Shown here: piece after piece, positions 1-64,000 of the stretch | Layout of the letters: each line of letters begins with the position of its first letter | Position numbering within the stretch: the first letter of the stretch is position 1 | From: Gemmatimonadota bacterium | GTDB lineage: Bacteria; ARS69 | Reading direction: 5' to 3' | Length of the DNA stretch: 64,000 bases | Assembly: GCA_030747075.1 (NCBI GenBank) | Contig: JASLLL010000013.1 | Span: forward strand, 1 to 64,000 | The notes under the pieces: generated by a model | The model's database searches: none | Told to the model about the DNA's origin: nothing | What the model saw: only the letters and a program-made list of their open reading frames with translations | Position numbers and translations under genes: made by a program

Positions 1-1
1 G

Positions 2-781
2 CACGCCATGGAGCTCTGCCCGGACTCGGCGGACCCGTACATCCAGCTCGGGAAGGCGTATCTTGCGGGCGGGTACGAGCTGGAGGGAATCGAAGCGTTT
101 CGCCGGGGGGTGGAAGTGTCTCCGGACGATCCCCGTCCTTACGACAACCTGGCGGCTGCGTTGTTTGATCGGCGGCTTTTCCCGGAAGCCGCGGCGGCCT
201 ACGAAGCCCTTCTGGCGCTCCCGGCCCACGGACACGATGCCGCGTGGGAGAGCTGGGCTCACGGTCGTGTCGCCTATGCGTATCGCTGGGGAGGGGCGTT
301 TGATCGGGCCGCTCCACACTATGTGCACATCCTGGACTACCACAAGTCGGTCGGGACAGATCCGTCGGACCGCAGCTACTTCAACGCTCTTCGGGGTCTG
401 GCGACGGCTTACACGGAAACGGGCCAGGTGGACGCAGCCATTCAGCTTTACGATGAGCTGATCTCCGTGAAGTCCGATCGTGCCGGGTACTACTATCAGT
501 TGGGCGAACTCCTCAACGACGCAGGCCGATACCGGGAGGCCGTCACGCGTGTGAAGCAGGGGCTTGGGTTTGACATGAACTGCGGTGCCCATGCGCACTG
601 CGTCCTCGGTCGGGCGTACGAGAAACTGCTGGAGTACGATCCGGCGAAACGCGAGTTTGAAATCGCCGTCCGGTGCAATGACCCACGATTCAATGATTAC
701 GCCACCAAGCAGATCGAGCGTCAGGAGCAACTGATCAAGATTCGAGAGCTCAAGGCGCAGAAAGAGAAGTACGGCTATTAG
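2..781 (+). CDS. TPR-repeat protein (5' partial)
   Basis: The reading frame is open to the left edge of the window, so the ATG at position 8 is probably internal and the N-terminus lies upstream. The visible 260 or so residues are almost wholly tetratricopeptide repeats: helix pairs with the pattern LGxAY...A...F/Y and a proline near repeat ends, about six units, with a charged C-terminal helix. No enzymatic motif is visible. TPR scaffolds mediate protein-protein contacts; the partner is unknown. The stop is followed by a strong hairpin (796-828) and then hflK. The function beyond a TPR scaffold cannot be assigned. Confidence 0.8.
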   Translation, partial: HAMELCPDSADPYIQLGKAYLAGGYELEGIEAFRRGVEVSPDDPRPYDNLAAALFDRRLFPEAAAAYEALLALPAHGHDAAWESWAHGRVAYAYRWGGAFDRAAPHYVHILDYHKSVGTDPSDRSYFNALRGLATAYTETGQVDAAIQLYDELISVKSDRAGYYYQLGELLNDAGRYREAVTRVKQGLGFDMNCGAHAHCVLGRAYEKLLEYDPAKREFEIAVRCNDPRFNDYATKQIERQEQLIKIRELKAQKEKYGY

Positions 782-795
782 CCCGGAGTCTGGAC

Positions 796-828
796 TGACC
801 GCCGATTCTGCCGGAATCCCGGCGGTCA
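796..828 (+). other. Strong hairpin between the TPR gene and hflK
   Basis: The arm TGACCGCC (796-803) pairs with GGCGGTCA (821-828), and the helix continues as GATTC (804-808) with GAATC (814-818) after a two-base bulge, leaving a 5-base loop. There is no U-tract downstream, so it is not a clear intrinsic terminator. It may be a processing or mRNA-stability element or an atypical terminator separating the TPR gene from hflKC. Confidence 0.45.
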
Positions 829-856
829 GCTTCAGGTCCGAAAACAGGAGGGTGTC

Positions 857-1876
857 GTGAGTACCCCGAATCCAGACAATGTGGAGGAGTTCCTGAGGAA
901 TGTCCTCAAACCGAAGGGGGATCGTCCGTCGATGCGTCTCCCGATCATTCCGATTGTGCTGGTGCTTCTGGGCCTCGGAGCCGTTCGTACCACCTTCTTT
1001 ACGGTAGAACCGGAAGAGGTCGGGGTTGTGCTCCGGTTCGGACAGTATGTCCGGGAAGTGGACCCAGGCCTGCACATCCGATTGCCATTCGGCATTGAGC
1101 GTTATGTGCGTGTTCCCGTGCAGAGGCAACTGAAGGAAGAGTTCGGATTCCGAACCACCGCCGCGGCCCAGCGTTCCGAGTACATCCGGGACCGGGGATC
1201 TCGTGCGGAAGCGGTCATGCTCACCGGGGACCTGAACATTACTGATGTGGAGTGGATCGTGCAGTACAAGGTCGTCGATCCGGTGGCGTTTCTCTTTCGG
1301 GTGCGTGCCGCGCGGGAGACTTTCCGCGACATGTCCGAAGCCGTCATGCGGTCGGTTGTCGGGGACCGCTCCGTGGACGAAGTGCTGACAGTGGGGCGGC
1401 AGGAGATCGAGGACCAGTGCCTGACCAAGCTGCAGGAACTCTGCTCGCAGTACGAACTGGGACTGGATGTCCAGATGGTCGCCCTTCAAAATGTCAACCC
1501 GCCCGAAGAAGTGAAGGCGTCCTTCAACGAGGTCAATCAGGCCGTGCAGGAACGGGAAACACTGATCAACATGGCTCAGGCGGAACTGAACCGGGAGATT
1601 CCCAAGGCCGAGGGTGAGGCGCTTGCTCTGATCGAATCGGCGCATGGCTACGCCATCGACCGCGTGAACACGGCAGAGGGGGACGCCTCTCGCTTTGCCT
1701 CCGTTCTGGCCGAGTACAAGCGGTCTCCCCAAGTGACCCGCGACCGGCTCTATCTGGAGGCCATGGCGGATGTTCTCCCCAGAGTGGGCAAGAAGGTGGT
1801 CCTGGATGAATCGCTGGACGGGGTGCTGCCGCTTCTCGATATCAACCGGCTTACGGAGACGGGAGGTGCAAGATGA
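857..1876 (+). CDS. hflK: HflK-like SPFH/band-7 membrane protein
   Basis: 339 residues. A GTG start follows an AGGAGGG Shine-Dalgarno at 846-852. One N-terminal membrane segment lies at about residues 30-50, followed by the SPFH/band-7 domain beginning with the EEVGVVLRFG-type motif, then a charged helical region with AQAELNREIPKAEGEA, typical of HflK. HflK and HflC form a large membrane-anchored complex that encloses and modulates the FtsH protease. The protein is shorter than E. coli HflK because the Gly/Pro-rich cytoplasmic N-terminus is nearly absent. It overlaps hflC by 4 bases (ATGA). ftsH is not in the window. Confidence 0.9.
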   Translation: MSTPNPDNVEEFLRNVLKPKGDRPSMRLPIIPIVLVLLGLGAVRTTFFTVEPEEVGVVLRFGQYVREVDPGLHIRLPFGIERYVRVPVQRQLKEEFGFRTTAAAQRSEYIRDRGSRAEAVMLTGDLNITDVEWIVQYKVVDPVAFLFRVRAARETFRDMSEAVMRSVVGDRSVDEVLTVGRQEIEDQCLTKLQELCSQYELGLDVQMVALQNVNPPEEVKASFNEVNQAVQERETLINMAQAELNREIPKAEGEALALIESAHGYAIDRVNTAEGDASRFASVLAEYKRSPQVTRDRLYLEAMADVLPRVGKKVVLDESLDGVLPLLDINRLTETGGAR

Positions 1877-2814
1877 CTCCGGGGAAAATGGGTCTTCTAG
1901 CGGTTCTCCTGATGCTGTTCGTCGTGGGCGGCAGTACTCTCTATGTCGTCTCCGAGACCGAGCAGGTCATTATTACCCAGTTTGGTCGGCCGGTGGGAGA
2001 ACCCGTTGTCGTGGCGGGTCTCCATTTCAAGATCCCGTTCGTCCAGACCGCGAATCGGTTTGATCGGCGTTGGCTGGCCTGGGACGGCGACGCCAACCAG
2101 ATGCCCACTCGTGACAAGAAGTTCATTTGGGTGGACACCTATGCACGCTGGCGCATCAAGGATCCGTTGCTTTTCTTCCAGCGGGTTCGGGACGAGCGTG
2201 GTGCCCAGACACGATTGGATGACATCCTGGACGGGGAGACCCGGAAGGCCATCGCCAATGTGGACCTCATCGAAGTGGTGCGCTCGGAAAACCGGGAGTT
2301 CACGGTCACGGCGGAGGTAGCCGCCGGCGAAGAAGCGGCAAAGTCCGCGCAAATCTCCGTGGGTCGCGAGGCGATCACCAATGAAGTCCTCCGGCGTTCT
2401 TCGATCAAGACCGGGGCCTTCGGGATCGAACTGGTCGATGTGCGTCTCAAGCGGATCAACTATGTGGAGAATGTCCGGCGCTCGGTCTACGAGCGAATGA
2501 TCTCGGAACGGCAGAAGATCCGGGACAAGCTTCGCTCGGAGGGGCAGGGTCGGAGTGCGGAGATTCTCGGCGTGAAAGAGAAAGAGCTGAAGAGGATTGC
2601 CTCGGGTGCGTATCGCCAGGCGCAGGGGATTCGCGGGATTGCGGATTCCACGGCCGCGCGGGTCTATGCATCGGCTTATGGGGAGGAGCCGGAGTTCTAC
2701 AACCTGCTGCGGACGCTGGAGCTCTACCGCTCTACGATGGGCGAGGAGGATGTGCTGGTTCTCTCCACCGACGGGGACTTCTACCGCTTCCTTCGCGGAA
2801 GCTCGAACCCGTAG
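1873..2814 (+). CDS. hflC: HflC-like SPFH/band-7 membrane protein
   Basis: 313 residues. An N-terminal hydrophobic segment (about residues 5-25) is followed by an SPFH domain that starts with the VSETEQVIITQFGRPVG motif, which is strongly conserved in HflC, and a helical region with repeated EIL/AEGQGR elements. It is the partner of HflK in the FtsH-modulating complex. The start overlaps the hflK stop as ATGA, which implies translational coupling and equimolar synthesis. mnmA follows within 6 bases, so the three genes are probably one transcript. Confidence 0.92.
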   Translation: MTPGKMGLLAVLLMLFVVGGSTLYVVSETEQVIITQFGRPVGEPVVVAGLHFKIPFVQTANRFDRRWLAWDGDANQMPTRDKKFIWVDTYARWRIKDPLLFFQRVRDERGAQTRLDDILDGETRKAIANVDLIEVVRSENREFTVTAEVAAGEEAAKSAQISVGREAITNEVLRRSSIKTGAFGIELVDVRLKRINYVENVRRSVYERMISERQKIRDKLRSEGQGRSAEILGVKEKELKRIASGAYRQAQGIRGIADSTAARVYASAYGEEPEFYNLLRTLELYRSTMGEEDVLVLSTDGDFYRFLRGSSNP

Positions 2815-2819
2815 CGATT

Positions 2820-3893
2820 GTGCGCGTTCTTGTGGCCCTCTCCGGAGGAGTCGACAGTGCAGTCACGGCCCTCCTGCTGGCTCGGGAGGGCCGTGATCTC
2901 GTGGGGGTCACGCACAAGAACTGGTGCTACGGGGAGGACCCCGATGGCGGACGGTCGTGCTGCTCCCTGGAGTCAATCGAAGCGGCGCGAAGCCTCGCTT
3001 CGCACCTGAGCTTTCCGCACTATGTGGTCGATTCCGAGGACCCCTTTGACGAGTCGGTCATCGGCCCTTTCACCCGCGACTATCTGGAAGGCCGCACCCC
3101 GAACCCGTGCGTCGAGTGCAACCAGGCCGTTCGCTTTCCTGCGCTGGCGAAGCAGGCGCGGGACCTGGGTTGCGGAGCGTTCGCCACGGGGCATTACGCC
3201 CGTGTGGACCGTTCCGGGCCCGCCCCGCGCATTCTCCGCGCGGTAGATCGCACCCGCGATCAGAGCTACATGCTCTGGCGTGTCGGCGAGCAGGACCTGG
3301 AGATGGCGCTCTTCCCGCTCGGAGGTTTCGCCAAGGATGAGGTCCGGGAGGTCGCTGCGCAGGAGGGGCTTGGTGTGGCGAATCGACCGGACAGCCAGGA
3401 GATCTGCTTTGTTCCGGACGGGGACTTCGGGGCGTTTCTCGAGTCCCGCGAAGGAGACTCCGGCCGCCTGTCGGACACGCTCTCACCCGGGGACATCGTG
3501 ACGGAGGCGGGGGAGGTTGTGGGAACACACCGCGGCACGGCCCGGTATACCGTCGGGCAGCGCCGGGGGCTTGGCGTGGCGCTGGGGGAGCCGGTCTATG
3601 TCCTGCGCGTGGACGCGGTGCAGAACCGCCTTGTCGTGGGGCCGGAGGCGGGGCTATTCGCGAGCCAGGCGGTTCTTCGGGCCGTTCGCCGCCCGACGAA
3701 TCGGGGGGACGGGCGGTTCCTCGTTCAGATCCGGTCCCGGCACACGGCGGCTCCCGCTTCCGTCTCTTTTCCCTCCCCGGGCTTGGCGGTCGTGGAGTTC
3801 GACGAACCCCAGAGGGCCATCACCCCGGGTCAGTCCGCCGTCTTGTATGACGAGGATGCCGTGGCGGGCGGAGGAATCATCGCTCAGGGTTGA
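2820..3893 (+). CDS. mnmA: tRNA-specific 2-thiouridylase MnmA
   Basis: 357 residues, GTG start. MnmA adenylates and thiolates U34 at C2 in the anticodons of tRNA-Gln, -Glu and -Lys. The PP-loop SGGVDS is at residues 8-13, the catalytic cysteine lies in NPCVECN (Cys100, with an extra Cys97), the second cysteine is in SQEICFVPDG, and TGHYAR and DQSYML are present. A cysteine pair in GGRSCCSLES (residues 43-52) marks a variant subgroup distinct from the E. coli sequence. The stop TGA lies inside the -35 box of the downstream tRNA promoter. A tRNA-Gln(UUG) substrate is encoded at 38705. Confidence 0.96.
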   Translation: MRVLVALSGGVDSAVTALLLAREGRDLVGVTHKNWCYGEDPDGGRSCCSLESIEAARSLASHLSFPHYVVDSEDPFDESVIGPFTRDYLEGRTPNPCVECNQAVRFPALAKQARDLGCGAFATGHYARVDRSGPAPRILRAVDRTRDQSYMLWRVGEQDLEMALFPLGGFAKDEVREVAAQEGLGVANRPDSQEICFVPDGDFGAFLESREGDSGRLSDTLSPGDIVTEAGEVVGTHRGTARYTVGQRRGLGVALGEPVYVLRVDAVQNRLVVGPEAGLFASQAVLRAVRRPTNRGDGRFLVQIRSRHTAAPASVSFPSPGLAVVEFDEPQRAITPGQSAVLYDEDAVAGGGIIAQG

Positions 3894-3917
3894 CAGGAGA
3901 TGCTCTCACCGTACAAT
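3890..3917 (+). promoter_or_regulatory. Sigma-70-type promoter of the tRNA-Ser/Ser/Arg cluster
   Basis: A perfect -35 TTGACA (3890-3895), a 16-base spacer and -10 TACAAT (3912-3917, 5 of 6 consensus) end 13 bases before the first tRNA. This is the best promoter in the window. The mnmA stop codon TGA sits inside the -35 hexamer. Confidence 0.8.
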
Positions 3918-3930
3918 GTCCGGCTCCCGG

Positions 3931-4016
3931 GGAGGGATGGCCGAGTGGTCGAAGGCGACGGTCTTGAAAACCGTTGAGCGAAAGCTCCGTGGGTTCGAAT
4001 CCTACTCCCTCCGCCA
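3931..4016 (+). tRNA. serT: tRNA-Ser(UGA)
   Basis: Acceptor GGAGGGA (3931-3937) pairs with TCCCTCC (4006-4012); discriminator G and an encoded CCA follow. The anticodon loop CTTGAAA gives anticodon TGA at 3965-3967. A class II variable arm (GAGCGAAAGCTC) and the GGTTCGAATCC T-loop are present. Confidence 0.97.
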
Positions 4017-4089
4017 CCGGACTCCAGTGTCCGGGAGCGGAGGGGGCGGTGTCCCGGGCCGGGGTGGAGACTTCCGCCCGGAATGACAG

Positions 4090-4181
4090 GGAGAGGTGCG
4101 AGAGTGGCTGAATCGGGCCGCCTGCTAAGCGGTTAGGGAGAGAAATCTTCCTCGAGGGTTCGAATCCCTCCCTCTCCGCCA
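4090..4181 (+). tRNA. serV: tRNA-Ser(GCU)
   Basis: Acceptor GGAGAGG (4090-4096) pairs with CCTCTCC (4171-4177), followed by G and an encoded CCA. The anticodon loop CTGCTAA places GCT at 4124-4126. The variable arm is long, as in class II tRNAs, and the T-loop is GGTTCGAATCC. Confidence 0.97.
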
Positions 4182-4203
4182 CTGATTCGGGAAGGTGTGG
4201 TGC

Positions 4204-4280
4204 GCGCCCATAGCTCAATTGGATAGAGCGTTTGGCTACGGACCAAAAGGTTGGGGGTTCGAGTCCTCCTGGGCGCGCCA
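4204..4280 (+). tRNA. argV: tRNA-Arg(ACG)
   Basis: Acceptor GCGCCCA (4204-4210) pairs with TGGGCGC (4270-4276), followed by discriminator G and CCA. Loop CTACGGA gives anticodon ACG at 4238-4240. A34 of this tRNA is the classical substrate of the adenosine deaminase TadA, whose gene is at 8920. Confidence 0.97.
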
Positions 4281-4348
4281 TGCCATCCTGATGATTGCAC
4301 TCTAGCCTCGGACTCTCCGGAGACCGGGGATCGACGCGGAGAAAGCAG

Positions 4349-5206
4349 ATGAGATTCAAGACCCCGGCAGCCCTTCTTCTCCTCTTTGCCATGGCAGCCC
4401 CCGCCGATGCGGCCCGGCTTCGTGTGGAGGCCGCGCCGTATCTACAGGATGTTGTGGACTCCGCAGCCTATGGGGACACCGTGTTCGTGGCTCCGGGTCT
4501 CTACCCGCAGCTTCGTCTCCGGACGGGGATTCGGCTCATATCTGAAGGGGGTCCGGAGGTGACTACTCTCCGGAACGATCGCTTCTGGGTGATCCAGGCA
4601 AAGCAGACGGACAGCCTGACGGTCGTGGACGGTTTCACGCTGGATGGCGTGGAGGCTGCGGAGGGCATTTTGCATACGGAGGACTCGTTCCTGACCGTGC
4701 GGAACTGCGTTCTCCAGAATGGATGGAGCGGGATTCGGTCCGAGTACAGCGACCTTCGCGTGGAGAACTGCGTAATCTCCGGCTGCCAGAACGGGATCTA
4801 CCTCTTCGAATCTCGCGGCACAATCATCGGCAATACCATTTCCGGATGCATCAACGGGATGTCCGTCACCAGTTCCAGCCCGCGCATCCTGCGCAACGAA
4901 GTCGTGCGGAACTCGGTGGGGATCTTCGTGACGGAACACTCGAACCCCAGCATCGGCGGCAGTCTTTCTTCCGCCAACCGGATTCATCACAACCGTGGCG
5001 GGAATATCAGGAACAGCTCCTATCTGAAGGAGTTCAGCATTCGGACGAAGAAACCGATGACCTTGAGCGTCCCGTTCAACTTCTGGGGGACGGATTGCCC
5101 CGACAGTCTCTCCTTCCGCGGGCCTGTGATCTGGTCGCCCTGGGTGGCTGAGAATGGAAAGGAGTCCCTTGAGTCCTGCCCGCCGGAAACCGGAGCGATT
5201 CACTAG
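4349..5206 (+). CDS. Secreted right-handed parallel beta-helix protein
   Basis: 285 residues from the ATG preceded by a purine-rich GCGGAGAAAGCAG. The N-terminus MRFKTPAALLLLFAMAAPADA is a clear signal peptide with AxA-type cleavage near residue 21. The rest has repeated strand-turn units with Asn/Gly turns (for example NGIYLFESRGTIIGNTISG) typical of PbH1/NosD-like beta-helices, a fold used by pectate lyases and many surface proteins. No catalytic triad could be recognised, so an enzymatic role is not claimed. The 3' end overlaps the next gene by 53 bases, implying co-transcription with the phosphodiesterase lipoprotein. Confidence 0.8.
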   Translation: MRFKTPAALLLLFAMAAPADAARLRVEAAPYLQDVVDSAAYGDTVFVAPGLYPQLRLRTGIRLISEGGPEVTTLRNDRFWVIQAKQTDSLTVVDGFTLDGVEAAEGILHTEDSFLTVRNCVLQNGWSGIRSEYSDLRVENCVISGCQNGIYLFESRGTIIGNTISGCINGMSVTSSSPRILRNEVVRNSVGIFVTEHSNPSIGGSLSSANRIHHNRGGNIRNSSYLKEFSIRTKKPMTLSVPFNFWGTDCPDSLSFRGPVIWSPWVAENGKESLESCPPETGAIH

Positions 5207-6776
5207 CCGGGCGGTATCCCTCCAGTCCGCCCTGATTCTGGCGGTCTTCGTCGCCTCAGTCCTTGGCGCTTCAGGATGCGGCGGCTCCCGGGAACGTCCG
5301 CGCGTTCTCGTGATCGGCCTGGACGGTGCTACTTTCGCCGTGCTTGACCCACTCATCCAGGAAGGCGTACTGCCGAATCTGGCCGCCCTGCGGAGTCGGG
5401 GGGGCGGGGGTGTTCTGGAGTCGGTATTGCCGGTGGTGTCGCCGCCCGCATGGACGACCGCCTTCACCGGGGTCAATCCCGGCAAGCACAACATCTACGA
5501 TTTCTTTCATGCGACAGCCGCCGGGCCGCAGGCCATCCTTACCTCTTCCCTCGATCGAAGGGCCGACCCTGTCTGGGAAGTTCTCAACGAGAACGGGGTT
5601 CGAACCGGCATCATGAATATCCCCATGACCTTCCCGCCTGAGAAGGTGGACGGCTTCATGATCTCCGGCTTTCCCTTCGGGGCGGCGCAGACGGGATACA
5701 CCTCTCCGCCCGAGCTGGAGAAGCGGGTGGCTCCCTATCCGCTGGATCTGTTTGGCGAGAGCATCCAGCCCGGCGCGGAGGGACAGCTCCTCGCGCATTT
5801 TCGAAAGACACTGGACCGCCACGCCGCCGTCGCGGAGGCGCTTCTCGTCGAGGAGGAGTGGGATCTGTTCTGGGTGGTGTTTACCGGCCCCGACAAGGTG
5901 CAGCACTTCTTCTGGAAGTTCACGGATCCCGAGCACCCGGAATACGATCCCGCGCTGGCCGAACGATTCGGGAGCGCCATCCGGGATCTCTGGATTCGTA
6001 TGGACTCCGTGGTCGGGGAACTGGTGGACCTTGCCGGCCCGGAGACGGACATCCTTGTCATGAGCGACCACGGATTCGGCCCGATCCATTCCGAACTGCG
6101 GCTCATGTCGTGGCTGGTTCAGGAGGGGTTTGTGCAGATCGACCGGGAGCATCCCGCGCGGAGTTCTGTTCGAGCGGTGGCCCCGGGACCTTTCGGCGGA
6201 CTGGTTCGTGTGAATCAGCGCGACCGGGACTTTCGCGGCACAGTCCCGCCGGGAGAAGCGTCCGAGCGCGTGCTGGAGGAGGTTCGCGAAGGCCTGACCG
6301 CGTTGGTGGATCCCACGACGGGTGCGCCGTTTGTGCAGGAGATCCACCTGCGCGACGAACTCTTCCACGGTCCCTGGGTGGGCAATGCGCCGGACCTGGT
6401 GTTCCTGGAAGCGCCACGCGGGTTTGTCGGACGCGGCGGTCTGGAGGGCGATGCATTCGGGCCGCCCGGCTACACCTTCTCCGGGTTTCATCGACCGGAT
6501 GGAATCCTGTGGGGAGCCGGGCCGCACATTCCTCCGAACGCCGCGCGGGGCCACTTCTCCATTGTGGATGTGACGCCCACGCTTCTCTGGCTGTTCGGGG
6601 TGGACCTTCCGGCGGATCTTGACGGAACGGTCATGGCGGATCTCATCGGGGCCGACGCGCTCGAGGCGCGGCCGGTGGTGCGCGGGGAGCGGACCGTCGT
6701 GACGCCCGTGGCGCAGGCCGTGGAGACGCCTGCTGCCGAACGCGAGGTTCTGGAGTCGCTCGGCTATGTCCGCTGA
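5154..6776 (+). CDS. Type I phosphodiesterase/nucleotide pyrophosphatase-family lipoprotein
   Basis: 540 residues. An N-terminal hydrophobic segment ends in the lipobox LGASGC (Cys42), so export and lipidation are expected. The alkaline-phosphatase-superfamily metal site is complete: VIGLDGATF, the nucleophile in PPAWTTAFTG, GPDKVQHFFW, MSDHGFGP and the late SGFHRPDG histidine. Members hydrolyse phosphodiesters or transfer phospho-alcohol groups at surface glycans and lipids; the substrate cannot be read from sequence. The start lies inside the beta-helix gene, so a later start is possible, but the lipobox supports this frame from early on. The stop overlaps the next gene by 11 bases. Confidence 0.88.
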   Translation: MERSPLSPARRKPERFTSRAVSLQSALILAVFVASVLGASGCGGSRERPRVLVIGLDGATFAVLDPLIQEGVLPNLAALRSRGGGGVLESVLPVVSPPAWTTAFTGVNPGKHNIYDFFHATAAGPQAILTSSLDRRADPVWEVLNENGVRTGIMNIPMTFPPEKVDGFMISGFPFGAAQTGYTSPPELEKRVAPYPLDLFGESIQPGAEGQLLAHFRKTLDRHAAVAEALLVEEEWDLFWVVFTGPDKVQHFFWKFTDPEHPEYDPALAERFGSAIRDLWIRMDSVVGELVDLAGPETDILVMSDHGFGPIHSELRLMSWLVQEGFVQIDREHPARSSVRAVAPGPFGGLVRVNQRDRDFRGTVPPGEASERVLEEVREGLTALVDPTTGAPFVQEIHLRDELFHGPWVGNAPDLVFLEAPRGFVGRGGLEGDAFGPPGYTFSGFHRPDGILWGAGPHIPPNAARGHFSIVDVTPTLLWLFGVDLPADLDGTVMADLIGADALEARPVVRGERTVVTPVAQAVETPAAEREVLESLGYVR

Positions 6777-8829
6777 CGCATTCCGGGAGCGCCGGATGAC
6801 GCGATGGACTCTGGGGCTGGCGCTGGCCATCGGTGGGCTTCTCCGGTTTGAGTATCTTCGCGAACTCAGCGCGTCTCCATTCGGCCGGCACCTCTTCCTG
6901 GACGCGGGCTGGTTCTCCGAGACCGCCGCGGCGATCGCTTCCGGGCACCCGATCACCGGACCCGAGGCTCTCTTCCGGCCGCCTCTGTATCCGTACTTCC
7001 TGGCGATGCTCCTGTGGTTCGGGGGGGCAGAAGTCCTGGTGCCGCGCCTCGTGCAGTTCGCGCTGGGGTTGGTGCAGGGGTGGATGATCTACCGGATCGC
7101 ACTTCGGACGCACGGGGTGCTGGTCGGTCGGATTGCGGGCGTGCTCGCCTTCACCTTCGGGATGTTCATCTACTTCGAAGCGGAGCTCCTGACCGCCACG
7201 CTGGCCACCTTCCTCGGGACGGCGGCGGTCTTCCTTCTGCTGGAGGGGAGGGATTCACGCTTTCCCGCCAAAGCCGCGGCGTCCGGGGTTCTGTTCGGGC
7301 TGGCGGGGCTGGCGCACGGTACGCTCCTGGTTGGCGCGCTCGGTGCGGCGCTCTGGGTAAGCCGGAGGTTCGGGCGCGGGGCGGCGATGCTCTTCGTTGC
7401 GGCGGTGTTGCTCTGCCCGGGGGGCGTGGCCGTGCGGAACCTCGTCCTTCACGGAGAGGCGATCCCCGTGGGGGGACAGGGCGGGATCAACTTCTACATC
7501 GGCAACTCCATCACGGCGGACGGGAAGTCCGCGCTGGCGCCCGGTGCCGCGGAGGCGGAGATCTCGATCGAGAAGGAACGCTATCGCGACACCATGCAGG
7601 CCGCGGCACGGCTGCACGCCGAGAGAATCCTGGGGCGGGAACTCACGGTGAGAGAAGTGGACCGCTTCTGGTACTCCAAGACCTTCGAGTGGATCAGCAT
7701 GCACCCCCGTGATACCGCGGCACTCTGGATGCGCAAGCTGGTGTATGTCTGGAACGGGTCGGAGATCGGGAACAACCGGGACTTCCGCGACCAGGCCGGG
7801 CGGTTCACTCCCATCCTGCGTTTCTTTCTTCTCCAGTTTTCCGTCCTGCTTCCGTTCGCGCTCTACGGGATGATCCGTGGCGGGGGGCGCCGAAGAGAGC
7901 AGGGGCTTCTCGCGATTCTGCTTCTCACCCATACCGTGGTCCTCGTGGCATTCTTCGTCTGCAGTCGCTTCCGCCTGCCGATGATCCCCTGGCTCATCCC
8001 GTTTGGCGCGGCCGGGCTTGTGGCCTTTCTCCGCGATCTCCGCGCTGGTGCCGGCTCACCGGTTCGGGTCGCCGCGGCGAGTGTTGCGCTGACGGCTCTG
8101 TTCCTCGGAACGAACGCGCGCGTTCTCGAAGCCGTGGGAATGAATGAGATTCTGGTCGCCAAGGATGCTCCGTTCCATCGGTCCAATCTTGCGAATCTCT
8201 ATCGACGTGAAGGAGACTTTGACGCCGCCATTGGCGAATACGAGGCCGCGATTGCGTACGGCGTGTCGGATCCGAGGATGCACTTGAACCTGGCCAACTG
8301 TCTCGCGCAGACGGGCCGGAGTTCCGCAGCCCGCGAGCACTACCGAACAGTGCTGGAGCTGTCGCCGGGGTACGAAGCGGTCGTCCGATGCGATCTGGGC
8401 GTCCTCTCCGCCCGGGAGGGCGACTGGGAGAGCGCGTTGCGCGAGTTCCGGCGAAGCCTGGCGGCGGATCCGGACCACGAGCTCTCGCTGGTCAATCAGG
8501 CGGCCACCTACCTGACGGCGGGGCGCTTCGAAGAGGCCATCGTGAGCTATCGCAGGCTTGTGCAGGGGGGCATCGGCGAGCCGGCGTTCGTCCGCAGCCG
8601 CCTGGGGCTGGCGTATCTGGAGGCAGGGCTTCTGGAGGAGGCGGAGTGGGAGTCGCTGGAGGCACTGCGGATGGACTCCGGGCAGATTGTGGCGGTCGTG
8701 ACGCTGGGGAAGGTCTATGCGCGGCAGGGGCGCACGGAGGCCGCCGAGCGAATGTGGGAGAAGGCGCGGCAACTCGCGCCGGGTGCACCGGCCGTGGAAC
8801 AGGCGATCCGGGACGCCCGGGGCGGGTAG
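6766..8829 (+). CDS. GT39-like polytopic membrane glycosyltransferase with C-terminal TPRs
   Basis: 687 residues. The first 430 or so contain about nine to eleven hydrophobic segments and resemble dolichyl-phosphate-mannose-protein mannosyltransferase-like (GT-C) proteins, including the early LFLDAGWFSETAAAI region with an acidic residue in the first periplasmic loop. Residues from about 460 to the end are tetratricopeptide repeats (NLANLYRREGDFDAAIGEYE and following). GT-C enzymes move sugars from lipid-phosphate carriers in the periplasm. Start alternatives: 6766, or the ATG at 6796 (MTRWTLG). Together with the two genes before it, this forms a surface-modification operon. Confidence 0.82.
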   Translation: MSADAFRERRMTRWTLGLALAIGGLLRFEYLRELSASPFGRHLFLDAGWFSETAAAIASGHPITGPEALFRPPLYPYFLAMLLWFGGAEVLVPRLVQFALGLVQGWMIYRIALRTHGVLVGRIAGVLAFTFGMFIYFEAELLTATLATFLGTAAVFLLLEGRDSRFPAKAAASGVLFGLAGLAHGTLLVGALGAALWVSRRFGRGAAMLFVAAVLLCPGGVAVRNLVLHGEAIPVGGQGGINFYIGNSITADGKSALAPGAAEAEISIEKERYRDTMQAAARLHAERILGRELTVREVDRFWYSKTFEWISMHPRDTAALWMRKLVYVWNGSEIGNNRDFRDQAGRFTPILRFFLLQFSVLLPFALYGMIRGGGRRREQGLLAILLLTHTVVLVAFFVCSRFRLPMIPWLIPFGAAGLVAFLRDLRAGAGSPVRVAAASVALTALFLGTNARVLEAVGMNEILVAKDAPFHRSNLANLYRREGDFDAAIGEYEAAIAYGVSDPRMHLNLANCLAQTGRSSAAREHYRTVLELSPGYEAVVRCDLGVLSAREGDWESALREFRRSLAADPDHELSLVNQAATYLTAGRFEEAIVSYRRLVQGGIGEPAFVRSRLGLAYLEAGLLEEAEWESLEALRMDSGQIVAVVTLGKVYARQGRTEAAERMWEKARQLAPGAPAVEQAIRDARGG

Positions 8830-8832
8830 GCA

Positions 8833-8855
8833 GCCCGGGGTGCGGGCGCTTTCTT
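8833..8855 (+). terminator. Weak intrinsic terminator candidate
   Basis: GCCCG (8833-8837) and CGGGC (8843-8847) form a short hairpin with a 5-base loop, followed by GCTTTCTT. The stem is short and the U-tract interrupted, but it lies directly after the TPR glycosyltransferase stop and just before a -35 box. Confidence 0.35.
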
Positions 8856-8883
8856 GACAACTTCCCGCGTCATTCGCTACCTT
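8854..8883 (+). promoter_or_regulatory. Candidate promoter of tadA
   Basis: A perfect TTGACA (8854-8859), an 18-base spacer and TACCTT (8878-8883) form a promoter-like pair. The -10 matches consensus at only three positions. If real, transcription starts near 8890 and excludes the in-frame TTG at 8854 as a start codon. Confidence 0.45.
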
Positions 8884-8919
8884 CGCCCCGACCGTCCCGG
8901 CATTTCCGGAGGGAATCCC

Positions 8920-9387
8920 ATCGGGCCAGACACAAGCGACGAACGCTGGATGGAGCACGCCATCGAGCTGGCTCAGGAGGCCGGGGACGCGGGCGAGGTG
9001 CCGGTCGGCGCAGTCGTCGTGAGAGACGGGCAACTGGTGGGTCGCGGGCGGAATCGGATGCGCGAATACGCGGACCCGTGTGCGCACGCGGAGATGCTTG
9101 CGCTTCGAAATGCGCATGAGCCCGGTGGTGCCGGGCGACTGGACGGTGATACGCTGTTCGTCACGCTGGAGCCGTGTTTTCAGTGTGCCGGGGCCATTGT
9201 TTTGGCGCGGATTGCGCGGGTGGTGTTCGGCGCCTGGGATCCGCGACTCGGGGCGGCGGGATCGCGCTTCGATTTGTTCGGCGAGGGAATCCTCGGGGAG
9301 GTCCGTGTTCGATCCGGGCTTCTGGAGGATCGCTGCTCCGAGCTTCTGTCGGGATGGTTCCGGGAGCGAAGGGCGCGCGAGGACTGA
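8920..9387 (+). CDS. tadA: tRNA-specific adenosine deaminase TadA
   Basis: About 155 residues. TadA converts A34 to inosine in tRNA-Arg(ACG). The zinc deaminase signature is complete: the HAE motif (CAHAEMLAL) and PCxxC (EPCFQCAGAI). The start is unusual. The only strong Shine-Dalgarno (GGAGGG, 8908-8913) is six bases before an ATC codon at 8920. The in-frame TTG at 8854 lies in a -35 box, and the ATG at 8950 has no Shine-Dalgarno. I place the start at the ATC; 8950 is the canonical alternative. The order tadA, SRP RNA, dnaX, ybaB, recR is conserved in many bacteria. Confidence 0.93.
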   Translation: MGPDTSDERWMEHAIELAQEAGDAGEVPVGAVVVRDGQLVGRGRNRMREYADPCAHAEMLALRNAHEPGGAGRLDGDTLFVTLEPCFQCAGAIVLARIARVVFGAWDPRLGAAGSRFDLFGEGILGEVRVRSGLLEDRCSELLSGWFRERRARED

Positions 9388-9389
9388 AC

Positions 9390-9479
9390 GGAGAGATGCC
9401 AGAGCGGTTGAATGGGGCGGTCTCGAAAACCGTTGTACCCGCGAGGGTACCGAGGGTTCGAATCCCTCTCTCTCCGCCA
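9390..9479 (+). tRNA. serU: tRNA-Ser(CGA)
   Basis: Acceptor GGAGAGA (9390-9396) pairs with TCTCTCC (9469-9475), with G and an encoded CCA. Loop CTCGAAA gives anticodon CGA at 9424-9426. A long variable arm is present. It begins three bases after the tadA stop. Confidence 0.97.
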
Positions 9480-9542
9480 GCGCGGAGGCCGGGGCATCCC
9501 GGAGCATGAGGTCCGGGACGCACGACAGGCAGGGCAAGACGC

Positions 9543-9632
9543 GGAGAGATGCGAGAGCGGTTGAATCGGCGCGACTGGAAATCGCGTAGGGCGGAAACGT
9601 CCTCGAGGGTTCGAATCCCTCTCTCTCCGCCA
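9543..9632 (+). tRNA. serW: tRNA-Ser(GGA)
   Basis: Acceptor GGAGAGA (9543-9549) pairs with TCTCTCC (9622-9628), then G and CCA. The anticodon loop CTGGAAA (9575-9581) gives GGA at 9577-9579. A class II variable arm is present. Confidence 0.97.
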
Positions 9633-9678
9633 TGAAGACCGCCCCCGGATTTGCGACCGGGGGTGGGCCGGAAGAAGT

Positions 9679-9754
9679 GGGGATGTAGCTCAGCTGGGAG
9701 AGCGCCTCGTTCGCAACGAGGAGGTCGGCGGTTCGAGCCCGCTCATCTCCACCA
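9679..9754 (+). tRNA. alaX: tRNA-Ala(CGC)
   Basis: Acceptor GGGGATG (9679-9685) pairs with CATCTCC (9744-9750), including the G3:U70 identity pair recognised by alanyl-tRNA synthetase; discriminator A and CCA follow. Anticodon CGC is at 9712-9714. The cognate synthetase gene alaS is at 16131. Confidence 0.96.
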
Positions 9755-9796
9755 TCATTCCGGGAGGAATCCGGAGGCGTTCTGCGGGGCGTCGTG

Positions 9797-9890
9797 TCGG
9801 GTCCTGTGCAGCGAAAACCTGCGAACCGCGTCAGGGCCGGAAGGCAGCAGCGCTCAGCAGATCTTTTCGGGTGCCGCAGGGTTGCCTGGC
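9797..9890 (+). ncRNA. ffs: Signal recognition particle RNA (4.5S type)
   Basis: The domain IV core is unmistakable: GTCAGGGCCGGAAGGCAGCAGC-type sequence at 9830-9851 with the GGAA tetraloop. Flanking arms such as CCTGTG (about 9803-9808) and CGCAGG (about 9876-9881) can pair to form the long rod. The ends are approximate. This RNA scaffolds Ffh to form SRP; the receptor gene ftsY is at 59080. It lies between tRNA-Ala and dnaX, as in Bacillus-type gene order. Confidence 0.92.
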
Positions 9891-9930
9891 CGGCGCCTCC
9901 AGGGACTCCTTCCTTCAGCGGGAGTTGCTC

Positions 9931-11793
9931 ATGGCCTATCAAGTGCTTGCTCGGAAGTGGCGACCCCAGGGGTTCGACGAGGTCGTCGGTCAAGATCACA
10001 TCACGCGCACGCTTGCCAACGCCATTGACTCCGGTCGACTGGCTCACGCCTTCCTCTTCTGCGGGCCGCGCGGCGTCGGAAAGACAACGACCGCCCGGAT
10101 TCTCGCCAAGTGTCTGAACTGCGAAAAGGCCACGGACGGGCCGATCGTGGATCCGTGCAATGAGTGCCCGGCCTGCCGGGAGGTCATTGACGGCTGCAGT
10201 CTGGACATTCTGGAGATCGATGGCGCGTCCAACCGCGGAATCGATGAGATCCGGGACCTTCGCGAGAATGCCCGCTACGCGCCCAGTTCCGGCCGCGCAA
10301 AGGTGTACATCATCGACGAAGTTCATATGCTGACCAAAGAGGCCTTCAACGCGCTTCTCAAGACGCTGGAGGAACCTCCGCCGGGCGTGTACTTCGTCTT
10401 CGCAACGACGGAAGTCCACAAGATCCCCGCGACGATCCGTTCCAGGTGCCAGCGCTACGACTTCCATCGCATCCCGGCGGATGTGATGGTGTCGTTGCTG
10501 AGCCGTCTTGCGGAGAAGGAAGGGATCCGTGTGGAGGAGTCCGCGCTGCACGAACTGGCCCGTCAGGCGGATGGGGGGTTGCGCGACGCGGAGAGCCTGC
10601 TGGACCAGGCGGCCGCCGTGGCCGCTGGAAGCATCACGGTCGAAGTGCTCCGCGAACTTCTCGGCGAAGCGGAGGAAGAGGTCTATCTGGACCTCGCCCG
10701 CGCGGTGGGGCGCTCGGATCCAGCCGGGGCGTTTCAGGTGGTGCAGGGGCTTCTGGACAGGGGGATGGATTCTTCGCGGATCGCGCTGGGCCTCGCGCGG
10801 ACCTTTCGGGATCTCCTGGTCGCGTCGACGGCCGGGAAGGACGCGGCGTTACTCGGTGTTCGGAAGGATCTGGTAGAGGCGTTTCGGGAGGTGGCTGCGG
10901 CGTTTTCAGCGGAGCGTGTGACGGCACTTCTTACACTGGCGAACCGCACCGTGTCGGATCTGCGCCGGTCGGCGCGCCCGCGGCTGGTGCTGGAAGTGGC
11001 CGTGGCGCGAATGTGCTGTCTGGAAGACCCCGGGAAGATCTCCGAACTGCTGGCGCGTCTGGAGGCGCTTGAAGCGTTGCTCGGCGGGGGGGATGATGGC
11101 GGAGACCCTCCTCGTCCGGCGGAAACGCCGGCTCCGGTGCCGTCGCCCGCCCCGAAGGCACGCGTCCGTAAGGACGCGCCCCCCCCGGCGGATGCGCCCC
11201 CGCGGAGCGAGGACGGCCCGCCACCGGAAGATGCGTCCCCGCGGAGCGAGGACGGCCCGCCACCGGAAGATGCCCCGCCGCGGAGCGAGGACGGCCCGCC
11301 ACCGGAAGATGCCCCGCCACCGGAAGATGCGCCGCCACCGGAAGAGGCCCCTCCGGTGGCGAGCATGGATTCTCCACCCGACCGCCGCGAACCTGCCGCT
11401 CCCGGTTCCTCTTCCGCTCCGGCCTTCTGGGAGGAGCTCTTGAAGGCCGTCCGCGGTCGGAAGATGATGCTGGCATCGTTTCTGGAGCATGGGATGCTGG
11501 GAGGTCTGGAAGACGAAGCTTTTTCCATTGTGTTCGACAACAACTACTACGAAGGGATGGTGGGACGTCGGGAGAACCTCGGCGTGATCGAGGAGGCCAT
11601 GGAAGGGATCGTCGGGCGGCGGGTCTCCTGTCGCGTCCGTACCGGCGTCGTGGCGTCGCGCCCGTCAGGGCAGGCTGGAACGAAGAGCGGTGGTCCCGCC
11701 GGAGACCTGCTTCAGGAGAACCCCGGGTTGCGCAGGATCATGAATGAACTCGGTGGGCAGATGCTCCCGGGTGACACTGAGATTGGAGGATGA
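9931..11793 (+). CDS. dnaX: DNA polymerase III subunit gamma/tau
   Basis: 620 residues. The open frame extends upstream into the SRP RNA, so the start is the ATG of MAYQVLARKWRPQ. DnaX is the clamp-loader ATPase. Walker A is GPRGVGKT (45-52), zinc-finger cysteines include CLNC and CNECPACR, and the DEVHMLTKEAFNALLKTLEEP box and SRC sensor are present. A low-complexity Pro/Glu linker (11194-11346) built from tandem repeats separates the ATPase from the tau-like C-terminal domain. No A-rich slippery sequence for programmed frameshifting was seen. ybaB starts two bases after the stop. Confidence 0.97.
   Translation: MAYQVLARKWRPQGFDEVVGQDHITRTLANAIDSGRLAHAFLFCGPRGVGKTTTARILAKCLNCEKATDGPIVDPCNECPACREVIDGCSLDILEIDGASNRGIDEIRDLRENARYAPSSGRAKVYIIDEVHMLTKEAFNALLKTLEEPPPGVYFVFATTEVHKIPATIRSRCQRYDFHRIPADVMVSLLSRLAEKEGIRVEESALHELARQADGGLRDAESLLDQAAAVAAGSITVEVLRELLGEAEEEVYLDLARAVGRSDPAGAFQVVQGLLDRGMDSSRIALGLARTFRDLLVASTAGKDAALLGVRKDLVEAFREVAAAFSAERVTALLTLANRTVSDLRRSARPRLVLEVAVARMCCLEDPGKISELLARLEALEALLGGGDDGGDPPRPAETPAPVPSPAPKARVRKDAPPPADAPPRSEDGPPPEDASPRSEDGPPPEDAPPRSEDGPPPEDAPPPEDAPPPEEAPPVASMDSPPDRREPAAPGSSSAPAFWEELLKAVRGRKMMLASFLEHGMLGGLEDEAFSIVFDNNYYEGMVGRRENLGVIEEAMEGIVGRRVSCRVRTGVVASRPSGQAGTKSGGPAGDLLQENPGLRRIMNELGGQMLPGDTEIGG
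11194..11346 (+). repeat. In-frame tandem repeat in the dnaX linker
   Basis: Three near-identical 39-base units (11194-11232, 11233-11271, 11272-11310), each encoding A(P/S)PRSEDGPPPED, are followed by two shortened 18-base units encoding APPPED and APPPEE. All lengths are multiples of three, so copy-number change would alter the linker without frameshift. Confidence 0.9.
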
Positions 11794-11794
11794 G

Positions 11795-12106
11795 TTGGAT
11801 CTTCAGAAGATGATGAAACAGATGCAAAAGGCGCAGGAGAAGATGAACGCGCTGCAGGAAGAGGTCGCCGGACGGACCGTGGAGGCCACGGCCGGCGGGA
11901 ACATGGTTCGCGTGGTCATGGGCGGGGATGGCGTGCTCCATTCGATTGTCATCGACCCGGAAGTCGTGGACCCGACGGATGTGGAGATGCTGCAGGATCT
12001 GGTGGTGGCCGCTGTGAATGAGGGCAAGCGCCGCACGCAGGAACTCATGGGGCAGGAGATGCAAAGACTCGCCGGGGGCATGGGGCTCCCGCCCGGAATG
12101 CTGTAG
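11795..12106 (+). CDS. ybaB: YbaB/EbfC family nucleoid-associated protein
   Basis: 103 residues. I chose the TTG at 11795 because GGAGG (11785-11789) precedes it by five bases and the family normally begins MDLQKMMKQMQKAQ. YbaB/EbfC are small dimeric DNA-binding proteins of the nucleoid. The conserved core VEATAGGNMVRVVMGGDGVLHSI and DPEVVDPTDVEMLQDLV are present. The gene sits between dnaX and recR, the conserved position in most phyla. Confidence 0.95.
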   Translation: MDLQKMMKQMQKAQEKMNALQEEVAGRTVEATAGGNMVRVVMGGDGVLHSIVIDPEVVDPTDVEMLQDLVVAAVNEGKRRTQELMGQEMQRLAGGMGLPPGML

Positions 12107-12108
12107 GC

Positions 12109-12717
12109 ATGGCGGAACTGGGGTCCGAGGCACTCACGCTTCTTGCGGGAGAGTTCGCCCGCCTTCCGGGGATCGGTCGGAAGACCGCGCGCCGCCTTGC
12201 GCTCCATGTGCTGAAGGAAGAGGCATCCTATGCGGAGTCGTTCGCGGCGGCTCTGCTTTCGGTCAAACGAAGAGTGGTATTCTGCGAGACTTGCCAGAAT
12301 GTGACCGAGTCCTCCCCGTGCGCCATCTGTGCAGATTCCCGCCGCGTCACAGATCTGATCTGCGTGGTGGAGGAACCGGGTGATGTGTTGGCCATCGAAG
12401 GAACCGGCGAATATCACGGCGGCTATCATGTGCTGCACGGCGTGCTGTCTCCGCTGGATGGCGTGGGACCGGAGGGGCTTCGCGTGAAGGAACTGACCGC
12501 GCGAATGCGGGAGTCGGACATTCGCGAAGTCATTTTGGCGCTGGACCCGGATACCGAGGGCGACGCAACCTCCTTTTACCTGCACAGCCTGCTGGCTCCG
12601 CTGGGCTGCCGTGTGTCGCGGATTGCGCGGGGGATTCCGGTCGGCGGGGACTTGGAGTTTGCGGATCAGGCCACGCTGGGCCGGGCCATTCTGAGCCGAG
12701 AGAGGATGGGCGAATGA
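12109..12717 (+). CDS. recR: Recombination protein RecR
   Basis: 202 residues. RecR acts with RecF/RecO to load RecA at gaps. The helix-hairpin-helix (LPGIGRKTARRLALHVL), a four-cysteine zinc motif (CETCQNVTESSPCAIC) and the TOPRIM region (ICVVEEPGDVLAIEGTGEY, then LALDPDTEGDAT) are present in order. The start is two bases after the ybaB stop and the end overlaps pgsA as ATGA. Confidence 0.97.
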   Translation: MAELGSEALTLLAGEFARLPGIGRKTARRLALHVLKEEASYAESFAAALLSVKRRVVFCETCQNVTESSPCAICADSRRVTDLICVVEEPGDVLAIEGTGEYHGGYHVLHGVLSPLDGVGPEGLRVKELTARMRESDIREVILALDPDTEGDATSFYLHSLLAPLGCRVSRIARGIPVGGDLEFADQATLGRAILSRERMGE

Positions 12718-13313
12718 CCATCTCCAACCAACTCACGCTGTTGCGGTTGGTGCTGTCTCCGGTGTTTGTCGTGCTCCTCCTGCGCCAGACGGCCCCATCG
12801 CTCTGGCTGGCACTTCTCGTGTTCACCGTAGCGGCCCTCACCGACGCATGGGACGGACATCTTGCCCGGAGGCACGGGTGGATCAGTCGCACGGGGAAGA
12901 TCCTGGATCCCATTGCCGACAAAGTTCTCGTGGGCGTGGCCTATGTTTCGTTCCTGGCGATCGGGTTGCCTTCCATGAAGTCGTGGATGGTGGCCATCAT
13001 CCTCGGCCGCGAAGTGGCGGTCACGCTGCTGCGCGTCCTTGCGGGGCGGCGCGGTGTGACCATTGAGTCGAGTCGCCTCGGGAAGTGGAAGACCATCAGC
13101 CAGATGACGCTGGTGTTTGTGTTGCTGGCGCTGATGTCCGCCCGCGCGCTCGTCGACCCGTCGCCCGCGTACTGGAAGTCCCCGGGGATCGCGCCGGTCG
13201 GCACACTCCTTCTGGTAGCACTGGTCCTGGCGACCGCGGTGACCTTCGGTTCCGGAGCCGACTACTTCTGGCGCAACCGGCGGGTCTTTTCGCCGTCGAG
13301 GCCATCGCGTTGA
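12714..13313 (+). CDS. pgsA: CDP-diacylglycerol-glycerol-3-phosphate phosphatidyltransferase
   Basis: 199 residues, integral membrane. PgsA makes phosphatidylglycerophosphate from CDP-diacylglycerol. The CDP-alcohol phosphotransferase signature D-x2-DG-x2-AR-x8-G-x3-D-x3-D is exact, from DAWDG at about residue 43 to DPIADK. Further hydrophobic segments fill the rest. It overlaps recR (ATGA) upstream and pgpA (TTGA) downstream, so the two successive steps of phosphatidylglycerol synthesis are translationally coupled. Confidence 0.94.
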   Translation: MTISNQLTLLRLVLSPVFVVLLLRQTAPSLWLALLVFTVAALTDAWDGHLARRHGWISRTGKILDPIADKVLVGVAYVSFLAIGLPSMKSWMVAIILGREVAVTLLRVLAGRRGVTIESSRLGKWKTISQMTLVFVLLALMSARALVDPSPAYWKSPGIAPVGTLLLVALVLATAVTFGSGADYFWRNRRVFSPSRPSR

Positions 13314-13804
13314 AGCGCCTCGTGGATGGCGTTCTGCGCGTACTGGCCACGGGGTTCTGGACGGGCTTTTTCCCGGTTGCCCCGGGGACCGCCGGGAGCC
13401 TTCTTGCGGTGGCGCTCTATGTGGCGGTGCCCGCGCTTCCTCTGGGGGCGGACGGATCGTTCCCGACCCTCGCCGGAGGGCTCTTTCTTGTGGGGCTGTT
13501 TGCTCTCGGCGTAGTGGCCTCCACGCGCGCGGAGAAGGAGTTCGGTCGAGACGGCGGACCCATCGTCCTCGACGAAGTGCTGGGCCAGTGGATCACCCTT
13601 GCCGGGCTTCGTCCGGATCCGGGGGTTCTGGTCGCGGGTTTTCTCCTCTTCCGGTTCTTCGACATTGTGAAGCCGTTCCCGGCGGGCGTCAGCCAGTCGT
13701 GGAAGGAAGGGTGGGGGGTGATGGCGGATGATGTCTTCGCGGGTGTCTATGCGGCGCTGGCGCTGCGAGGCCTTCTTGCCCTGATGCCGGGGCTGGGAGG
13801 ATAG
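13310..13804 (+). CDS. pgpA: Phosphatidylglycerophosphatase A
   Basis: 164 residues from the TTG at 13310, which overlaps the pgsA stop as TTGA; the longer open frame upstream is only pgsA overlap. PgpA dephosphorylates phosphatidylglycerophosphate to phosphatidylglycerol. Family motifs are GFFPVAPGTAGSLLAV near the N-terminus and GGPIVLDEVLGQWITL in the middle, with membrane segments at both ends and a conserved FRFFDIVKPFP motif. Confidence 0.92.
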   Translation: MKRLVDGVLRVLATGFWTGFFPVAPGTAGSLLAVALYVAVPALPLGADGSFPTLAGGLFLVGLFALGVVASTRAEKEFGRDGGPIVLDEVLGQWITLAGLRPDPGVLVAGFLLFRFFDIVKPFPAGVSQSWKEGWGVMADDVFAGVYAALALRGLLALMPGLGG

Positions 13805-13834
13805 CGCTGTGCGCACCGCGTGCTGGAGCGGGAA

Positions 13835-14347
13835 ATGAAATGCACGGCGGGAGAAAACACACCTTCTGAAGAGGCGCTGGAGCGGGTCCTGGTTCGGGAA
13901 CTGGAGCGGGCGGAGGAGACCCTCGCAACGGCGGAATCCTGCACCGGAGGCGGGATTGGGGCGAGAATCACGGAGGTGCCCGGCGCGTCCGCGGTATACG
14001 CGGGCGGGGTTGTGGCGTATTCCAACCGGATCAAGGTCGCCCGACTGGGGGTGGCCGACGAGACGCTGGAGCAGTACGGTGCGGTCAGTTCCCAGGTGGC
14101 ACGGGAGATGGCCGAGGGTTGCCGCAGGGCGTTTGAAGTGGACCTGAGCCTTGCGGTCACGGGCATCGCGGGCCCCGGCGGAGGACTTCCCGGCAAGCCG
14201 GTGGGGACTGTCTGGATTGCGATTTCTGATGCTGCCGGGACGACCGCCCGGGAGTTCCGGTTTTCCGGGGATCGGGGCGCTGTCCGGGAACGAAGCGTCA
14301 ACAAGGCGCTCGAAATCGCGTATCGTAGGCTCCGGTCGCGCTTGTAG
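13835..14347 (+). CDS. pncC: Nicotinamide-nucleotide amidohydrolase (stand-alone CinA C-terminal domain)
   Basis: 170 residues from an ATG with GGAG (13825-13828) six bases upstream; a GTG at 13820 is a possible alternative. PncC deamidates NMN to NaMN in the NAD salvage cycle. The catalytic serine region [16 protein letters not shown], the [10 protein letters not shown] strand and [10 protein letters not shown] glycine motif are intact. The N-terminal molybdopterin-binding domain of full-length CinA is absent. Position immediately before recA is common for cinA genes, which led to the competence/damage-inducible name. Confidence 0.93.
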
Positions 14348-14454
14348 CGGATCGGCTCGTTCCCCGCGGACCGAACAGTGGAGCGACGGGGTGCACCCCT
14401 CTTGCGAGGGGGCGACCTGTTGTGAACATGGACGACATCAACGGGAGGATGTGC

Positions 14455-15555
14455 ATGAAAGGCGGGAAGCGAGAGGTCGCCCGTCCCAAGGACCGGGACA
14501 AGGCGCTGGACCTCGCAGTCGGACAGATCGAACGGCATTTTGGCAAAGGTTCCATCATGCGCCTCGGAGATCCAAGGCAGGCGCAAAGTGGGCCTCCGGC
14601 CATCTCCACGGGTTCCTTGTCGTTGAATGTCGCGCTGGGCATAGGCGGCGTGCCACGCGGGAGAATCGTCGAAGTGTTCGGGCCGGAGTCTTCGGGGAAG
14701 ACGACTCTGGTACTGCACATGATGGCCGAAGCTCAGAAGGCGGGTGGAACCGCGGCGTTCGTGGATGCGGAGCACGCACTGGATCCTGCCTACGCGCAGG
14801 CGCTCGGCGTGGATGTGGAGAATCTCCTTGTGTCCCAGCCGGATACGGGCGAGCAGGCGCTGGAGATCACGGACATGCTCGTGCGCTCGGCTGCAGTGGA
14901 CATCATCGCGGTGGATTCCGTGGCGGCGCTGGTGCCGCGTGCGGAAATCGAAGGTGAGATGGGCGACCACAATGTCGGGCTTCAGGCGCGCCTCATGTCG
15001 CAGGCCATGCGGAAGCTGACGGGTTCGGTCTCCAAGTCGAAGACCTGCATCGTCTTCATCAACCAGATCCGCATGAAGATCGGCGTCATGTTCGGCAACC
15101 CGGAGACGACGACCGGTGGCAACGCCCTGAAGTTCTATGCCACGCAGCGCCTGGACATCCGTCGGATCGGGGCGCTCAAGGACGGCACGGTCGGGATCGG
15201 CAACCGGACGCGCGTGAAGGTCGTGAAGAACAAGCTGGCCCCGCCGTTCCGTCAGGCGGAGTTCGACATCATCTACGGAGAGGGGATCTCCTTCGTGGGA
15301 GATGTGCTCGACATGGCTACGGAGAAGGAGATCGCGGAGAAGTCCGGGACCTGGTTCTCCTATGACGGGGAGAGACTCGGTCAGGGCCGGGAGAACGCGA
15401 AGGCGTTCCTTACGGAGAATCCGGACATTCTGGCATCCATGGAGCGGAAGGTCCGTGAGGCCTACGGTATTCCCGCGCCCGGCGGCCAGGCTCCGGCGTC
15501 GGATTCCGTAGAGACGGAGGAAGCTGCGGTTGCCGGTGCCCCCTCCGGGAAGTAG
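14455..15555 (+). CDS. recA: Recombinase RecA
   Basis: 366 residues. The ATG at 14455 is chosen because GGGAGG (14443-14448) lies six bases upstream; the longer frame from 14422 lacks this. Motifs: [10 protein letters not shown] near the start, Walker [20 protein letters not shown], the L1 region [14 protein letters not shown], and L2 [16 protein letters not shown]. The acidic C-terminus is typical. RecA forms the strand-exchange filament and activates SOS. I found no recognisable LexA operator in the 107-base upstream gap. Confidence 0.98.
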
Positions 15556-16084
15556 CCGAAAGAAGAAACGCGGCAGGAGTGGAGGCGCGGCCCCGGCCGC
15601 GACTCCCGTCGAGATGGCCATTCGCTATCTCGGGAGCCGGATGCGGTTCGAGTCGGAGGTCCGCTCGCACCTGAATCGCAAGGGTGTGCCCGGAGAAGCG
15701 CAGGAGGCTGCGCTGGAGCGCCTGCGGGAACTGGGGCTTCTTTCGGATCGGGACACCTGCGCGGCGTGGATCCGGGACCGGATGAACTTCTCGCCCCGGG
15801 GCACGATCCATATGCGGCGGGATCTCCTCCGCCGCGGTGTGGATCGGCAGGTGGTGGAGGACGCGCTCTCCGCCGAACTGGCACCGGGGGCGGAGACGGA
15901 TCTTGCGGTTCGTGTGCTGAAGGGGCGGGCGAAGCGTTTTGTCGCAGTGTCGAAGGATGTGGCAAGGCGCAGGATGTGGTCTGTTCTCGCCGGACGGGGG
16001 TTTCCTCCGGAGGTGGTTCACGAGGCAATAGACCGGTTCGCTGTGGACAGGGAGTCCCCTTTGGAGAGGGCAGGGGAGTTGTGA
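15530..16084 (+). CDS. recX: RecX family regulator of RecA
   Basis: About 184 residues. A TTG at 15530 (GGAGG nine bases upstream) or GTG at 15536 starts inside the recA 3' end. RecX caps and destabilises RecA filaments. The three tandem three-helix repeats are visible: [19 protein letters not shown], then the [16 protein letters not shown] block with [18 protein letters not shown], then the repeat ending in [26 protein letters not shown]-like sequence. Overlap with recA is the usual arrangement. Confidence 0.88.
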
Positions 16085-16130
16085 TGGGGCGGGCAGGACC
16101 CAGCGTCGCGCCCCGGGAAGGGGAAGGCCC

Positions 16131-18829
<2,699 letters not shown>

Positions 18830-18833
<4 letters not shown>

Positions 18834-19648
18834 TCGATCTGCACTGCCATATCCTCCCCGGACTCGACGATGGTGCCGCGGATGATCACCAGGCGCTGGC
18901 CATGGCGAGAGCGGCTGTGGACATGGGCATTCAGGAGGTGGCGGCCACTTCGCACTTCGGGTTCTTCTCGTTGTTCTCCGCAGACTCCGGGAGCATTCGC
19001 GCGGAGCGGGATCGTCTGGTAGAACTCGTTGCGGCCGAGGGGATTCCTCTGGAGATTCACCCCGGTGCGGAGAACTACTACGGGGAGATGGAGCCCGCAG
19101 AGTTTGCATCGCGGGCGATCCCTCTGGCGGAAGGCCCGTATGTACTCATGGACTTCTCTTTTCGGCGGGTCCCGGAGACTCTGGCGGAGGGTCTCGCCCG
19201 GCTTCGGCAGGGGGGGCGGATCCCTGTGATCGCTCACCCGGAGCGGAATCGGGAAGTTCAGCTGCTGCCGAAGATTGTGGTGGACTGGTTGGATGCGGGA
19301 GCCATGCTGCAGGTGAATGCCTCCAGCCTGACAGGACTGCTTGGCGAAGATGCACAGTTGGCGGCGGAGACACTTCTGGCTGCGGGAGCCGTGCAGATAC
19401 TCGGCTCGGATGCACACGACCTCAGCCGACGCCCGTTCTGCCTGAGCGCGGGAGAGGCGGCGGCGGCGGACATCGTGGGAGCGGATGCAGCAGCACGAAT
19501 GGTACGCGATACCCCCCGGGCCGTGTTGCGCGGGGAGAAGATAGAAGTTCGGAGCCCGGATTCGGATCGGCTGAGCGGAGGAGCATCGCTCTTCGACCGG
19601 ATGTTCGGGCGGGGGCGGGGCCAGACCGAGCAAGGAGATCGAGAGTGA
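18830..19648 (+). CDS. CpsB/YwqE-type PHP tyrosine-protein phosphatase
   Basis: 272 residues, GTG start overlapping the alaS stop. The PHP metal-binding motifs are complete: DLHCHILPGLDDG at the N-terminus, TSHF, the VIAHPERN motif and a late SDAHD. CpsB/Wzb-like PHP phosphatases dephosphorylate BY-kinases that control capsule assembly. The only BY-kinase-like protein in the window (54144) has lost its P-loop. The gene overlaps rmlA by 4 bases and begins the polysaccharide locus. A histidinol-phosphatase-like activity is a less likely alternative. Confidence 0.85.
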
Positions 19649-20712
19649 AAGGCCTGATTCTCTCCGGAGGGAAGGGAACACGACTGAGACCCATCACGCA
19701 CACGAGTGCCAAGCAACTGGTGCCGGTCGCGAACAAGCCGATCCTCTTCTTCGCCATTGAAGCCGTGCGCGACGCGGGGGTCGAGGAGATCGGGATCGTG
19801 GTGGGGGAGACGGGTGCGGAGATTCGCGCGGCCGTGGGGGACGGGTCCGCGTTCGGCGTGAAGATCACCTACATCCCGCAGGAGAATCCGCTCGGACTGG
19901 CGCACGCCGTCAAGGTCTCGCGGGACTTCCTCGGCGAGGATCCATTTGTGATGTTTCTGGGCGACAACCTCATCAAGGACGGGATCACCCCACTGGTGGA
20001 CGAGTTCCGGCGAGACGGCCCGAACTCGCAGATCCTCCTCGCGAGCGTGCCCAACCCGTCGGAGTTCGGGGTGGCGGAGATTGCGGACGGGAAGGTCGTC
20101 GGGTTGGAAGAGAAACCCGCGCAGCCGAAGTCGGAGTTCGCGCTGGTGGGCGTCTACATGTTCGACCGGAGCATTCACGAGGCGGTGGACAACATCCAGC
20201 CTTCCGCACGGGGAGAACTGGAGATCACCGATGCCATCCAGTATCTGATCGACCACGACTTCGATGTACGCAGCCATGTCATTCGTGGCTGGTGGAAGGA
20301 CACCGGGAAACTGGAGGACATGCTGGAAGCCAACCGGATTGTGCTGAGCAGTCTGGAGCGACGCATCGACGGGGAAGTGGACGATCGGAGCCGTATCATC
20401 GGAGAGGTCGTCGTGGGGAAGGGGGCGCGTGTGGAAAACTCCGAACTTCGCGGGCCGCTTATCCTGGGAGAGGGTGCGGTCGTGAAGGACTCCTATGTCG
20501 GGCCGTTCACATCCATTTCGGATCAGTGCGAAGTGCTTTCGTCGGAGGTGGAGTTCTCCATCATCCTGAAGGGCGGGCGCGTCCACGATCTGGACCGGCG
20601 TATGGAAGGGAGTCTTGTGGGGCGCAACGCCACCATCCTCTCTTCCGCCGTCCGTCCCCGGGCGTACCGGTTCATGGTGGGCGACAACTCCGAGGTCCGG
20701 GTCCCCCGATGA
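19645..20712 (+). CDS. rmlA: Glucose-1-phosphate thymidylyltransferase, long form
   Basis: 355 residues, GTG start. The N-terminal nucleotidyltransferase motif LILSGGKGTRLRPIT with SAKQLVPVANKPIL is characteristic of dTTP:glucose-1-phosphate enzymes. From about residue 240, hexapeptide-like strand repeats (IIGEVVVGKGARVENSEL) form a left-handed beta-helix, as in the long, roughly 355-residue RmlA subgroup rather than the 290-residue RfbA. It gives dTDP-glucose for deoxysugar synthesis. It overlaps rmlD as ATGA; rmlB and rmlC are not in the window. Confidence 0.9.
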   Translation: MKGLILSGGKGTRLRPITHTSAKQLVPVANKPILFFAIEAVRDAGVEEIGIVVGETGAEIRAAVGDGSAFGVKITYIPQENPLGLAHAVKVSRDFLGEDPFVMFLGDNLIKDGITPLVDEFRRDGPNSQILLASVPNPSEFGVAEIADGKVVGLEEKPAQPKSEFALVGVYMFDRSIHEAVDNIQPSARGELEITDAIQYLIDHDFDVRSHVIRGWWKDTGKLEDMLEANRIVLSSLERRIDGEVDDRSRIIGEVVVGKGARVENSELRGPLILGEGAVVKDSYVGPFTSISDQCEVLSSEVEFSIILKGGRVHDLDRRMEGSLVGRNATILSSAVRPRAYRFMVGDNSEVRVPR

Positions 20713-21608
20713 GCGCCGAACGAGGCGGTGAGTCCGCATCTCAGGCGACGGTTCGCGTGGCGGCCACCGGGTGCGCGGGCATGCTCGGGAGGGAGCTGGG
20801 TGCAGAGGCTGCGGCGCGGGGCGTGCCGTTCACCGGGTGGGATCTTCCGGACTTTGACCTGACGGATCGAGAAGCCGTGATGCGGGAGATCGGGTCGGCG
20901 CGACCGGATGTGGTAATCCATGCCGCCGCATGGACGGATGTGGATGGCTGCGAGTCGAATCCTTCGAAGGCGTTTCTTGTGAACGGACGGGCCACGGCGC
21001 ATGTCGTGGAGGCGTGCCGGGAAGCGGGGGCGCGCGTCGTCCATGTCTCCACGGACTATGTGTTCCCGGGAGACCTCGACCGCCCGTACCGCGAGGACGA
21101 TCTGCCCGGTCCGCTTTCCGTCTACGGTTGGTCGAAACTTGCCGGGGAGGAAGCGGTCCGTTCGCTGGGGGACGCGGGTGCCATTGCGCGGACCGCCTGG
21201 CTGTATGCGGGCCACGGTGCGAACTTCCTCCGCACGATGCTGCGTCTCGGCCGGGAGAGGGATTCCCTGGCCGTGGTCGACGACCAGTTGGGTTCACCGA
21301 CCTTTGCGGGAGATCTTGCGCGGGTGTTGCTTGATCTCGCGATCGAAGGCGGGAGCGGCACATTTCACACCACCAACACCGGTTCGGTCACCTGGCACGG
21401 CTTCGCCAGCGCCATCTTTGCGGCGGCCGGAATCGGCGTCGAAGTGAAGGCGGTGACGAGTGCGGACTTCCCCCGACCGGCTCACCGCCCCGCGAACTCC
21501 GTGTTGCTGGATTCCCGGCTTGCTGATGCGGGGATTCATCCGATGCCGTCGTGGGAAGACGGGCTGGCCCGGTGCTTTGCGGGAATGGCGAAGGAAGGTG
21601 CGGCATGA
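20709..21608 (+). CDS. rmlD: dTDP-4-dehydrorhamnose reductase
   Basis: 299 residues from the ATG that overlaps the rmlA stop; the longer upstream frame is a shadow of rmlA. It is an extended short-chain reductase: a modified glycine motif ATGCAGMLGREL near residue 18, IHAAAWTDVDGCE, the STDYVFPG motif, and the YGWSKLAGE catalytic Tyr-Lys pair. It performs the last step of dTDP-L-rhamnose synthesis. The stop overlaps the ABC permease gene as ATGA. Confidence 0.92.
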   Translation: MSAERGGESASQATVRVAATGCAGMLGRELGAEAAARGVPFTGWDLPDFDLTDREAVMREIGSARPDVVIHAAAWTDVDGCESNPSKAFLVNGRATAHVVEACREAGARVVHVSTDYVFPGDLDRPYREDDLPGPLSVYGWSKLAGEEAVRSLGDAGAIARTAWLYAGHGANFLRTMLRLGRERDSLAVVDDQLGSPTFAGDLARVLLDLAIEGGSGTFHTTNTGSVTWHGFASAIFAAAGIGVEVKAVTSADFPRPAHRPANSVLLDSRLADAGIHPMPSWEDGLARCFAGMAKEGAA

Positions 21609-22453
21609 CGGAAGACAGCGCGGCAGTCATCGCGGCCGGGCGCGCGGACTACGACTCGGCGGTTCGGCGCGGCCGGGCGATCGACGAACTGAGTGAGTTG
21701 TTCCGATTTCGCCATCTGGTCGTACAGCTCGTGAAGCGGAATGTCACCTCGCGGTACAAGCGGTCATTCCTGGGACTGGCGTGGACTCTCCTTGATCCAC
21801 TCCTCACGATGGGCGTGATGGCTGCCGTGTATTCCGCGATTATCCGGGATCGGGTGGAGGCCTTCCCTGTCTACATCTTGTCCGGGCTGGTGATCTGGAA
21901 TTTCTTCTCGCAGTCGAGCACTCAGGCGATCACCTACTTCCTGCACGGGCGGGCGCTCCTCGGGCGCGTGTACATGCCCAAGGCGACGATGGGGGTGGCG
22001 GCGGTCGGCACCGGTTTCGTCAACCTGGTGGCGTCCATCATTCCACTGATGGTGTTCATGGTGATCTTCCGATGCCAGTTCACTCCCGCGCTGCTCTTCG
22101 TGCCGGTCGCCATTCTGCTGGCGTCTGCATTCACGCTGGGTGTCGGGCTCCTGGTGTCCGCATGGTCGGTTTTCTTCGGAGACATGGAGAACATTTTCCG
22201 GTTTCTCCTGCGGCTGGCCATGTATCTGTCCGGGATTTTCTACTCGCTGGACATCCTGCCGGAGCAGCTGAGACGGGTTGTCTGGTGTATGCCGACCTAT
22301 CATCTGATTGAACTGTTCCGATCCCCCGTTCACACCGGGACTCTCCCGGACGGTCAGAGCATTCTGATTGGAGTCGCATGGTCGCTGGGTTTCCTTCTCG
22401 CAGGTTTCGGGTACTTCGCACGAAAGTCGAATGCGTATGCATACCGACTCTGA
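21605..22453 (+). CDS. wzm: ABC-2 type polysaccharide export permease (Wzm-like)
   Basis: 282 residues. The start ATG overlaps rmlD. An amphipathic N-terminal region with LVKRNVTSRYKRSFLGLAW, the hallmark of ABC-2 glycan exporters, precedes about six membrane segments. With the ATPase encoded next it would export a completed undecaprenyl-linked polysaccharide (O-antigen or capsule) across the inner membrane. The 3' end overlaps the ATPase gene by 23 bases. Confidence 0.9.
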   Translation: MTEDSAAVIAAGRADYDSAVRRGRAIDELSELFRFRHLVVQLVKRNVTSRYKRSFLGLAWTLLDPLLTMGVMAAVYSAIIRDRVEAFPVYILSGLVIWNFFSQSSTQAITYFLHGRALLGRVYMPKATMGVAAVGTGFVNLVASIIPLMVFMVIFRCQFTPALLFVPVAILLASAFTLGVGLLVSAWSVFFGDMENIFRFLLRLAMYLSGIFYSLDILPEQLRRVVWCMPTYHLIELFRSPVHTGTLPDGQSILIGVAWSLGFLLAGFGYFARKSNAYAYRL

Positions 22454-23252
22454 CAGCCCGCGCGTAGCGGAACAGGCGTCGGAGAGACCCCCGGCGCTTC
22501 TTCTGTCCGGAGTGTCGGTGGCTTTCGAATCGCACCGAACACCGGCGGCCACTCTGAAGGAACACCTGATCCGCTGGACCAAGCGGGATCTTGAGAAGAA
22601 GAGTGTCCGCGCTCTGGACGGACTGGATCTGCGGGTGGATCGGGGAGAGGTGTTTGGGATCGTCGGGAGAAACGGGGCGGGGAAGAGCACTCTCCTGCGC
22701 GTGATTTCCGGCATCCTGCACCCGTCTCGGGGAAGGGTTCGAGTCTGGGGGAAGGTCACGCCGCTTCTCGGCGTCGGTGCCGGGTTCCACGGCGATCTGA
22801 CCGGGCGGGAGAATATCGCGCTTTACTCGGCCATCCTCGGGCGAAGCCCGGAGCGTACCCGTGAGCTGGTGGACGACATCATCCGCTTCTCCGAACTTGC
22901 GGACTTTATCGACGCGCCGCTTCGCGTGTACTCCGCGGGCATGTCCGCACGGCTCGGATTCGCCGTCGCACTGGCCGAGTCGCCGGAGGTCCTTCTGGTT
23001 GATGAAGTGCTCGGCGTCGGGGACGAACAGTTCCGCCGGAAGTGCCGGGACCGCTTTGAAGAGATCCGCAAGGCCGGCGCCACCATTGTCATCGTGACGC
23101 ACTCGATGTCCGTTGCCAAAGAGATGTGCGACCGACTGGCGTGGATCGAGAATGGCAAGGTCCGCGAGTGCGGGACTTCCGAAGAAGTGGCCGCATCCTA
23201 TGTGGAGTTCCAGAAGGCGGTTCGGAGCGCCTCCACGATCCGCCCCCGCTGA
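22431..23252 (+). CDS. wzt: ABC polysaccharide exporter ATPase (Wzt-like)
   Basis: About 273 residues from ATG 22431 (or 22437). Walker A GRNGAGKST, the signature YSAGMSARLGFAVA (typical of teichoic acid/O-antigen exporters rather than LSGGQ) and Walker B VLLVDEVLG are in order, followed by the D-loop and H-loop THSMS. It ends soon after the ATPase domain, so it lacks the large C-terminal carbohydrate-binding domain found in some Wzt proteins that recognise a terminal cap. It forms the exporter with the preceding permease. Confidence 0.92.
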   Translation: MRMHTDSDSPRVAEQASERPPALLLSGVSVAFESHRTPAATLKEHLIRWTKRDLEKKSVRALDGLDLRVDRGEVFGIVGRNGAGKSTLLRVISGILHPSRGRVRVWGKVTPLLGVGAGFHGDLTGRENIALYSAILGRSPERTRELVDDIIRFSELADFIDAPLRVYSAGMSARLGFAVALAESPEVLLVDEVLGVGDEQFRRKCRDRFEEIRKAGATIVIVTHSMSVAKEMCDRLAWIENGKVRECGTSEEVAASYVEFQKAVRSASTIRPR

Positions 23253-23415
23253 TCGGAACCGCACTTCTCGCTCGCGGACGGGGCGAGCCGGGTCGCGGGC
23301 GGCCGCTTGACTCGGCTCCTTTCGCGTGGGAGCATCGCTCGACCCGGCCACTGATTCCCACCGTTCTGCGCAGCCCGGGCAGGTTCCCCGAGAGCCTGTG
23401 CGGAGGAGGCGCCCC
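23253..23415 (+). promoter_or_regulatory. Intergenic gap with hairpin and weak promoter-like pair
   Basis: This 163-base gap holds a small hairpin (GCTCGC 23270-23275, GCGAGC 23283-23288) without a U-tract, and TTGACT (23307-23312) 17 bases before GAGCAT (23330-23335), a weak promoter-like pair. A very strong Shine-Dalgarno, GGAGGAGG (23402-23409), decides the start of the next gene. Confidence 0.3.
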
Positions 23416-26400
23416 TTGCGACCCGTGATTCTCGTGCTTGGCATGCATCGAAGCGGCACTTCCGCAGTGGCGGGGGCCGTACGGATGCTCGGCGTAGACC
23501 TCGGGGATTCGCTGATGCCGGGACGCGCGGGGGAGAACCCACAGGGTTTCTTCGAAGACACCCGCGTCATGGCCGCCAACGAGAACATTCTGGAGTCCGC
23601 AGCGTCCTCGTGGGATGACCCCTTTGGAATCGATCCGGGCTGGTTTGATTCGGATGAAGGGAAGCCCCATGCGCGAGACCTTTCATCGCTTCTCGTGGGG
23701 ATGTTCCCGGAGGATGCGCTGTGCGGAGTGAAAGACCCGCGCATCTGTCGGTTGCTTCCCGTGTGGACGGCCGCACTGGAGCAGGCGGGACTCGCGCCCC
23801 ATGTCCTTCTGGTGACCAGGCCTTGCGCGGAGGTCGCCGATTCGCTGGCTCGAAGGAACGGCTTCTCGCGTGAGAAGTCGGCCTTCCTCTGGGCCGACCA
23901 TGTCCTTCGGGCGGAGGAGGGGACGCGGAGGATCCCGCGAGTGTTCCTGCCCTATGCGGACCTGCTGGAGAATCCCGCCGGGGTGCTGGCCGGAGCGGGA
24001 CACGCTCTGGGAATCACCTGGCCGGTATCTCCGGAGGCGGCCTCGACACGGCTGCGCGCATTTGTCACCGGCGAGCTTCGGCACCACCGGGTCGGGGACG
24101 CGGAGAAGTCGCATCGTCGCGCAGACGGATTCGTGCGGGAACTGGATCTGCTGCTGGAAAGCGTCGCGGGCGGTTGCGGCGGCGGCGGCACGACCCGGTT
24201 TGACCGAATGGCGGAGCAAGTGGCGGCCGTCCTTCCCCGAATGGATCCGCTCTGGCAGGAACACTTGAGCCGTGGCGTCCGGGTGGCGGATCAAGTTGCG
24301 GGGCTGGAACAGACCTTGTCCGATCGGACCGAGTGGCTGCGTGCGTCGGCGGAGGAAGTGAAGAGTCTTCGGGCCGCCGTGGAGGAGATGCGCAACGCCG
24401 GATCCAAAGACGCGACCCGCCTGCGGGTGGAAGTGGAGGAGATTCGCGCCGCGACGCTGGATGTCGGCCGGCGCGTGGATCGTCTGGACTTCTTCCGGCT
24501 TGGCATGCGACTGGTCCGGTTCTCTCGACGGGTGGCGGGCCGCCTGGTGCGCGGCGCGGCGCGGCGAAGGAGCGCCCTTCACGGCAGACTCCGCGACGCA
24601 TTCCTGAAGCGGCCGGTGACCCGCGCGCGAGTGACTGGGATTGCACTGCCTCAGCATGAACATCCGGATGTCTCGATCATCATCCCCGTGTTCAACCAGA
24701 CGGGTCATACCGTCCGGTGCCTGGAATCGCTGGCGGCATTGCGGGAGGAGACCTCCTTCGAGGTGGTCCTGGTGGATGACGCCTCCACGGCCGCGTCGAT
24801 TGGCCTGCTGGCGTCGGTAAGGTCGATCCGACTCGTGCGAAACGAACGCAATCTCGGGTTTGTGCATTCGTGCAATCGGGGCGCGAAGGAGGCGAAGGGG
24901 CGGCACCTTCTCTTCCTGAACAACGACACGCGCGTGGAGCCGGGTTTCCTGGACCGGCTTCGGGCCTCTTTGGAGGAGTTCCCGGATGCGGGGATTGTGG
25001 GTGCCCAACTGGTGTACCCGGACGGCCGCCTGCAGGAATCGGGCGGGATCGTCTGGGAGGACGCCAGTGCGTGGAATTACGGTCACGGGAGAGACCCGTC
25101 CGCACCGGAGGTTTCGTATCTTCGCGAAGTCGATTACTGCTCCGGTGCATGCATCCTGGTGGACCGGAGTCTGTTCAACGAACTGGGCGGGTTCGATGAG
25201 CGGTACGCTCCCGCCTACTACGAAGATGTGGATCTTGCTTTTCGCGTTCGCGAGGCCGGTCGACGCGTGCTTGTCAACCCTGTGGCGCGTGTCATTCATT
25301 GCGAAGGTGCCACTTCCGGTACGGACCCGGAGAGTGGTGTGAAGCGGTACCAGGTGCGCAACCAGCAGATCTTCCTGGATCGATGGCGGAAGGAACTTGG
25401 CTGCCACGGCCGAAACGGGGAAGACCCGGAACGGGCGAAGGAGCGGAAGGCCCGTTCCCGCGTCCTCGTCATCGACCACCGTATGCCGACTCCCGATCAG
25501 GACGCGGGATCGCAGCGAATCCAATGGATGATGCGGATTCTTCGCGACCTCGGCCATCGAGTGACCTTTCTGCCCGACAATCTACTCCCGTCCGAACCCT
25601 ACGGGGCAGACCTTCGCGCGCTGGGCGTGGAGGTATGGCAGTCACCGCACCTCAGGACGATCCGCCACTTCCTGGAGTGCCGGGGGAGCGAGTTCGATCT
25701 TGTGATTCTGAGCCGTCTGGGTACGGCGGGAACTCATATCGATGATGTGCGGAGGCTCTGTCCGCGGGCGCGGGTCGTCTTCGATACGGTGGACCTGCAC
25801 TTTCTTCGTGAAGAGCGGGCCGCAGAGTTGACCGGGAGTGCCGCCGATCTCGCGGCCGCGCGGGAGACACGCACGCGGGAACTCTCGGTGGCCCGCCGTG
25901 CGCACGAGACGCTGGTCGTCAGTGAAGAGGAACGCGAACTCATCCAGAGCATCGATCCGAATCTCGCCGTGCGTATCGTCCCCACCATCCACGAGACTTC
26001 CGCGTCCGGGCTTCCATTCGAGGAGCGGCACGGACTTCTCTTCGTGGGGGGGTTCGAGCATCCGCCCAATGCTGATGGCGTCCGGTGGTTCGTGGAGACC
26101 GTGCTGCCGATGGTACGGGAGGAACTGCCGGATGTTTCGCTTCGGATCGTGGGCAGCAAGCCGACACCGGAGATGGATGCTCTCGCGGGACGGGGCGTGG
26201 ATGTCGCCGGGTGGGTGCCGGATCTCGAAGCGCTTCTCCGCGAGTCCCGGGTATCCATCGCGCCGCTCCGGTTTGGCGCCGGGGTGAAGGGGAAAGTCTG
26301 CGAGAGCCTCGCGCACGGGTTGCCGACCGTGGGAACGAGCATCGCCTGCGAGGGGATGGCGCTCACTCATCGAACAGACATCTGCATCGCGGACACGGCG

Positions 26401-26598
26401 CACGACTTCGCGCGGGAAGTGGTGCGTCTGCATCAGGATCGTGCCTTGTGGACGCAGTTGGCCTCAGCGGGGCAGGAAGTGATCCGGAACCGGTTCTCTC
26501 CCGCCGTAGCCAGGGACGCACTTCGACGACTGGGGCGCGGCCCCGCCGAATCCCCCCGGGGGGGACTCCTGGCGGTGGAAGCCCAACTACTCTCATGA
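23416..26598 (+). CDS. Trimodular sulfotransferase-like / GT2 / GT4 protein
   Basis: 1060 residues from a TTG six bases after GGAGGAGG. Residues about 4-240 resemble a sulfotransferase: VLGMHRSGTSAVAGAV is the 5'-phosphosulfate (PAPS) loop pattern. Residues about 275-345 are charged coiled coil. Residues about 415-660 are a GT2 domain (SIIIPVFNQTGHT, VLVDDAST, LFLNNDTRVEPGFL). Residues about 680-1045 resemble a GT-B/GT4 domain (LLFVGGFEHPPNADGVRWF, GAGVKGKVCESLAHGLP). It probably builds and may sulfate a surface glycan. The sulfotransferase role is inferred from fold only. Fusion of all three modules in one chain is unusual. Confidence 0.85.
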   Translation: MRPVILVLGMHRSGTSAVAGAVRMLGVDLGDSLMPGRAGENPQGFFEDTRVMAANENILESAASSWDDPFGIDPGWFDSDEGKPHARDLSSLLVGMFPEDALCGVKDPRICRLLPVWTAALEQAGLAPHVLLVTRPCAEVADSLARRNGFSREKSAFLWADHVLRAEEGTRRIPRVFLPYADLLENPAGVLAGAGHALGITWPVSPEAASTRLRAFVTGELRHHRVGDAEKSHRRADGFVRELDLLLESVAGGCGGGGTTRFDRMAEQVAAVLPRMDPLWQEHLSRGVRVADQVAGLEQTLSDRTEWLRASAEEVKSLRAAVEEMRNAGSKDATRLRVEVEEIRAATLDVGRRVDRLDFFRLGMRLVRFSRRVAGRLVRGAARRRSALHGRLRDAFLKRPVTRARVTGIALPQHEHPDVSIIIPVFNQTGHTVRCLESLAALREETSFEVVLVDDASTAASIGLLASVRSIRLVRNERNLGFVHSCNRGAKEAKGRHLLFLNNDTRVEPGFLDRLRASLEEFPDAGIVGAQLVYPDGRLQESGGIVWEDASAWNYGHGRDPSAPEVSYLREVDYCSGACILVDRSLFNELGGFDERYAPAYYEDVDLAFRVREAGRRVLVNPVARVIHCEGATSGTDPESGVKRYQVRNQQIFLDRWRKELGCHGRNGEDPERAKERKARSRVLVIDHRMPTPDQDAGSQRIQWMMRILRDLGHRVTFLPDNLLPSEPYGADLRALGVEVWQSPHLRTIRHFLECRGSEFDLVILSRLGTAGTHIDDVRRLCPRARVVFDTVDLHFLREERAAELTGSAADLAAARETRTRELSVARRAHETLVVSEEERELIQSIDPNLAVRIVPTIHETSASGLPFEERHGLLFVGGFEHPPNADGVRWFVETVLPMVREELPDVSLRIVGSKPTPEMDALAGRGVDVAGWVPDLEALLRESRVSIAPLRFGAGVKGKVCESLAHGLPTVGTSIACEGMALTHRTDICIADTAHDFAREVVRLHQDRALWTQLASAGQEVIRNRFSPAVARDALRRLGRGPAESPRGGLLAVEAQLLS

Positions 26599-26614
26599 CA
26601 GGAGGCGACCAGAA

Positions 26615-28078
26615 ATGGCATTGACCGCACTGGCCGGTCCACCCGGAGTGGGGAAGACCACCCACCTCATTGGAAGGCTCGAGGACGCGCAGAATGCCGG
26701 GAATCCCACGGCGCTCTTTTTGTGCAGCGACTCGGACGATCTTCGATCGCGCCCGAATGTCCGGGAAGGCGGCACCATGGGATGTCGCACTCCCGGGATG
26801 GGCGCGACCATTGACCACTTCGTTTCGGCAGCGGAAGCAGGCCGTATCCTCTCGGAACTTCCCGCCGGGAGCCTGGCGGCCTTCGACGAAGCGGCGTGGT
26901 TCGGTGTGGACATCGTGGAGGCGTGGATCGAAGCGGAGCGGCGAGGAGTGGATGTCGTGGTGTCTTCGCTCTCCGAGCAGCAGGTGGCAATCCTGAAAGA
27001 GCGAAGCTACCCGGTCACGCGGCTTACCGTACCCTGCATGCTTTGCGGGAAGGACCGGGGGCGTCACTCGCACGAACTGTTCCACACGGCGGAGCGCGGT
27101 TTCGTCGTGGTGTGCGATGCCTGTCGCGAGGCGGTCGCCAGGAACCAATGCCGATCGGAACCTTCTTCTCTGGATGGTGAACTCTGCGAGGAGCTCACTT
27201 CGGAACTCAGGCGCATGAAGCCCTTCCCGGGAAAGGAGCACGCGTATCAGCCGGTCTTCGGGTTGGACCTCCCGGGCTGGGAACTGGTGCGGGGAGACAC
27301 GCCGATTCGCGCGGACCTCATTCGAGAGGTGCTGGAGGCGGCCTTCCCGGCGTGGAGCGCGTCATCGAGGGCGGGCGAAGCCGACGGTCGTCCCAGCTTC
27401 ATCGATCTGGGATGCTGCACCGGGTTTTTCTGCGAGTACTTTGCGGCGCGGGGATGGGAGGCCTGGGGGCTGGACATCGACGAGGACTTCATCGCGCTGG
27501 CTCGGCGCGTGTCACAGGCTCTTGGAAGCGGAGTGGAGTACTGCCAGTCCGCGCTTCTTCCCCATGTGCAGGGCCATCCCGGCGCCCGGTTTGATGTGAC
27601 CACTTCGTTCGCGACCGTGCAGTGGGTGATCGCCCAGAGCGGTCTGGATGCGGGGCTGGAGTGCTTCGACTGGATCTTCGGCGCGGCGCGGAAGATGTGT
27701 GTTCTTGAGATGGGCTACTCGGAAGAGGAGATCTACCGGGAGAAGCTGCCCGTGCGCATCGACCGCGAGTGGGTTGAAGAACTCATGCGAACCCGTGGAG
27801 GATTCGACGAGGTTCTCGTGATTCCGAAGGGATCGCGGGGCGTCTGGCGAGATCTCTTCATCGGTCTGAAGGATCCGGAAGTGTGCGGAGTGACCGTGTC
27901 CGGGGAGGGCGCGGCCGAACCGGGCCGACCCGCGCCCGTATGGAACGCGGCCGGTATTCTAGGGCTGGCAGCGCGTGCCGTGCGAAACCCGGGGCGCGTC
28001 GTGCAACTGGGCGGGAAGGCCGTACAGGATCCGGCGAGGGCGATGCGCGAACTGGGGCGGCGGTTGCGCGGCGGTTGA
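26615..28078 (+). CDS. Thymidine-kinase-like domain fused to a SAM methyltransferase
   Basis: 487 residues; GGAGG (26601-26605) nine bases upstream. The N-terminal 200 residues look like type II thymidine kinase: P-loop GPPGVGKT (8-15), FDEAAWF (90-96) in the place of the TK DEAQFF with the catalytic Glu kept, and zinc cysteine pairs CMLC (141-144) and CDAC (167-170). From about 255, IDLGCCTGFFCEYF (SAM motif I, D264) and GLDIDEDFIALARR define a class I methyltransferase. The C-terminal 50 residues are basic. The gene sits among glycosyltransferases and ends eight bases from a convergent gene. The substrate is unknown; I do not call it a functional thymidine kinase. Confidence 0.75.
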   Translation: MALTALAGPPGVGKTTHLIGRLEDAQNAGNPTALFLCSDSDDLRSRPNVREGGTMGCRTPGMGATIDHFVSAAEAGRILSELPAGSLAAFDEAAWFGVDIVEAWIEAERRGVDVVVSSLSEQQVAILKERSYPVTRLTVPCMLCGKDRGRHSHELFHTAERGFVVVCDACREAVARNQCRSEPSSLDGELCEELTSELRRMKPFPGKEHAYQPVFGLDLPGWELVRGDTPIRADLIREVLEAAFPAWSASSRAGEADGRPSFIDLGCCTGFFCEYFAARGWEAWGLDIDEDFIALARRVSQALGSGVEYCQSALLPHVQGHPGARFDVTTSFATVQWVIAQSGLDAGLECFDWIFGAARKMCVLEMGYSEEEIYREKLPVRIDREWVEELMRTRGGFDEVLVIPKGSRGVWRDLFIGLKDPEVCGVTVSGEGAAEPGRPAPVWNAAGILGLAARAVRNPGRVVQLGGKAVQDPARAMRELGRRLRGG

Positions 28079-28086
28079 TCGTTCGT

Positions 28087-29733
28087 TCACCGAAGCGTGG
28101 ACGCCAGCCTCGCGCGATGCGGATCCAGGAAGGGGCATTCGGACTCCCGGTTCATCGCGATCGGGAGCAGCGGGTCTTCCGTCAGGCGCGATCTCCACCG
28201 CTGCCGCATGGTGATGACTTCCCGCGGGTCAAGGAGACGGCTGCGGGTGCGGGTCTCGTGGTGGATCAACTCGGCACGCGGCTCGTACAGAATCCGCCCT
28301 CCGCGCTGAGTCAGCCGGAGGCACAGGTCGACATCGTTGAACGAGACGGGCAGATCTCCGGCGTCGAGTCCCCCCAACTCCTCAAAGGCGCCGCGACGAA
28401 CCAGGAGGCAGGCGGCGGTGGCCGCCGAGACTTCCCGTGCGGTACGAGCTCCGGTTCCCGGAAAAACCTCGCGCCCTCCCGAAGAACCCCACTCCCGACC
28501 CAGATGACCCGCGACCGTGCCGATCCCGAGCCCAATGCCCGCGTGCTGGCAGGTGCCGTCGGGATAGAGCAGCCGCGCGCCCACCGCGTCCACGCCCGGC
28601 CAGTGCATGGCGGCGACGAGGTGCGTGAGCCATGCGCCGTCGATCGCTTCCGTGTCGTTGTTGAGCATCAGGAGGAAGTCCCCGCTCGCTTCCGCTGCGG
28701 CTGTGTTCGTGATCCGGGCGAAGTTGAAGGAGCCTCCCTCGCGAATCACGCGTACCCCGGCGTGCTTTTCGGCCTCTTCCAGCAGGTGAAGCGCACGCGG
28801 ATCTGTCGTGAGGTGATCCACCAGAATCACCTCGTGACGGACTCCGCCATCCAGCCGCTCGATGGAGTTGAGGAGTCGGCCGAGCAGGTCCGGCTGATCT
28901 CGCGTCGGGATCAGGAGGGACACGAGGGGGTCGGCATCGATCCGGGGGTGGATGCTCAGTGTCTCCGGATCGTCTCCCGCACTCACCGGGGCCGCCGTCC
29001 CCCGATCGGCGAGAAACGATGCCACCGCATCCATCCGCCCGCGCAGAGGGCCGAAGAGCGGGTCGTCGTCGCGCTCCGGCCGACGAAGGACCGGCAGCGG
29101 CAGGTGGCGCACAGCGTCGGCTTCGTCGGTCGCCCGAAGAAGCACATCGGTCCAGTCGGCTCCCTCCCGCAGTCGTCTTGAGGCAGCCTGCGCGGGGATG
29201 GCGGTCGCGGCGCCCGGGAACCTACCGGGGTGCGTCAGCGCGAGAAGCGGACTCCACGCCGGCTTGAGATCACCTCGGAGGGAGCCACCGGGAGCAAGCC
29301 GGACTTCGTCCGCGTACAGCACACCGCCCTCGTCGAGATCGGCAATGTGCCCAAGCCACGCATTTCCCGAATCGGACACGAACTCGTCGCCCGCAGCCAG
29401 CGCGACCCACCTCTCGCCGGGACGCTCCACGGCGGGAGGCGCCTCCCCGCGGCACACATCACTTGCGGGGAGACCGGCGCCGAGGAGCGAATCCCGGGTT
29501 CGCTGTTCGTCCCCCTCTCCGAAGAGCAGGACGCGGACGGGGGCCGGGGAGCGACAAACGCGAACCGCGGGACGCGCCCGGGCCACGGCGGACAGCCATC
29601 GCCGGATCTGTTCAGCCTCGGTGCGCCGCTGCTCGATGCGGCCGCGGAGGCGTCGCACGATTCTGCCGAACGCATGGAACCCCTCGGCGCGAATGAGAGT
29701 GCGGGCTGCGCGCACGCGGTGAAGAAGGTTCAC
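28087..29733 (-). CDS. GT2 family glycosyltransferase
   Basis: 548 residues. The minus-strand GTG at 29733 has a GGAGA seven bases upstream and lies just after the previous gene's stop; the longer frame is antisense noise. The second half is a GT2 (GT-A) domain: VSLLIPTRDQPDLLGRLL, the EVILVD strand, LLMLNNDTEAID with the DxD-like motif, and a late FNDVDLCLRL motif. The first 250 residues are a helical, poorly recognised extension that may be a second degenerate glycosyltransferase. It is the last gene of a three-gene minus-strand operon converging on the TK-like gene. Confidence 0.85.
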   Translation of the reverse strand: MNLLHRVRAARTLIRAEGFHAFGRIVRRLRGRIEQRRTEAEQIRRWLSAVARARPAVRVCRSPAPVRVLLFGEGDEQRTRDSLLGAGLPASDVCRGEAPPAVERPGERWVALAAGDEFVSDSGNAWLGHIADLDEGGVLYADEVRLAPGGSLRGDLKPAWSPLLALTHPGRFPGAATAIPAQAASRRLREGADWTDVLLRATDEADAVRHLPLPVLRRPERDDDPLFGPLRGRMDAVASFLADRGTAAPVSAGDDPETLSIHPRIDADPLVSLLIPTRDQPDLLGRLLNSIERLDGGVRHEVILVDHLTTDPRALHLLEEAEKHAGVRVIREGGSFNFARITNTAAAEASGDFLLMLNNDTEAIDGAWLTHLVAAMHWPGVDAVGARLLYPDGTCQHAGIGLGIGTVAGHLGREWGSSGGREVFPGTGARTAREVSAATAACLLVRRGAFEELGGLDAGDLPVSFNDVDLCLRLTQRGGRILYEPRAELIHHETRTRSRLLDPREVITMRQRWRSRLTEDPLLPIAMNRESECPFLDPHRARLASTLR

Positions 29734-29737
29734 GGGT

Positions 29738-30850
29738 TCATCTCCCCGCCGCCCTGCGATATCCGTCCCGCGTCGCCCGCGCAGTTTCCGCCCAGTCGAA
29801 GAGGGCGGCGCGGGCCGGGCCGAGTGCCGCGAGTTCCCCGCGACGGCGGTCGTCCATCCAGAGCCGCGCGAGGGCATCCGCAAGCGCACGGGCGGTCTCC
29901 ACCGATGCAAACGCGGCCGCGTCGCCCAGGACTTCGCGATGCGGAGGGATGTCGCTGGCGAGCACCGGCCCGCCGCAGGCCGCCGCTTCCAGCGCGGGGA
30001 GCCCGAAGCCTTCGCATCGCGAGGGAACGAGTACCAGTCTCGCTCCGGCATACAGAAGCGGAAGGTCGGTGTCGGTTACGGGACACAGGATGCGGACGCG
30101 CGAAACCCCCGCGGCAATGGGTTCCAGTCTGGCGCGGGTTTCGTGATCGCGTGCCGGGATGACGAGTTCCGCGTCGGCGAGTCCCGCGGCGCGAAACGCA
30201 CGGAGCGCGCCGTCGAGATTCTTGTGGGGCCGATGCGAAGCGACGCAGAGGAGGAAGGGCCGTGTGAGACCCCGACCCGCCAGGAACTCCGTCACGCTCT
30301 CAGGCGATGGCGGAGCGAACACAGGCGCAACGGCGTGGGGGATCACCGTGAACCGGTCGGCCGGAGCGCGAAGGCACCGGGTCAGCTCCGCCCGGGCCGC
30401 TTCCGAGCCGGTGAAGAGAACGGCGGACGACCGGATCGACCACGCCATCATGATGCGGGCGTAGAGCCGGTGGAGCGGAGAGCGGGGGAAGAGCAAGTGG
30501 ATGGGGTCATGCATCGTGACCACCACGCGGCACCCGGGAGCCGCCGAGCGCACATAGTGCGGGAAGTGCAGAACATCGAGCTGATGCCGGCTTGCCGCGC
30601 CACGGAAGGCCGCCAGTTCCTTCACGCTGTAGAGCGGCGCACGGCATTGCGCCAGCCGGAAGCGCTCCGGGTCGAGGAGTTCAGGCAGTCCCCCCGGAAG
30701 CGCACGGAGATCCGGCTCCGGAAGAAAGAGCGTGTACCGCTCCGGACCGTGGAGTCCGGCGAGCCCCGTGAGGAGTCCCTCAAGGTATCGTCCGATTCCG
30801 AAGTCGCGGATCTTGCGCGCATCGATGCCGATGTGCAGCGGAGCAGTCAT
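29738..30850 (-). CDS. GT4 family glycosyltransferase
   Basis: 370 residues; the ATG at 30850 overlaps the upstream gene's stop as ATGA, so the long N-terminal extension of the open frame is not used. The GT-B fold shows HIGIDARKIRDFGIGRYL at the N-terminus, the CVASHRPHKNLDGALRAF strand-loop that opens the C-terminal domain, and the EGFGLPALEAAACGGPV motif with the conserved E-x7-E pair that binds the nucleotide sugar. Sugar and acceptor are unknown. The next gene begins five bases downstream on the same strand. Confidence 0.92.
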   Translation of the reverse strand: MTAPLHIGIDARKIRDFGIGRYLEGLLTGLAGLHGPERYTLFLPEPDLRALPGGLPELLDPERFRLAQCRAPLYSVKELAAFRGAASRHQLDVLHFPHYVRSAAPGCRVVVTMHDPIHLLFPRSPLHRLYARIMMAWSIRSSAVLFTGSEAARAELTRCLRAPADRFTVIPHAVAPVFAPPSPESVTEFLAGRGLTRPFLLCVASHRPHKNLDGALRAFRAAGLADAELVIPARDHETRARLEPIAAGVSRVRILCPVTDTDLPLLYAGARLVLVPSRCEGFGLPALEAAACGGPVLASDIPPHREVLGDAAAFASVETARALADALARLWMDDRRRGELAALGPARAALFDWAETARATRDGYRRAAGR

Positions 30851-31986
30851 CGGTCGGCGGCCTCCATGGCTTTGCGGTAGGTGTCCAGCGTAGCGCGTGC
30901 GGCTGCTTTCCATGAGAACTTCTTCGCCCGGACCTGCCCCGCGCTCCTCAGTGCGGCATGGAGTTCGGGATCGTTGAGCGCGCGGAGAATGCCGCGGGCG
31001 ATCGAGCCCGGTTCGTGCGGATCGATCATGACGGCGGCTTCGCCCGCGATCTCCCGAATGGATGGGATCGCGCTGGCCACCACGGGCACGCCGCACGCCA
31101 TCGCTTCCAGTACGGGCAGACCGAATCCCTCTTCGAACGAAGGGAAGACGAACGCTTCCGCCCCGGAGTAGAGCGCCGGGAGATCCTTCGCATCCACGAA
31201 TCCGGTTGTGAGGACGGAATCCGCGGGGTCGTCACCCTCCAGGGCGCGGACGAACTCGCTCTCAAGCCATGCGGCCTTCCCCGCCACGACGAGGCGGAGG
31301 TTGCTTTCGTGGGCGTTGCGCACTTCCCGAAAGGCACGCAGCAGTCCGGGGAGGTTCTTGCGAGGCTCCAGATTCCCCACGAAGAGAAGGTACGGTTGCG
31401 AGATGTTCAGCTTGTGCAGGACCTCGTCCACCCGCGTGGGAGTCTCCGGGGAGAAGCGGGATGCCACGCCGTGGGGGATGGCGTCGATCCTGTGGGCCGG
31501 AATGTGGAAGGCGGCGCACAGATTCTCCCGCATGGCACCCGATCCCGTGATGACGCGGGTCGCGCGGCGCAGGGACTTCGGGATGAGCCAGCGCATGTAG
31601 GCGGCGTATCGACGGGGGATGGTCTGCGGGTGCGTAAAGGCGATCAGGTCGTGGATTGTGGCAACAGCGACGGGCTTTCCGGGGAAGAGGGGGACGAGGT
31701 AGTTCGGTCCGTGGATGAGATCCACGCCGAGCTTTCTGGCCCGGCGGGGCAGGACGAAGTGCTCCCATGCGTCACCCGACGGATGGCTTTCGTGAGAGAA
31801 GGGGGCCTCGATCAGCTGGAATCGACCGTCGAGGTCGAGCCCCCGCAGGGCCGTCTCCGCAGGGGCAAGGAGCAGGAACTCGTGGTCGCTGTCGATCTGC
31901 GAGAAGCCCCTCACCAGCTCAAGGACATAGTTCCCCACGCCGGAGAACTCACGCCCCACCGTTCGGGCATCGAGGAGGATTCGCAT
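30847..31986 (-). CDS. GT4 family glycosyltransferase
   Basis: 379 residues. A GT-B protein: LLDARTVGREFSGVGNYV at the N-terminus, VATIHDLIAFTHP, LLFVGNLEPRKNLPGLLRAF, and EEGFGLPVLEAMACGVPVV with the E-x7-E motif. It is the first gene of the minus-strand trio and a clear paralogue of the next gene. On the minus strand a hairpin (31998-32015) hides the GGGAGG Shine-Dalgarno upstream of its ATG. It shares a 133-base divergent region with the plus-strand GT4 at 32120. Confidence 0.92.
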   Translation of the reverse strand: MRILLDARTVGREFSGVGNYVLELVRGFSQIDSDHEFLLLAPAETALRGLDLDGRFQLIEAPFSHESHPSGDAWEHFVLPRRARKLGVDLIHGPNYLVPLFPGKPVAVATIHDLIAFTHPQTIPRRYAAYMRWLIPKSLRRATRVITGSGAMRENLCAAFHIPAHRIDAIPHGVASRFSPETPTRVDEVLHKLNISQPYLLFVGNLEPRKNLPGLLRAFREVRNAHESNLRLVVAGKAAWLESEFVRALEGDDPADSVLTTGFVDAKDLPALYSGAEAFVFPSFEEGFGLPVLEAMACGVPVVASAIPSIREIAGEAAVMIDPHEPGSIARGILRALNDPELHAALRSAGQVRAKKFSWKAAARATLDTYRKAMEAADR

Positions 31987-31997
31987 CGGTCGGTCCG

Positions 31998-32015
31998 GCC
32001 TCCCGGCGGGGAGGC
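31998..32015 (-). promoter_or_regulatory. Hairpin overlapping the Shine-Dalgarno of a minus-strand GT gene
   Basis: Read on the minus strand, GCCTCCC, a CGCC loop and GGGAGGC form a perfect 7-bp stem 11 bases before the ATG at 31986. The GGGAGG in the 3' arm is the only Shine-Dalgarno-like sequence, so the stem could lower translation of the minus-strand operon. Confidence 0.4.
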
Positions 32016-32069
32016 TCCCCCCGCGATGCGTCAGCGTACGATGGTGCGCCCCTTCGGGCGACGCGATTC

Positions 32070-32098
32070 TTCCCGGAGAGCCGCCGGGCTGTTACCTT
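32070..32098 (+). promoter_or_regulatory. Weak promoter candidate for the plus-strand GT4
   Basis: TTCCCG (32070-32075), 17 bases and TACCTT (32093-32098). The -10 is identical to that proposed for tadA. The -35 is poor, so support is mainly its position in a divergent intergenic region. Confidence 0.3.
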
Positions 32099-32119
32099 GC
32101 GCCCTCGGGAGGGGATGCC

Positions 32120-33250
32120 GTGCGCGTTGCTCTGGTTCACGACTGGCTGACGGGAATGCGGGGCGGGGAGAGAGTCCTCGAAGTCTTCTGCGACCTCTTC
32201 CCGGGGGCGGACCTCTTCACGCTGGTTCATATTCCCGGCGCAGTCTCTTCGGTGATTGAAGACCGCAGAATCATCACCAGTCCGCTCTCGCGCCTGCCGG
32301 GAATCGCCCGGAGTTACCGGTACTTCCTCCCGCTCTTCCCGGCGATGGTGGAGCGCTTCGACCTTCGCGACTACGATCTCGTGGTGTCGTCCTCGCACTG
32401 CGTGGCGAAGGCCGTTCGGCCCGGTCCCGGCGCACGCCATGTCTCCTATGTGCACACGCCCATGCGGTATCTCTGGGATCGCTACGAAGACTACTTCGGA
32501 GGCGGGTGGGCCGGGCCCGCCACGCGCGCGGCCATGGCGACGCTGCGCGGCCCCTTGCGTCGCTGGGATCGGCGGACCTGCGATCGCGTGGATGCTTTCG
32601 TCGCGAACTCGCGCTTCGTCGCCGAGGCGATCGACCGGATCTATGGACGCACCGCGGAGGTGGTCCATGCGCCGGTGGATACGGATCTCTTCAGCGAGAG
32701 TGGGGAACCGCGCGGGGAGGAGTGGCTGGTCGTCTCCGCATTCGCCCCGTACAAGCGCGTGGATGTGGCCATTCGTGCCGCGCGCCGAGCGGGAGTCCGG
32801 CTTGCGATTGTCGGCGTGGGGCCGATGGAGAGCGATCTCCGTCGGCTTGCCGGTTCGGGCGTCCGCTTCCTCGGGTCGGTCCCGGCGGACGAACTCGTAA
32901 GGCTCTACTCCACGGCGCGGGGTCTTCTCTTCCCCGGCGTGGAGGACTTCGGGATCGTCCCCCTGGAGGCGATGGCGTGCGGATGCCCGGTGGTCGCGCT
33001 CGACCGGGGCGGAGCGCTGGAGACGGTGGTGGGTGCCGAGTGGGCCGGAGACCCGGCTGGCGTTTCGACCGGGGCCACGGGGCTTTTTGTCGGCGAACAG
33101 ACGCCGGAGGCTTTTGCGCACGGAATCACAGTGGTAGAGAGCGCCGAGGTCGCCTTCGATCCGGACGCGTGCCGGAAACGGGCCGAGGAGTTCTCCACCG
33201 GGGTATTCCGGAGCCGAATGGCGCAGATTCTGGGAATCGTCAGCGCCTGA
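32120..33250 (+). CDS. GT4 family glycosyltransferase (WbaZ/mannosyltransferase-like)
   Basis: 376 residues, GTG start. The N-terminus MRVALVHDWLTGMRGGERVL, and then SYVHTPMRYLWDRYEDYF, are characteristic of a GT4 subgroup that includes O-antigen and exopolysaccharide mannosyltransferases. The C-terminal half carries the ARGLLFPGVEDFGIVPLEAM motif with the nucleotide-sugar-binding glutamates. The donor sugar cannot be assigned from sequence. It is divergent from the minus-strand glycosyltransferases and followed after 112 bases by gmhA. Confidence 0.9.
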   Translation: MRVALVHDWLTGMRGGERVLEVFCDLFPGADLFTLVHIPGAVSSVIEDRRIITSPLSRLPGIARSYRYFLPLFPAMVERFDLRDYDLVVSSSHCVAKAVRPGPGARHVSYVHTPMRYLWDRYEDYFGGGWAGPATRAAMATLRGPLRRWDRRTCDRVDAFVANSRFVAEAIDRIYGRTAEVVHAPVDTDLFSESGEPRGEEWLVVSAFAPYKRVDVAIRAARRAGVRLAIVGVGPMESDLRRLAGSGVRFLGSVPADELVRLYSTARGLLFPGVEDFGIVPLEAMACGCPVVALDRGGALETVVGAEWAGDPAGVSTGATGLFVGEQTPEAFAHGITVVESAEVAFDPDACRKRAEEFSTGVFRSRMAQILGIVSA

Positions 33251-33362
33251 CCTTCCGACGCTGGGCGTCTTGACACGGGTGCGACGCGGGTGGGACTCTG
33301 GCATGGGTTTCCGGGAACCCCGGACCGGGGTGACTCCGGAACGGGGCCGGGGAGGGGGAGTC

Positions 33363-33944
33363 ATGGACATCGACGGAATCCGGGAGTCCATGACGGAGAC
33401 CGTGCGCGTGCTGGAGCGTCTCCGGGACGAGACCGCTCCGGCAGTGGCCGCCGTCTCCGAGGAGCTTGTTCGGTGTGTGACGGCCGGTGGGCGCATCCTG
33501 GTCTGCGGCAATGGAGGGAGCGCGGCGGACTCCCAGCACATGGCCACGGAACTCACGGTCCGGTTCCGGAAGCAGCGCCGTGCGATTTCCGCGCTTGCCC
33601 TCACGGTGGATTCCTCGGTGCTTACCGCAGCTTCCAACGATCTGGGCTTCGCGAAGGTGTTCAGTCGCCAGGTGGAAGCTCACGGGAAGGCGGGAGATGT
33701 GCTGATCGCGATCTCCACCAGTGGGAACTCACCGAATGTGGTGGAGGCGGTCCGTGAGGCCCGCGTGCGGGGACTGGTCACCGTGGCGCTCACGGGAGCG
33801 GCGGGGGGGGCGCTTGCCTCGGAAGTGGACCACTGGATCGGCGTGCCTTCCGAAGAGACTCCACAGATTCAGGAAGCGCATCTCGTGGTGGAACACCTGC
33901 TCTGCGAAGCCATGGAAGACGCGGTGGCGGAGGATGCGCCGTGA
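33363..33944 (+). CDS. gmhA: Phosphoheptose isomerase (sedoheptulose-7-phosphate isomerase)
   Basis: 193 residues from the ATG after a GGGGAG Shine-Dalgarno. GmhA isomerises sedoheptulose 7-phosphate to D-glycero-manno-heptose 7-phosphate for heptose-containing glycans. The SIS-domain motifs LVCGNGGSAADSQHMATEL and ISTSGNSPNVVEA are present, with the active-site glutamate after QHMAT and the C-terminal histidine in AHLVVEHLLCE. A TTGACA at 33270 lacks a convincing -10. The 3' end overlaps the phosphotransferase gene as GTGA. Confidence 0.94.
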   Translation: MDIDGIRESMTETVRVLERLRDETAPAVAAVSEELVRCVTAGGRILVCGNGGSAADSQHMATELTVRFRKQRRAISALALTVDSSVLTAASNDLGFAKVFSRQVEAHGKAGDVLIAISTSGNSPNVVEAVREARVRGLVTVALTGAAGGALASEVDHWIGVPSEETPQIQEAHLVVEHLLCEAMEDAVAEDAP

Positions 33945-35479
33945 CACCGGGAGACACCACCACGCCTCCGTCCACGGGAGGAGCCCCGCCGACGCTCCCG
34001 CGTGCGGCGATCGCGGATCGGGCGATGCGTCGCATCCTGAAGTCCGCGTCCACCGTTCCGACGCCCTCGGCCTCGTCTCTGGAACCCGCGCTCTTTGCCG
34101 CCATCTGGGTGGCACTGGACGGCATCGCGGTGACGACGGCATTTCTTGCGGCGTACTGGATCCGGTTCACCTCCGCGTGGATTCCCGCTCCACTCGGCGT
34201 GCCGCCTCTGGCGACCTATGTGCCGGTTCTCGCGGTGGTGCTTCCGGTGTCGATCTGGGCTTATCGCCGCTGTGGCCTCTACCGGCCCGGCCGCGTCTCC
34301 TCCTTCAGCCGGGATTCGCTGTCCGGCGTGAGAGCGGCGGCTCTTGCGGTCGTGGTGCTGGTAGCGGCGGCCTTCTTCTACCGCAGCACTTCCTTCTCCC
34401 GGGGGTTTGTCGCGCTCTTCTGGGTGGCGACGACCGTGGCATTCCCGGTGTTTCGCCGCGTGGCATCGGTGGTGCATGGTGGGCTTCGCAAGAGGGGACA
34501 CGGCGTGGCACGGATCGCCATTCTTGGCGGGGGAGAGGTGGCGCGTCGGCTGGAGGAAGAGATCCGCTCCGGCCCGGGCTCCGGGTTGATCGTTGCGGCA
34601 TCACTCGGAGGAGACGACTGGCGTCCGCCCGGCGTTTCCCCGGAGTCTTCCGAGGATCGAGCGCTGCGGACCGCCAGAGTTCGAAACCTCGTCCGGTCCC
34701 GGAGGATTCACCGCATCCTGGTGACGGATGCCGGGCTCTCCTTCGACAGCCGCATGGACCTCATGGAAGAGTGCCATTCGCTGGGGATTTCCTGCGGATT
34801 CGTCCCGGATCTCTTTGAGGTGCTCGTGGGGAGGACCCATGTCGAGGACATCGGCGGGTTTCCGCTGGTCGGGTTCCGGATGTTTCCGCTGGACCGATGG
34901 GATCGGTTTCAGAAGCGTTCCCTGGACATCGCCGGGTCACTCCTGGGGCTGGTTGCGTTGCTGCCCCTTCTGGCGTTTGTCGCGCTCTGCGTGCGTCTGG
35001 ATTCGCCCGGTCCGGTCTTCTATCGCCAGCAGCGTCTGGGGCGGGACGGCCGTGAGTTCGACATTGTGAAGTTCCGTTCGATGCATCCCGGAGTGGAGAG
35101 CGACACCGGTCCCGTGCGTGCCCGTCGTACGGATGGTCGTCCCACTCGGGTGGGACGCGTGATCCGCCGTCTCAGTCTCGATGAGCTCCCTCAGCTGTGG
35201 AATGTCCTGCGAGGGGTGATGTCGCTGGTGGGACCACGCCCGGAGCGGCCTCATTTCGTAAGTGAATACCAGCGCAGAATCCCGCGCTATCTGGAGCGAC
35301 ATGAAGTGAAGTCCGGCATGACCGGCTGGGCACAGGTCAATGGTTTTCGGGGCGACACATCCATCGAGGGGCGCACCCGACTGGATCTGTGGTATCTGGA
35401 GAACTGGTCGCTGGCTCTGGATGTGAAGATCCTGGTGCTGACGGCCGTTCGGTTTCTCTTTCAGAAGGAGGCATTCTGA
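33941..35479 (+). CDS. Polyprenyl glycosylphosphotransferase (WbaP/WcaJ type)
   Basis: 512 residues, GTG start overlapping gmhA. Four N-terminal membrane segments (about residues 45-165) and a CoA-binding-like Rossmann region (ARIAILGGGEVARRLEEEI) precede the catalytic domain, which begins KRSLDIAGSLLGL and carries FYRQQRLGRDGREFDIVKFRSM, DELPQLWNVLRG and SLVGPRPERPHFV. This family transfers hexose-1-phosphate to undecaprenyl phosphate and initiates exopolysaccharide or O-antigen repeat synthesis. It is the likely priming enzyme of this locus. Confidence 0.94.
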   Translation: MTPGDTTTPPSTGGAPPTLPRAAIADRAMRRILKSASTVPTPSASSLEPALFAAIWVALDGIAVTTAFLAAYWIRFTSAWIPAPLGVPPLATYVPVLAVVLPVSIWAYRRCGLYRPGRVSSFSRDSLSGVRAAALAVVVLVAAAFFYRSTSFSRGFVALFWVATTVAFPVFRRVASVVHGGLRKRGHGVARIAILGGGEVARRLEEEIRSGPGSGLIVAASLGGDDWRPPGVSPESSEDRALRTARVRNLVRSRRIHRILVTDAGLSFDSRMDLMEECHSLGISCGFVPDLFEVLVGRTHVEDIGGFPLVGFRMFPLDRWDRFQKRSLDIAGSLLGLVALLPLLAFVALCVRLDSPGPVFYRQQRLGRDGREFDIVKFRSMHPGVESDTGPVRARRTDGRPTRVGRVIRRLSLDELPQLWNVLRGVMSLVGPRPERPHFVSEYQRRIPRYLERHEVKSGMTGWAQVNGFRGDTSIEGRTRLDLWYLENWSLALDVKILVLTAVRFLFQKEAF

Positions 35480-35501
35480 TGCCCATCGGAGAATGCACTT
35501 G

Positions 35502-35870
35502 ATGAGGAATGTACTGCTCATTCTGGTGTGCGTCGCCCTCGGCGTCTGCGGACAACTTCTGCTGAAGCACGGGATGAGTTCGCCCGGTATCCGTGTCACC
35601 GCGGCTTCCCAGATTCCTGCCATGATCGGGCGGGCGATCGCTACGCCTTCGGTCGTCTCCGGCTTCCTCTTCTACGGGCTCTCGTCCGTGTTGTGGCTCG
35701 TCATCCTCACGAGAGTGGAGCTTTCCATGGCCTACCCGATGCTCTCCATCGGATATGTGCTGGTCGTGTTTCTCTCGCGGTTCTTCTTCCATGAGCATGT
35801 GACTCCCATGCGCATTCTGGGGACACTCGTCGTTTGTCTTGGCGTGTTCCTGATCTCGCGATCCCAATGA
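35502..35870 (+). CDS. Small EamA/SMR-type four-helix membrane transporter
   Basis: 122 residues from ATG 35502, nine bases after GGAGA; an ATG at 35493 is too close to that site. Four hydrophobic segments and ALGVCGQLLLKHGMS, VLWLVILTRVELSMAYPML and FFFHEHVTPMRILGT are typical of the SMR-like ArnE/ArnF and EamA half-transporters, which flip undecaprenyl-linked sugars or export small molecules as dimers. It overlaps udk (ATGA), which in turn overlaps a UbiA-type prenyl-phosphate transferase, suggesting a role in flipping a prenyl-phosphate sugar. This link is inference. Confidence 0.8.
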   Translation: MRNVLLILVCVALGVCGQLLLKHGMSSPGIRVTAASQIPAMIGRAIATPSVVSGFLFYGLSSVLWLVILTRVELSMAYPMLSIGYVLVVFLSRFFFHEHVTPMRILGTLVVCLGVFLISRSQ

Positions 35871-36526
35871 GCACCGCCGAGACGACGCGCCCCATCGTCA
35901 TTGGGATTGCAGGCGGGAGCGGGTCCGGGAAGACCACGGTCGCCCTGCGTGTGGCGGACCATTTCGAGAATCGGAAGGTGGTCATTCTCCATCACGACAG
36001 CTACTACCGGGATCGATCCGATCTCCCGCTGGAGGACCGGCGGCGCCTCAACTACGATCACCCGGACTCCTTCGAGAATGAACTGGTGGTCGAGCACCTG
36101 GTGGCGCTTCGTACGGGAGAGGCGATTCCACGCCCGACCTACAACTACGAGAGCCACTGCCGCGAGGAGAAGCCTGTCTCCGTGGGGCCAGCGCACATCA
36201 TTCTCCTGGAGGGGATTCTCGTATTGGATATCCCGGAGATCCGGGAGTTGCTGGACATCAAGCTGTATGTGGACTGCGCGGCGGACGAACGGCTGACGCG
36301 CCGCATCCTGCGCGATCTCCACGAACGCGGCCGTTCCGTGCATTCGGTTCTGAATCAGTACACGGACACGGTCCGCCCCATGCATCTTCAGTTCGTGGAA
36401 CCGTCCAAGCGTCACGCGGATGTGATCATCCCGAGGGGCGGGTTCAACGAGGTCGCCATAGACCTGATCGTTTCCCGGATGCGTGAGATTCTCACCAGAC
36501 TCAGCGAAGTCGAGGTGGAGCGATGA
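35867..36526 (+). CDS. udk: Uridine kinase
   Basis: 219 residues from the ATG overlapping the previous stop. Udk phosphorylates uridine and cytidine. P-loop IAGGSGSGKTTVA, LHHDSYYRD, the DHPDSF motif with the catalytic aspartate, PTYNYESHCR and LLEGILVL are all typical. The phosphoribulokinase family is related, but the spacing fits uridine kinase. Its position between a small flippase-like gene and a UbiA-type transferase, with 4-base overlaps on both sides, is unusual for a pyrimidine salvage gene. Confidence 0.93.
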   Translation: MSTAETTRPIVIGIAGGSGSGKTTVALRVADHFENRKVVILHHDSYYRDRSDLPLEDRRRLNYDHPDSFENELVVEHLVALRTGEAIPRPTYNYESHCREEKPVSVGPAHIILLEGILVLDIPEIRELLDIKLYVDCAADERLTRRILRDLHERGRSVHSVLNQYTDTVRPMHLQFVEPSKRHADVIIPRGGFNEVAIDLIVSRMREILTRLSEVEVER

Positions 36527-37407
36527 CCGCCCTCATCACGCTGGCGCGCCCCCGCCAGTGGATCAAGAATATCGTGGTGTTCGCGGGCGTCGTGTTCGCC
36601 GGGAGGCTGGGGGATCCTGCCTTCGCGGTCAGAGCGGCGGCCGCGTTCGCCATCTTCTGCGTGCTGTCGAGCGCCATCTATGTGTTCAACGACTTGATGG
36701 ATGTGGAGAAGGACCGTCTCCATCCCCGCAAGCGCACACGGCCGTTGGCCTCGGGAAGGGTCGGGCGCCCGATTGCGGCGGTGTTCCTGTTGGCGCTTGT
36801 GCTGGCGGGACTCTTCGCGGCATTCCGGGCGGGGCCGCGCTTCGGACAGGCGGCGGTGGCGTTCCTGCTCCTCAACGGGATGTACTCGCTGTGGCTCAAG
36901 CGGCACGCCATGATCGATGTCATGTGCATCTCCGTGAGCTTTCTGATTCGGGCCATTGCAGGGGTGCGGATTCTTCAGGACGCGGACCCGACCGTGGCTC
37001 TCTCCAACTGGCTGCTTCTGTGTACTTTTTTCCTGGCGCTCTTTCTGGGATTCGGGAAGCGAAGGTCGGAACTGGTTCTCCTGGAGGGGGATGCTTCTGA
37101 GCATCGCGCATCGCTGGGCGAGTACTCGGTGGAACTTCTCGACATGGTGATTTCCATCGTGACCACCAGTGCAATCCTGTCCTTTTCCATCTACACAATC
37201 TGGCCGGAGACCATCGCGAATCTCGGCACGGACAAACTCGTTTACACGGTGCCGGTCGTCATGTATGGCTTCCTCCGGTATCTGTTCCTGATCAGGGAGA
37301 GGGGGCTCGGGGGCAACCCGTCGGAAATCCTCTTCCGGGATCCCCCCCTGTTGGCCGGAGTGGTGGCGTGGGTCGTCGCGGTGGTCGGCCTTCTGTATCT
37401 CCGCTGA
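36523..37407 (+). CDS. UbiA-family prenyltransferase, decaprenyl-phosphate phosphoribosyltransferase-like
   Basis: 294 residues with about eight to nine membrane segments. The aspartate motif NDLMDVEKDRLHPRKRTRPL is that of polyprenyl-phosphate phosphoribosyltransferases (Rv3806c type), which move phosphoribose from PRPP to a prenyl phosphate; YSLWLKRHAMIDVM and GFGKRRSEL are further hallmarks. In actinobacteria this starts decaprenyl-phospho-arabinose synthesis. PRPP synthase is encoded at 38875. The DprE1/DprE2-type epimerases are not in the window. A menaquinone or heme-type UbiA is less likely given the motif. Confidence 0.85.
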   Translation: MTALITLARPRQWIKNIVVFAGVVFAGRLGDPAFAVRAAAAFAIFCVLSSAIYVFNDLMDVEKDRLHPRKRTRPLASGRVGRPIAAVFLLALVLAGLFAAFRAGPRFGQAAVAFLLLNGMYSLWLKRHAMIDVMCISVSFLIRAIAGVRILQDADPTVALSNWLLLCTFFLALFLGFGKRRSELVLLEGDASEHRASLGEYSVELLDMVISIVTTSAILSFSIYTIWPETIANLGTDKLVYTVPVVMYGFLRYLFLIRERGLGGNPSEILFRDPPLLAGVVAWVVAVVGLLYLR

Positions 37408-37431
37408 TCCATTGCCGGGGAGGGACCAGGA

Positions 37432-38310
37432 GTGAAGAAACTCGTCGTTGAATCCCCCGCGAAGGTGAACCTGTCGCTGGAAGTGCTGGGTAGGCGCGCG
37501 GACGGGTACCATTCTCTTCGCGGTATCATGGTTCCCGTAACGCTGGAAGATGTCGTCACCTTCACGCCGGGCGGGCGGGGGTTCGTCTTCCACGCAGGCC
37601 AGGGAACTCCCCGTGGCGAAGGCAACCTTGCCCATCGGGCAGCGACGCTCCTCATGGAAAGAACCGGAGTTCGGCACGCGCTGGATCTCCGCGTCCTGAA
37701 GAGAATCCCGGTGGCGGCGGGACTCGGCGGCGGCAGCTCGGATGCGGCGGCGGTACTGGCCGGGCTCAACCGAATGTGGGACCTGGGTCTGTCCGGCGCG
37801 GATCTGGAGAGTCTGGGGCTGGAGCTCGGCTCGGATGTCCCGTTCTTCCTTCGCGGGGGGATCTGTGTTGCAGAGGGGCGCGGAGAGGAACTGGAGCGCC
37901 TGTCGGTGCCGGTCGTGCCGGAGTTCGTGCTGGTTCATCCTCCCATTCGGGTTTCCGCGGGATGGGCCTTCGATCACATTCCGGAAGAACACCCCCGGGC
38001 AACGGGCGCGACCAACATGCTCCGCGTGGCACTGGCGACCGGGCGGCCGGAACTCCTTGGGCCGCACCTGGTCAATGATCTTCAGCCGGGAGTAGAGGCG
38101 GAACACCCGATCGTCCGGGAAATCCGGGAGCGGCTTCTTTCGGCCGGAGCCCTCGGAGCGGTCATGTCGGGCAGTGGTCCGACGGTCCTGGGTGTGAGTG
38201 CCGACGCGGAGAGCGCGAACCGCGTTGCGGCGGAGATGGAGGATTCCCGCTGGAGGGTCTATCGCGCGTCGGTGGCATCGAGTCAGGTGGAGGAGACGAC
38301 CTCCCCCTGA
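37432..38310 (+). CDS. ispE: 4-diphosphocytidyl-2-C-methyl-D-erythritol kinase
   Basis: 292 residues, GTG start. IspE is the fourth step of the MEP isoprenoid pathway. GHMP-kinase motifs: ESPAKVNLSLEVLGRRADGYH at the N-terminus, VAAGLGGGSSDAAA as the phosphate-binding loop, DVPFFLRGG, and AVMSGSGPTVLG near the C-terminus. It begins the ispE-spoVG-prs-rplY-pth block. Isoprenoids made here would feed the undecaprenyl carriers used by the preceding polysaccharide genes. Confidence 0.96.
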   Translation: MKKLVVESPAKVNLSLEVLGRRADGYHSLRGIMVPVTLEDVVTFTPGGRGFVFHAGQGTPRGEGNLAHRAATLLMERTGVRHALDLRVLKRIPVAAGLGGGSSDAAAVLAGLNRMWDLGLSGADLESLGLELGSDVPFFLRGGICVAEGRGEELERLSVPVVPEFVLVHPPIRVSAGWAFDHIPEEHPRATGATNMLRVALATGRPELLGPHLVNDLQPGVEAEHPIVREIRERLLSAGALGAVMSGSGPTVLGVSADAESANRVAAEMEDSRWRVYRASVASSQVEETTSP

Positions 38311-38351
38311 AGACAGGGTGGCTGGGAGTGTGGGAGCGGGGGGATGCATCC

Positions 38352-38660
38352 ATGGAAATCACCGAGGTCCGTATATCTCTTCGAGAAGAAGAGAAGCTGA
38401 AGGCGTTCGTGACCATCACCTTCGACGGATGTTTTGTCGTCCGGGGGGCGAAGGTCATTGACGGGAACCAGGGGCTTTTCGTCGCCATGCCGAGCCGCCG
38501 AAAGTCAGACGGGACATTTCAGGATGTCGCCCACCCGATCTGCGCGGAGATGCGAAGGGAACTGGAGGAGCAGGTTCTCGACGAGTACTATATCGAAGCG
38601 GAGCGGCAGGATGAGCCGGCCCGGGAGTATGCGGACGCTTCGAGGGACGCAGGCGGTTGA
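38352..38660 (+). CDS. spoVG: SpoVG-family RNA/DNA-binding regulator
   Basis: About 102 residues from the ATG of MEITEVRIS, after a G-rich Shine-Dalgarno. The SpoVG core is nearly complete: KLKAFVTITFDGCFVVRGAKVIDG, then LFVAMPSRRKSDGTFQDVAHP. SpoVG proteins are site-specific nucleic-acid-binding regulators; in non-spore-formers they control other genes. The position after ispE and before prs matches Bacillus order. The C-terminal 20 residues are acidic and unconserved. Confidence 0.94.
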   Translation: MEITEVRISLREEEKLKAFVTITFDGCFVVRGAKVIDGNQGLFVAMPSRRKSDGTFQDVAHPICAEMRRELEEQVLDEYYIEAERQDEPAREYADASRDAGG

Positions 38661-38704
38661 TTCTCGTCCCCCTGGGGGGGGCGCTCTTCCGGGCGGGATC
38701 ACGC

Positions 38705-38779
38705 TGGGGCGTCGTCAAGTGGTAAGACACCGGCCTTTGGAGCCGGCATTCGGAGGTTCGAATCCTCCCGCCCCAGCCA
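38705..38779 (+). tRNA. glnX: tRNA-Gln(UUG)
   Basis: Acceptor TGGGGCG (38705-38711) pairs with CGCCCCA (38769-38775), with the U1-A72 pair typical of tRNA-Gln; discriminator G and CCA follow. Loop CTTTGGA gives anticodon TTG at 38737-38739. U34 is an expected substrate of MnmA (2820). Confidence 0.97.
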
Positions 38780-38800
38780 TCACGCGTCGCCGGATTCAGC

Positions 38801-38830
38801 TTGCCCCGCCCCCGGGATCCTCGCTAGAAT
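38801..38830 (+). promoter_or_regulatory. Candidate promoter of prs
   Basis: TTGCCC (38801-38806), an 18-base spacer and TAGAAT (38825-38830, 5 of 6 consensus). It lies between tRNA-Gln and prs and would give a leader of about 40 bases. Confidence 0.5.
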
Positions 38831-38874
38831 GCGCGCCCGTTCTGCGCCCTTCCTGTTCCGGAGGAGAGTGACCC

Positions 38875-39813
38875 TTGGCGGACGACATGGTTCTGTTCTC
38901 GGGGACGGCCCATCCCGACCTGGCCGCCCGGATCGCGGACGAGCTTGGAACAAAGCTCGGGTCCGCGGAGATCTCCCGTTTCTCCGACGGAGAGGTCTTC
39001 GTGAAGCTGAACGAGAATGTCCGGGGCGTGGATGTCTTCATCATCCAGCCGACGCTGGCCGGTGCGGATCACCTGATGGAGCTGTACATGCTCATGGACG
39101 CGGCTTCGCGTGCCTCGGCCGCCCGAATCACCGCAGTGATTCCGTACTTCGGATACGCCCGGCAGGATCGCAAGGACCAGCCGCGCGTCTCCCTGGCCGC
39201 AAAGCTCGTGGCCAATCTCATCACGACCGCCGGAGCGGACCGCGTGCTGGCCATGGATCTTCACGCTTCGCAGATTCAAGGGTTCTTCGACATTCCGGTG
39301 GATCACCTGTACGCCGCGCCGCTGTTTACAGAGCACTTCTCGCGGTTTGATCCGGGGGAGATCACGGTGGTCGCCCCGGACCTCGGCAGCGTGAAGATGG
39401 CGCGCGCCTACGCGAAGCGACTCGGCGCGTCGTTGGCCATTGTGGAAAAGAGGCGGCCCAAGGCGAACGAGGCGGAGGTGATGAATGTCATCGGCGCCAG
39501 CGAGGTGGCGGGGCGGAACCTGCTGATCATCGACGACATGATCGACACGGGGAAGACGCTCGTTCAGGCGGCGAAGGCCCTCCGGGAGGCGGGTGCGCGG
39601 GACATCTATGCGTGCGCTACGCACGCGGTCCTGTCCGGCGAAGCCCGGACGCGTCTCTTCGAGTCGGATGTGTCCGGGCTGATTGTCACCGACACGATTC
39701 CACCCGGAGATTCCACCGACCGGATTACCGTGCTGTCCACGGCTTCTCTTTTTGCAGAGGCGATCCTCCGGATTCACCGGATGGAGTCGCTCTCGGTGTT
39801 GTTCGACAACTGA
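38875..39813 (+). CDS. prs: Ribose-phosphate pyrophosphokinase
   Basis: 312 residues from TTG 38875, eight bases after GGAGGAG; an ATG four codons later is less well placed. Prs makes PRPP from ribose 5-phosphate and ATP. Motifs: LFSGTAHPDLAARIADELG, GEISRFSDGEVFVKLNENVRG-like sequence, PYFGYARQDRKD, the LDLHASQIQGFFDIPVDHL histidine region (here AMDLHASQ), and the PRPP loop LLIIDDMIDTGKTL. PRPP would be the donor for the UbiA-type phosphoribosyltransferase at 36523. Confidence 0.97.
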   Translation: MADDMVLFSGTAHPDLAARIADELGTKLGSAEISRFSDGEVFVKLNENVRGVDVFIIQPTLAGADHLMELYMLMDAASRASAARITAVIPYFGYARQDRKDQPRVSLAAKLVANLITTAGADRVLAMDLHASQIQGFFDIPVDHLYAAPLFTEHFSRFDPGEITVVAPDLGSVKMARAYAKRLGASLAIVEKRRPKANEAEVMNVIGASEVAGRNLLIIDDMIDTGKTLVQAAKALREAGARDIYACATHAVLSGEARTRLFESDVSGLIVTDTIPPGDSTDRITVLSTASLFAEAILRIHRMESLSVLFDN

Positions 39814-39860
39814 GTTTCACTGCCTGACTCTTCGGGGCGGGCCCAGCAAGGAATGCGTAC

Positions 39861-40559
39861 ATGAAGACGATCCAGATTGAAGCAGCGCCCCGGGAGCGGC
39901 TCGGGAAGGGCGGAGCCCGTACTCTCCGCCGCGAGGGGCGCATTCCGGCGGCTCTCTACGGGCAGGGCCGGATGGAGTCGCTGTCCGTGGGACGCAAGGA
40001 GTACCTGGAAGCGCTGGCCGAATCCCACGGCGACAATGTCCTGTTTGATGTCGTGATCAGTGGCGGCGATCCGCTGCGGGCGATCGTGCGTGAGACCCAG
40101 ATCGATGTGCTGAGTCGCGAGATCACCCACCTCGACTTCCACCACATCTCCATGACGGAGAAGATCCGCGTGGCGGTGGCTATTCACCTCACGGGTGAAC
40201 CCGAGGGCGTGAAGACTTTCGGCGGCGTGCTGGAGCATGTCACCCGGGAGGTCGAGGTCCTGTGTCTCCCGTCGGACATTCCGTCTCATCTGGAAGTGGA
40301 TGTCTCGGGGCTCTTGATCGGCGATTCAGTCCATGTCTCGGACCTCGCCGCGTACGGAGCCGACATCCAGGAGGAATCCGACCGCGTGATTGCCATGGTC
40401 GCCGCCCCGACGGTGGTTGAAGAGCCGACGGAGGAGGAAGAAGAAGGCGAAGAGGGTGCCGAGGGTGCCGAGGGTGCCGAGGGTGCCGAGGGTGCCGAGG
40501 AAGGTGCCGAGAAGGCCGAAGGTGCGGAGGATTCCGGGGACGATGGGGCGAAGTCCTGA
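39861..40559 (+). CDS. rplY: 50S ribosomal protein bL25, long CTC form
   Basis: 232 residues. The N-terminal 5S-rRNA-binding domain (RLGKGGARTLRREGRIPAALYG) and the TL5/CTC beta domain (residues about 95-185) form the usual 185-residue protein. A further 40 residues are almost only Glu, Gly and Ala, encoded partly by five perfect 9-base repeats (40452-40496). bL25 stabilises 5S rRNA in the large subunit. prs precedes and pth follows, as in Bacillus (prs-ctc-pth). The tail is not needed for the known fold. Confidence 0.93.
   Translation: MKTIQIEAAPRERLGKGGARTLRREGRIPAALYGQGRMESLSVGRKEYLEALAESHGDNVLFDVVISGGDPLRAIVRETQIDVLSREITHLDFHHISMTEKIRVAVAIHLTGEPEGVKTFGGVLEHVTREVEVLCLPSDIPSHLEVDVSGLLIGDSVHVSDLAAYGADIQEESDRVIAMVAAPTVVEEPTEEEEEGEEGAEGAEGAEGAEGAEEGAEKAEGAEDSGDDGAKS
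40452..40496 (+). repeat. Five perfect GAGGGTGCC repeats in the rplY tail
   Basis: Five exact 9-base copies, in frame, encode (Glu-Gly-Ala)5 within the acidic C-terminal tail of bL25. A sixth, degenerate copy (GAGGAAGGTGCC) follows. Perfect identity at the DNA level suggests recent slippage expansion. Confidence 0.95.
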
Positions 40560-41139
40560 ATCTGTGGATTTCATCGTCTTCGGGCTGGGAAATCCGGGCG
40601 CGGAATACGCCCGGACCCGGCACAACCTGGGCGTGATGGTCGTAGACGCGCTGGCCGGGGGTTCCGAAGGAGCGTTCCGTGCGGGCGCGGGCTCCTGGGT
40701 GGAGCGTCGCTTTACGGAAGGTCGGCGAACGGGAGTTCTGGCGCGTTCGCTCTTGTGGATGAATCGGTGCGGGGAGTCGGCGCGTGAGGTTCTGGACTCG
40801 CACGCCGTCGCCCCGGAGGACTTTCTGGCCGTTTCGGATGATCTGGATCTCCCCCTCGGGCGGGTTCGATTTCGTCGGGACGGGGGCGAGGGCGGGCACC
40901 GGGGGATTCGCTCGGTGATCGAGGCTTTGGGAACGGAGGCGTTTCCCCGCTTGAGGCTGGGGATCGGTCGTCCGGAGGTGGAGGCGGCGCGTGCGGGCGT
41001 TGTGGAGCATGTGCTGGACGCGTTCCGGGAAGAGGAGCGCGAGGCGGTCGATCGGACCGTGGCCGTGGCGGTGGATGGTGTCCGGTTTTTCCTTCGGGAG
41101 GGCGTGGACGCGGCCATGAACGAGTTCAACGCCGGCTGA
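40543..41139 (+). CDS. pth: Peptidyl-tRNA hydrolase
   Basis: 198 residues from the ATG at 40543, which overlaps rplY by 17 bases; a GTG at 40564 is the alternative. Pth recycles peptidyl-tRNAs dropped from ribosomes. Motifs: [18 protein letters not shown] with the catalytic histidine, the WMNRCGES segment in the place of the usual MNx[17 protein letters not shown] and [15 protein letters not shown]. The sequence is complete and of normal length. Confidence 0.94.
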
Positions 41140-41221
41140 TGGATTTAGTCGGTTTTCGCGGGGACGGGCAGGTTGCGCGTCCCTTTTTCCGAGTGTTCTG
41201 AATCGGGGGTTTTTGCACCAC

Positions 41222-43279
41222 ATGAACAACCCGTGGTTGATTCCGGCGGCCGGATGTCTGGCTCTCCTGTTTGCCCTATTCAAGGCAAACTGGGTCAATC
41301 GGCAGGATCCCGGCAACGAAAAGATGGTGGAGATCGGGAAAGCGGTTCGTGAAGGAGCCATGGCGTTCCTGGGCCGTGAGTACCGTGTCCTTGGTGTGTT
41401 CGTTCTTGTTGTGGCGGGGCTGTTGTTTCTGGCCTATCGCGGGCAGGGGATGGGGCTGATCGCGCTGTCGTTTGTGGTCGGCGCGCTCTGTTCGGGCGTA
41501 GCCGGGTTCATCGGGATGCGCGTGGCGACCGCCGCGAACGTCCGCACCACGAACGCGGCCCGCGAGAGTTTGAATGCAGCGCTTGGCGTCGCGTTCAGTG
41601 GCGGGACCGTCATGGGGATGGGCGTGGTCGGGCTGGGGGTCATCGGCCTCGGCGGGCTCTGGATTGCCTATGGCGGATCCGGGGCGGGGGGCAGTGGGCT
41701 GGCGGATATCATCCAGAAGCTCACCGGATTCAGTCTGGGCGCCTCTTCCATTGCGCTGTTCGCGCGCGTGGGCGGCGGCATCTACACGAAAGCCGCGGAT
41801 GTGGGCGCGGACCTCGTCGGAAAAGTCGAGGCGGGCATTCCGGAGGACGACCCCCGGAACCCGGCGACCATTGCGGACAATGTCGGCGACAATGTCGGTG
41901 ATGTCGCGGGGATGGGCGCGGACCTCTTCGAGAGCTATGTCGGGTCCATCATCGGCGCCATGGTGCTGGCCACTGCGTTCGGCGCGGCTGCCGGCGTCTA
42001 TGCCTTCCTGCCGCTGGTTCTCGCAGCCACGGGGATCATCGCTTCGATCGTCGGGACCTTTCTCGTTCGGACAAAGGAAGGCGGCAACCCGCAGGCGGCC
42101 CTCAACACGGGGACCTTCGGCGCGGGCGCGCTGATGGTTGTGGCATCGTGGTTCGTCATTCCGGCCGTGCTTGGTGGAAGCGCCGGGGGGGAGGGCGCAC
42201 CGCCCGCGTCCAGCGTCTTCTTCGCGACCATTGCCGGGCTCGTCGCCGGAATTCTCGTGGGCCTCTTGACGGAGTACTACACGGCGGAGTCGAAGGGGCC
42301 GGCGCGGTCCATCGCGCATGCTTCCGAGACGGGGAGTGCTACCAACATCATTGCCGGTCTCGGCGTGGGCATGACCTCCACGGCGCTGCCTGTGGTGGTG
42401 ATCGGGCTGGCCATCCTGGTTTCGCACCACCTTGCCGGTCTGTACGGGATTGCGATTGCAGCGCTCGGTATGCTGGCGACCACCGGGATTCAGCTGGCAG
42501 TGGACGCGTACGGGCCCATCGCCGACAACGCGGGCGGCTGTGCGGAGATGGCGGAACTCCCACCGGAGGTTCGCGGCCGCACGGACAAGCTGGACGCGGT
42601 CGGGAATACCACGGCGGCCATCGGGAAGGGCTTTGCGATCGGGTCCGCGGCGCTGACGGCGCTGGCGCTGTTTGCGTCGTATCAGAAGATCGCGGGAGTG
42701 GAGAGCATCGATGTCTCCAAGCCGAATGTGATGGCCGGACTCCTGATTGGGGGAATGCTGCCGTACCTTTTCTCCTCCTTCGCGATGAAGGCGGTGGGGA
42801 AGGCCGCATTCGACATGATCGAAGAAGTGCGCCGCCAGTTCCGGGAGATCCCCGGGATTCTGGAAGGGACGGCGCGGCCGGACTACGCGCGTTGCGTGGA
42901 CATCTCCACGGCGGCGGCCATCAAGCAGATGGTGGTGCCGGGGCTTCTGGGGATTCTGACGCCGGTGTTCTTCGGGTTGGTCCTGCGAGATGCGGAAATG
43001 CTGGCGGGCGTGCTGGCCGGTGTGACCGTCTCGGGTGTGGTGCTTGCCATCTTCATGGCGAACTCGGGCGGCGCATGGGACAACGCGAAGAAGTACATTG
43101 AGGAAGGGGCTCACGGCGGAAAGGGATCCGACGCCCACAAGGCGGCGGTGGTTGGCGATACGGTGGGAGATCCTTTCAAGGACACGGCCGGACCTTCGCT
43201 GAACATCCTGATCAAGCTGGTCTCCGTGATCAGCCTGGTTCTTGCGCCGATCATTGCGAAGCTGACCCCGATATTCTAG
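41222..43279 (+). CDS. hppA: Membrane-bound ion-translocating pyrophosphatase
   Basis: 685 residues from ATG 41222 (a TTG at 41213 is possible). About sixteen membrane segments. The PPi site [40 protein letters not shown], and the C-terminal [17 protein letters not shown] are intact. It couples PPi hydrolysis to H+ or Na+ export. The [11 protein letters not shown] segment has alanine where potassium-independent enzymes have lysine, so it belongs to the potassium-dependent class by family knowledge. Whether it moves H+ or Na+ cannot be decided from sequence alone. It is monocistronic, with an rpsF promoter downstream. Confidence 0.96.
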
Positions 43280-43346
43280 TTCTGCACCGGGCGCCGGGGG
43301 GGCGTGAACCCCTCCGGCTGTCCGGGAGAGTGCCACTTTGACGGGC

Positions 43347-43375
43347 TTGACGACGGCCTGGAGGGCGGGTAGACT
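43347..43375 (+). promoter_or_regulatory. Promoter of the rpsF-ssb-rpsR-rplI operon
   Basis: TTGACG (43347-43352, 5 of 6), a 17-base spacer and TAGACT (43370-43375, 4 of 6). A second TTGACG at 43338-43343 overlaps its upstream flank. Transcription would start near 43382, giving a leader of about 75 bases. Confidence 0.6.
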
Positions 43376-43416
43376 GCCTCCCCTTGTGGCAGGATCCGAC
43401 ATTGCAGGCGCATGAC

Positions 43417-43436
43417 CGACCCCCGCGAAGGGGTCG
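43417..43436 (+). promoter_or_regulatory. Leader hairpin upstream of rpsF
   Basis: CGACCCC (43417-43423) and GGGGTCG (43430-43436) form a perfect 7-bp stem with a CGCGAA loop, six bases before the GGGAGG Shine-Dalgarno (43442-43447) of rpsF. S6:S18 autoregulatory elements occur in rpsF leaders in many bacteria and this leader contains a CCG at the stem base, but I cannot confirm the consensus structure. Confidence 0.4.
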
Positions 43437-43456
43437 TTCCCGGGAGGAACCCAAGC

Positions 43457-44023
43457 ATGCGAATTTACGAAACGACCTTCATTCTCGTGCCCTCTCTGGA
43501 AGAGCAGGGCATCACCGAGGAAGTAGACTCCATCAAGGAGTTCATCACTTCCCACGGCGGCGAAGTCACCGAAGAGAAGCTCTGGGGAAGACGCAGGCTG
43601 GCCTTCCCGATCCGCAACGCCACCGAAGGTGTGTACTACATCCTCCGGTTCAGCCTCGATCAGGGGCAGATTCCCGAACTGGAGAGGACCTTCCGACTGA
43701 ACAGCAATATGCTGCGCTACCTCCTGCTTGTCAGCGAGGGAACGCCGCTGGACCAGATCGGCCGGGAAAACGAGTCCGAAGAACGCGACAGAGGCTTCCG
43801 TGGGCGTGGAGGGTATCGCGACCGCGAACGGGGTGGGGATCGAGATCGGGCGAAGTCGGCCGATGCGAAGGAGGACGCACCGTCTTCCGGGAGCACGGAA
43901 ACCGCAGACTCCGCCGAATCGACCGAACCCGTAGCGGAGTCGGCGGACACCGGAGCACCGACTCCGGAGCCCGTGGCGGAACCTGCCACGACCTCTGCGG
44001 AAGGGGAGAATAACCATGAGTGA
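43457..44023 (+). CDS. rpsF: 30S ribosomal protein bS6 with long acidic tail
   Basis: 188 residues. The first 95 or so form the ferredoxin-like bS6 fold (MRIYETTFILVPSLEE, KLWGRRRLAFPIRNATEGVYYI, RLNSNMLRYLLL). It binds the small-subunit platform with bS18. The remaining 90 residues are extra: an Arg/Gly-rich stretch (RGFRGRGGYRDRERGG) and then a Ser/Thr/Glu/Ala-rich disordered tail. bS6 C-termini vary, and E. coli adds glutamates here, but an extension nearly doubling the protein is unusual. It overlaps ssb by 8 bases. Confidence 0.94.
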   Translation: MRIYETTFILVPSLEEQGITEEVDSIKEFITSHGGEVTEEKLWGRRRLAFPIRNATEGVYYILRFSLDQGQIPELERTFRLNSNMLRYLLLVSEGTPLDQIGRENESEERDRGFRGRGGYRDRERGGDRDRAKSADAKEDAPSSGSTETADSAESTEPVAESADTGAPTPEPVAEPATTSAEGENNHE

Positions 44024-44471
44024 ACTGAAGCTTCCCTCCCTGAACAAAGTCATGATCACAGGTCGGCTCACCCGGGATCCCGAGGTGCGCTATATCCAGA
44101 CCGGCGTTGCCGTCGCCAAGCTGGGACTGGCTTCCAATCGCTACATCCGGGACCGGGACAACGCCAGCGGGTGGAAGGAAGAGACCTGCTTCGTCGATGT
44201 CACCGCCTGGCGTGAACTGGCGGAGCGGTGCGCGGATTCCCTGAAGAAGGGGAGTTCGGTGCTTGTCGAGGGGCGGCTCCAGAGCCGGTCCTGGGAAGAC
44301 AAGGAGACCGGCAAGAAGCGTACCGGACTGGATATTGTCGCGGACCGCGTTCAGTTTCTGGACCGGCGTGGCGATGGACAGAGCGCTCCGGCCTACGCCG
44401 GTGGCGGACAGAGCCAATCAGCCGCTCCGGGGGGTTCGTCCCAGGGCGATGGAGACGACATTCCCTTCTAG
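44016..44471 (+). CDS. ssb: Single-stranded DNA-binding protein
   Basis: 151 residues. An N-terminal OB fold (LNKVMITGRLTRDPEVRY, FVDVTAWRELAERCAD, SVLVEGRLQSRSWED) is followed by a short Gly/Gln/Ser-rich linker and the acidic tip GDDIPF that recruits repair and replication proteins. The arrangement rpsF-ssb-rpsR is the classical one. It is followed by a strong hairpin (44491-44520) before rpsR. Confidence 0.97.
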   Translation: MSELKLPSLNKVMITGRLTRDPEVRYIQTGVAVAKLGLASNRYIRDRDNASGWKEETCFVDVTAWRELAERCADSLKKGSSVLVEGRLQSRSWEDKETGKKRTGLDIVADRVQFLDRRGDGQSAPAYAGGGQSQSAAPGGSSQGDGDDIPF

Positions 44472-44490
44472 ATACTCGAAGACCCCGCAT

Positions 44491-44520
44491 GGTTCCTCCG
44501 GCTCCCGGGCCGGAGGGATC
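44491..44520 (+). other. Strong hairpin between ssb and rpsR
   Basis: CCTCCGGC (44495-44502) and GCCGGAGG (44509-44516) pair perfectly, and four more pairs including two wobbles extend the stem to 44491/44520, with a 6-base loop. No U-tract follows, and rpsR has its own GGAGG at 44538-44542, so this looks like a processing, stability or attenuation element rather than a terminator. Confidence 0.5.
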
Positions 44521-44549
44521 GGGTGGGTCCGCCTGAAGGAGGCAGCAGC

Positions 44550-44777
44550 ATGGGTGATCGCCGCAAGGTGTGCAGGTTTGATCAGGACAGGCTCGGCGCG
44601 GTGGACTACAAGGACATCGGTCGCGTCCGCCGCTATGTGACGGACCGGGGGAAGATTGTTCCCCGGAGGATTACGGGGAACTGCGCGTATCACCAGCGGT
44701 CTTTGACCACGGCGATCAAGCGGGCGCGCTATCTGGCGTTGCTTCCCTCCTCGGCGGAGCACTACCACCACCGGTAG
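44550..44777 (+). CDS. rpsR: 30S ribosomal protein bS18
   Basis: 75 residues from the ATG seven bases after GGAGG (44538-44542); the longer frame has no better start. The bS18 core [21 protein letters not shown] and [26 protein letters not shown] is complete. It heterodimerises with bS6 on the platform of the small subunit. The C-terminus AEHYHHR is short. Confidence 0.96.
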
Positions 44778-44789
44778 CCGTCCGAGGGG

Positions 44790-45749
44790 GTGAGGCTGGT
44801 GGATCGAAGACTGACGGCTCTGGCGCTGCTGGCTCCGACGGCCTTTATCGTCGCGGGGGCGGTTCCCGGGCTGGGTTTTCTTCCCTGGCTACTCGTCCCG
44901 GCGGCGTCGCTGGCATGGGCCGTCCGCGTGGGGGCTTTGGGCTGGGCGCTGGCGATGGGTGCGGGGGCACTCGTGGTGGCCGGGCTGATGGGGCCGCGCT
45001 TGCCGGAGTTTACGGCGGCGGTCGCGTCCGGGTGGGTCATCGCGCGTGCACTGGGGCGCGGAAGGTCACCCGGGGAAGCTCTGGTGTGGGCCACCGTCCC
45101 CATGGTTCTGCTCGTCTCTCTCTCGATTCCGGGAGGGGGCGGGTTGCTGGCCGAGGAAGTTCGCTCGGTGTTGGACGAGCTGCTCCGTGGAGCGGCCGTG
45201 CGCGGAGATATTCCCGCGGAGCGGCTGGACGAACTTCGCGTGGGGGCTGAGGTGGCGCTGGATGTGCTCGGCCGAATCTGGCTGGCCTATCTGGCGACCG
45301 TGTTCTGGGGTTTTCTGGCGCTCGGCTATGCGGGGGTATCCCGCTGGGTTGGAGGCGGCCGGATTCCACGCCTGCCGCCGCTGGAGCTGTGGCAGGTTCC
45401 CGACCGGGTGGTGTGGGCGCTTCTGGTCGGGCTGGTCCTGGTTCTTCTCCCGATGGACGCGGGGAAGAGCCTGGGCTGGGGGTTGGTGTACCTGGCGGGT
45501 TTTGCCTGTGTTCTGCGGGGACTTGCCGTGCAGGTTTGCTTCCTCCGGAAGCGCGGACTCGGAAGACCGGGACAGCTTGTGGTCCTGGCGGGATTGACAG
45601 TGTTCTTCCTGCCTGCCCATCTGGCCGTGACGACGGGTCTTGGGGTTTTCGACACTTGGTTTGATTTCAGGGGGTTACGCCCCCCCGGTGAGAGGGACAA
45701 TCCTCTGGGCTTCCTTCGGCGCCCGTCGAAACGGGACGGTCAAGAATAG
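44790..45749 (+). CDS. DUF2232 (YybS-like) membrane protein
   Basis: 319 residues, GTG start. About eight hydrophobic segments with few charged loops and no recognisable catalytic motif. DUF2232 proteins occur between rpsR and rplI in many bacteria and are of unknown function; the location and membrane topology are the main basis for this call. The family resembles energy-coupling-type small transport components, but I claim no substrate. It is only 10 bases from rplI. Confidence 0.8.
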   Translation: MRLVDRRLTALALLAPTAFIVAGAVPGLGFLPWLLVPAASLAWAVRVGALGWALAMGAGALVVAGLMGPRLPEFTAAVASGWVIARALGRGRSPGEALVWATVPMVLLVSLSIPGGGGLLAEEVRSVLDELLRGAAVRGDIPAERLDELRVGAEVALDVLGRIWLAYLATVFWGFLALGYAGVSRWVGGGRIPRLPPLELWQVPDRVVWALLVGLVLVLLPMDAGKSLGWGLVYLAGFACVLRGLAVQVCFLRKRGLGRPGQLVVLAGLTVFFLPAHLAVTTGLGVFDTWFDFRGLRPPGERDNPLGFLRRPSKRDGQE

Positions 45750-45759
45750 GGGAGATGAC

Positions 45760-46524
45760 ATGAAGGTCATACTGACGATGGATGTGGAGGAAGTCGGGAG
45801 CCGGGGTGAACAGGTCGATGTCGCGGCCGGATTCGCCCGGAACTACCTGCTTCCGCGTGGCGAAGCGGTTCCGGCAACGCCGGGCAATGTCCGCATGATG
45901 GAGGAAGAGCAGCGGCTGACGGATGTCCGGGGGCAAAGATCGCTCCGGGATGCCGAGAAGGTGGGGTCCTTTCTGGAAGCCACGGATGTCTTTGCCACGC
46001 TGAAAATTGGCCGCGAAGGCAGAGCATTCGGTTCGGTGACGAGCCAGCAGATTGCCCTTCTTCTGAAGCAGGCCGGAATGGAAGTGGACCGGCGCAAGAT
46101 CCGTTTGCCGAAGCCCATTCGCCGGCTTGGCGTGATGGATGTCGCGTTGAACATCCACCCCGATGTGGAGACGGTCGTGACCGTGTTTGTGGATCGCGAG
46201 GGCGGTTCCCGCGAAGGCGCTCAGATGGAGCAGGAGAAGTTCGAGGCCGCGGAGAGAGAGGCCGAAGAGGTCCGGCGGCTGGAGGCCGAGGAGCGTGCTG
46301 TTCGGGAGAAAGAGGCCGAGGAGATCATGGCCGAGGCAGTCCGCCGCGCCGAGGAGCGCAAGGTCCGTGAAGAAGAGGAAGCCGCTGCCCGGGCAGCTCG
46401 AGAGGCGGAATCCAGGGCGACCGTGCCCGAGGGCGCCGAGGAGTCTGACGGAGAGGAAGCGTCCTCGGACGCGGATTCTCCGGCCAAGACGGAAGAGCCC
46501 GCACCGGAGTCCACCGAATCCTGA
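45760..46524 (+). CDS. rplI: 50S ribosomal protein bL9 with long C-terminal extension
   Basis: 254 residues from the ATG of MKVILTMDVEEVGSRGE; the upstream open frame is not used. The N-terminal domain (NYLLPRGEAVPAT), connecting helix and C-terminal domain give the standard 150-residue bL9. About 105 further residues are charged Glu/Ala/Arg helix (REAEEVRRLEAEERAVREKE), predicted coiled coil, then an acidic tail ending TEEPAPESTES. bL9 restrains frameshifting at the L1 stalk base. Together with bS6 and bL25, this is the third tailed ribosomal protein in the window. Confidence 0.94.
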   Translation: MKVILTMDVEEVGSRGEQVDVAAGFARNYLLPRGEAVPATPGNVRMMEEEQRLTDVRGQRSLRDAEKVGSFLEATDVFATLKIGREGRAFGSVTSQQIALLLKQAGMEVDRRKIRLPKPIRRLGVMDVALNIHPDVETVVTVFVDREGGSREGAQMEQEKFEAAEREAEEVRRLEAEERAVREKEAEEIMAEAVRRAEERKVREEEEAAARAAREAESRATVPEGAEESDGEEASSDADSPAKTEEPAPESTES

Positions 46525-46544
46525 GAAAGGGCAGGAGGGGTCGG

Positions 46545-47726
46545 ATGTTTATTCCCTGGAGGCGCGCAGCTCTTCCGGCACTGCTGCTCATCTCCGGGTG
46601 CTCCGGAGACTCCTCCACGGAGGCGGATGACGCAGTGCTCGTCGTGGTCGGGGGCACCCCCATCACCGAGTCTGCGGTCGCTTCGCACTTTGCTGAACTT
46701 CCTCCCGACATCCGGGCAGGCCTGCGTGGCCCTTCGGGTCGGGAAAAGGTCCTTGCCCGCCTCGTGGAAGAGGAACTTCTCTATCGCGGCGCGCTGGATG
46801 ACGGACTGGAGCAGGATCCACGCGTTGCCGCCGCGCTGCGGGCCGCTCGCCGGAGCATCCTCTCGCGGGCGTTTCTGGACCGGCGAAGAGACCAGGTGGC
46901 ACGCGTTTCCGAAGAAGACCTTCGTGCCTTCTACGACTCCCACAAGGAGGACTACAGCGTTCGGAGAACACTCCGGGTGCGGCAGCTTCTGGTATCCACC
47001 CGGGAGAAGGCGGATGAGATCCGGGAGCAGGTGGTCGCGGGGCAGCTGGACCTAGAGGATGCCTGCTGGCGCCAGAGCGACCATCCTCAGGTGGTTCAGG
47101 AACACGGGCTTCTCCCGGAGTGGATTCGCAAAGGCCGGGCGGTGGGCTGGTTCGGGAATCACCCGCGCTTTCATGAGGTGGTCTTTGAGTTGGCTCCCGG
47201 GGAGGTGAGCGAGGTCTTTGAGACCGCATTCGGCTTCCATGTCGCCCGGATCGAAGAAGAGCGTCCCGCCAGCACGCGCCCCTTCGAGGCTGCCCGCGCA
47301 GATATTCTGGCTCGAATGTCGCAAGAGCGCATGGGCAAGCTGGTGCCGGATGTCATGGAGGCGCTGCGCGGGGAATACGGCGTGGAGTACCCGGAAGAGC
47401 AGGATCCGGAGGCTGGCGTCCGCCGGCTCTTTGAAGAAGCTCAGGCGGAACCTTCCCCCCGGCGCAGGCTGGCCCTTTACGAACAGCTGGTCGAGGAGTA
47501 TTCAGGGAGCAGGTACGAGGTCGAGGCGCTGTTCATGATCGGCTTTATCCTGCGCGAGGAACTCGCGGATGCAAACGGAGCCGAGCGGGCCTTCCGCCGT
47601 GTTGTGGAAGAGTTCCCCGAGTCGGATCTGGCCGCGTCGGCGCGTTGGCTGCTTTCACCGACAGAGGGAGAGCCTCCTTCCGCAGTCGCAGCGCCACCCC
47701 CTCCCGATGAGGAGGATTCGCCATGA
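46545..47726 (+). CDS. SurA/PpiC-type peptidyl-prolyl isomerase lipoprotein
   Basis: 393 residues. Signal and lipobox LLISGCSG (Cys19) indicate a lipoprotein. Residues about 30-130 match the SurA N-terminal chaperone helices; residues about 145-245 form a parvulin domain (LRVRQLLVSTREKADEI, and FELAPGEVSEVFETAFGFHVARIEEERP). The last 120 residues resemble a TPR/tol-pal YbgF-like repeat, then a proline tail. It probably chaperones outer-membrane proteins. The parvulin loop is divergent, so isomerase activity is uncertain. ATGA overlap with the next gene. Confidence 0.88.
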   Translation: MFIPWRRAALPALLLISGCSGDSSTEADDAVLVVVGGTPITESAVASHFAELPPDIRAGLRGPSGREKVLARLVEEELLYRGALDDGLEQDPRVAAALRAARRSILSRAFLDRRRDQVARVSEEDLRAFYDSHKEDYSVRRTLRVRQLLVSTREKADEIREQVVAGQLDLEDACWRQSDHPQVVQEHGLLPEWIRKGRAVGWFGNHPRFHEVVFELAPGEVSEVFETAFGFHVARIEEERPASTRPFEAARADILARMSQERMGKLVPDVMEALRGEYGVEYPEEQDPEAGVRRLFEEAQAEPSPRRRLALYEQLVEEYSGSRYEVEALFMIGFILREELADANGAERAFRRVVEEFPESDLAASARWLLSPTEGEPPSAVAAPPPPDEEDSP

Positions 47727-48205
47727 TGGAAGTAAAGGTGTCCGGGCTGGCCATCGACGAGAGGACTCACACGCCCGTCGTTCTCCTGCGTGAAGAGGGT
47801 GGCGGAGGAATGCTCCCCATCTGGATCGGTCCCTCGGAGGCCAGTTCCATTGCGATCGAGCTGGCCGGGCGCAAGTTCCAGCGTCCGCTCACGCACGATC
47901 TCCTGAAGACCGTGATCGAAGGACTGAAGGCGCGCGTCGCCCGCGTGGCGATTGTCGGCTTGCAGGAAAACACCTTTTTCGCGCGCGTGTTTCTGGAACG
48001 GGAAGGAGAGCTCCTCTCCATCGACGCCCGTCCCTCGGACTGCATTGCGCTGGCTCTCAGGAGTTCCTCCCCGATCTTCGTGCGAGAGGAACTTCTTCGC
48101 GACGAAGAAGACCTGGCGCCCATGGCAGAGGAGAAGTCCATGGAGGATCTTCAGCGAAAACTGGAGGACATGGACCCGGAGGAGTTCGGAAAGCTGTGGT
48201 CCTAG
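47723..48205 (+). CDS. Bifunctional nuclease (DUF151) family protein
   Basis: 160 residues from the ATG overlapping the previous stop. DUF151 motifs are strong: PVVLLREEGGGGMLPIWIGPSEASSIAIEL, RPLTHDLLKTVIEGL, ENTFFARVFLEREGELLSIDARPSDCIALALRSSSPIFV (split in this description into its recognised parts). Members have been reported with DNase and RNase activity in plants, and a structure exists from Thermotoga. The acidic C-terminus carries a DPEEFGKLW end. Its cellular role here is unknown. Confidence 0.85.
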   Translation: MMEVKVSGLAIDERTHTPVVLLREEGGGGMLPIWIGPSEASSIAIELAGRKFQRPLTHDLLKTVIEGLKARVARVAIVGLQENTFFARVFLEREGELLSIDARPSDCIALALRSSSPIFVREELLRDEEDLAPMAEEKSMEDLQRKLEDMDPEEFGKLWS

Positions 48206-50025
48206 CCTGCGTGGCGCGGCAGTCTGTGCTGCGGACTTGCGGAGGCCTCTCCCTCCTGGTGCTGTCGGTGTTCCTCGCAGGATGTGGCACGCGCGCGCCG
48301 GTGGTGCCCGTCGACCCTGTTCCCCGGACTCCGAAGCCTGTCCCCGCCTCGACGACTCCCGAATACCCCCCGGCTGTTCGTGCGGCCCTGCGCCTGTCTG
48401 ATCCGGGGAGTACGGTTGCGGTTTCGCGGCAATACCGGGACACCCATCCGGGGTCGGCTTTCGAGGTTCGCCTGATGCTGTTAGAGGCGGGCACTTTGGC
48501 GCAGATGGGAAGATTCCCCGAAGCGAAGCTGGCGTTTTCGCAGGTAGCGAGCGCACCTTCGGGTCGAACCGCTCGGGCAGAAGCGTGGGAGGGGGTCGCT
48601 CTTTGTGAGGCGGCGGAGGGGCACCCCGCTGAAGCGGCACGATCCTGGATGCTTGCGTGGGATGAGTCTTCCGGGGAAGGCCGGAAGAAGCGGCACACGG
48701 ATCTGGTGTCTGCGCTGTCCAGAGTCCCGTTGCCGGAGTTGCGGGGCCTTTCGCGCGAGAGCGGGGCCGGGAACTCCCGGGAGCTGGTTCTGGCGGAACT
48801 GCGGCAGCGCGGAGATCTGGACCATGGGGCGTCCGTCACCGTCCTGGCACCTCTCAGCGGCCGCCTTGCGGAGTTCGGTGCGGACTTTGTTCTCGGCGCT
48901 CGCCTGGCTCTGGAGGACGGCGCGGGCGGCGATTCCCTTCCGCCTCGTCTTGTGGTGCGAGATACGGGAGGCAGCCTCCCCGTAGCCCTGTCGGCTGCGC
49001 GCGCAGCCATCAGGGAAGACCGGAGCGTCGCGATCATCGGGCCGCTTCTCAGCAGCAGCGCCCACGGGGTGGGTGCCATGGCTGCGGCCTGGGACATTCC
49101 CGTTCTGGCACCACTGGCGGGAGATCCGCGCCTCTCGATGGACGGTTCCGGCGTCTTCACGCTGGCCCCCCCCGCGTCAGCTCTGGCGTCTCCTCTGGCC
49201 GAAGCGGCGGTTCATGTGCTGGGCTACCATCGCCTGGGGGTCCTTCTGCCGGAGGGAGAGGATTGGGCCGCATTCGAAGAGGCCTTTCGTCTCACCGCAG
49301 AGAGCCTGGGGGCGCAAGTGCTTCTCTCGCTGGTATACGACCCGTCGGAAACGGACTTCCGAAACCCGATTGATCGACTGGAAGCGGAGAGCGTCGAGGC
49401 CGTCTACTTCCCCGGGGGGGTGGCGGAACTTGAGAAACTCGTGCCGCAGCTGGGCTTCTACGATTTCACCCCGCGGGTTTTCGGCAACGGCCCCTGGCTG
49501 GATCCGCGGGTTCTGGACTCCGGGAACTCGGCGCTGCAGGGAGCGGTGTTTGCTGCCGAACGCGCGGAACTCCCCGAGTCGGACTTTCGCATGAGGCTGT
49601 CGCGTGCCGTCCACGCCCGGTCTCACGGAGAGGTGACGCGCTTCCATGTGGGCGGCTATCGGGCCATGGCGGATCTCCTGACAGCGTGCGCGATGGGGAC
49701 CGAATCCAGGCGAGCGCTGTCTCTTGCCCTGAAGCTCCGGAATCTCTGGGAGTCACCCCCGGACGCGGCCGTCGTGGAGACCGTGACCTTCCGGGATGGG
49801 GTGTTCGGCCCCGTCGAATGGGCAGCCCGATTCAATCTTCCCCCGGAGCCGGACCCGGAGCCGCCACCGCAGGCAAAGCCGGTTCCGGAGGAGGGGGAGG
49901 ACACGGACGAAGTGGGCGCGGAAGGGACGGTCGACGGGGTGGAAGATGCCGGGGAAGCCGAGGAAGAGGTCGAGGAGCCCCCCACGAAGGTCTCCCGCAA
50001 CCCGGCGTCTCTCTGGCGCGAGTGA
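48196..50025 (+). CDS. LppC/Peripla_BP_6-type lipoprotein with N-terminal helical repeats
   Basis: 609 residues, GTG start overlapping the previous gene. A signal peptide ends in the lipobox LAGCG. Residues about 55-190 are TPR-like helices; from about 205 (VTVLAPLSGRLAEFGADFVLGARLAL) the protein is a periplasmic binding protein of the branched-chain amino-acid type. The domain order matches LpoA (LppC), which activates penicillin-binding protein 1A, though a substrate-binding role is possible. The last 70 residues are an acidic Pro/Glu tail. The next gene is a sodium-dependent transporter, beyond which lies another lipoprotein of the same fold. Confidence 0.82.
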   Translation: MVLACVARQSVLRTCGGLSLLVLSVFLAGCGTRAPVVPVDPVPRTPKPVPASTTPEYPPAVRAALRLSDPGSTVAVSRQYRDTHPGSAFEVRLMLLEAGTLAQMGRFPEAKLAFSQVASAPSGRTARAEAWEGVALCEAAEGHPAEAARSWMLAWDESSGEGRKKRHTDLVSALSRVPLPELRGLSRESGAGNSRELVLAELRQRGDLDHGASVTVLAPLSGRLAEFGADFVLGARLALEDGAGGDSLPPRLVVRDTGGSLPVALSAARAAIREDRSVAIIGPLLSSSAHGVGAMAAAWDIPVLAPLAGDPRLSMDGSGVFTLAPPASALASPLAEAAVHVLGYHRLGVLLPEGEDWAAFEEAFRLTAESLGAQVLLSLVYDPSETDFRNPIDRLEAESVEAVYFPGGVAELEKLVPQLGFYDFTPRVFGNGPWLDPRVLDSGNSALQGAVFAAERAELPESDFRMRLSRAVHARSHGEVTRFHVGGYRAMADLLTACAMGTESRRALSLALKLRNLWESPPDAAVVETVTFRDGVFGPVEWAARFNLPPEPDPEPPPQAKPVPEEGEDTDEVGAEGTVDGVEDAGEAEEEVEEPPTKVSRNPASLWRE

Positions 50026-50112
50026 TCGTGCCTGCCCGCCGGTCTTCGTCTTTTCGCTCGACATCCCGGCCGGGTGCCTGATACGACCTTCCCCCCAAAG
50101 GAGGGAGTTTTG

Positions 50113-51468
50113 ATGGATCGCCGCCCGGTATCTTCAGGTTCCCGCGGACGCTGGGGCAGTCGCCTGGGGTTCATCCTTGCCGCTGCCGGAAGCGCCGTCG
50201 GGCTGGGGAACATCTGGAAGTTCCCCTACATCACCGGAGAGTACGGGGGCGGGGCGTTTGTCCTCGTCTACCTCCTGTGCATCATGGTGGTCGGGCTGCC
50301 GCTCATGTACTCGGAGCTGATCATCGGGCGCCGTGGAGGCAAGGATGTGCTGGGTGCCATCCGGGGACTGACCGCACATCAGGGGCCGGCCGGGATGGCG
50401 GCAAGCTGGTTTGTGGGGATTCTCGCGGTAGGGTCGGGTTTCCTCATCCTGTCGTTCTACTCGGTCGTGGCCGGATGGGCGTTCCACTTTCTTGGCGTGT
50501 CGGTGAAGCTCATCCCCGCTCATGTCGATGGAGCTGGAGCGACCTTCGATGCACTCACCGCAAACCCTGTCATGTCAACCATTTGGCACACTCTCTTCAT
50601 GGGCTTGGTCATCGCCGTGGTGGCTCGTGGAGTGCATGACGGGATCGAATCGGCCTGCAAGCGATTGATGCCCGCACTCATTGGCATTCTGGTGCTCCTC
50701 CTGATCTATGTGGGGTTCCGGGGCGGGCTGGCGGAGTCGGCCGCGTTTCTCTTCCGTCCGGACTTCGGGAAGCTGAGTCCGGAGGCTGTGCTGGAAGCTC
50801 TGGGGCACGCGTTCTTCACCCTCTCGCTCGGGATGGGCGCGATGGTGACCTACGGATCCTACCTGGGCAGCGAACGCAATGTCGTCCGGGACGGGCTGGC
50901 CGTCGCTATCCTCGACACCGCGATCGCCCTCCTGGCCGGCCTCGTGATTTTCGCGGTGGTTTTTCAGGCAAACGGAGAACCGGGAACAGGGCCGGGGCTG
51001 GTCTTCGTCACGCTTCCCGGGCTCTTTCTCGATATGCCGCTGGGCACCTTCTTCGGGATCGCCTTTTTCGTGCTGCTCATTTTCGCGGCGTGGTCCTCGG
51101 CGATTTCGCTTCTGGAGGTGGTCGTAGCCTACCTCACCGACGAACACGGATTCGCCCGGCCCCGTGCCACCTGGATCATCGGTGGGCTCATCTGGGCGGT
51201 GGGGGTGGCGTCGGCGGTCTGGATGCCGGTTCTCGATTTCCTCGACGATCTGACGACGCGCTACATGCTCCCTCTCGGCGGGCTGGGGATCGCGATCGCG
51301 GCGGGGTGGCTGCTCCGTCGAGAGGATCGCGAGTCCGGACTGCTCGCTCTCGGCGGCGCTGGCCGGGGGCTTGCCGCAGTGTGGACTTTCCTCATCCGGT
51401 TTGTGACTCCGGTTCTGGTTCTTCTCGTGATCCTGTTCAAGATGGGCGCGCTTCCGTTCGGCAAATGA
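50113..51468 (+). CDS. Sodium-dependent (NSS/SNF family) transporter
   Basis: 451 residues from the ATG after GGAGGG. Eleven to twelve hydrophobic segments are expected. The N-terminal signature SRLGFILAAAGSAVGLGNIWKFPYITGEYGGGAF is the NSS family fingerprint containing the unwound TM1 and sodium site. These symporters import amino acids or amines with sodium. It is flanked by two binding-protein-like lipoproteins, which NSS carriers do not normally use. The C-terminus overlaps the next gene as ATGA. Confidence 0.93.
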   Translation: MDRRPVSSGSRGRWGSRLGFILAAAGSAVGLGNIWKFPYITGEYGGGAFVLVYLLCIMVVGLPLMYSELIIGRRGGKDVLGAIRGLTAHQGPAGMAASWFVGILAVGSGFLILSFYSVVAGWAFHFLGVSVKLIPAHVDGAGATFDALTANPVMSTIWHTLFMGLVIAVVARGVHDGIESACKRLMPALIGILVLLLIYVGFRGGLAESAAFLFRPDFGKLSPEAVLEALGHAFFTLSLGMGAMVTYGSYLGSERNVVRDGLAVAILDTAIALLAGLVIFAVVFQANGEPGTGPGLVFVTLPGLFLDMPLGTFFGIAFFVLLIFAAWSSAISLLEVVVAYLTDEHGFARPRATWIIGGLIWAVGVASAVWMPVLDFLDDLTTRYMLPLGGLGIAIAAGWLLRREDRESGLLALGGAGRGLAAVWTFLIRFVTPVLVLLVILFKMGALPFGK

Positions 51469-52583
51469 GCGACTTCCACCGATGGGCCACAGCCCTGCTT
51501 CTGCTGGCTGCCTCGGGGTGCGCGCGAGAGGCCCCGGACCCGGATCCGCTTCCCGTGCTGGGCGCGGTCCTGCCGCTGTCGGGGCCCTACGCGGACGCCG
51601 GAACGGAAGTGCTGGCTGGATTGCGCATGGCGGCGGCTTCTCCTGGCCAGCTTGCTTTTGAGTTGCGCGTTGCTGACGGGCTGGGCACTCCCACCGGGAC
51701 GCTGGCCGCGCTCCAGTTGCTGGCGGCGGACTCCTCGGTGGTCGGTATCGTCGGGGGGTGGATTGCCGCAAACGGGCGCATACTGAGCGCGGCGCCGCTG
51801 GAGAACCCGCCGGTCCGCCTTCTGCTCTCTCCGCTGGCGTTCACGGGACCCTCCTCCGGCGGCGATGGCGTCTTTGCCCTCCATCGGATTGAGTCGCTGG
51901 GCGTCGCGGCCGCAGGGTTCGCCCGGGAGGATCTGGGTGCGTCGCTGGCCGGGATCGTCGGGTCGGACGCCAGCGAGGCGTCGCGTCTCTTGCGTGCGGG
52001 GTTCGCTCACGAGTTTGAAGGCGAAGGCGGGCGGATTCTGTGGACCCTCTCGCCGGACCCCTCCGGGCGAGTGGCTCCGCCTCCGTCGGGAGGGGAACGC
52101 CCGGATGTGGTGTTCGTTGCCGGGCCGTCCGACTGGGCCGGGAGCGTGCCCATTCCCCGGGGAAGGCGTGAGAGTCCCCCTGCGTTTCTCTTCCCGGAGG
52201 GGTGGAATCTCGATGCGGCAGCCTCCCTGGGGGAGAAGGGGGCCGCGGCGTATCGCGTGTCCTTCTTCAGCGACACGGGGACTTCTCCGGGGTGCCGCCG
52301 GCTTCGGGAGGAATGCACGCTGGCGGGAGTGCGCCTGACCCCGGCGCTGGCCGCCGGGTGGGATGCGGCACGGCTTCTCTCGCTGGGTATGGCGCGGGGA
52401 GGGGCAAGCCGGAGTGGCCTTGCCGGAGCGCTTCCTTTTGTGGAAGGGCACGACGGCGCTTCCGGACCGGTCCCGGTGTCGCGAAGCGGAACTCTCCGGG
52501 AGGCGCCGGCGGTTTCCTCTCTCGGGGGAGGAGGTCCGGTGTTCCTCCGACGGGTCGAGGCCATTCTTCCCGCAGAGGACTGA
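51465..52583 (+). CDS. Peripla_BP_6-type lipoprotein
   Basis: 372 residues from the ATG overlapping the transporter stop; the long upstream frame is not used. The signal ends in the lipobox LLAASGCAR (Cys19). From there it is a type I periplasmic binding protein (VLGAVLPLSGPYADAGTEVLAGLRMAA, then GIVGGWIAANGRILSAAP). No ABC permease or ATPase accompanies it. It is a paralogue of the LppC-like protein at 48196, lacking its TPRs. A role in the periplasm with the adjacent transporter or in cell-wall control is speculative. Confidence 0.78.
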   Translation: MSDFHRWATALLLLAASGCAREAPDPDPLPVLGAVLPLSGPYADAGTEVLAGLRMAAASPGQLAFELRVADGLGTPTGTLAALQLLAADSSVVGIVGGWIAANGRILSAAPLENPPVRLLLSPLAFTGPSSGGDGVFALHRIESLGVAAAGFAREDLGASLAGIVGSDASEASRLLRAGFAHEFEGEGGRILWTLSPDPSGRVAPPPSGGERPDVVFVAGPSDWAGSVPIPRGRRESPPAFLFPEGWNLDAAASLGEKGAAAYRVSFFSDTGTSPGCRRLREECTLAGVRLTPALAAGWDAARLLSLGMARGGASRSGLAGALPFVEGHDGASGPVPVSRSGTLREAPAVSSLGGGGPVFLRRVEAILPAED

Positions 52584-52622
52584 TCGCCCCATCCCGCGCG
52601 GGCAGCGGCTTTCGGGATCCGC

Positions 52623-52651
52623 TTGACTCCACGCGGGGTGCGTCGCACCAT
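52623..52651 (+). promoter_or_regulatory. Weak promoter candidate for selA
   Basis: TTGACT (52623-52628), a 17-base spacer and CACCAT (52646-52651, 3 of 6). It is positioned in the 158-base gap between the binding-protein gene and selA. Support is weak. Confidence 0.3.
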
Positions 52652-52741
52652 GCTCACCGCGGACGGTCGCAACCCGGGAGGCCGCCATCCGCACCCTCTG
52701 GCCGACGCACGCCGACTCCCTTCGGGTGGGCCCTCACCGCC

Positions 52742-54136
52742 ATGAAGTGCCACCGCAATGCTCTTCGCCGGATTCCCTCGGTTGATCGGGTGCTTGGTGC
52801 TCCCGTTCTCCACGACCTTCTTCGGGATGAACCGCGTCCTCTCGTCCTTCGATTCGTGCGAGCTCATCTGGAGGGTCTTCGCGCACGGATTCTGAGCGGC
52901 GACATGGAACCCACTCCATCGCCCGAAGAGGTGGCTGCGGATATCGCGCGGCGTGTCCGGGAGCGTCCTCGCGGTCTTGCCCGTGTGTTGAACGCCACGG
53001 GAGTGGTCCTCCACACCAACCTGGGTCGTGCGCGTCTGGCGCCGGAAGCGGTGGAGGCCGTTCTGGAGGCGGCGGGAGGCGCGTGCGATCTGGAGTTCGA
53101 TCTCGAGACCGGCCGGAGGTCCCGGCGGGGTGTGCATGTGGAAGAACGCCTGGTCGAAGTCTCCGGGTTCGAATCCGCCCTGGTGGTGAACAACAACGCG
53201 GGCGGTCTCGTTCTGGCTCTGAACGAACTGTCCCAGGGGCGCGAGGCCATTGTCTCCCGGGGAGAGCTCGTTGAGATTGGCGGGTCGTTCCGGATTCCGG
53301 ATGTGATGGCACGAACGGGTGCCAGGCTGGTGGAAGTGGGGACCACGAACCGCACCCACCTTGCGGATTACGAACAGGCGATCGGTCCGGACACGGCGGT
53401 TCTCGTCAAGGTGCATCGGTCGAACTTCCGGCAGGAGGGATTCGTCTCCGAACCGACGCTCGCGGAACTGGTGGAAGTGGGTCGGCATCGGGGGGTTCCC
53501 GTTCTCCACGATCTGGGGAGCGGACTTCTCCGCGCCATTGCCGGGGCCGAATCGGAGCCCACGCTGGCCGAGAGTCTTGCCGCCGGAGTGGACCTGGTGG
53601 CCATGTCGGGGGACAAACTGCTTGGGGGTCCACAAGCCGGGATTCTCCTGGGCAGGCGTGAACTTGTGGACCGGCTCCGGGGGAACCCGCTGGCCCGCGC
53701 TCTTCGCGTGGACAAGATGACGCTCGCAGCGCTTGCGGCGACGCTGGATCTGCTGGAAGATGGCGACCGGGCGGTGGAGCGCGTGCCCACACTGCGCTCG
53801 CTGGTGGCGACCCCGGCGGAACTGGAGTCTCGGGCTTCGTGGATCGCGGAGGGGCTCTCGGCCATTCCGGGCATGACGGTCCGCACGATGCCCGGTCTCG
53901 GAGAGGTCGGCGGAGGCGCAGTTCCGGCAAGGGGACTGCCGACCACCATGGTCGGGTTGTCGCTGCAAGGGATGTCGGCGCGGAATCTGGCGGAGGAACT
54001 TCGTCGGATGCCGCTTCCTGTGGTTGCGCGGATCGTGGATGAAGAGGTGCTCCTCGATCCACGCAGTCTGGATCCGGGTGAGGATGCGGAGTGTGTTCGG
54101 GCCATTGCGGAATGGTCTGAACGCCGGGGAGGATGA
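52742..54136 (+). CDS. selA: L-seryl-tRNA(Sec) selenium transferase
   Basis: 464 residues from the ATG of MKCHRNALRR; the longer frame overlaps the preceding gene. SelA is a PLP enzyme that replaces the serine hydroxyl on Ser-tRNA(Sec) with selenol. Motifs: IPSVDRVLGAP near the start, VLNATGVVLHTNLGRA, VNNNAGGLVLAL, VKVHRSNFRQEGF, and the PLP lysine in SGDKLLGGPQAG (Lys292). selB, selD and tRNA-Sec are not in the window, and no in-frame UGA selenoprotein was seen. This places the organism among selenocysteine users. Confidence 0.95.
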   Translation: MKCHRNALRRIPSVDRVLGAPVLHDLLRDEPRPLVLRFVRAHLEGLRARILSGDMEPTPSPEEVAADIARRVRERPRGLARVLNATGVVLHTNLGRARLAPEAVEAVLEAAGGACDLEFDLETGRRSRRGVHVEERLVEVSGFESALVVNNNAGGLVLALNELSQGREAIVSRGELVEIGGSFRIPDVMARTGARLVEVGTTNRTHLADYEQAIGPDTAVLVKVHRSNFRQEGFVSEPTLAELVEVGRHRGVPVLHDLGSGLLRAIAGAESEPTLAESLAAGVDLVAMSGDKLLGGPQAGILLGRRELVDRLRGNPLARALRVDKMTLAALAATLDLLEDGDRAVERVPTLRSLVATPAELESRASWIAEGLSAIPGMTVRTMPGLGEVGGGAVPARGLPTTMVGLSLQGMSARNLAEELRRMPLPVVARIVDEEVLLDPRSLDPGEDAECVRAIAEWSERRGG

Positions 54137-54143
54137 GGGGATC

Positions 54144-55439
54144 ATGACCACTTGGACGGGCTTTCGTTCACCCGAAGCGGCTTCCGAGGATTTGGGAGTG
54201 CCCCTTCTGGGAGTGCTCGCGTCACCGGAGGCCCAGGGCACGCACCACCCCGTCCGACCTCCCGCCACAGACGACATCCCTGCGTTTCGCCAGGTGGCTC
54301 GTGCGGTGGCGGCGCTTCTGCATGCCCGACCGGGCCCGGTCTGTCTTGTCGGGGATATGCCCCCCGCCGCGCGAAGTGCGGTCTCTTCAGGGATCGCGTG
54401 GGCATTGGCCGAATCCGCTCCGGTGGTGCTGGTGGATGCAGATATTCGGTCGGCCTGTCTGGCGTTTGATGATCAGGGGCGCGCGCAGGAAGGGCTGGTG
54501 GATGTGCTCCGCTACGGTGTTCGGTCCCCTCGTGTTGTCGCTCCGACGGAAGTCCCGGGCGTTCATTTGCTTCCCGCGGGATCGGGCACGGTGGATGTGG
54601 AGGGAACCTACCGATCCGAGTCCGTTGCCTCGCTCTTCGAAGATCTGGGGAGTGGTGGAGATCTCGTACTGGTGCACGGACCGGATGCTGCGGACATGAT
54701 CTCAGCGAAACGGTTCTTTTCCAGCATTCCGACCGTGCTTCTCCTCCACGAGTTCGGATACTCGGAAGCGGAGCGAACGCGGTCCGTCGCCACGACCGTG
54801 GGCGCGGAGCGTTGCGCGGGACTGATCACGATCGGGGAGTCCGGGGCTGATGAGGAAGTGCACGCCACCGACCCGGCGGACGAACCGATCGTCGAGCAGG
54901 GGCCGACGGCCTATCCGGGCGCAGACTCCGGGAGAGTGGCGGACCTCGTGGACGAGTTCGCGTCCGGGCAAACGGACGGAACTCCTTCCACCGACGCGCG
55001 AAGCCATGCCCGGACCTTCCTTTGGCTGGCGGGAGCCGCCCTTGCGGCAACGCTGTTGATCCTGCTGCCGAAGTGGAGCGGGCGCTTCGCCGAGCCGCCC
55101 GCCGAGGCGCCCCCGGTCGCCGGGACGCCGCCTGCCGAGCCGCCGGTGGTGGGGCCTCGCTTTGGCGTTCATGTGACATCATTCCGCTCGCCGGAACTGG
55201 CCGCTCACGAGGTTTCGCTCCTTGTGGGCGCAGGAGTGCCTGCCGTCCATCGTCGGGTGGATGTGCCGGGACAGGGAAGCTGGTTTCGCGTATTTGCGGG
55301 ACCGTGCGATACGCGCGAGGAGGCGAACCGCCTTCTTGCCCACATCCGTGAACAGGACATTCGGGGTTTCGCTCAGGTCCGGATCCTCCCCCCCGGGGAA
55401 TCCGCGGACGGGTCGGGCGGGGGATGGGAGAATCGATGA
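54144..55439 (+). CDS. Degenerate BY-kinase/ParA-like protein with SPOR domain
   Basis: 431 residues from the ATG of MTTWTGF. Residues about 45-235 align with the CpsD/Wzc kinase fold: FRQVARAVAALL, then Walker A' VVLVDADIRSACLAF and LLPAGSG; but the Walker A site reads GDMPPAARSA, without the Lys-Ser of GKS, and there is no Tyr-rich tail. A hydrophobic segment at about 330-350 and a Pro-rich linker lead to a SPOR domain (RFGVHVTSFRSPELAAHE to FAQVRIL) that binds denuded peptidoglycan at division sites. It may be a non-ATP-binding septal anchor. It overlaps smc as ATGA. Confidence 0.7.
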   Translation: MTTWTGFRSPEAASEDLGVPLLGVLASPEAQGTHHPVRPPATDDIPAFRQVARAVAALLHARPGPVCLVGDMPPAARSAVSSGIAWALAESAPVVLVDADIRSACLAFDDQGRAQEGLVDVLRYGVRSPRVVAPTEVPGVHLLPAGSGTVDVEGTYRSESVASLFEDLGSGGDLVLVHGPDAADMISAKRFFSSIPTVLLLHEFGYSEAERTRSVATTVGAERCAGLITIGESGADEEVHATDPADEPIVEQGPTAYPGADSGRVADLVDEFASGQTDGTPSTDARSHARTFLWLAGAALAATLLILLPKWSGRFAEPPAEAPPVAGTPPAEPPVVGPRFGVHVTSFRSPELAAHEVSLLVGAGVPAVHRRVDVPGQGSWFRVFAGPCDTREEANRLLAHIREQDIRGFAQVRILPPGESADGSGGGWENR

Positions 55440-58400
55440 ATCTCAAGAAGATTGAGCTGTTCGGGTTCAAGTCTTTCATGCGGAAGCTGGACTTCCACTT
55501 CAGCGACGGGATCACCGTCATCGTGGGTCCGAACGGGTGTGGCAAGACGAATGTCACGGATGCACTGCGATGGGTTCTCGGCGAGACGAACGCACGCATG
55601 TTGCGCGGGAGCCGGATGGAGGATCTCATCTTCAACGGCGCGGGCGCATACAAGCCGTTGAATGTTGCGGAGGTCAGCCTTTCGATCGACAACTCCTCGG
55701 GCATTCTCCCCACGGAGTACACGGAAGTCACCGTGACTCGTCGTGTTCTGCGCAACGGCGAGTCCGAGTTTCTCCTGAACAAGATTCCCTGTCGCCTGAA
55801 GGACATCACCGAACTCCTCATGGACACGGGGCTGGGCAGCAGGGCGTACTCCATCATCGAGCGGGACATGGTCGAGATGGTCCTGTCGGATCAGCCGGAG
55901 AAGCGACGCGAGCTTCTGGAAGAGGCGGCCGGAATCAGCAAGTACAAGACCCGCGAAAGGCAGGCCCGGCGAAAGCTGGAAGCCACCGACGAAGACCTCC
56001 AGCGAATCACCGACATCCTTGCCGAAGTGGAGCGTCAGGTGCGCTCCCTGAAGCGGCAGGTGGGCGCGGCTCGCCGGTATCAGGAAGTACGGGATCGGCT
56101 GAAGGGGCTGGAAGTGTCGCTGGCCGCGTGTGATCTCTCGTCCATTCACAAGGAGAGGGCTTCGCTGGACGAGGGGGTTGCGGAACATCGTACGGAGCGT
56201 GACGGCGCGCAGGCCCGGATTGCGGCCATGGAGGCGTCGATTGAGGAACTGCGCCTGAAGTCCGCGGACGCGGAGACGCGGCTGTCAGGAATCCAGTCGG
56301 AGGTGGACGAACTGGCGGAGGCCGCCCGGGACGCGGAGTCGAACAACCGCGTGCGGAAGGAGCGTCGCGATGCCTTCTCCGGATCGGCACGACGCCTCGC
56401 CTCCGAGAAGGAGGATCTGACGCGCAGCATTCAGGACGGAACGGAACGGGCGGAGGAACTCCACAGCGAGAGGGAGCAGCGCTCCACGGATCTGGAGGGG
56501 TTGGAGGGGGAACTGAAAGAAGCCCGGGAGTCTCTGGATCGGGTGGAGTCAGACCTGGGTGAGAGGCGCTCGGCGCTGGAGTCCGCACGCGAAGCTTCAG
56601 CGGGGGCTGCGAAAACGCTTTCGGATCATGTATCAGAACTTTCCGGGATGGTGGCGCACGGGGCGCACCTCGCGGACCGTGATGCGGCGTTGTCGGCGGA
56701 GGCGGACTCGCTGCGGCGCGCGTTGGAAGCCCGGCGGGAGGACGCCCGTTCGGAGGCGGACCGATCGGAGCAGTCGCGCACGGAGTGGGAGCGTCTGGAG
56801 GAGCGTGCGGCCGAATGCCGTCGGCGGATGGAAACGCTCGAGGAGAAGCGGGAGAACATCCGCGAAGAGGAGAGTGCGCATTCGCTGGAAGCTCAGGCGG
56901 CGCAGTCCGCGTTGGAGATGCTTCGGGGTCTGCACGAGAGTTTTGAAGGATACGGCAAGGGTGCGCAGTCGCTGCTGGCGAATGGCGGGAGTGAGCGTCT
57001 CACCGCGCTTGCTGACTCACTTCGCGTCCCGCGCGAAGACCTGATCCCCGCGATCGATTCCGCTCTGGAGTCGGCCGCCCATTGCCTGGTCGCCCCGGAT
57101 TCCGGGGCCGCCGTGGAAGCGGTTCGCTCGTTGAAGGCGGGCGGCGGTCGCGCGACGCTGCTCGACCTGGAGGCGTTCCGGTCGTCAGGCAACGGAGCCA
57201 CGCTGCCGGAGGTGGCGGATTCGTCCGTAGTAGGCCCGGCGCGATCGTTTCTGGAAGTCAGCGACGAGTTCACGCCGGTGCTGGATGCGCTCCTTGCGAG
57301 CGCGGTCATCGTGGAGACGCTGGAGGACGCCGTGCGTCTCTCGAATGTCCCCGCGTATGCGGGATTGCGGTTCATCGCCCGCGACGGAGACTGGGCTTCG
57401 GCGCCTGGCGTCATCCATGGCGGAAGTGGCGAACACTCCCCGGGTTCGAGTGTGCTGGGCAGGGCGGGTCGTATCGAGAATCTGGAAGGACTCGTGACGA
57501 GCGCGGGGGAGAAGCGGGAAGACGCGCGCCGTCGCGCAGAAGAACTCGCGTCCGAGCGGGATCGCGTTCGGACGGAGATCGAGGAAGCGGACCGTCTTCG
57601 GGAAGCAGCACGTCAGGCGGCTTCCGAAGCGGGAACGGCGGTCGAGCGTCTCGGTGCTTCGATTGAGGCGGCGGAAACGCGCGACACCGCGATCCGTGCA
57701 GAGCGCGACGAACTCGCGAAGCGGGAGGACGGTCTCTCCCGGGAGCGGGAGAAGTGTGAGCGGATCGTGGAAGAGGCTCGCGCCCAAGAGAAGAGACTGG
57801 GCGACGAACAGGCTCTTCGAGAGTCGGAACTGGTCGCGTCCACGGAGGACCGGGACGGCGTGCGCGATCGAGTCCACGGCTGCGAAGTTGCACGAACGAG
57901 AGTCGCCGGGGAACGGGAGAAGCTGGAACTGGAGATCGCGCGAATCGAAGAGAGCCGTCGAAGCGACGAAGCGGGGATCAAACGGCGTGACGAGGAGATC
58001 GGTTCCATTGATCGCTCCGTGGGAGAGCTGGACCGGAAGATGGACGAGGGGCGTGCCGTCCATGCGGAGCGATCGCGTGAACTGGACGGGCGACGGCATG
58101 TGCGCGACGACATCGCCCGGGGGCGCACCGGCGTGTTGGAAGAACTGCGGCAGCATGAAGAAGAACGAAACCGATGGATGCGTCTTCGGGATGACGCCAC
58201 CGAAGGAGTCCATCAGTCGGAGATGGCACTCACCGGGCTCACCTCGCGGGAGTCCGAACTGGTGGAGCGAATCCGCAGGGAGTTCGAGACGGACCTTACC
58301 CTTCCCGATGCCATCGCGGTCCACGGAGATCTGGTGCGGGCACCGGAAGAGGAACAGGAGTCTGCCCGAACGGAGATGGAAGAGCTTCGCACGCAGATTC

Positions 58401-59083
58401 GTCGGATGGGCGGGGTCAACCTCGTGGCGCTGGACCAGTACGATCGCGAGTTTGCGCGGCAGGAGTTCCTGCAGACGCAGAAGCAGGATCTTGAGGAAGC
58501 TCGCGAAGCGCTCCGCCGCACCATTCGCAAGATCAACCGCAAGGCGCGGACGCTGTTCATGGAAACGCTGGAGGAGGTGCGCGTTCACTTCCAGAAGACC
58601 TACTCGACGCTGTTCGAAGGCGGACAGGCGGACATTCGCCTCGTCGGGGAAGAGGATCCGCTGAACGCTCCCATCGAGCTCTTTGCACGGCCGAAGGGGA
58701 AGAAGCTCGGCAGCATCTCTCTCCTGTCCAGCGGGGAGCGTGCCCTGACGGCGGTGGCCTTCCTGTTCGGAATCTATCTGGTGAAGCCGAGTCCCTTCTG
58801 TATCCTGGACGAGGTCGACGCACCGCTGGATGACATGAACATCGGGCGGTTCATCGAGATGCTCCGTGAAGTCGCGGGGAAGACGCAGTTCGTCATGATT
58901 ACGCACAACAAGAAGACGATGGAAGTGGCGGACTACATCTACGGCGTCACCATGGAAGAGCCGGGAATCTCCAAGCTCGTTTCGGTTCGTCTCGGGCGCG
59001 AAGATGCGGATCCCGAGGCGGAACGCGAGCGTCTCCGCGAGATCGATCGCGACGGGGTTCTGGTCGAGGAAGGTGCCGCTTGA
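55436..59083 (+). CDS. smc: Chromosome segregation ATPase SMC
   Basis: 1215 residues, normal length. Walker A GPNGCGKT (31-38) with FGFKSF before it; two long coiled coils; a hinge around residues 505-670 (YGKGAQSLLANGG to RFIARDGD); and the C-terminal head with LSSGERALTAVAFLFGIY (signature) and CILDEVDAPLDD (Walker B). SMC with ScpAB forms condensin that loads at parS and compacts the chromosome. The start overlaps the SPOR gene and the stop overlaps ftsY (TTGA). The smc-ftsY adjacency is widely conserved. Confidence 0.97.
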   Translation: MNLKKIELFGFKSFMRKLDFHFSDGITVIVGPNGCGKTNVTDALRWVLGETNARMLRGSRMEDLIFNGAGAYKPLNVAEVSLSIDNSSGILPTEYTEVTVTRRVLRNGESEFLLNKIPCRLKDITELLMDTGLGSRAYSIIERDMVEMVLSDQPEKRRELLEEAAGISKYKTRERQARRKLEATDEDLQRITDILAEVERQVRSLKRQVGAARRYQEVRDRLKGLEVSLAACDLSSIHKERASLDEGVAEHRTERDGAQARIAAMEASIEELRLKSADAETRLSGIQSEVDELAEAARDAESNNRVRKERRDAFSGSARRLASEKEDLTRSIQDGTERAEELHSEREQRSTDLEGLEGELKEARESLDRVESDLGERRSALESAREASAGAAKTLSDHVSELSGMVAHGAHLADRDAALSAEADSLRRALEARREDARSEADRSEQSRTEWERLEERAAECRRRMETLEEKRENIREEESAHSLEAQAAQSALEMLRGLHESFEGYGKGAQSLLANGGSERLTALADSLRVPREDLIPAIDSALESAAHCLVAPDSGAAVEAVRSLKAGGGRATLLDLEAFRSSGNGATLPEVADSSVVGPARSFLEVSDEFTPVLDALLASAVIVETLEDAVRLSNVPAYAGLRFIARDGDWASAPGVIHGGSGEHSPGSSVLGRAGRIENLEGLVTSAGEKREDARRRAEELASERDRVRTEIEEADRLREAARQAASEAGTAVERLGASIEAAETRDTAIRAERDELAKREDGLSREREKCERIVEEARAQEKRLGDEQALRESELVASTEDRDGVRDRVHGCEVARTRVAGEREKLELEIARIEESRRSDEAGIKRRDEEIGSIDRSVGELDRKMDEGRAVHAERSRELDGRRHVRDDIARGRTGVLEELRQHEEERNRWMRLRDDATEGVHQSEMALTGLTSRESELVERIRREFETDLTLPDAIAVHGDLVRAPEEEQESARTEMEELRTQIRRMGGVNLVALDQYDREFARQEFLQTQKQDLEEAREALRRTIRKINRKARTLFMETLEEVRVHFQKTYSTLFEGGQADIRLVGEEDPLNAPIELFARPKGKKLGSISLLSSGERALTAVAFLFGIYLVKPSPFCILDEVDAPLDDMNIGRFIEMLREVAGKTQFVMITHNKKTMEVADYIYGVTMEEPGISKLVSVRLGREDADPEAERERLREIDRDGVLVEEGAA

Positions 59084-60042
59084 TCGGGAGGCTGGGTCGC
59101 GGATTTGCGCGGCTCCGTGACGGCCTGAAGAAGTCCCGCGACGCGCTCGGTGACGGCGTACGCGGTGCCATTGGCAAGCGCACTGCCGTGGACGAAGAGT
59201 TGTGGGAGGAGATCGAGGAACTCCTGATCGTGAGCGATGTCGGACCGGGTACGGCCATGGACATCGTGTCGGATCTGCGCGCGGAGTCGCGCAAGTGGTC
59301 GGGGCTTGCGGAAGAGGAACTGCTGGGGGCGCTGCACCGGGCCATCGCGTCGCGTGTCGGGGCGGGGCAGGATGTGGACGCTTTCCCCCGATCCCCACTG
59401 GAGGACTCTCCGGCGGTGGTTCTTCTGGTGGGCGTGAACGGAACCGGGAAGACCACGACTGCCGCCAAGCTCGCCCATCGCTTTCTGTCGGAGGAGAAGC
59501 GTGTCGTGCTTGCCGCGGCGGATACCTTCCGCGCCGCCGCCGCCGAACAGCTGCAGGTCTGGGGAGAGCGCACGGGAGTCCCCGTCATCCGGGGGGAAGA
59601 CGGGGGAGATGCCGCCTCCGTCGCGTTTGACGCGCTGCAGTCTGCGATCGCAAAGAAGGCGGATGTCCTGATCGTCGACACCGCCGGGCGACTGCACACC
59701 AAGAGTCACCTCATGGAAGAACTGGTGAAGATCCGTCGCGTTCTGGGCCGAGCCCTGGACGGGGCGCCGCAGGAGGTTCTGCTCGTGCTGGATGGAACCA
59801 CCGGGCAGAATGCGGTGGCGCAGGCCCGGATCTTTTCCGAAACGCTCGGGATCACGGGAGTCATTCTGACGAAGCTCGACGGCACAGCGCGCGGTGGTGT
59901 GGTTCTGGCGGTTCATGCGGAACTGGGAGTTCCGATTCGGTTCGTGGGCGTGGGAGAGGGCATGGAAGATCTCCAGGTGTTCGATCCGGCGGCTTTCGCG
60001 GAAGCGCTGGCACCGTCTCCCGAGAAGAACCACCGGGAGTGA
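59080..60042 (+). CDS. ftsY: Signal recognition particle receptor FtsY
   Basis: 320 residues, TTG start in a TTGA overlap with smc. FtsY is the membrane-associated GTPase that receives SRP-ribosome complexes. The N-domain (ELWEEIEELLIVSDVGPGTA) is followed by the G-domain: VGVNGTGKTTTAAKLA (G1), ADTFRAAAAEQL, DTAGRLHTKSHLM (G3) and TKLDGTARGG (G4). The acidic A-domain of E. coli FtsY is absent, so it is close to the minimal NG core. SRP RNA is at 9797. Confidence 0.97.
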   Translation: MIGRLGRGFARLRDGLKKSRDALGDGVRGAIGKRTAVDEELWEEIEELLIVSDVGPGTAMDIVSDLRAESRKWSGLAEEELLGALHRAIASRVGAGQDVDAFPRSPLEDSPAVVLLVGVNGTGKTTTAAKLAHRFLSEEKRVVLAAADTFRAAAAEQLQVWGERTGVPVIRGEDGGDAASVAFDALQSAIAKKADVLIVDTAGRLHTKSHLMEELVKIRRVLGRALDGAPQEVLLVLDGTTGQNAVAQARIFSETLGITGVILTKLDGTARGGVVLAVHAELGVPIRFVGVGEGMEDLQVFDPAAFAEALAPSPEKNHRE

Positions 60043-60056
60043 AAGGGAGCGGGCGA

Positions 60057-61814
60057 ATGCAGGATGATTCCGCACGCCATGAGGGTCCGGAGGAGGTTCG
60101 CTCTCAGCGGGATCGGCTGCTGCGCGAGAACGAATCCCTCGGGCGAAGGATCGTGCACAACGATCTGGAGCGGAAGCGCACGGCCGATCAGGTCGCCCAT
60201 CTCTTCCGGATTACGGCGGCAGTTCTGGCAGCGGGAGATCTGGAAGAACAGCTGGAACTCGTCGCGCACGGGATTGTGACGGCCTGCAACTACCGCCGCT
60301 GTCTCATCAACCTGTTTGATGATGAAGGCCGCGTGTGGAAGCGCGCCCACGCGGGGCTCGGGCAGGAGGAAGCCGCGGCACTGACCGAGGCACCGCTGCT
60401 CACTCCGGAAGAACGCGCACGCATTCTCGATGAGCGCCACCGCATCGGCAACTCGTACTTCGTGCCGCACGACTCCAGCCTCGCGCAGGACTTGGCGGAC
60501 ACCGGCGTCTCGTCTCGCCGGGCTGAAGATGAGTTCCTCGATTGGCACCCGGAGGACTTCCTCTTCGTCCCGCTCCATGGAATGGACGAGCGTCTTGTCG
60601 GTACGGTCTCCGTAGACGATCCGCAGGACGGTCGCCGCCCGACTGCGGGAAGCTTGACGGTCCTGGAACTCTTCGCCCGGGAAGCGGCCTTCGCGATCGA
60701 ACAGAGCACTCTGCTGCGGAAGCTGGAAGAGACCCGAAGCTACCTGAACAATGTAGTCGCCGGTTCCCGGGACGCCATTGTGACGACGGATGTCGAGGGT
60801 CGGATCGTGCTGTGGAATGCGGGCGCGGAACGGATGCTCGGCTGGAAGCAGGAAGAGATTTCCGGGAAGAGTGTTCTGACGGTTTATGAGGACGAGTCCA
60901 GTGCACGCGCCACGATGAAGGCGCTCCGAAGCGGACAGGATGAGGACGCCGCGGAGGTGAAAGAGACCATTCTCGTTTCGAAGGACGGGGATCGCATTCC
61001 CGTATCGCTGTCGGCGTCCGCGCTGTTGGACGAGACGGGGCGCTTCATCGGGACGGCGGGCATCTCGCGCGATCTGCGCCCGTGGAAGAAGCTGGAGAAG
61101 CGGCTTCTGGAAGCGGAAAAGGCGACCACCATCCGCGAACTGGCTGCGAGTCTGTGCCATGAGACGAACAACTTCCTGGAGACGATCCTCTCGGCGGGGC
61201 AGGTCTCCCTCCTGACGCTGGACCGCGACGAGATCTGCCGGATGTATGAGGCAGCGGGGAAGGAGAGTGAGTTGTCGGCAGAAGTGGATCGGCTGACGGT
61301 GATCTCCCAGGAAGCGCTGAAGATCGCCGCGCTGACGAACCGTCTGCAGCATGTCGCTCGCGGTGGAACCTATGAGACGGTCGAGTATATCCACGACATG
61401 AAGATGGCCGACCTCCCCGAGGGGCCGGGGCTCTCCGGGCGGATTCTTGTGGCGGATGACCGCGAGTACATCCGCCGGTTTCTGAAGGACTTTCTCGTGC
61501 TGGAAGGGTTCCAGGTGGATACCGCGGAAGATGGACGGGAGGCGGTGGAGATGGCGTGCGCTTCCCACTATGATGTGGTGCTCTCGGACATCAAGATGCC
61601 GCACCGAAACGGGTACGAGGTATTCGAGCAGGTGCGGGCGGAATCCCCCGATACGCGGGTCATCCTGATGACGGCCTACGGATACGACCCGACTCACTCC
61701 ATCGCCCGTGCCTCGGACGAAGGGCTGGGTGCCGTGCTCTTCAAGCCCTTCCAGATGGCACGCGTCCGCGCGGTCATCACCGAGGCGCTCGCCGCGGGGA
61801 ATGACGCTTCGTGA
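60057..61814 (+). CDS. GAF-PAS-HisKA-receiver protein lacking an ATPase domain
   Basis: 585 residues from ATG 60057, eight bases after GGGAG; a GTG at 60039 overlapping ftsY is possible. GAF at about 45-195, PAS at about 205-320 (DAIVTTDVEGRIVLWNAGAE), a HisKA-like helical pair with H-box SLCHETNNF (about 365), and a receiver at about 450-570 with the acidic pair ADD, phospho-acceptor LSDIKMP, TAYG and FKPF. No HATPase_c N-, G1- or G2-box occurs between the H-box and the receiver. A sensor without its own kinase domain must be phosphorylated in trans or act by conformation. The signal is unknown. Confidence 0.85.
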   Translation: MQDDSARHEGPEEVRSQRDRLLRENESLGRRIVHNDLERKRTADQVAHLFRITAAVLAAGDLEEQLELVAHGIVTACNYRRCLINLFDDEGRVWKRAHAGLGQEEAAALTEAPLLTPEERARILDERHRIGNSYFVPHDSSLAQDLADTGVSSRRAEDEFLDWHPEDFLFVPLHGMDERLVGTVSVDDPQDGRRPTAGSLTVLELFAREAAFAIEQSTLLRKLEETRSYLNNVVAGSRDAIVTTDVEGRIVLWNAGAERMLGWKQEEISGKSVLTVYEDESSARATMKALRSGQDEDAAEVKETILVSKDGDRIPVSLSASALLDETGRFIGTAGISRDLRPWKKLEKRLLEAEKATTIRELAASLCHETNNFLETILSAGQVSLLTLDRDEICRMYEAAGKESELSAEVDRLTVISQEALKIAALTNRLQHVARGGTYETVEYIHDMKMADLPEGPGLSGRILVADDREYIRRFLKDFLVLEGFQVDTAEDGREAVEMACASHYDVVLSDIKMPHRNGYEVFEQVRAESPDTRVILMTAYGYDPTHSIARASDEGLGAVLFKPFQMARVRAVITEALAAGNDAS

Positions 61815-64000
61815 GTTCCTCCCGCCCCCCCGTCGTTCGATTTGCCCGCCCCCCCGTCGTTCGATTTGCCGTCAAGTTCCGCGTGGAGCTTCTCTTCGCG
61901 CTCCTGATCGTGGTGCTCTTCCGAGAGTATCTCTTCGGCGGCGGGTTGCTTTACGGAACGGACTCGATCCCCGGCGGACTCTTCTTTCGAGGGTTTCTCG
62001 TGGAGTTCGTGCGTGAGTACCATGAACTACCCCGATGGAACCCCTTTATCCTGGGCGGCCTCCCGTTTCTGGACGCGACACACGGAGACACTTTCTTCCC
62101 GAGTTCGGTGCTGCAGTTTCTCTTTCCCGTTCATCGCGGTATGGGCCACAAGCTCGTCCTGCATGTCTTCCTGGCCGGCGCGTTCATGGTGTTCTATCTG
62201 CGTTCACTGCGGATGCGCACGGCCGCGGCGGCCTTCGGCGGACTTGTGTACATGCTTTCGCCGATCCTCGTCAGCTATATCTTTGCCGGTCAGGACGGGA
62301 AGATCTATGTGACGAGCCTCGCGCCGCTGGTGTTCGGGCTGCTGGAGCGCGCGATGGCTCGAGGTGGCATGGTGCGCTTCCTGGGGCTCGGACTTGCGAT
62401 TGGTGTGACCATTCTCTCCGCCCAGATCCAGATGGCCTACCACTGCATGTGGGTGCTGGGTGCGCTCTTTGTGCTCCGTCTATTCCGCGGCAGTTCGGTG
62501 GCGGAGGCCTCGGCTCCCTCGAAAGGGCGTGCCTGCGCGGGGTTCGCCCTGGCGATTGTGGTGGGACTCCTGGTGGCTGCCGTGCAACTGCTTCCGGCGG
62601 TGTCCTATGTGAAGCACCCGGCCGGATTCTCCGTGCGTTCGGAGAAGACCGATTACGAGCACGCGTCCTCGTGGTCGCTGCATCCGGAAGAAGTGGCGTC
62701 GATGATCGTGCCCGAGTTCTGCGATGCGCCGAATGGATACTGGGGGCGGAACCCGTTCAAGCTGAACTCCGACTATGCAGGAATCCTCACGCTGTATCTG
62801 GCGGTTCTGGCCATTGCGCGTCGTCGCGATGCCACGCGTCTCTTCCTTGCGGGGACGGCCGTCTTCGCGGTGGCGTACTCGCTGGGGGGACACACGCCGC
62901 TCCACCCTCTCTTCTATCGAGTGGTGCCGCAGGTGAAGTTGTTTCGCGCTCCGCCGCTTGTGATGTTCGCGGCGGCGTTCTCGCTGGCCGCGCTGTCGGC
63001 GCACGCGATACAGGATCTGCTGGAGCGGCCTGGCGACCGCCGCGCCCTTCGAACGAGCATGGCGTGGGGGGTGGGCGCAGCCGCGCTGATCGCGCTGGCG
63101 GGCGTGTTTGCGGAGGAGGTCGCGGGCCTCTGGAGCCGCTATGCCGGGGGAGACTGGACCGAAGAGAGAATGCGCGCTCTGGAGGCATCGCTGCCTGCTT
63201 TTCGTCGTGCGGCGCTTCTGGTCGCGGGGATTCTCGGGGCGGGCGCGGTGGCTGTGGGGCAGGCGGGGGGCGGGGGAAGCACCCGGAGACTTCTGCCATG
63301 GGTCCTGGGAGTTCTGGTGTTCGCGGACCTGTGGAGAATAGACACGGACTTCATTCGCGTGGAAGACCCCGCAATCTGGACTGAACCGCAGGGCGTGGCG
63401 AAGCTCCTTGCGGAGGAATCCCGCAGCGAGAAGTTCCGTGTCATGCCGGTGGTCCCGGGGACCATGGCCAACGAACTGGGTTACCACGGGATTGAGTCTG
63501 CACTCGGGTTCCATGACAACGAGCTGGCATGGTATCGGGAGCTCCGTTCCGCGCCGGAAGCCGGGAACCTCCTCGCGCAGGTGGGGGAGTCCTTCCCGTT
63601 TCTGCGAGTACTCAACACGAAGTTCGTGCTGTTTGCGCCCGAGGGCGCGCCGAAACTCTGGCCGGTGTCGGATTCGCTGGGGCGTTTTCGCTTGGTGGAG
63701 GACTGGGAGGTCCTTGCGGACCAGAGAGCGGTCCCGGCGCGTTTGGCGGATCCCGAGTTTGACCCGGCGGTCACGGTGCTCCTGGAGGAGGAACCGGAGT
63801 TCGCGGGTCTTCCGACCGCTGCTCGCGGCGACACTTCCGGCCGGGTCACTCGCTATGAGTACCGGGGGAACGAGATCTTTGTGGATGTGTACGCGGAGAG
63901 GAACTCACTGCTCGTTCATTCGGAGAACTGGTTTCCGTACTGGCACGCGTTCGAGGGGGACCGCGAGTTGCCTCTGCTTCGCGCGTACGGAACGGTCCGT
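61811..64000 (+). CDS. YfhO-like polytopic membrane protein (3' partial)
   Basis: The frame opens at GTG 61811, overlapping the previous stop as GTGA, and stays open to the window end (730 codons seen). After a short N-terminal tandem duplication it has an aromatic/hydrophobic segment FRVELLFALLIVVLFREYLF, the conserved periplasmic motif GTDSIPGGLFFRGFL then PRWNPFILGGLPFLD, and many membrane helices, as in YfhO-type GT-C-like proteins that glycosylate lipids or wall polymers. The soluble C-terminal region begins about residue 500. Shorter open frames in other phases across this stretch are shadows. Confidence 0.85.
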   Translation, partial: MSSSRPPVVRFARPPVVRFAVKFRVELLFALLIVVLFREYLFGGGLLYGTDSIPGGLFFRGFLVEFVREYHELPRWNPFILGGLPFLDATHGDTFFPSSVLQFLFPVHRGMGHKLVLHVFLAGAFMVFYLRSLRMRTAAAAFGGLVYMLSPILVSYIFAGQDGKIYVTSLAPLVFGLLERAMARGGMVRFLGLGLAIGVTILSAQIQMAYHCMWVLGALFVLRLFRGSSVAEASAPSKGRACAGFALAIVVGLLVAAVQLLPAVSYVKHPAGFSVRSEKTDYEHASSWSLHPEEVASMIVPEFCDAPNGYWGRNPFKLNSDYAGILTLYLAVLAIARRRDATRLFLAGTAVFAVAYSLGGHTPLHPLFYRVVPQVKLFRAPPLVMFAAAFSLAALSAHAIQDLLERPGDRRALRTSMAWGVGAAALIALAGVFAEEVAGLWSRYAGGDWTEERMRALEASLPAFRRAALLVAGILGAGAVAVGQAGGGGSTRRLLPWVLGVLVFADLWRIDTDFIRVEDPAIWTEPQGVAKLLAEESRSEKFRVMPVVPGTMANELGYHGIESALGFHDNELAWYRELRSAPEAGNLLAQVGESFPFLRVLNTKFVLFAPEGAPKLWPVSDSLGRFRLVEDWEVLADQRAVPARLADPEFDPAVTVLLEEEPEFAGLPTAARGDTSGRVTRYEYRGNEIFVDVYAERNSLLVHSENWFPYWHAFEGDRELPLLRAYGTVR
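61823..61870 (+). repeat. Perfect 24-base tandem duplication
   Basis: Two exact 24-base copies, each coding for RPPVVRFA, lie a few codons after the GTG start of the YfhO-like gene. Identity at every base suggests a recent duplication; the reading frame is preserved. Confidence 0.95.

Follow-up and report, generated by a model that had tools for sequence, protein, structure and literature searches.

The gene described here lies on the forward strand of a 64,000-nucleotide stretch of a Gemmatimonadota contig (JASLLL010000013.1, positions 1 to 64,000), hereafter the window. Positions 26615–28078 form an uninterrupted frame of 487 codons with an ATG start, and a Shine–Dalgarno sequence (AGGAGG, 26600–26605) is found 9 nt upstream of the ATG. 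The GC content at the three codon positions (0.69/0.51/0.75) is typical for genes in the window. The start is located 16 bases past the stop of the preceding gene, which encodes a 1090 aa glycosyltransferase. The gene, its tail and its neighbors are as follows:

26615–28078, forward strand: whole gene for the thymidine kinase (TK)-like/WbdD-type methyltransferase fusion (P0001; 487 aa), supported by the open frame, the Shine–Dalgarno sequence, and Pfam and profile matches
27902–28075, forward strand: C-terminal tail (residues 430–487), basic and probably forming amphipathic helices by sequence inspection; no domain match in Pfam
18830–19648, forward strand: CpsB/CapC polysaccharide regulatory phosphatase (PF19567, 5.7e-42)
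21551–22453, forward strand: ABC-2 polysaccharide exporter membrane subunit, Wzm-like (PF01061, 5.4e-18)
22368–23252, forward strand: ABC ATPase, Wzt-like, 294 aa (PF00005, 7.8e-20), Wzt_C absent
23326–26598, forward strand: 1090 aa protein with GT2 and GT4 domains (PF00535, 1.7e-21; PF13692, 9.6e-24), directly upstream of the fusion gene
28087–31986, reverse strand: three glycosyltransferase genes (GT2, GT4, GT4; Pfam), convergent with the fusion gene
33941–35479, forward strand: initiating polyprenyl-phosphate sugar transferase (PF02397, 1.3e-65)

Together, the CpsB/CapC, Wzm, Wzt, glycosyltransferase and initiating transferase genes make it plausible that the cluster offers the fusion protein a substrate. 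Wzt_C is a carbohydrate-binding module that reads terminal caps, and the Wzt-like ATPase has no match to it in Pfam. About 58 residues follow the methyltransferase domain, no long coiled-coil ruler is present in the fusion protein, and Pfam detects no kinase family outside the TK-like domain. Two neighboring genes have features of their own. The upstream 1090 aa protein (23326–26598) begins with a motif resembling that of sulfotransferases, HRSGTS (Sulfotransfer_3, E = 0.18), and has, ahead of its GT2 and GT4 domains, a heptad-like stretch as in chain-length rulers. A UbiA-family prenyltransferase (36523–37407; PF01040, 1e-25) adjoins a uridine kinase gene and the glycan cluster, and could be a step of a decaprenyl-phosphate pentose pathway.

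An earlier note on this DNA had proposed a TK-like domain fused to a SAM methyltransferase inside a glycan locus, and both the profile matches and the gene neighborhood bear this out. The landmarks that it listed, GPPGVGKT (residues 8–15), FDEAAWF (90–96), CMLCG (141–145), CDAC (167–170) and DLGCCTG (264–270), can all be read in the sequence. The features of the N-terminal domain are the following:

26615–27154, forward strand: TK1-like P-loop/zinc domain, residues 1–180 (NF003296, E = 9e-4; hhalign to TKs, E = 1.5e-9; TK-guided AF2 model)
26636–26659, forward strand: Walker A motif GPPGVGKT, aligning with the TK P-loop
26882–26902, forward strand: FDEAAWF, in which D91 and E92 align with the TK motif DEAQFF
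27035–27049, forward strand: first zinc pair, CMLCG, from the sequence and the TK alignment
27113–27124, forward strand: second zinc pair, CDAC, from the sequence, with a lasso shorter than that of TKs

The Pfam TK search that the earlier note had suggested gave no match, whereas NCBIfam and hhalign both lead to TKs. Pfam finds nothing significant in residues 1–220, and a PF00265 search of the genome leaves the fusion locus unmatched even at E = 1; the same search recovers a normal TK at another locus of this genome (G000:C40, 171.9 bits), as it does in each of the four sister genomes. The weak PF00265 matches in the sister genomes were set aside, as those that were read are mostly PilT-type ATPases and not relatives of the TK-like domain. 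For the isolated N-terminal domain, the best NCBIfam match is thymidine kinase NF003296 (E = 9e-4, residues 5–153), with a score of 19.3 bits that falls below the curated cut-off of 183. By hhalign, the single sequence aligns with TKs from the genomes of the phylum and one outgroup at E = 6.8e-9, and at E = 1.5e-9 once phage TKs are added to the profile. The score to TKs is 63, compared with at most 27 for shuffled sequences (54–63 against 24–27 over the comparisons made). With the P-loop left out, residues 85–200 alone still align at E = 1e-8. Conversely, only 12–37 residues, including the P-loop, align with the control proteins Udk, Wzt, RecA-like, DnaX, FtsY and PilT. An AF2 model built with the TK alignment (pLDDT 65) has TKs as all of its top PDB matches (Z 14) ahead of a RecA-like fold (Z ~10), although the guidance by TK sequences makes this weak independent evidence of the fold. 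The unguided single-sequence model of the full protein (pLDDT 43) is too poor for its fold search to be meaningful. On these alignments, the N-terminal domain is assigned as a divergent TK1-type domain, related to TKs beyond the P-loop but remotely.

The domain retains the Walker A motif, D91–E92 and the cysteines at 141, 144, 167 and 170; the Glu of the DE motif is catalytic in TKs. The differences lie in the elements that bind the nucleoside in TK1 structures, the FxGxPF loop and the lasso: a seven-residue segment with the FxGxPF loop is absent, the lasso that links the two zinc pairs is shortened (alignment A5 for both), and DEAQFF has become DEAAWF. Because loop and lasso are lost, an acceptor other than a nucleoside is likely, and the domain is probably not a thymidine kinase. 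Ordinary thymidine kinase activity was dismissed on two counts, namely the loss of the nucleoside pocket and the presence of the normal TK at C40. The same changes bear on whether the substrate could be a nucleotide-activated or lipid-linked sugar, with the TK-like domain binding a dTDP-sugar or phosphorylating a precursor and the methyltransferase methylating its sugar. TK ancestry would suit binding of a thymidine moiety, and the cluster appears to include dTDP-sugar genes, as a sugar nucleotidylyltransferase-like and an RmlD-like gene can be made out by inspection at ~19645–21608. However, both elements by which TKs hold thymidine, the loop and the lasso, are missing or altered here, and the other kinases paired with relatives of the methyltransferase (see below) have no nucleoside-binding ancestry. 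A nucleotide-sugar substrate, which the earlier note had also considered, gained no positive support, and we regard a substrate of this kind as improbable.

The C-terminal domain carries the following features:

27227–27874, forward strand: WbdD-type class I methyltransferase domain, residues 205–420 (Methyltransf_11, 1.7e-10; WbdD PDB match; family profile)
27245–27253, forward strand: YQP motif, residues 211–213, common to the four relatives aligned there (A4); probable counterpart of WbdD Tyr16
27308–27310, forward strand: Arg232, aligned with WbdD Arg36 (SAM-binding) in an invariant column of A4
27404–27424, forward strand: SAM-binding motif I, DLGCCTG, residues 264–270, from the sequence and alignment
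27620–27625, forward strand: Gln336–Trp337, aligned at the position of the essential His132–His133 of WbdD
27848–27850, forward strand: Arg412 (in WRDLF), conserved wherever a relative extends this far; possible counterpart of WbdD Arg203

The methyltransferase half of the earlier prediction was confirmed by the Pfam match to Methyltransf_11 (E = 1.7e-10), and WbdD is among the best PDB matches of the domain (E = 1.7e-4). Against a profile of WbdD, L185, L188 and two domains of L193, the domain reaches E = 5e-18. The segments N-terminal and C-terminal to motif I match this family at 9e-5 and 5e-6, compared with E = 0.25 and 0.42 against three generic methyltransferases from the same and sister genomes. 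The methyltransferases L002 from the same genome and L173 and L174 from sister genomes match at motif I only and were discarded as generic. Four features mark the family: the YQP motif, DxGC, an Arg at the position of WbdD Arg36, and R-x-[LIVH]-[FIY] towards the C-terminus. In WbdD, roles have been described for Tyr16 and for Arg36, which binds SAM, and His132 and His133 are both essential for phosphate methylation (PMC3482155). Tyr211 probably corresponds to Tyr16 and Arg412 possibly to Arg203, the WbdD segments with Tyr16 and Arg203 lying outside the tool alignments. At the position of His132–His133, the fusion protein has QW, L185 has HH, L193 has HN and L188 has QW. In Pfam, NCBIfam and profile comparison, no match to a DNA or RNA methyltransferase family rivals the WbdD-type match. 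A PADLOC match to mad2 (5e-9) is confined to the methyltransferase and was not accepted as a sign of a defense role. From its motifs and profile matches, the C-terminal domain is placed in the WbdD-type methyltransferase family, with its SAM motifs intact.

Relatives of this methyltransferase were found stepwise, with L187 and L188 in a second phylum, L185 and L191 in a third, then the phage contigs L192 and L193, and finally 62 more candidates, among which membership of the distant ones in the WbdD-type family is graded, with no sharp boundary. The standalone relative L185 matches WbdD at 4.4e-11. Many of the partners are kinases. For instance, the methyltransferase is fused to an APH-like kinase in L192 (6e-4), to a protein kinase in L240 (1.9e-6), to GT4 and protein kinase domains in L254 (5.1e-9) and L218 (4.5e-8), and to a CTP-dependent riboflavin kinase domain in L243 (3.4e-5), while in L219 a RIO-like kinase gene (4.9e-5) overlaps the methyltransferase gene. 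ParB-like domains are fused to it in L188, L193 and L215 and adjacent in L191 and L193, and their best PDB match is SbnI (E = 0.0023). SbnI is an O-phosphoserine synthase, that is, a free serine kinase. L191 is an O-antigen-type cluster; glycosyltransferases are part of, or next to, L192, L193, L219, L254 and L218; L257 and L272 are glycosyltransferase–methyltransferase fusions. These last two, like L220 and L269, show no kinase. By these domain assignments, kinase pairing appears recurrent in the family, not universal.

Several of these loci merit separate mention. In the phage contig L243 (3872–4924), the pairing of a WbdD-type-related methyltransferase with PF01982 (3.4e-5) was unexpected. 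The phage proteins at L254:1177–3648 and L218:2222–4465 each resemble a complete glycan-modifying module within a single polypeptide. In the phage contig L193 (1499–5385), standalone and ParB-fused methyltransferase copies and a GT4 lie 3′ of a collagen-like (GPSGPS) gene, an arrangement that suggests tail-fiber glycan decoration. In L223, L252, L258, L262, L263 and L266, a recurrent N-terminal domain (LCLKVF...QN.FA..GLAPRVY...GG.FVDF) precedes the methyltransferase; it has no match in Pfam, and is kinase-like by eye (LCLKVF and VDFG-like motifs), resembling a minimal atypical kinase.

The ParB-like partners also bring in the reading that the target has nothing to do with the glycan, being a protein, RNA or small molecule, and that the operon position is incidental. 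A 2025 survey described phage proteins that join the ParB fold to Methyltransf_23, reported that bacterial ParB-fold/SAM-methyltransferase fusions bind ATP, and interpreted such fusions as probable DNA methyltransferases (PMC12704722); this proposal, and the lack of an obvious glycan locus around the close relative L188 with its ParB-like partner, would fit such a target. Against it stand the start of the fusion gene 16 bases after a glycosyltransferase gene, inside the Wzm/Wzt/glycosyltransferase cluster, and the dominance of the WbdD-type match over any DNA or RNA methyltransferase family. A non-glycan target is rated marginally below the nucleotide sugar in probability.

The particular combination of TK-like domain and WbdD-type methyltransferase is rare or local, as full-protein searches of ~1,490 whole genomes at E cut-offs of 1e-6 to 1e-8 yielded no second fusion. 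Exact peptide patterns of the fusion protein found no relative in 84,980 genomes and viral contigs, and tblastn with the protein against plasmids and phages gave no match. Scanning all genomes for a degenerate DEAxxF/CxxCG/CxxC pattern was uninformative on recurrence, as the matches listed are apparently mostly DksA-like (one was read as DksA). Among the five genomes of the phylum, the WbdD-type methyltransferase is found in this genome only, and the four sister genomes have an ordinary TK only. The earlier note had raised the prospect of a fusion that is unique, with its parts separately encoded in close relatives; the first half agrees with the ~1,490 genomes, and the second does not, as no sister genome encodes the two parts as separate genes. 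A fusion seen once only could also be a decayed or chimeric gene that has no function, for example from an assembly join. This is barely credible, as the frame is open, its codon-position GC is normal, the motifs of each half are intact, and a strong Shine–Dalgarno sequence is present, all inside a 70.7 kb contig.

The reading we favor, with confidence poised midway, is that the protein is a WbdD-like glycan kinase–methyltransferase that caps or decorates an exported glycan with methyl-phosphate by means of a TK-like kinase. The TK-like domain would move a nucleotide phosphate onto a hydroxyl of the surface glycan, either during its growth or after its completion. The methyltransferase half would then methylate the glycan phosphate, so that an O-methyl-phosphate cap or decoration would be made ahead of Wzm/Wzt export. 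Phosphorylation and methylation of a surface group, one of the options in the earlier note, is thereby the best-supported reading, by way of a link to WbdD that the note did not contain. The evidence is drawn from sequence: the TK-like fold, the catalytic motifs, the lost nucleoside loops, the WbdD-type SAM domain, the export operon and the kinase pairing elsewhere. From these we infer that the kinase is active, that a glycan receives the phosphate, that this phosphate in turn receives the methyl group, and that the product lies at the chain end or as a decoration. As the Wzt lacks Wzt_C and the protein lacks a coiled coil, chain termination is doubtful, and decoration within the chain is just as possible.

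The main reason for caution on phosphate methylation is the loss of the WbdD His pair. Gln336 and Trp337 in place of His132 and His133 count against a WbdD-like activity, but L188, with its ParB-like partner, likewise has QW. The absence of Wzt_C, of a coiled-coil ruler and of a second such fusion in the ~1,490 genomes also weighs against the favored reading. Alternatively, the methyltransferase could act directly on a sugar hydroxyl, the TK-like domain being a regulatory or docking nucleotide-binder with no glycan kinase activity. E. coli O8 WbdD is such a hydroxyl methyltransferase without R203, H132 and H133 (PMC3482155), and the missing phosphate-handling His pair and the Wzt without Wzt_C agree with this. 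It leaves unexplained why Walker A, DE and zinc sites should be intact, and why the family should be found repeatedly with kinases of several folds, needless for a hydroxyl methyltransferase. Direct methylation of a hydroxyl is unlikely, though the most probable of the alternatives considered.

To our knowledge, nucleoside phosphorylation is the only activity described for TK1-like enzymes elsewhere, a further point against the favored reading. That a TK1-type fold was recruited for a glycan hydroxyl and fused to a phosphate methyltransferase, as one more fold in a modular kinase-swapping system, is proposed tentatively, with slightly less assurance than the methyl-phosphate function itself. 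Methyl-phosphate capping of glycans is known from a few enterobacterial O antigens and two unrelated kinase folds. The fusion gene, together with its relatives, suggests a constant methyltransferase whose kinase partner is freely exchanged between at least four or five folds, in phages as well. If true, the YQP...DxGC methyltransferase would be a search handle for undetected phosphoglycan modifications, and the TK1 fold would extend beyond nucleosides.

Among known systems, the closest is WbdD of E. coli O9a and K. pneumoniae O3 (PDB 4AZS). In O9a, the WbdD kinase phosphorylates the sugar and its fused methyltransferase methylates the phosphate, which gives the O9a antigen its methyl-phosphate cap (PMC3482155). 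The fusion protein shares with WbdD the type of methyltransferase (with motif I and probable Tyr16 and Arg36 counterparts), the fusion to a kinase and the location beside an ABC glycan exporter. The WbdD kinase, however, is of the eukaryote-like type, occupies the C-terminal part and comes with a coiled coil, whereas that of the fusion protein is TK-like and N-terminal, with none; the fusion protein also has Gln–Trp for His132/133, and Wzt_C is missing from its Wzt. A second precedent is K. pneumoniae O7 ORF6, which also makes a terminal methyl-phosphate (PMC11231755) and, like the fusion protein, combines a methyltransferase with a kinase whose fold is unrelated to that of WbdD. In ORF6, the kinase resembles AmiN, the methyltransferase comes first, and CBM, coiled-coil and GT2 modules are present in the same protein. 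With type II TKs (PF00265; human TK1, bacterial Tdk), the N-terminal domain has in common the fold, Walker A, DE(A) and the zinc Cys pairs, but it scores below curated cut-offs, its FxGxPF loop is deleted, its lasso is shortened, DEAQFF is replaced by DEAAWF, and a methyltransferase is fused to it. The ParB-CTPase-fold/SAM-methyltransferase fusions (PMC12704722) also join a nucleotide-binding domain to a methyltransferase, but the nucleotide-binding fold is different and they were proposed as DNA methyltransferases. The fusion protein is thus a variant of the glycan kinase–methyltransferase kind, and neither a thymidine kinase nor WbdD.
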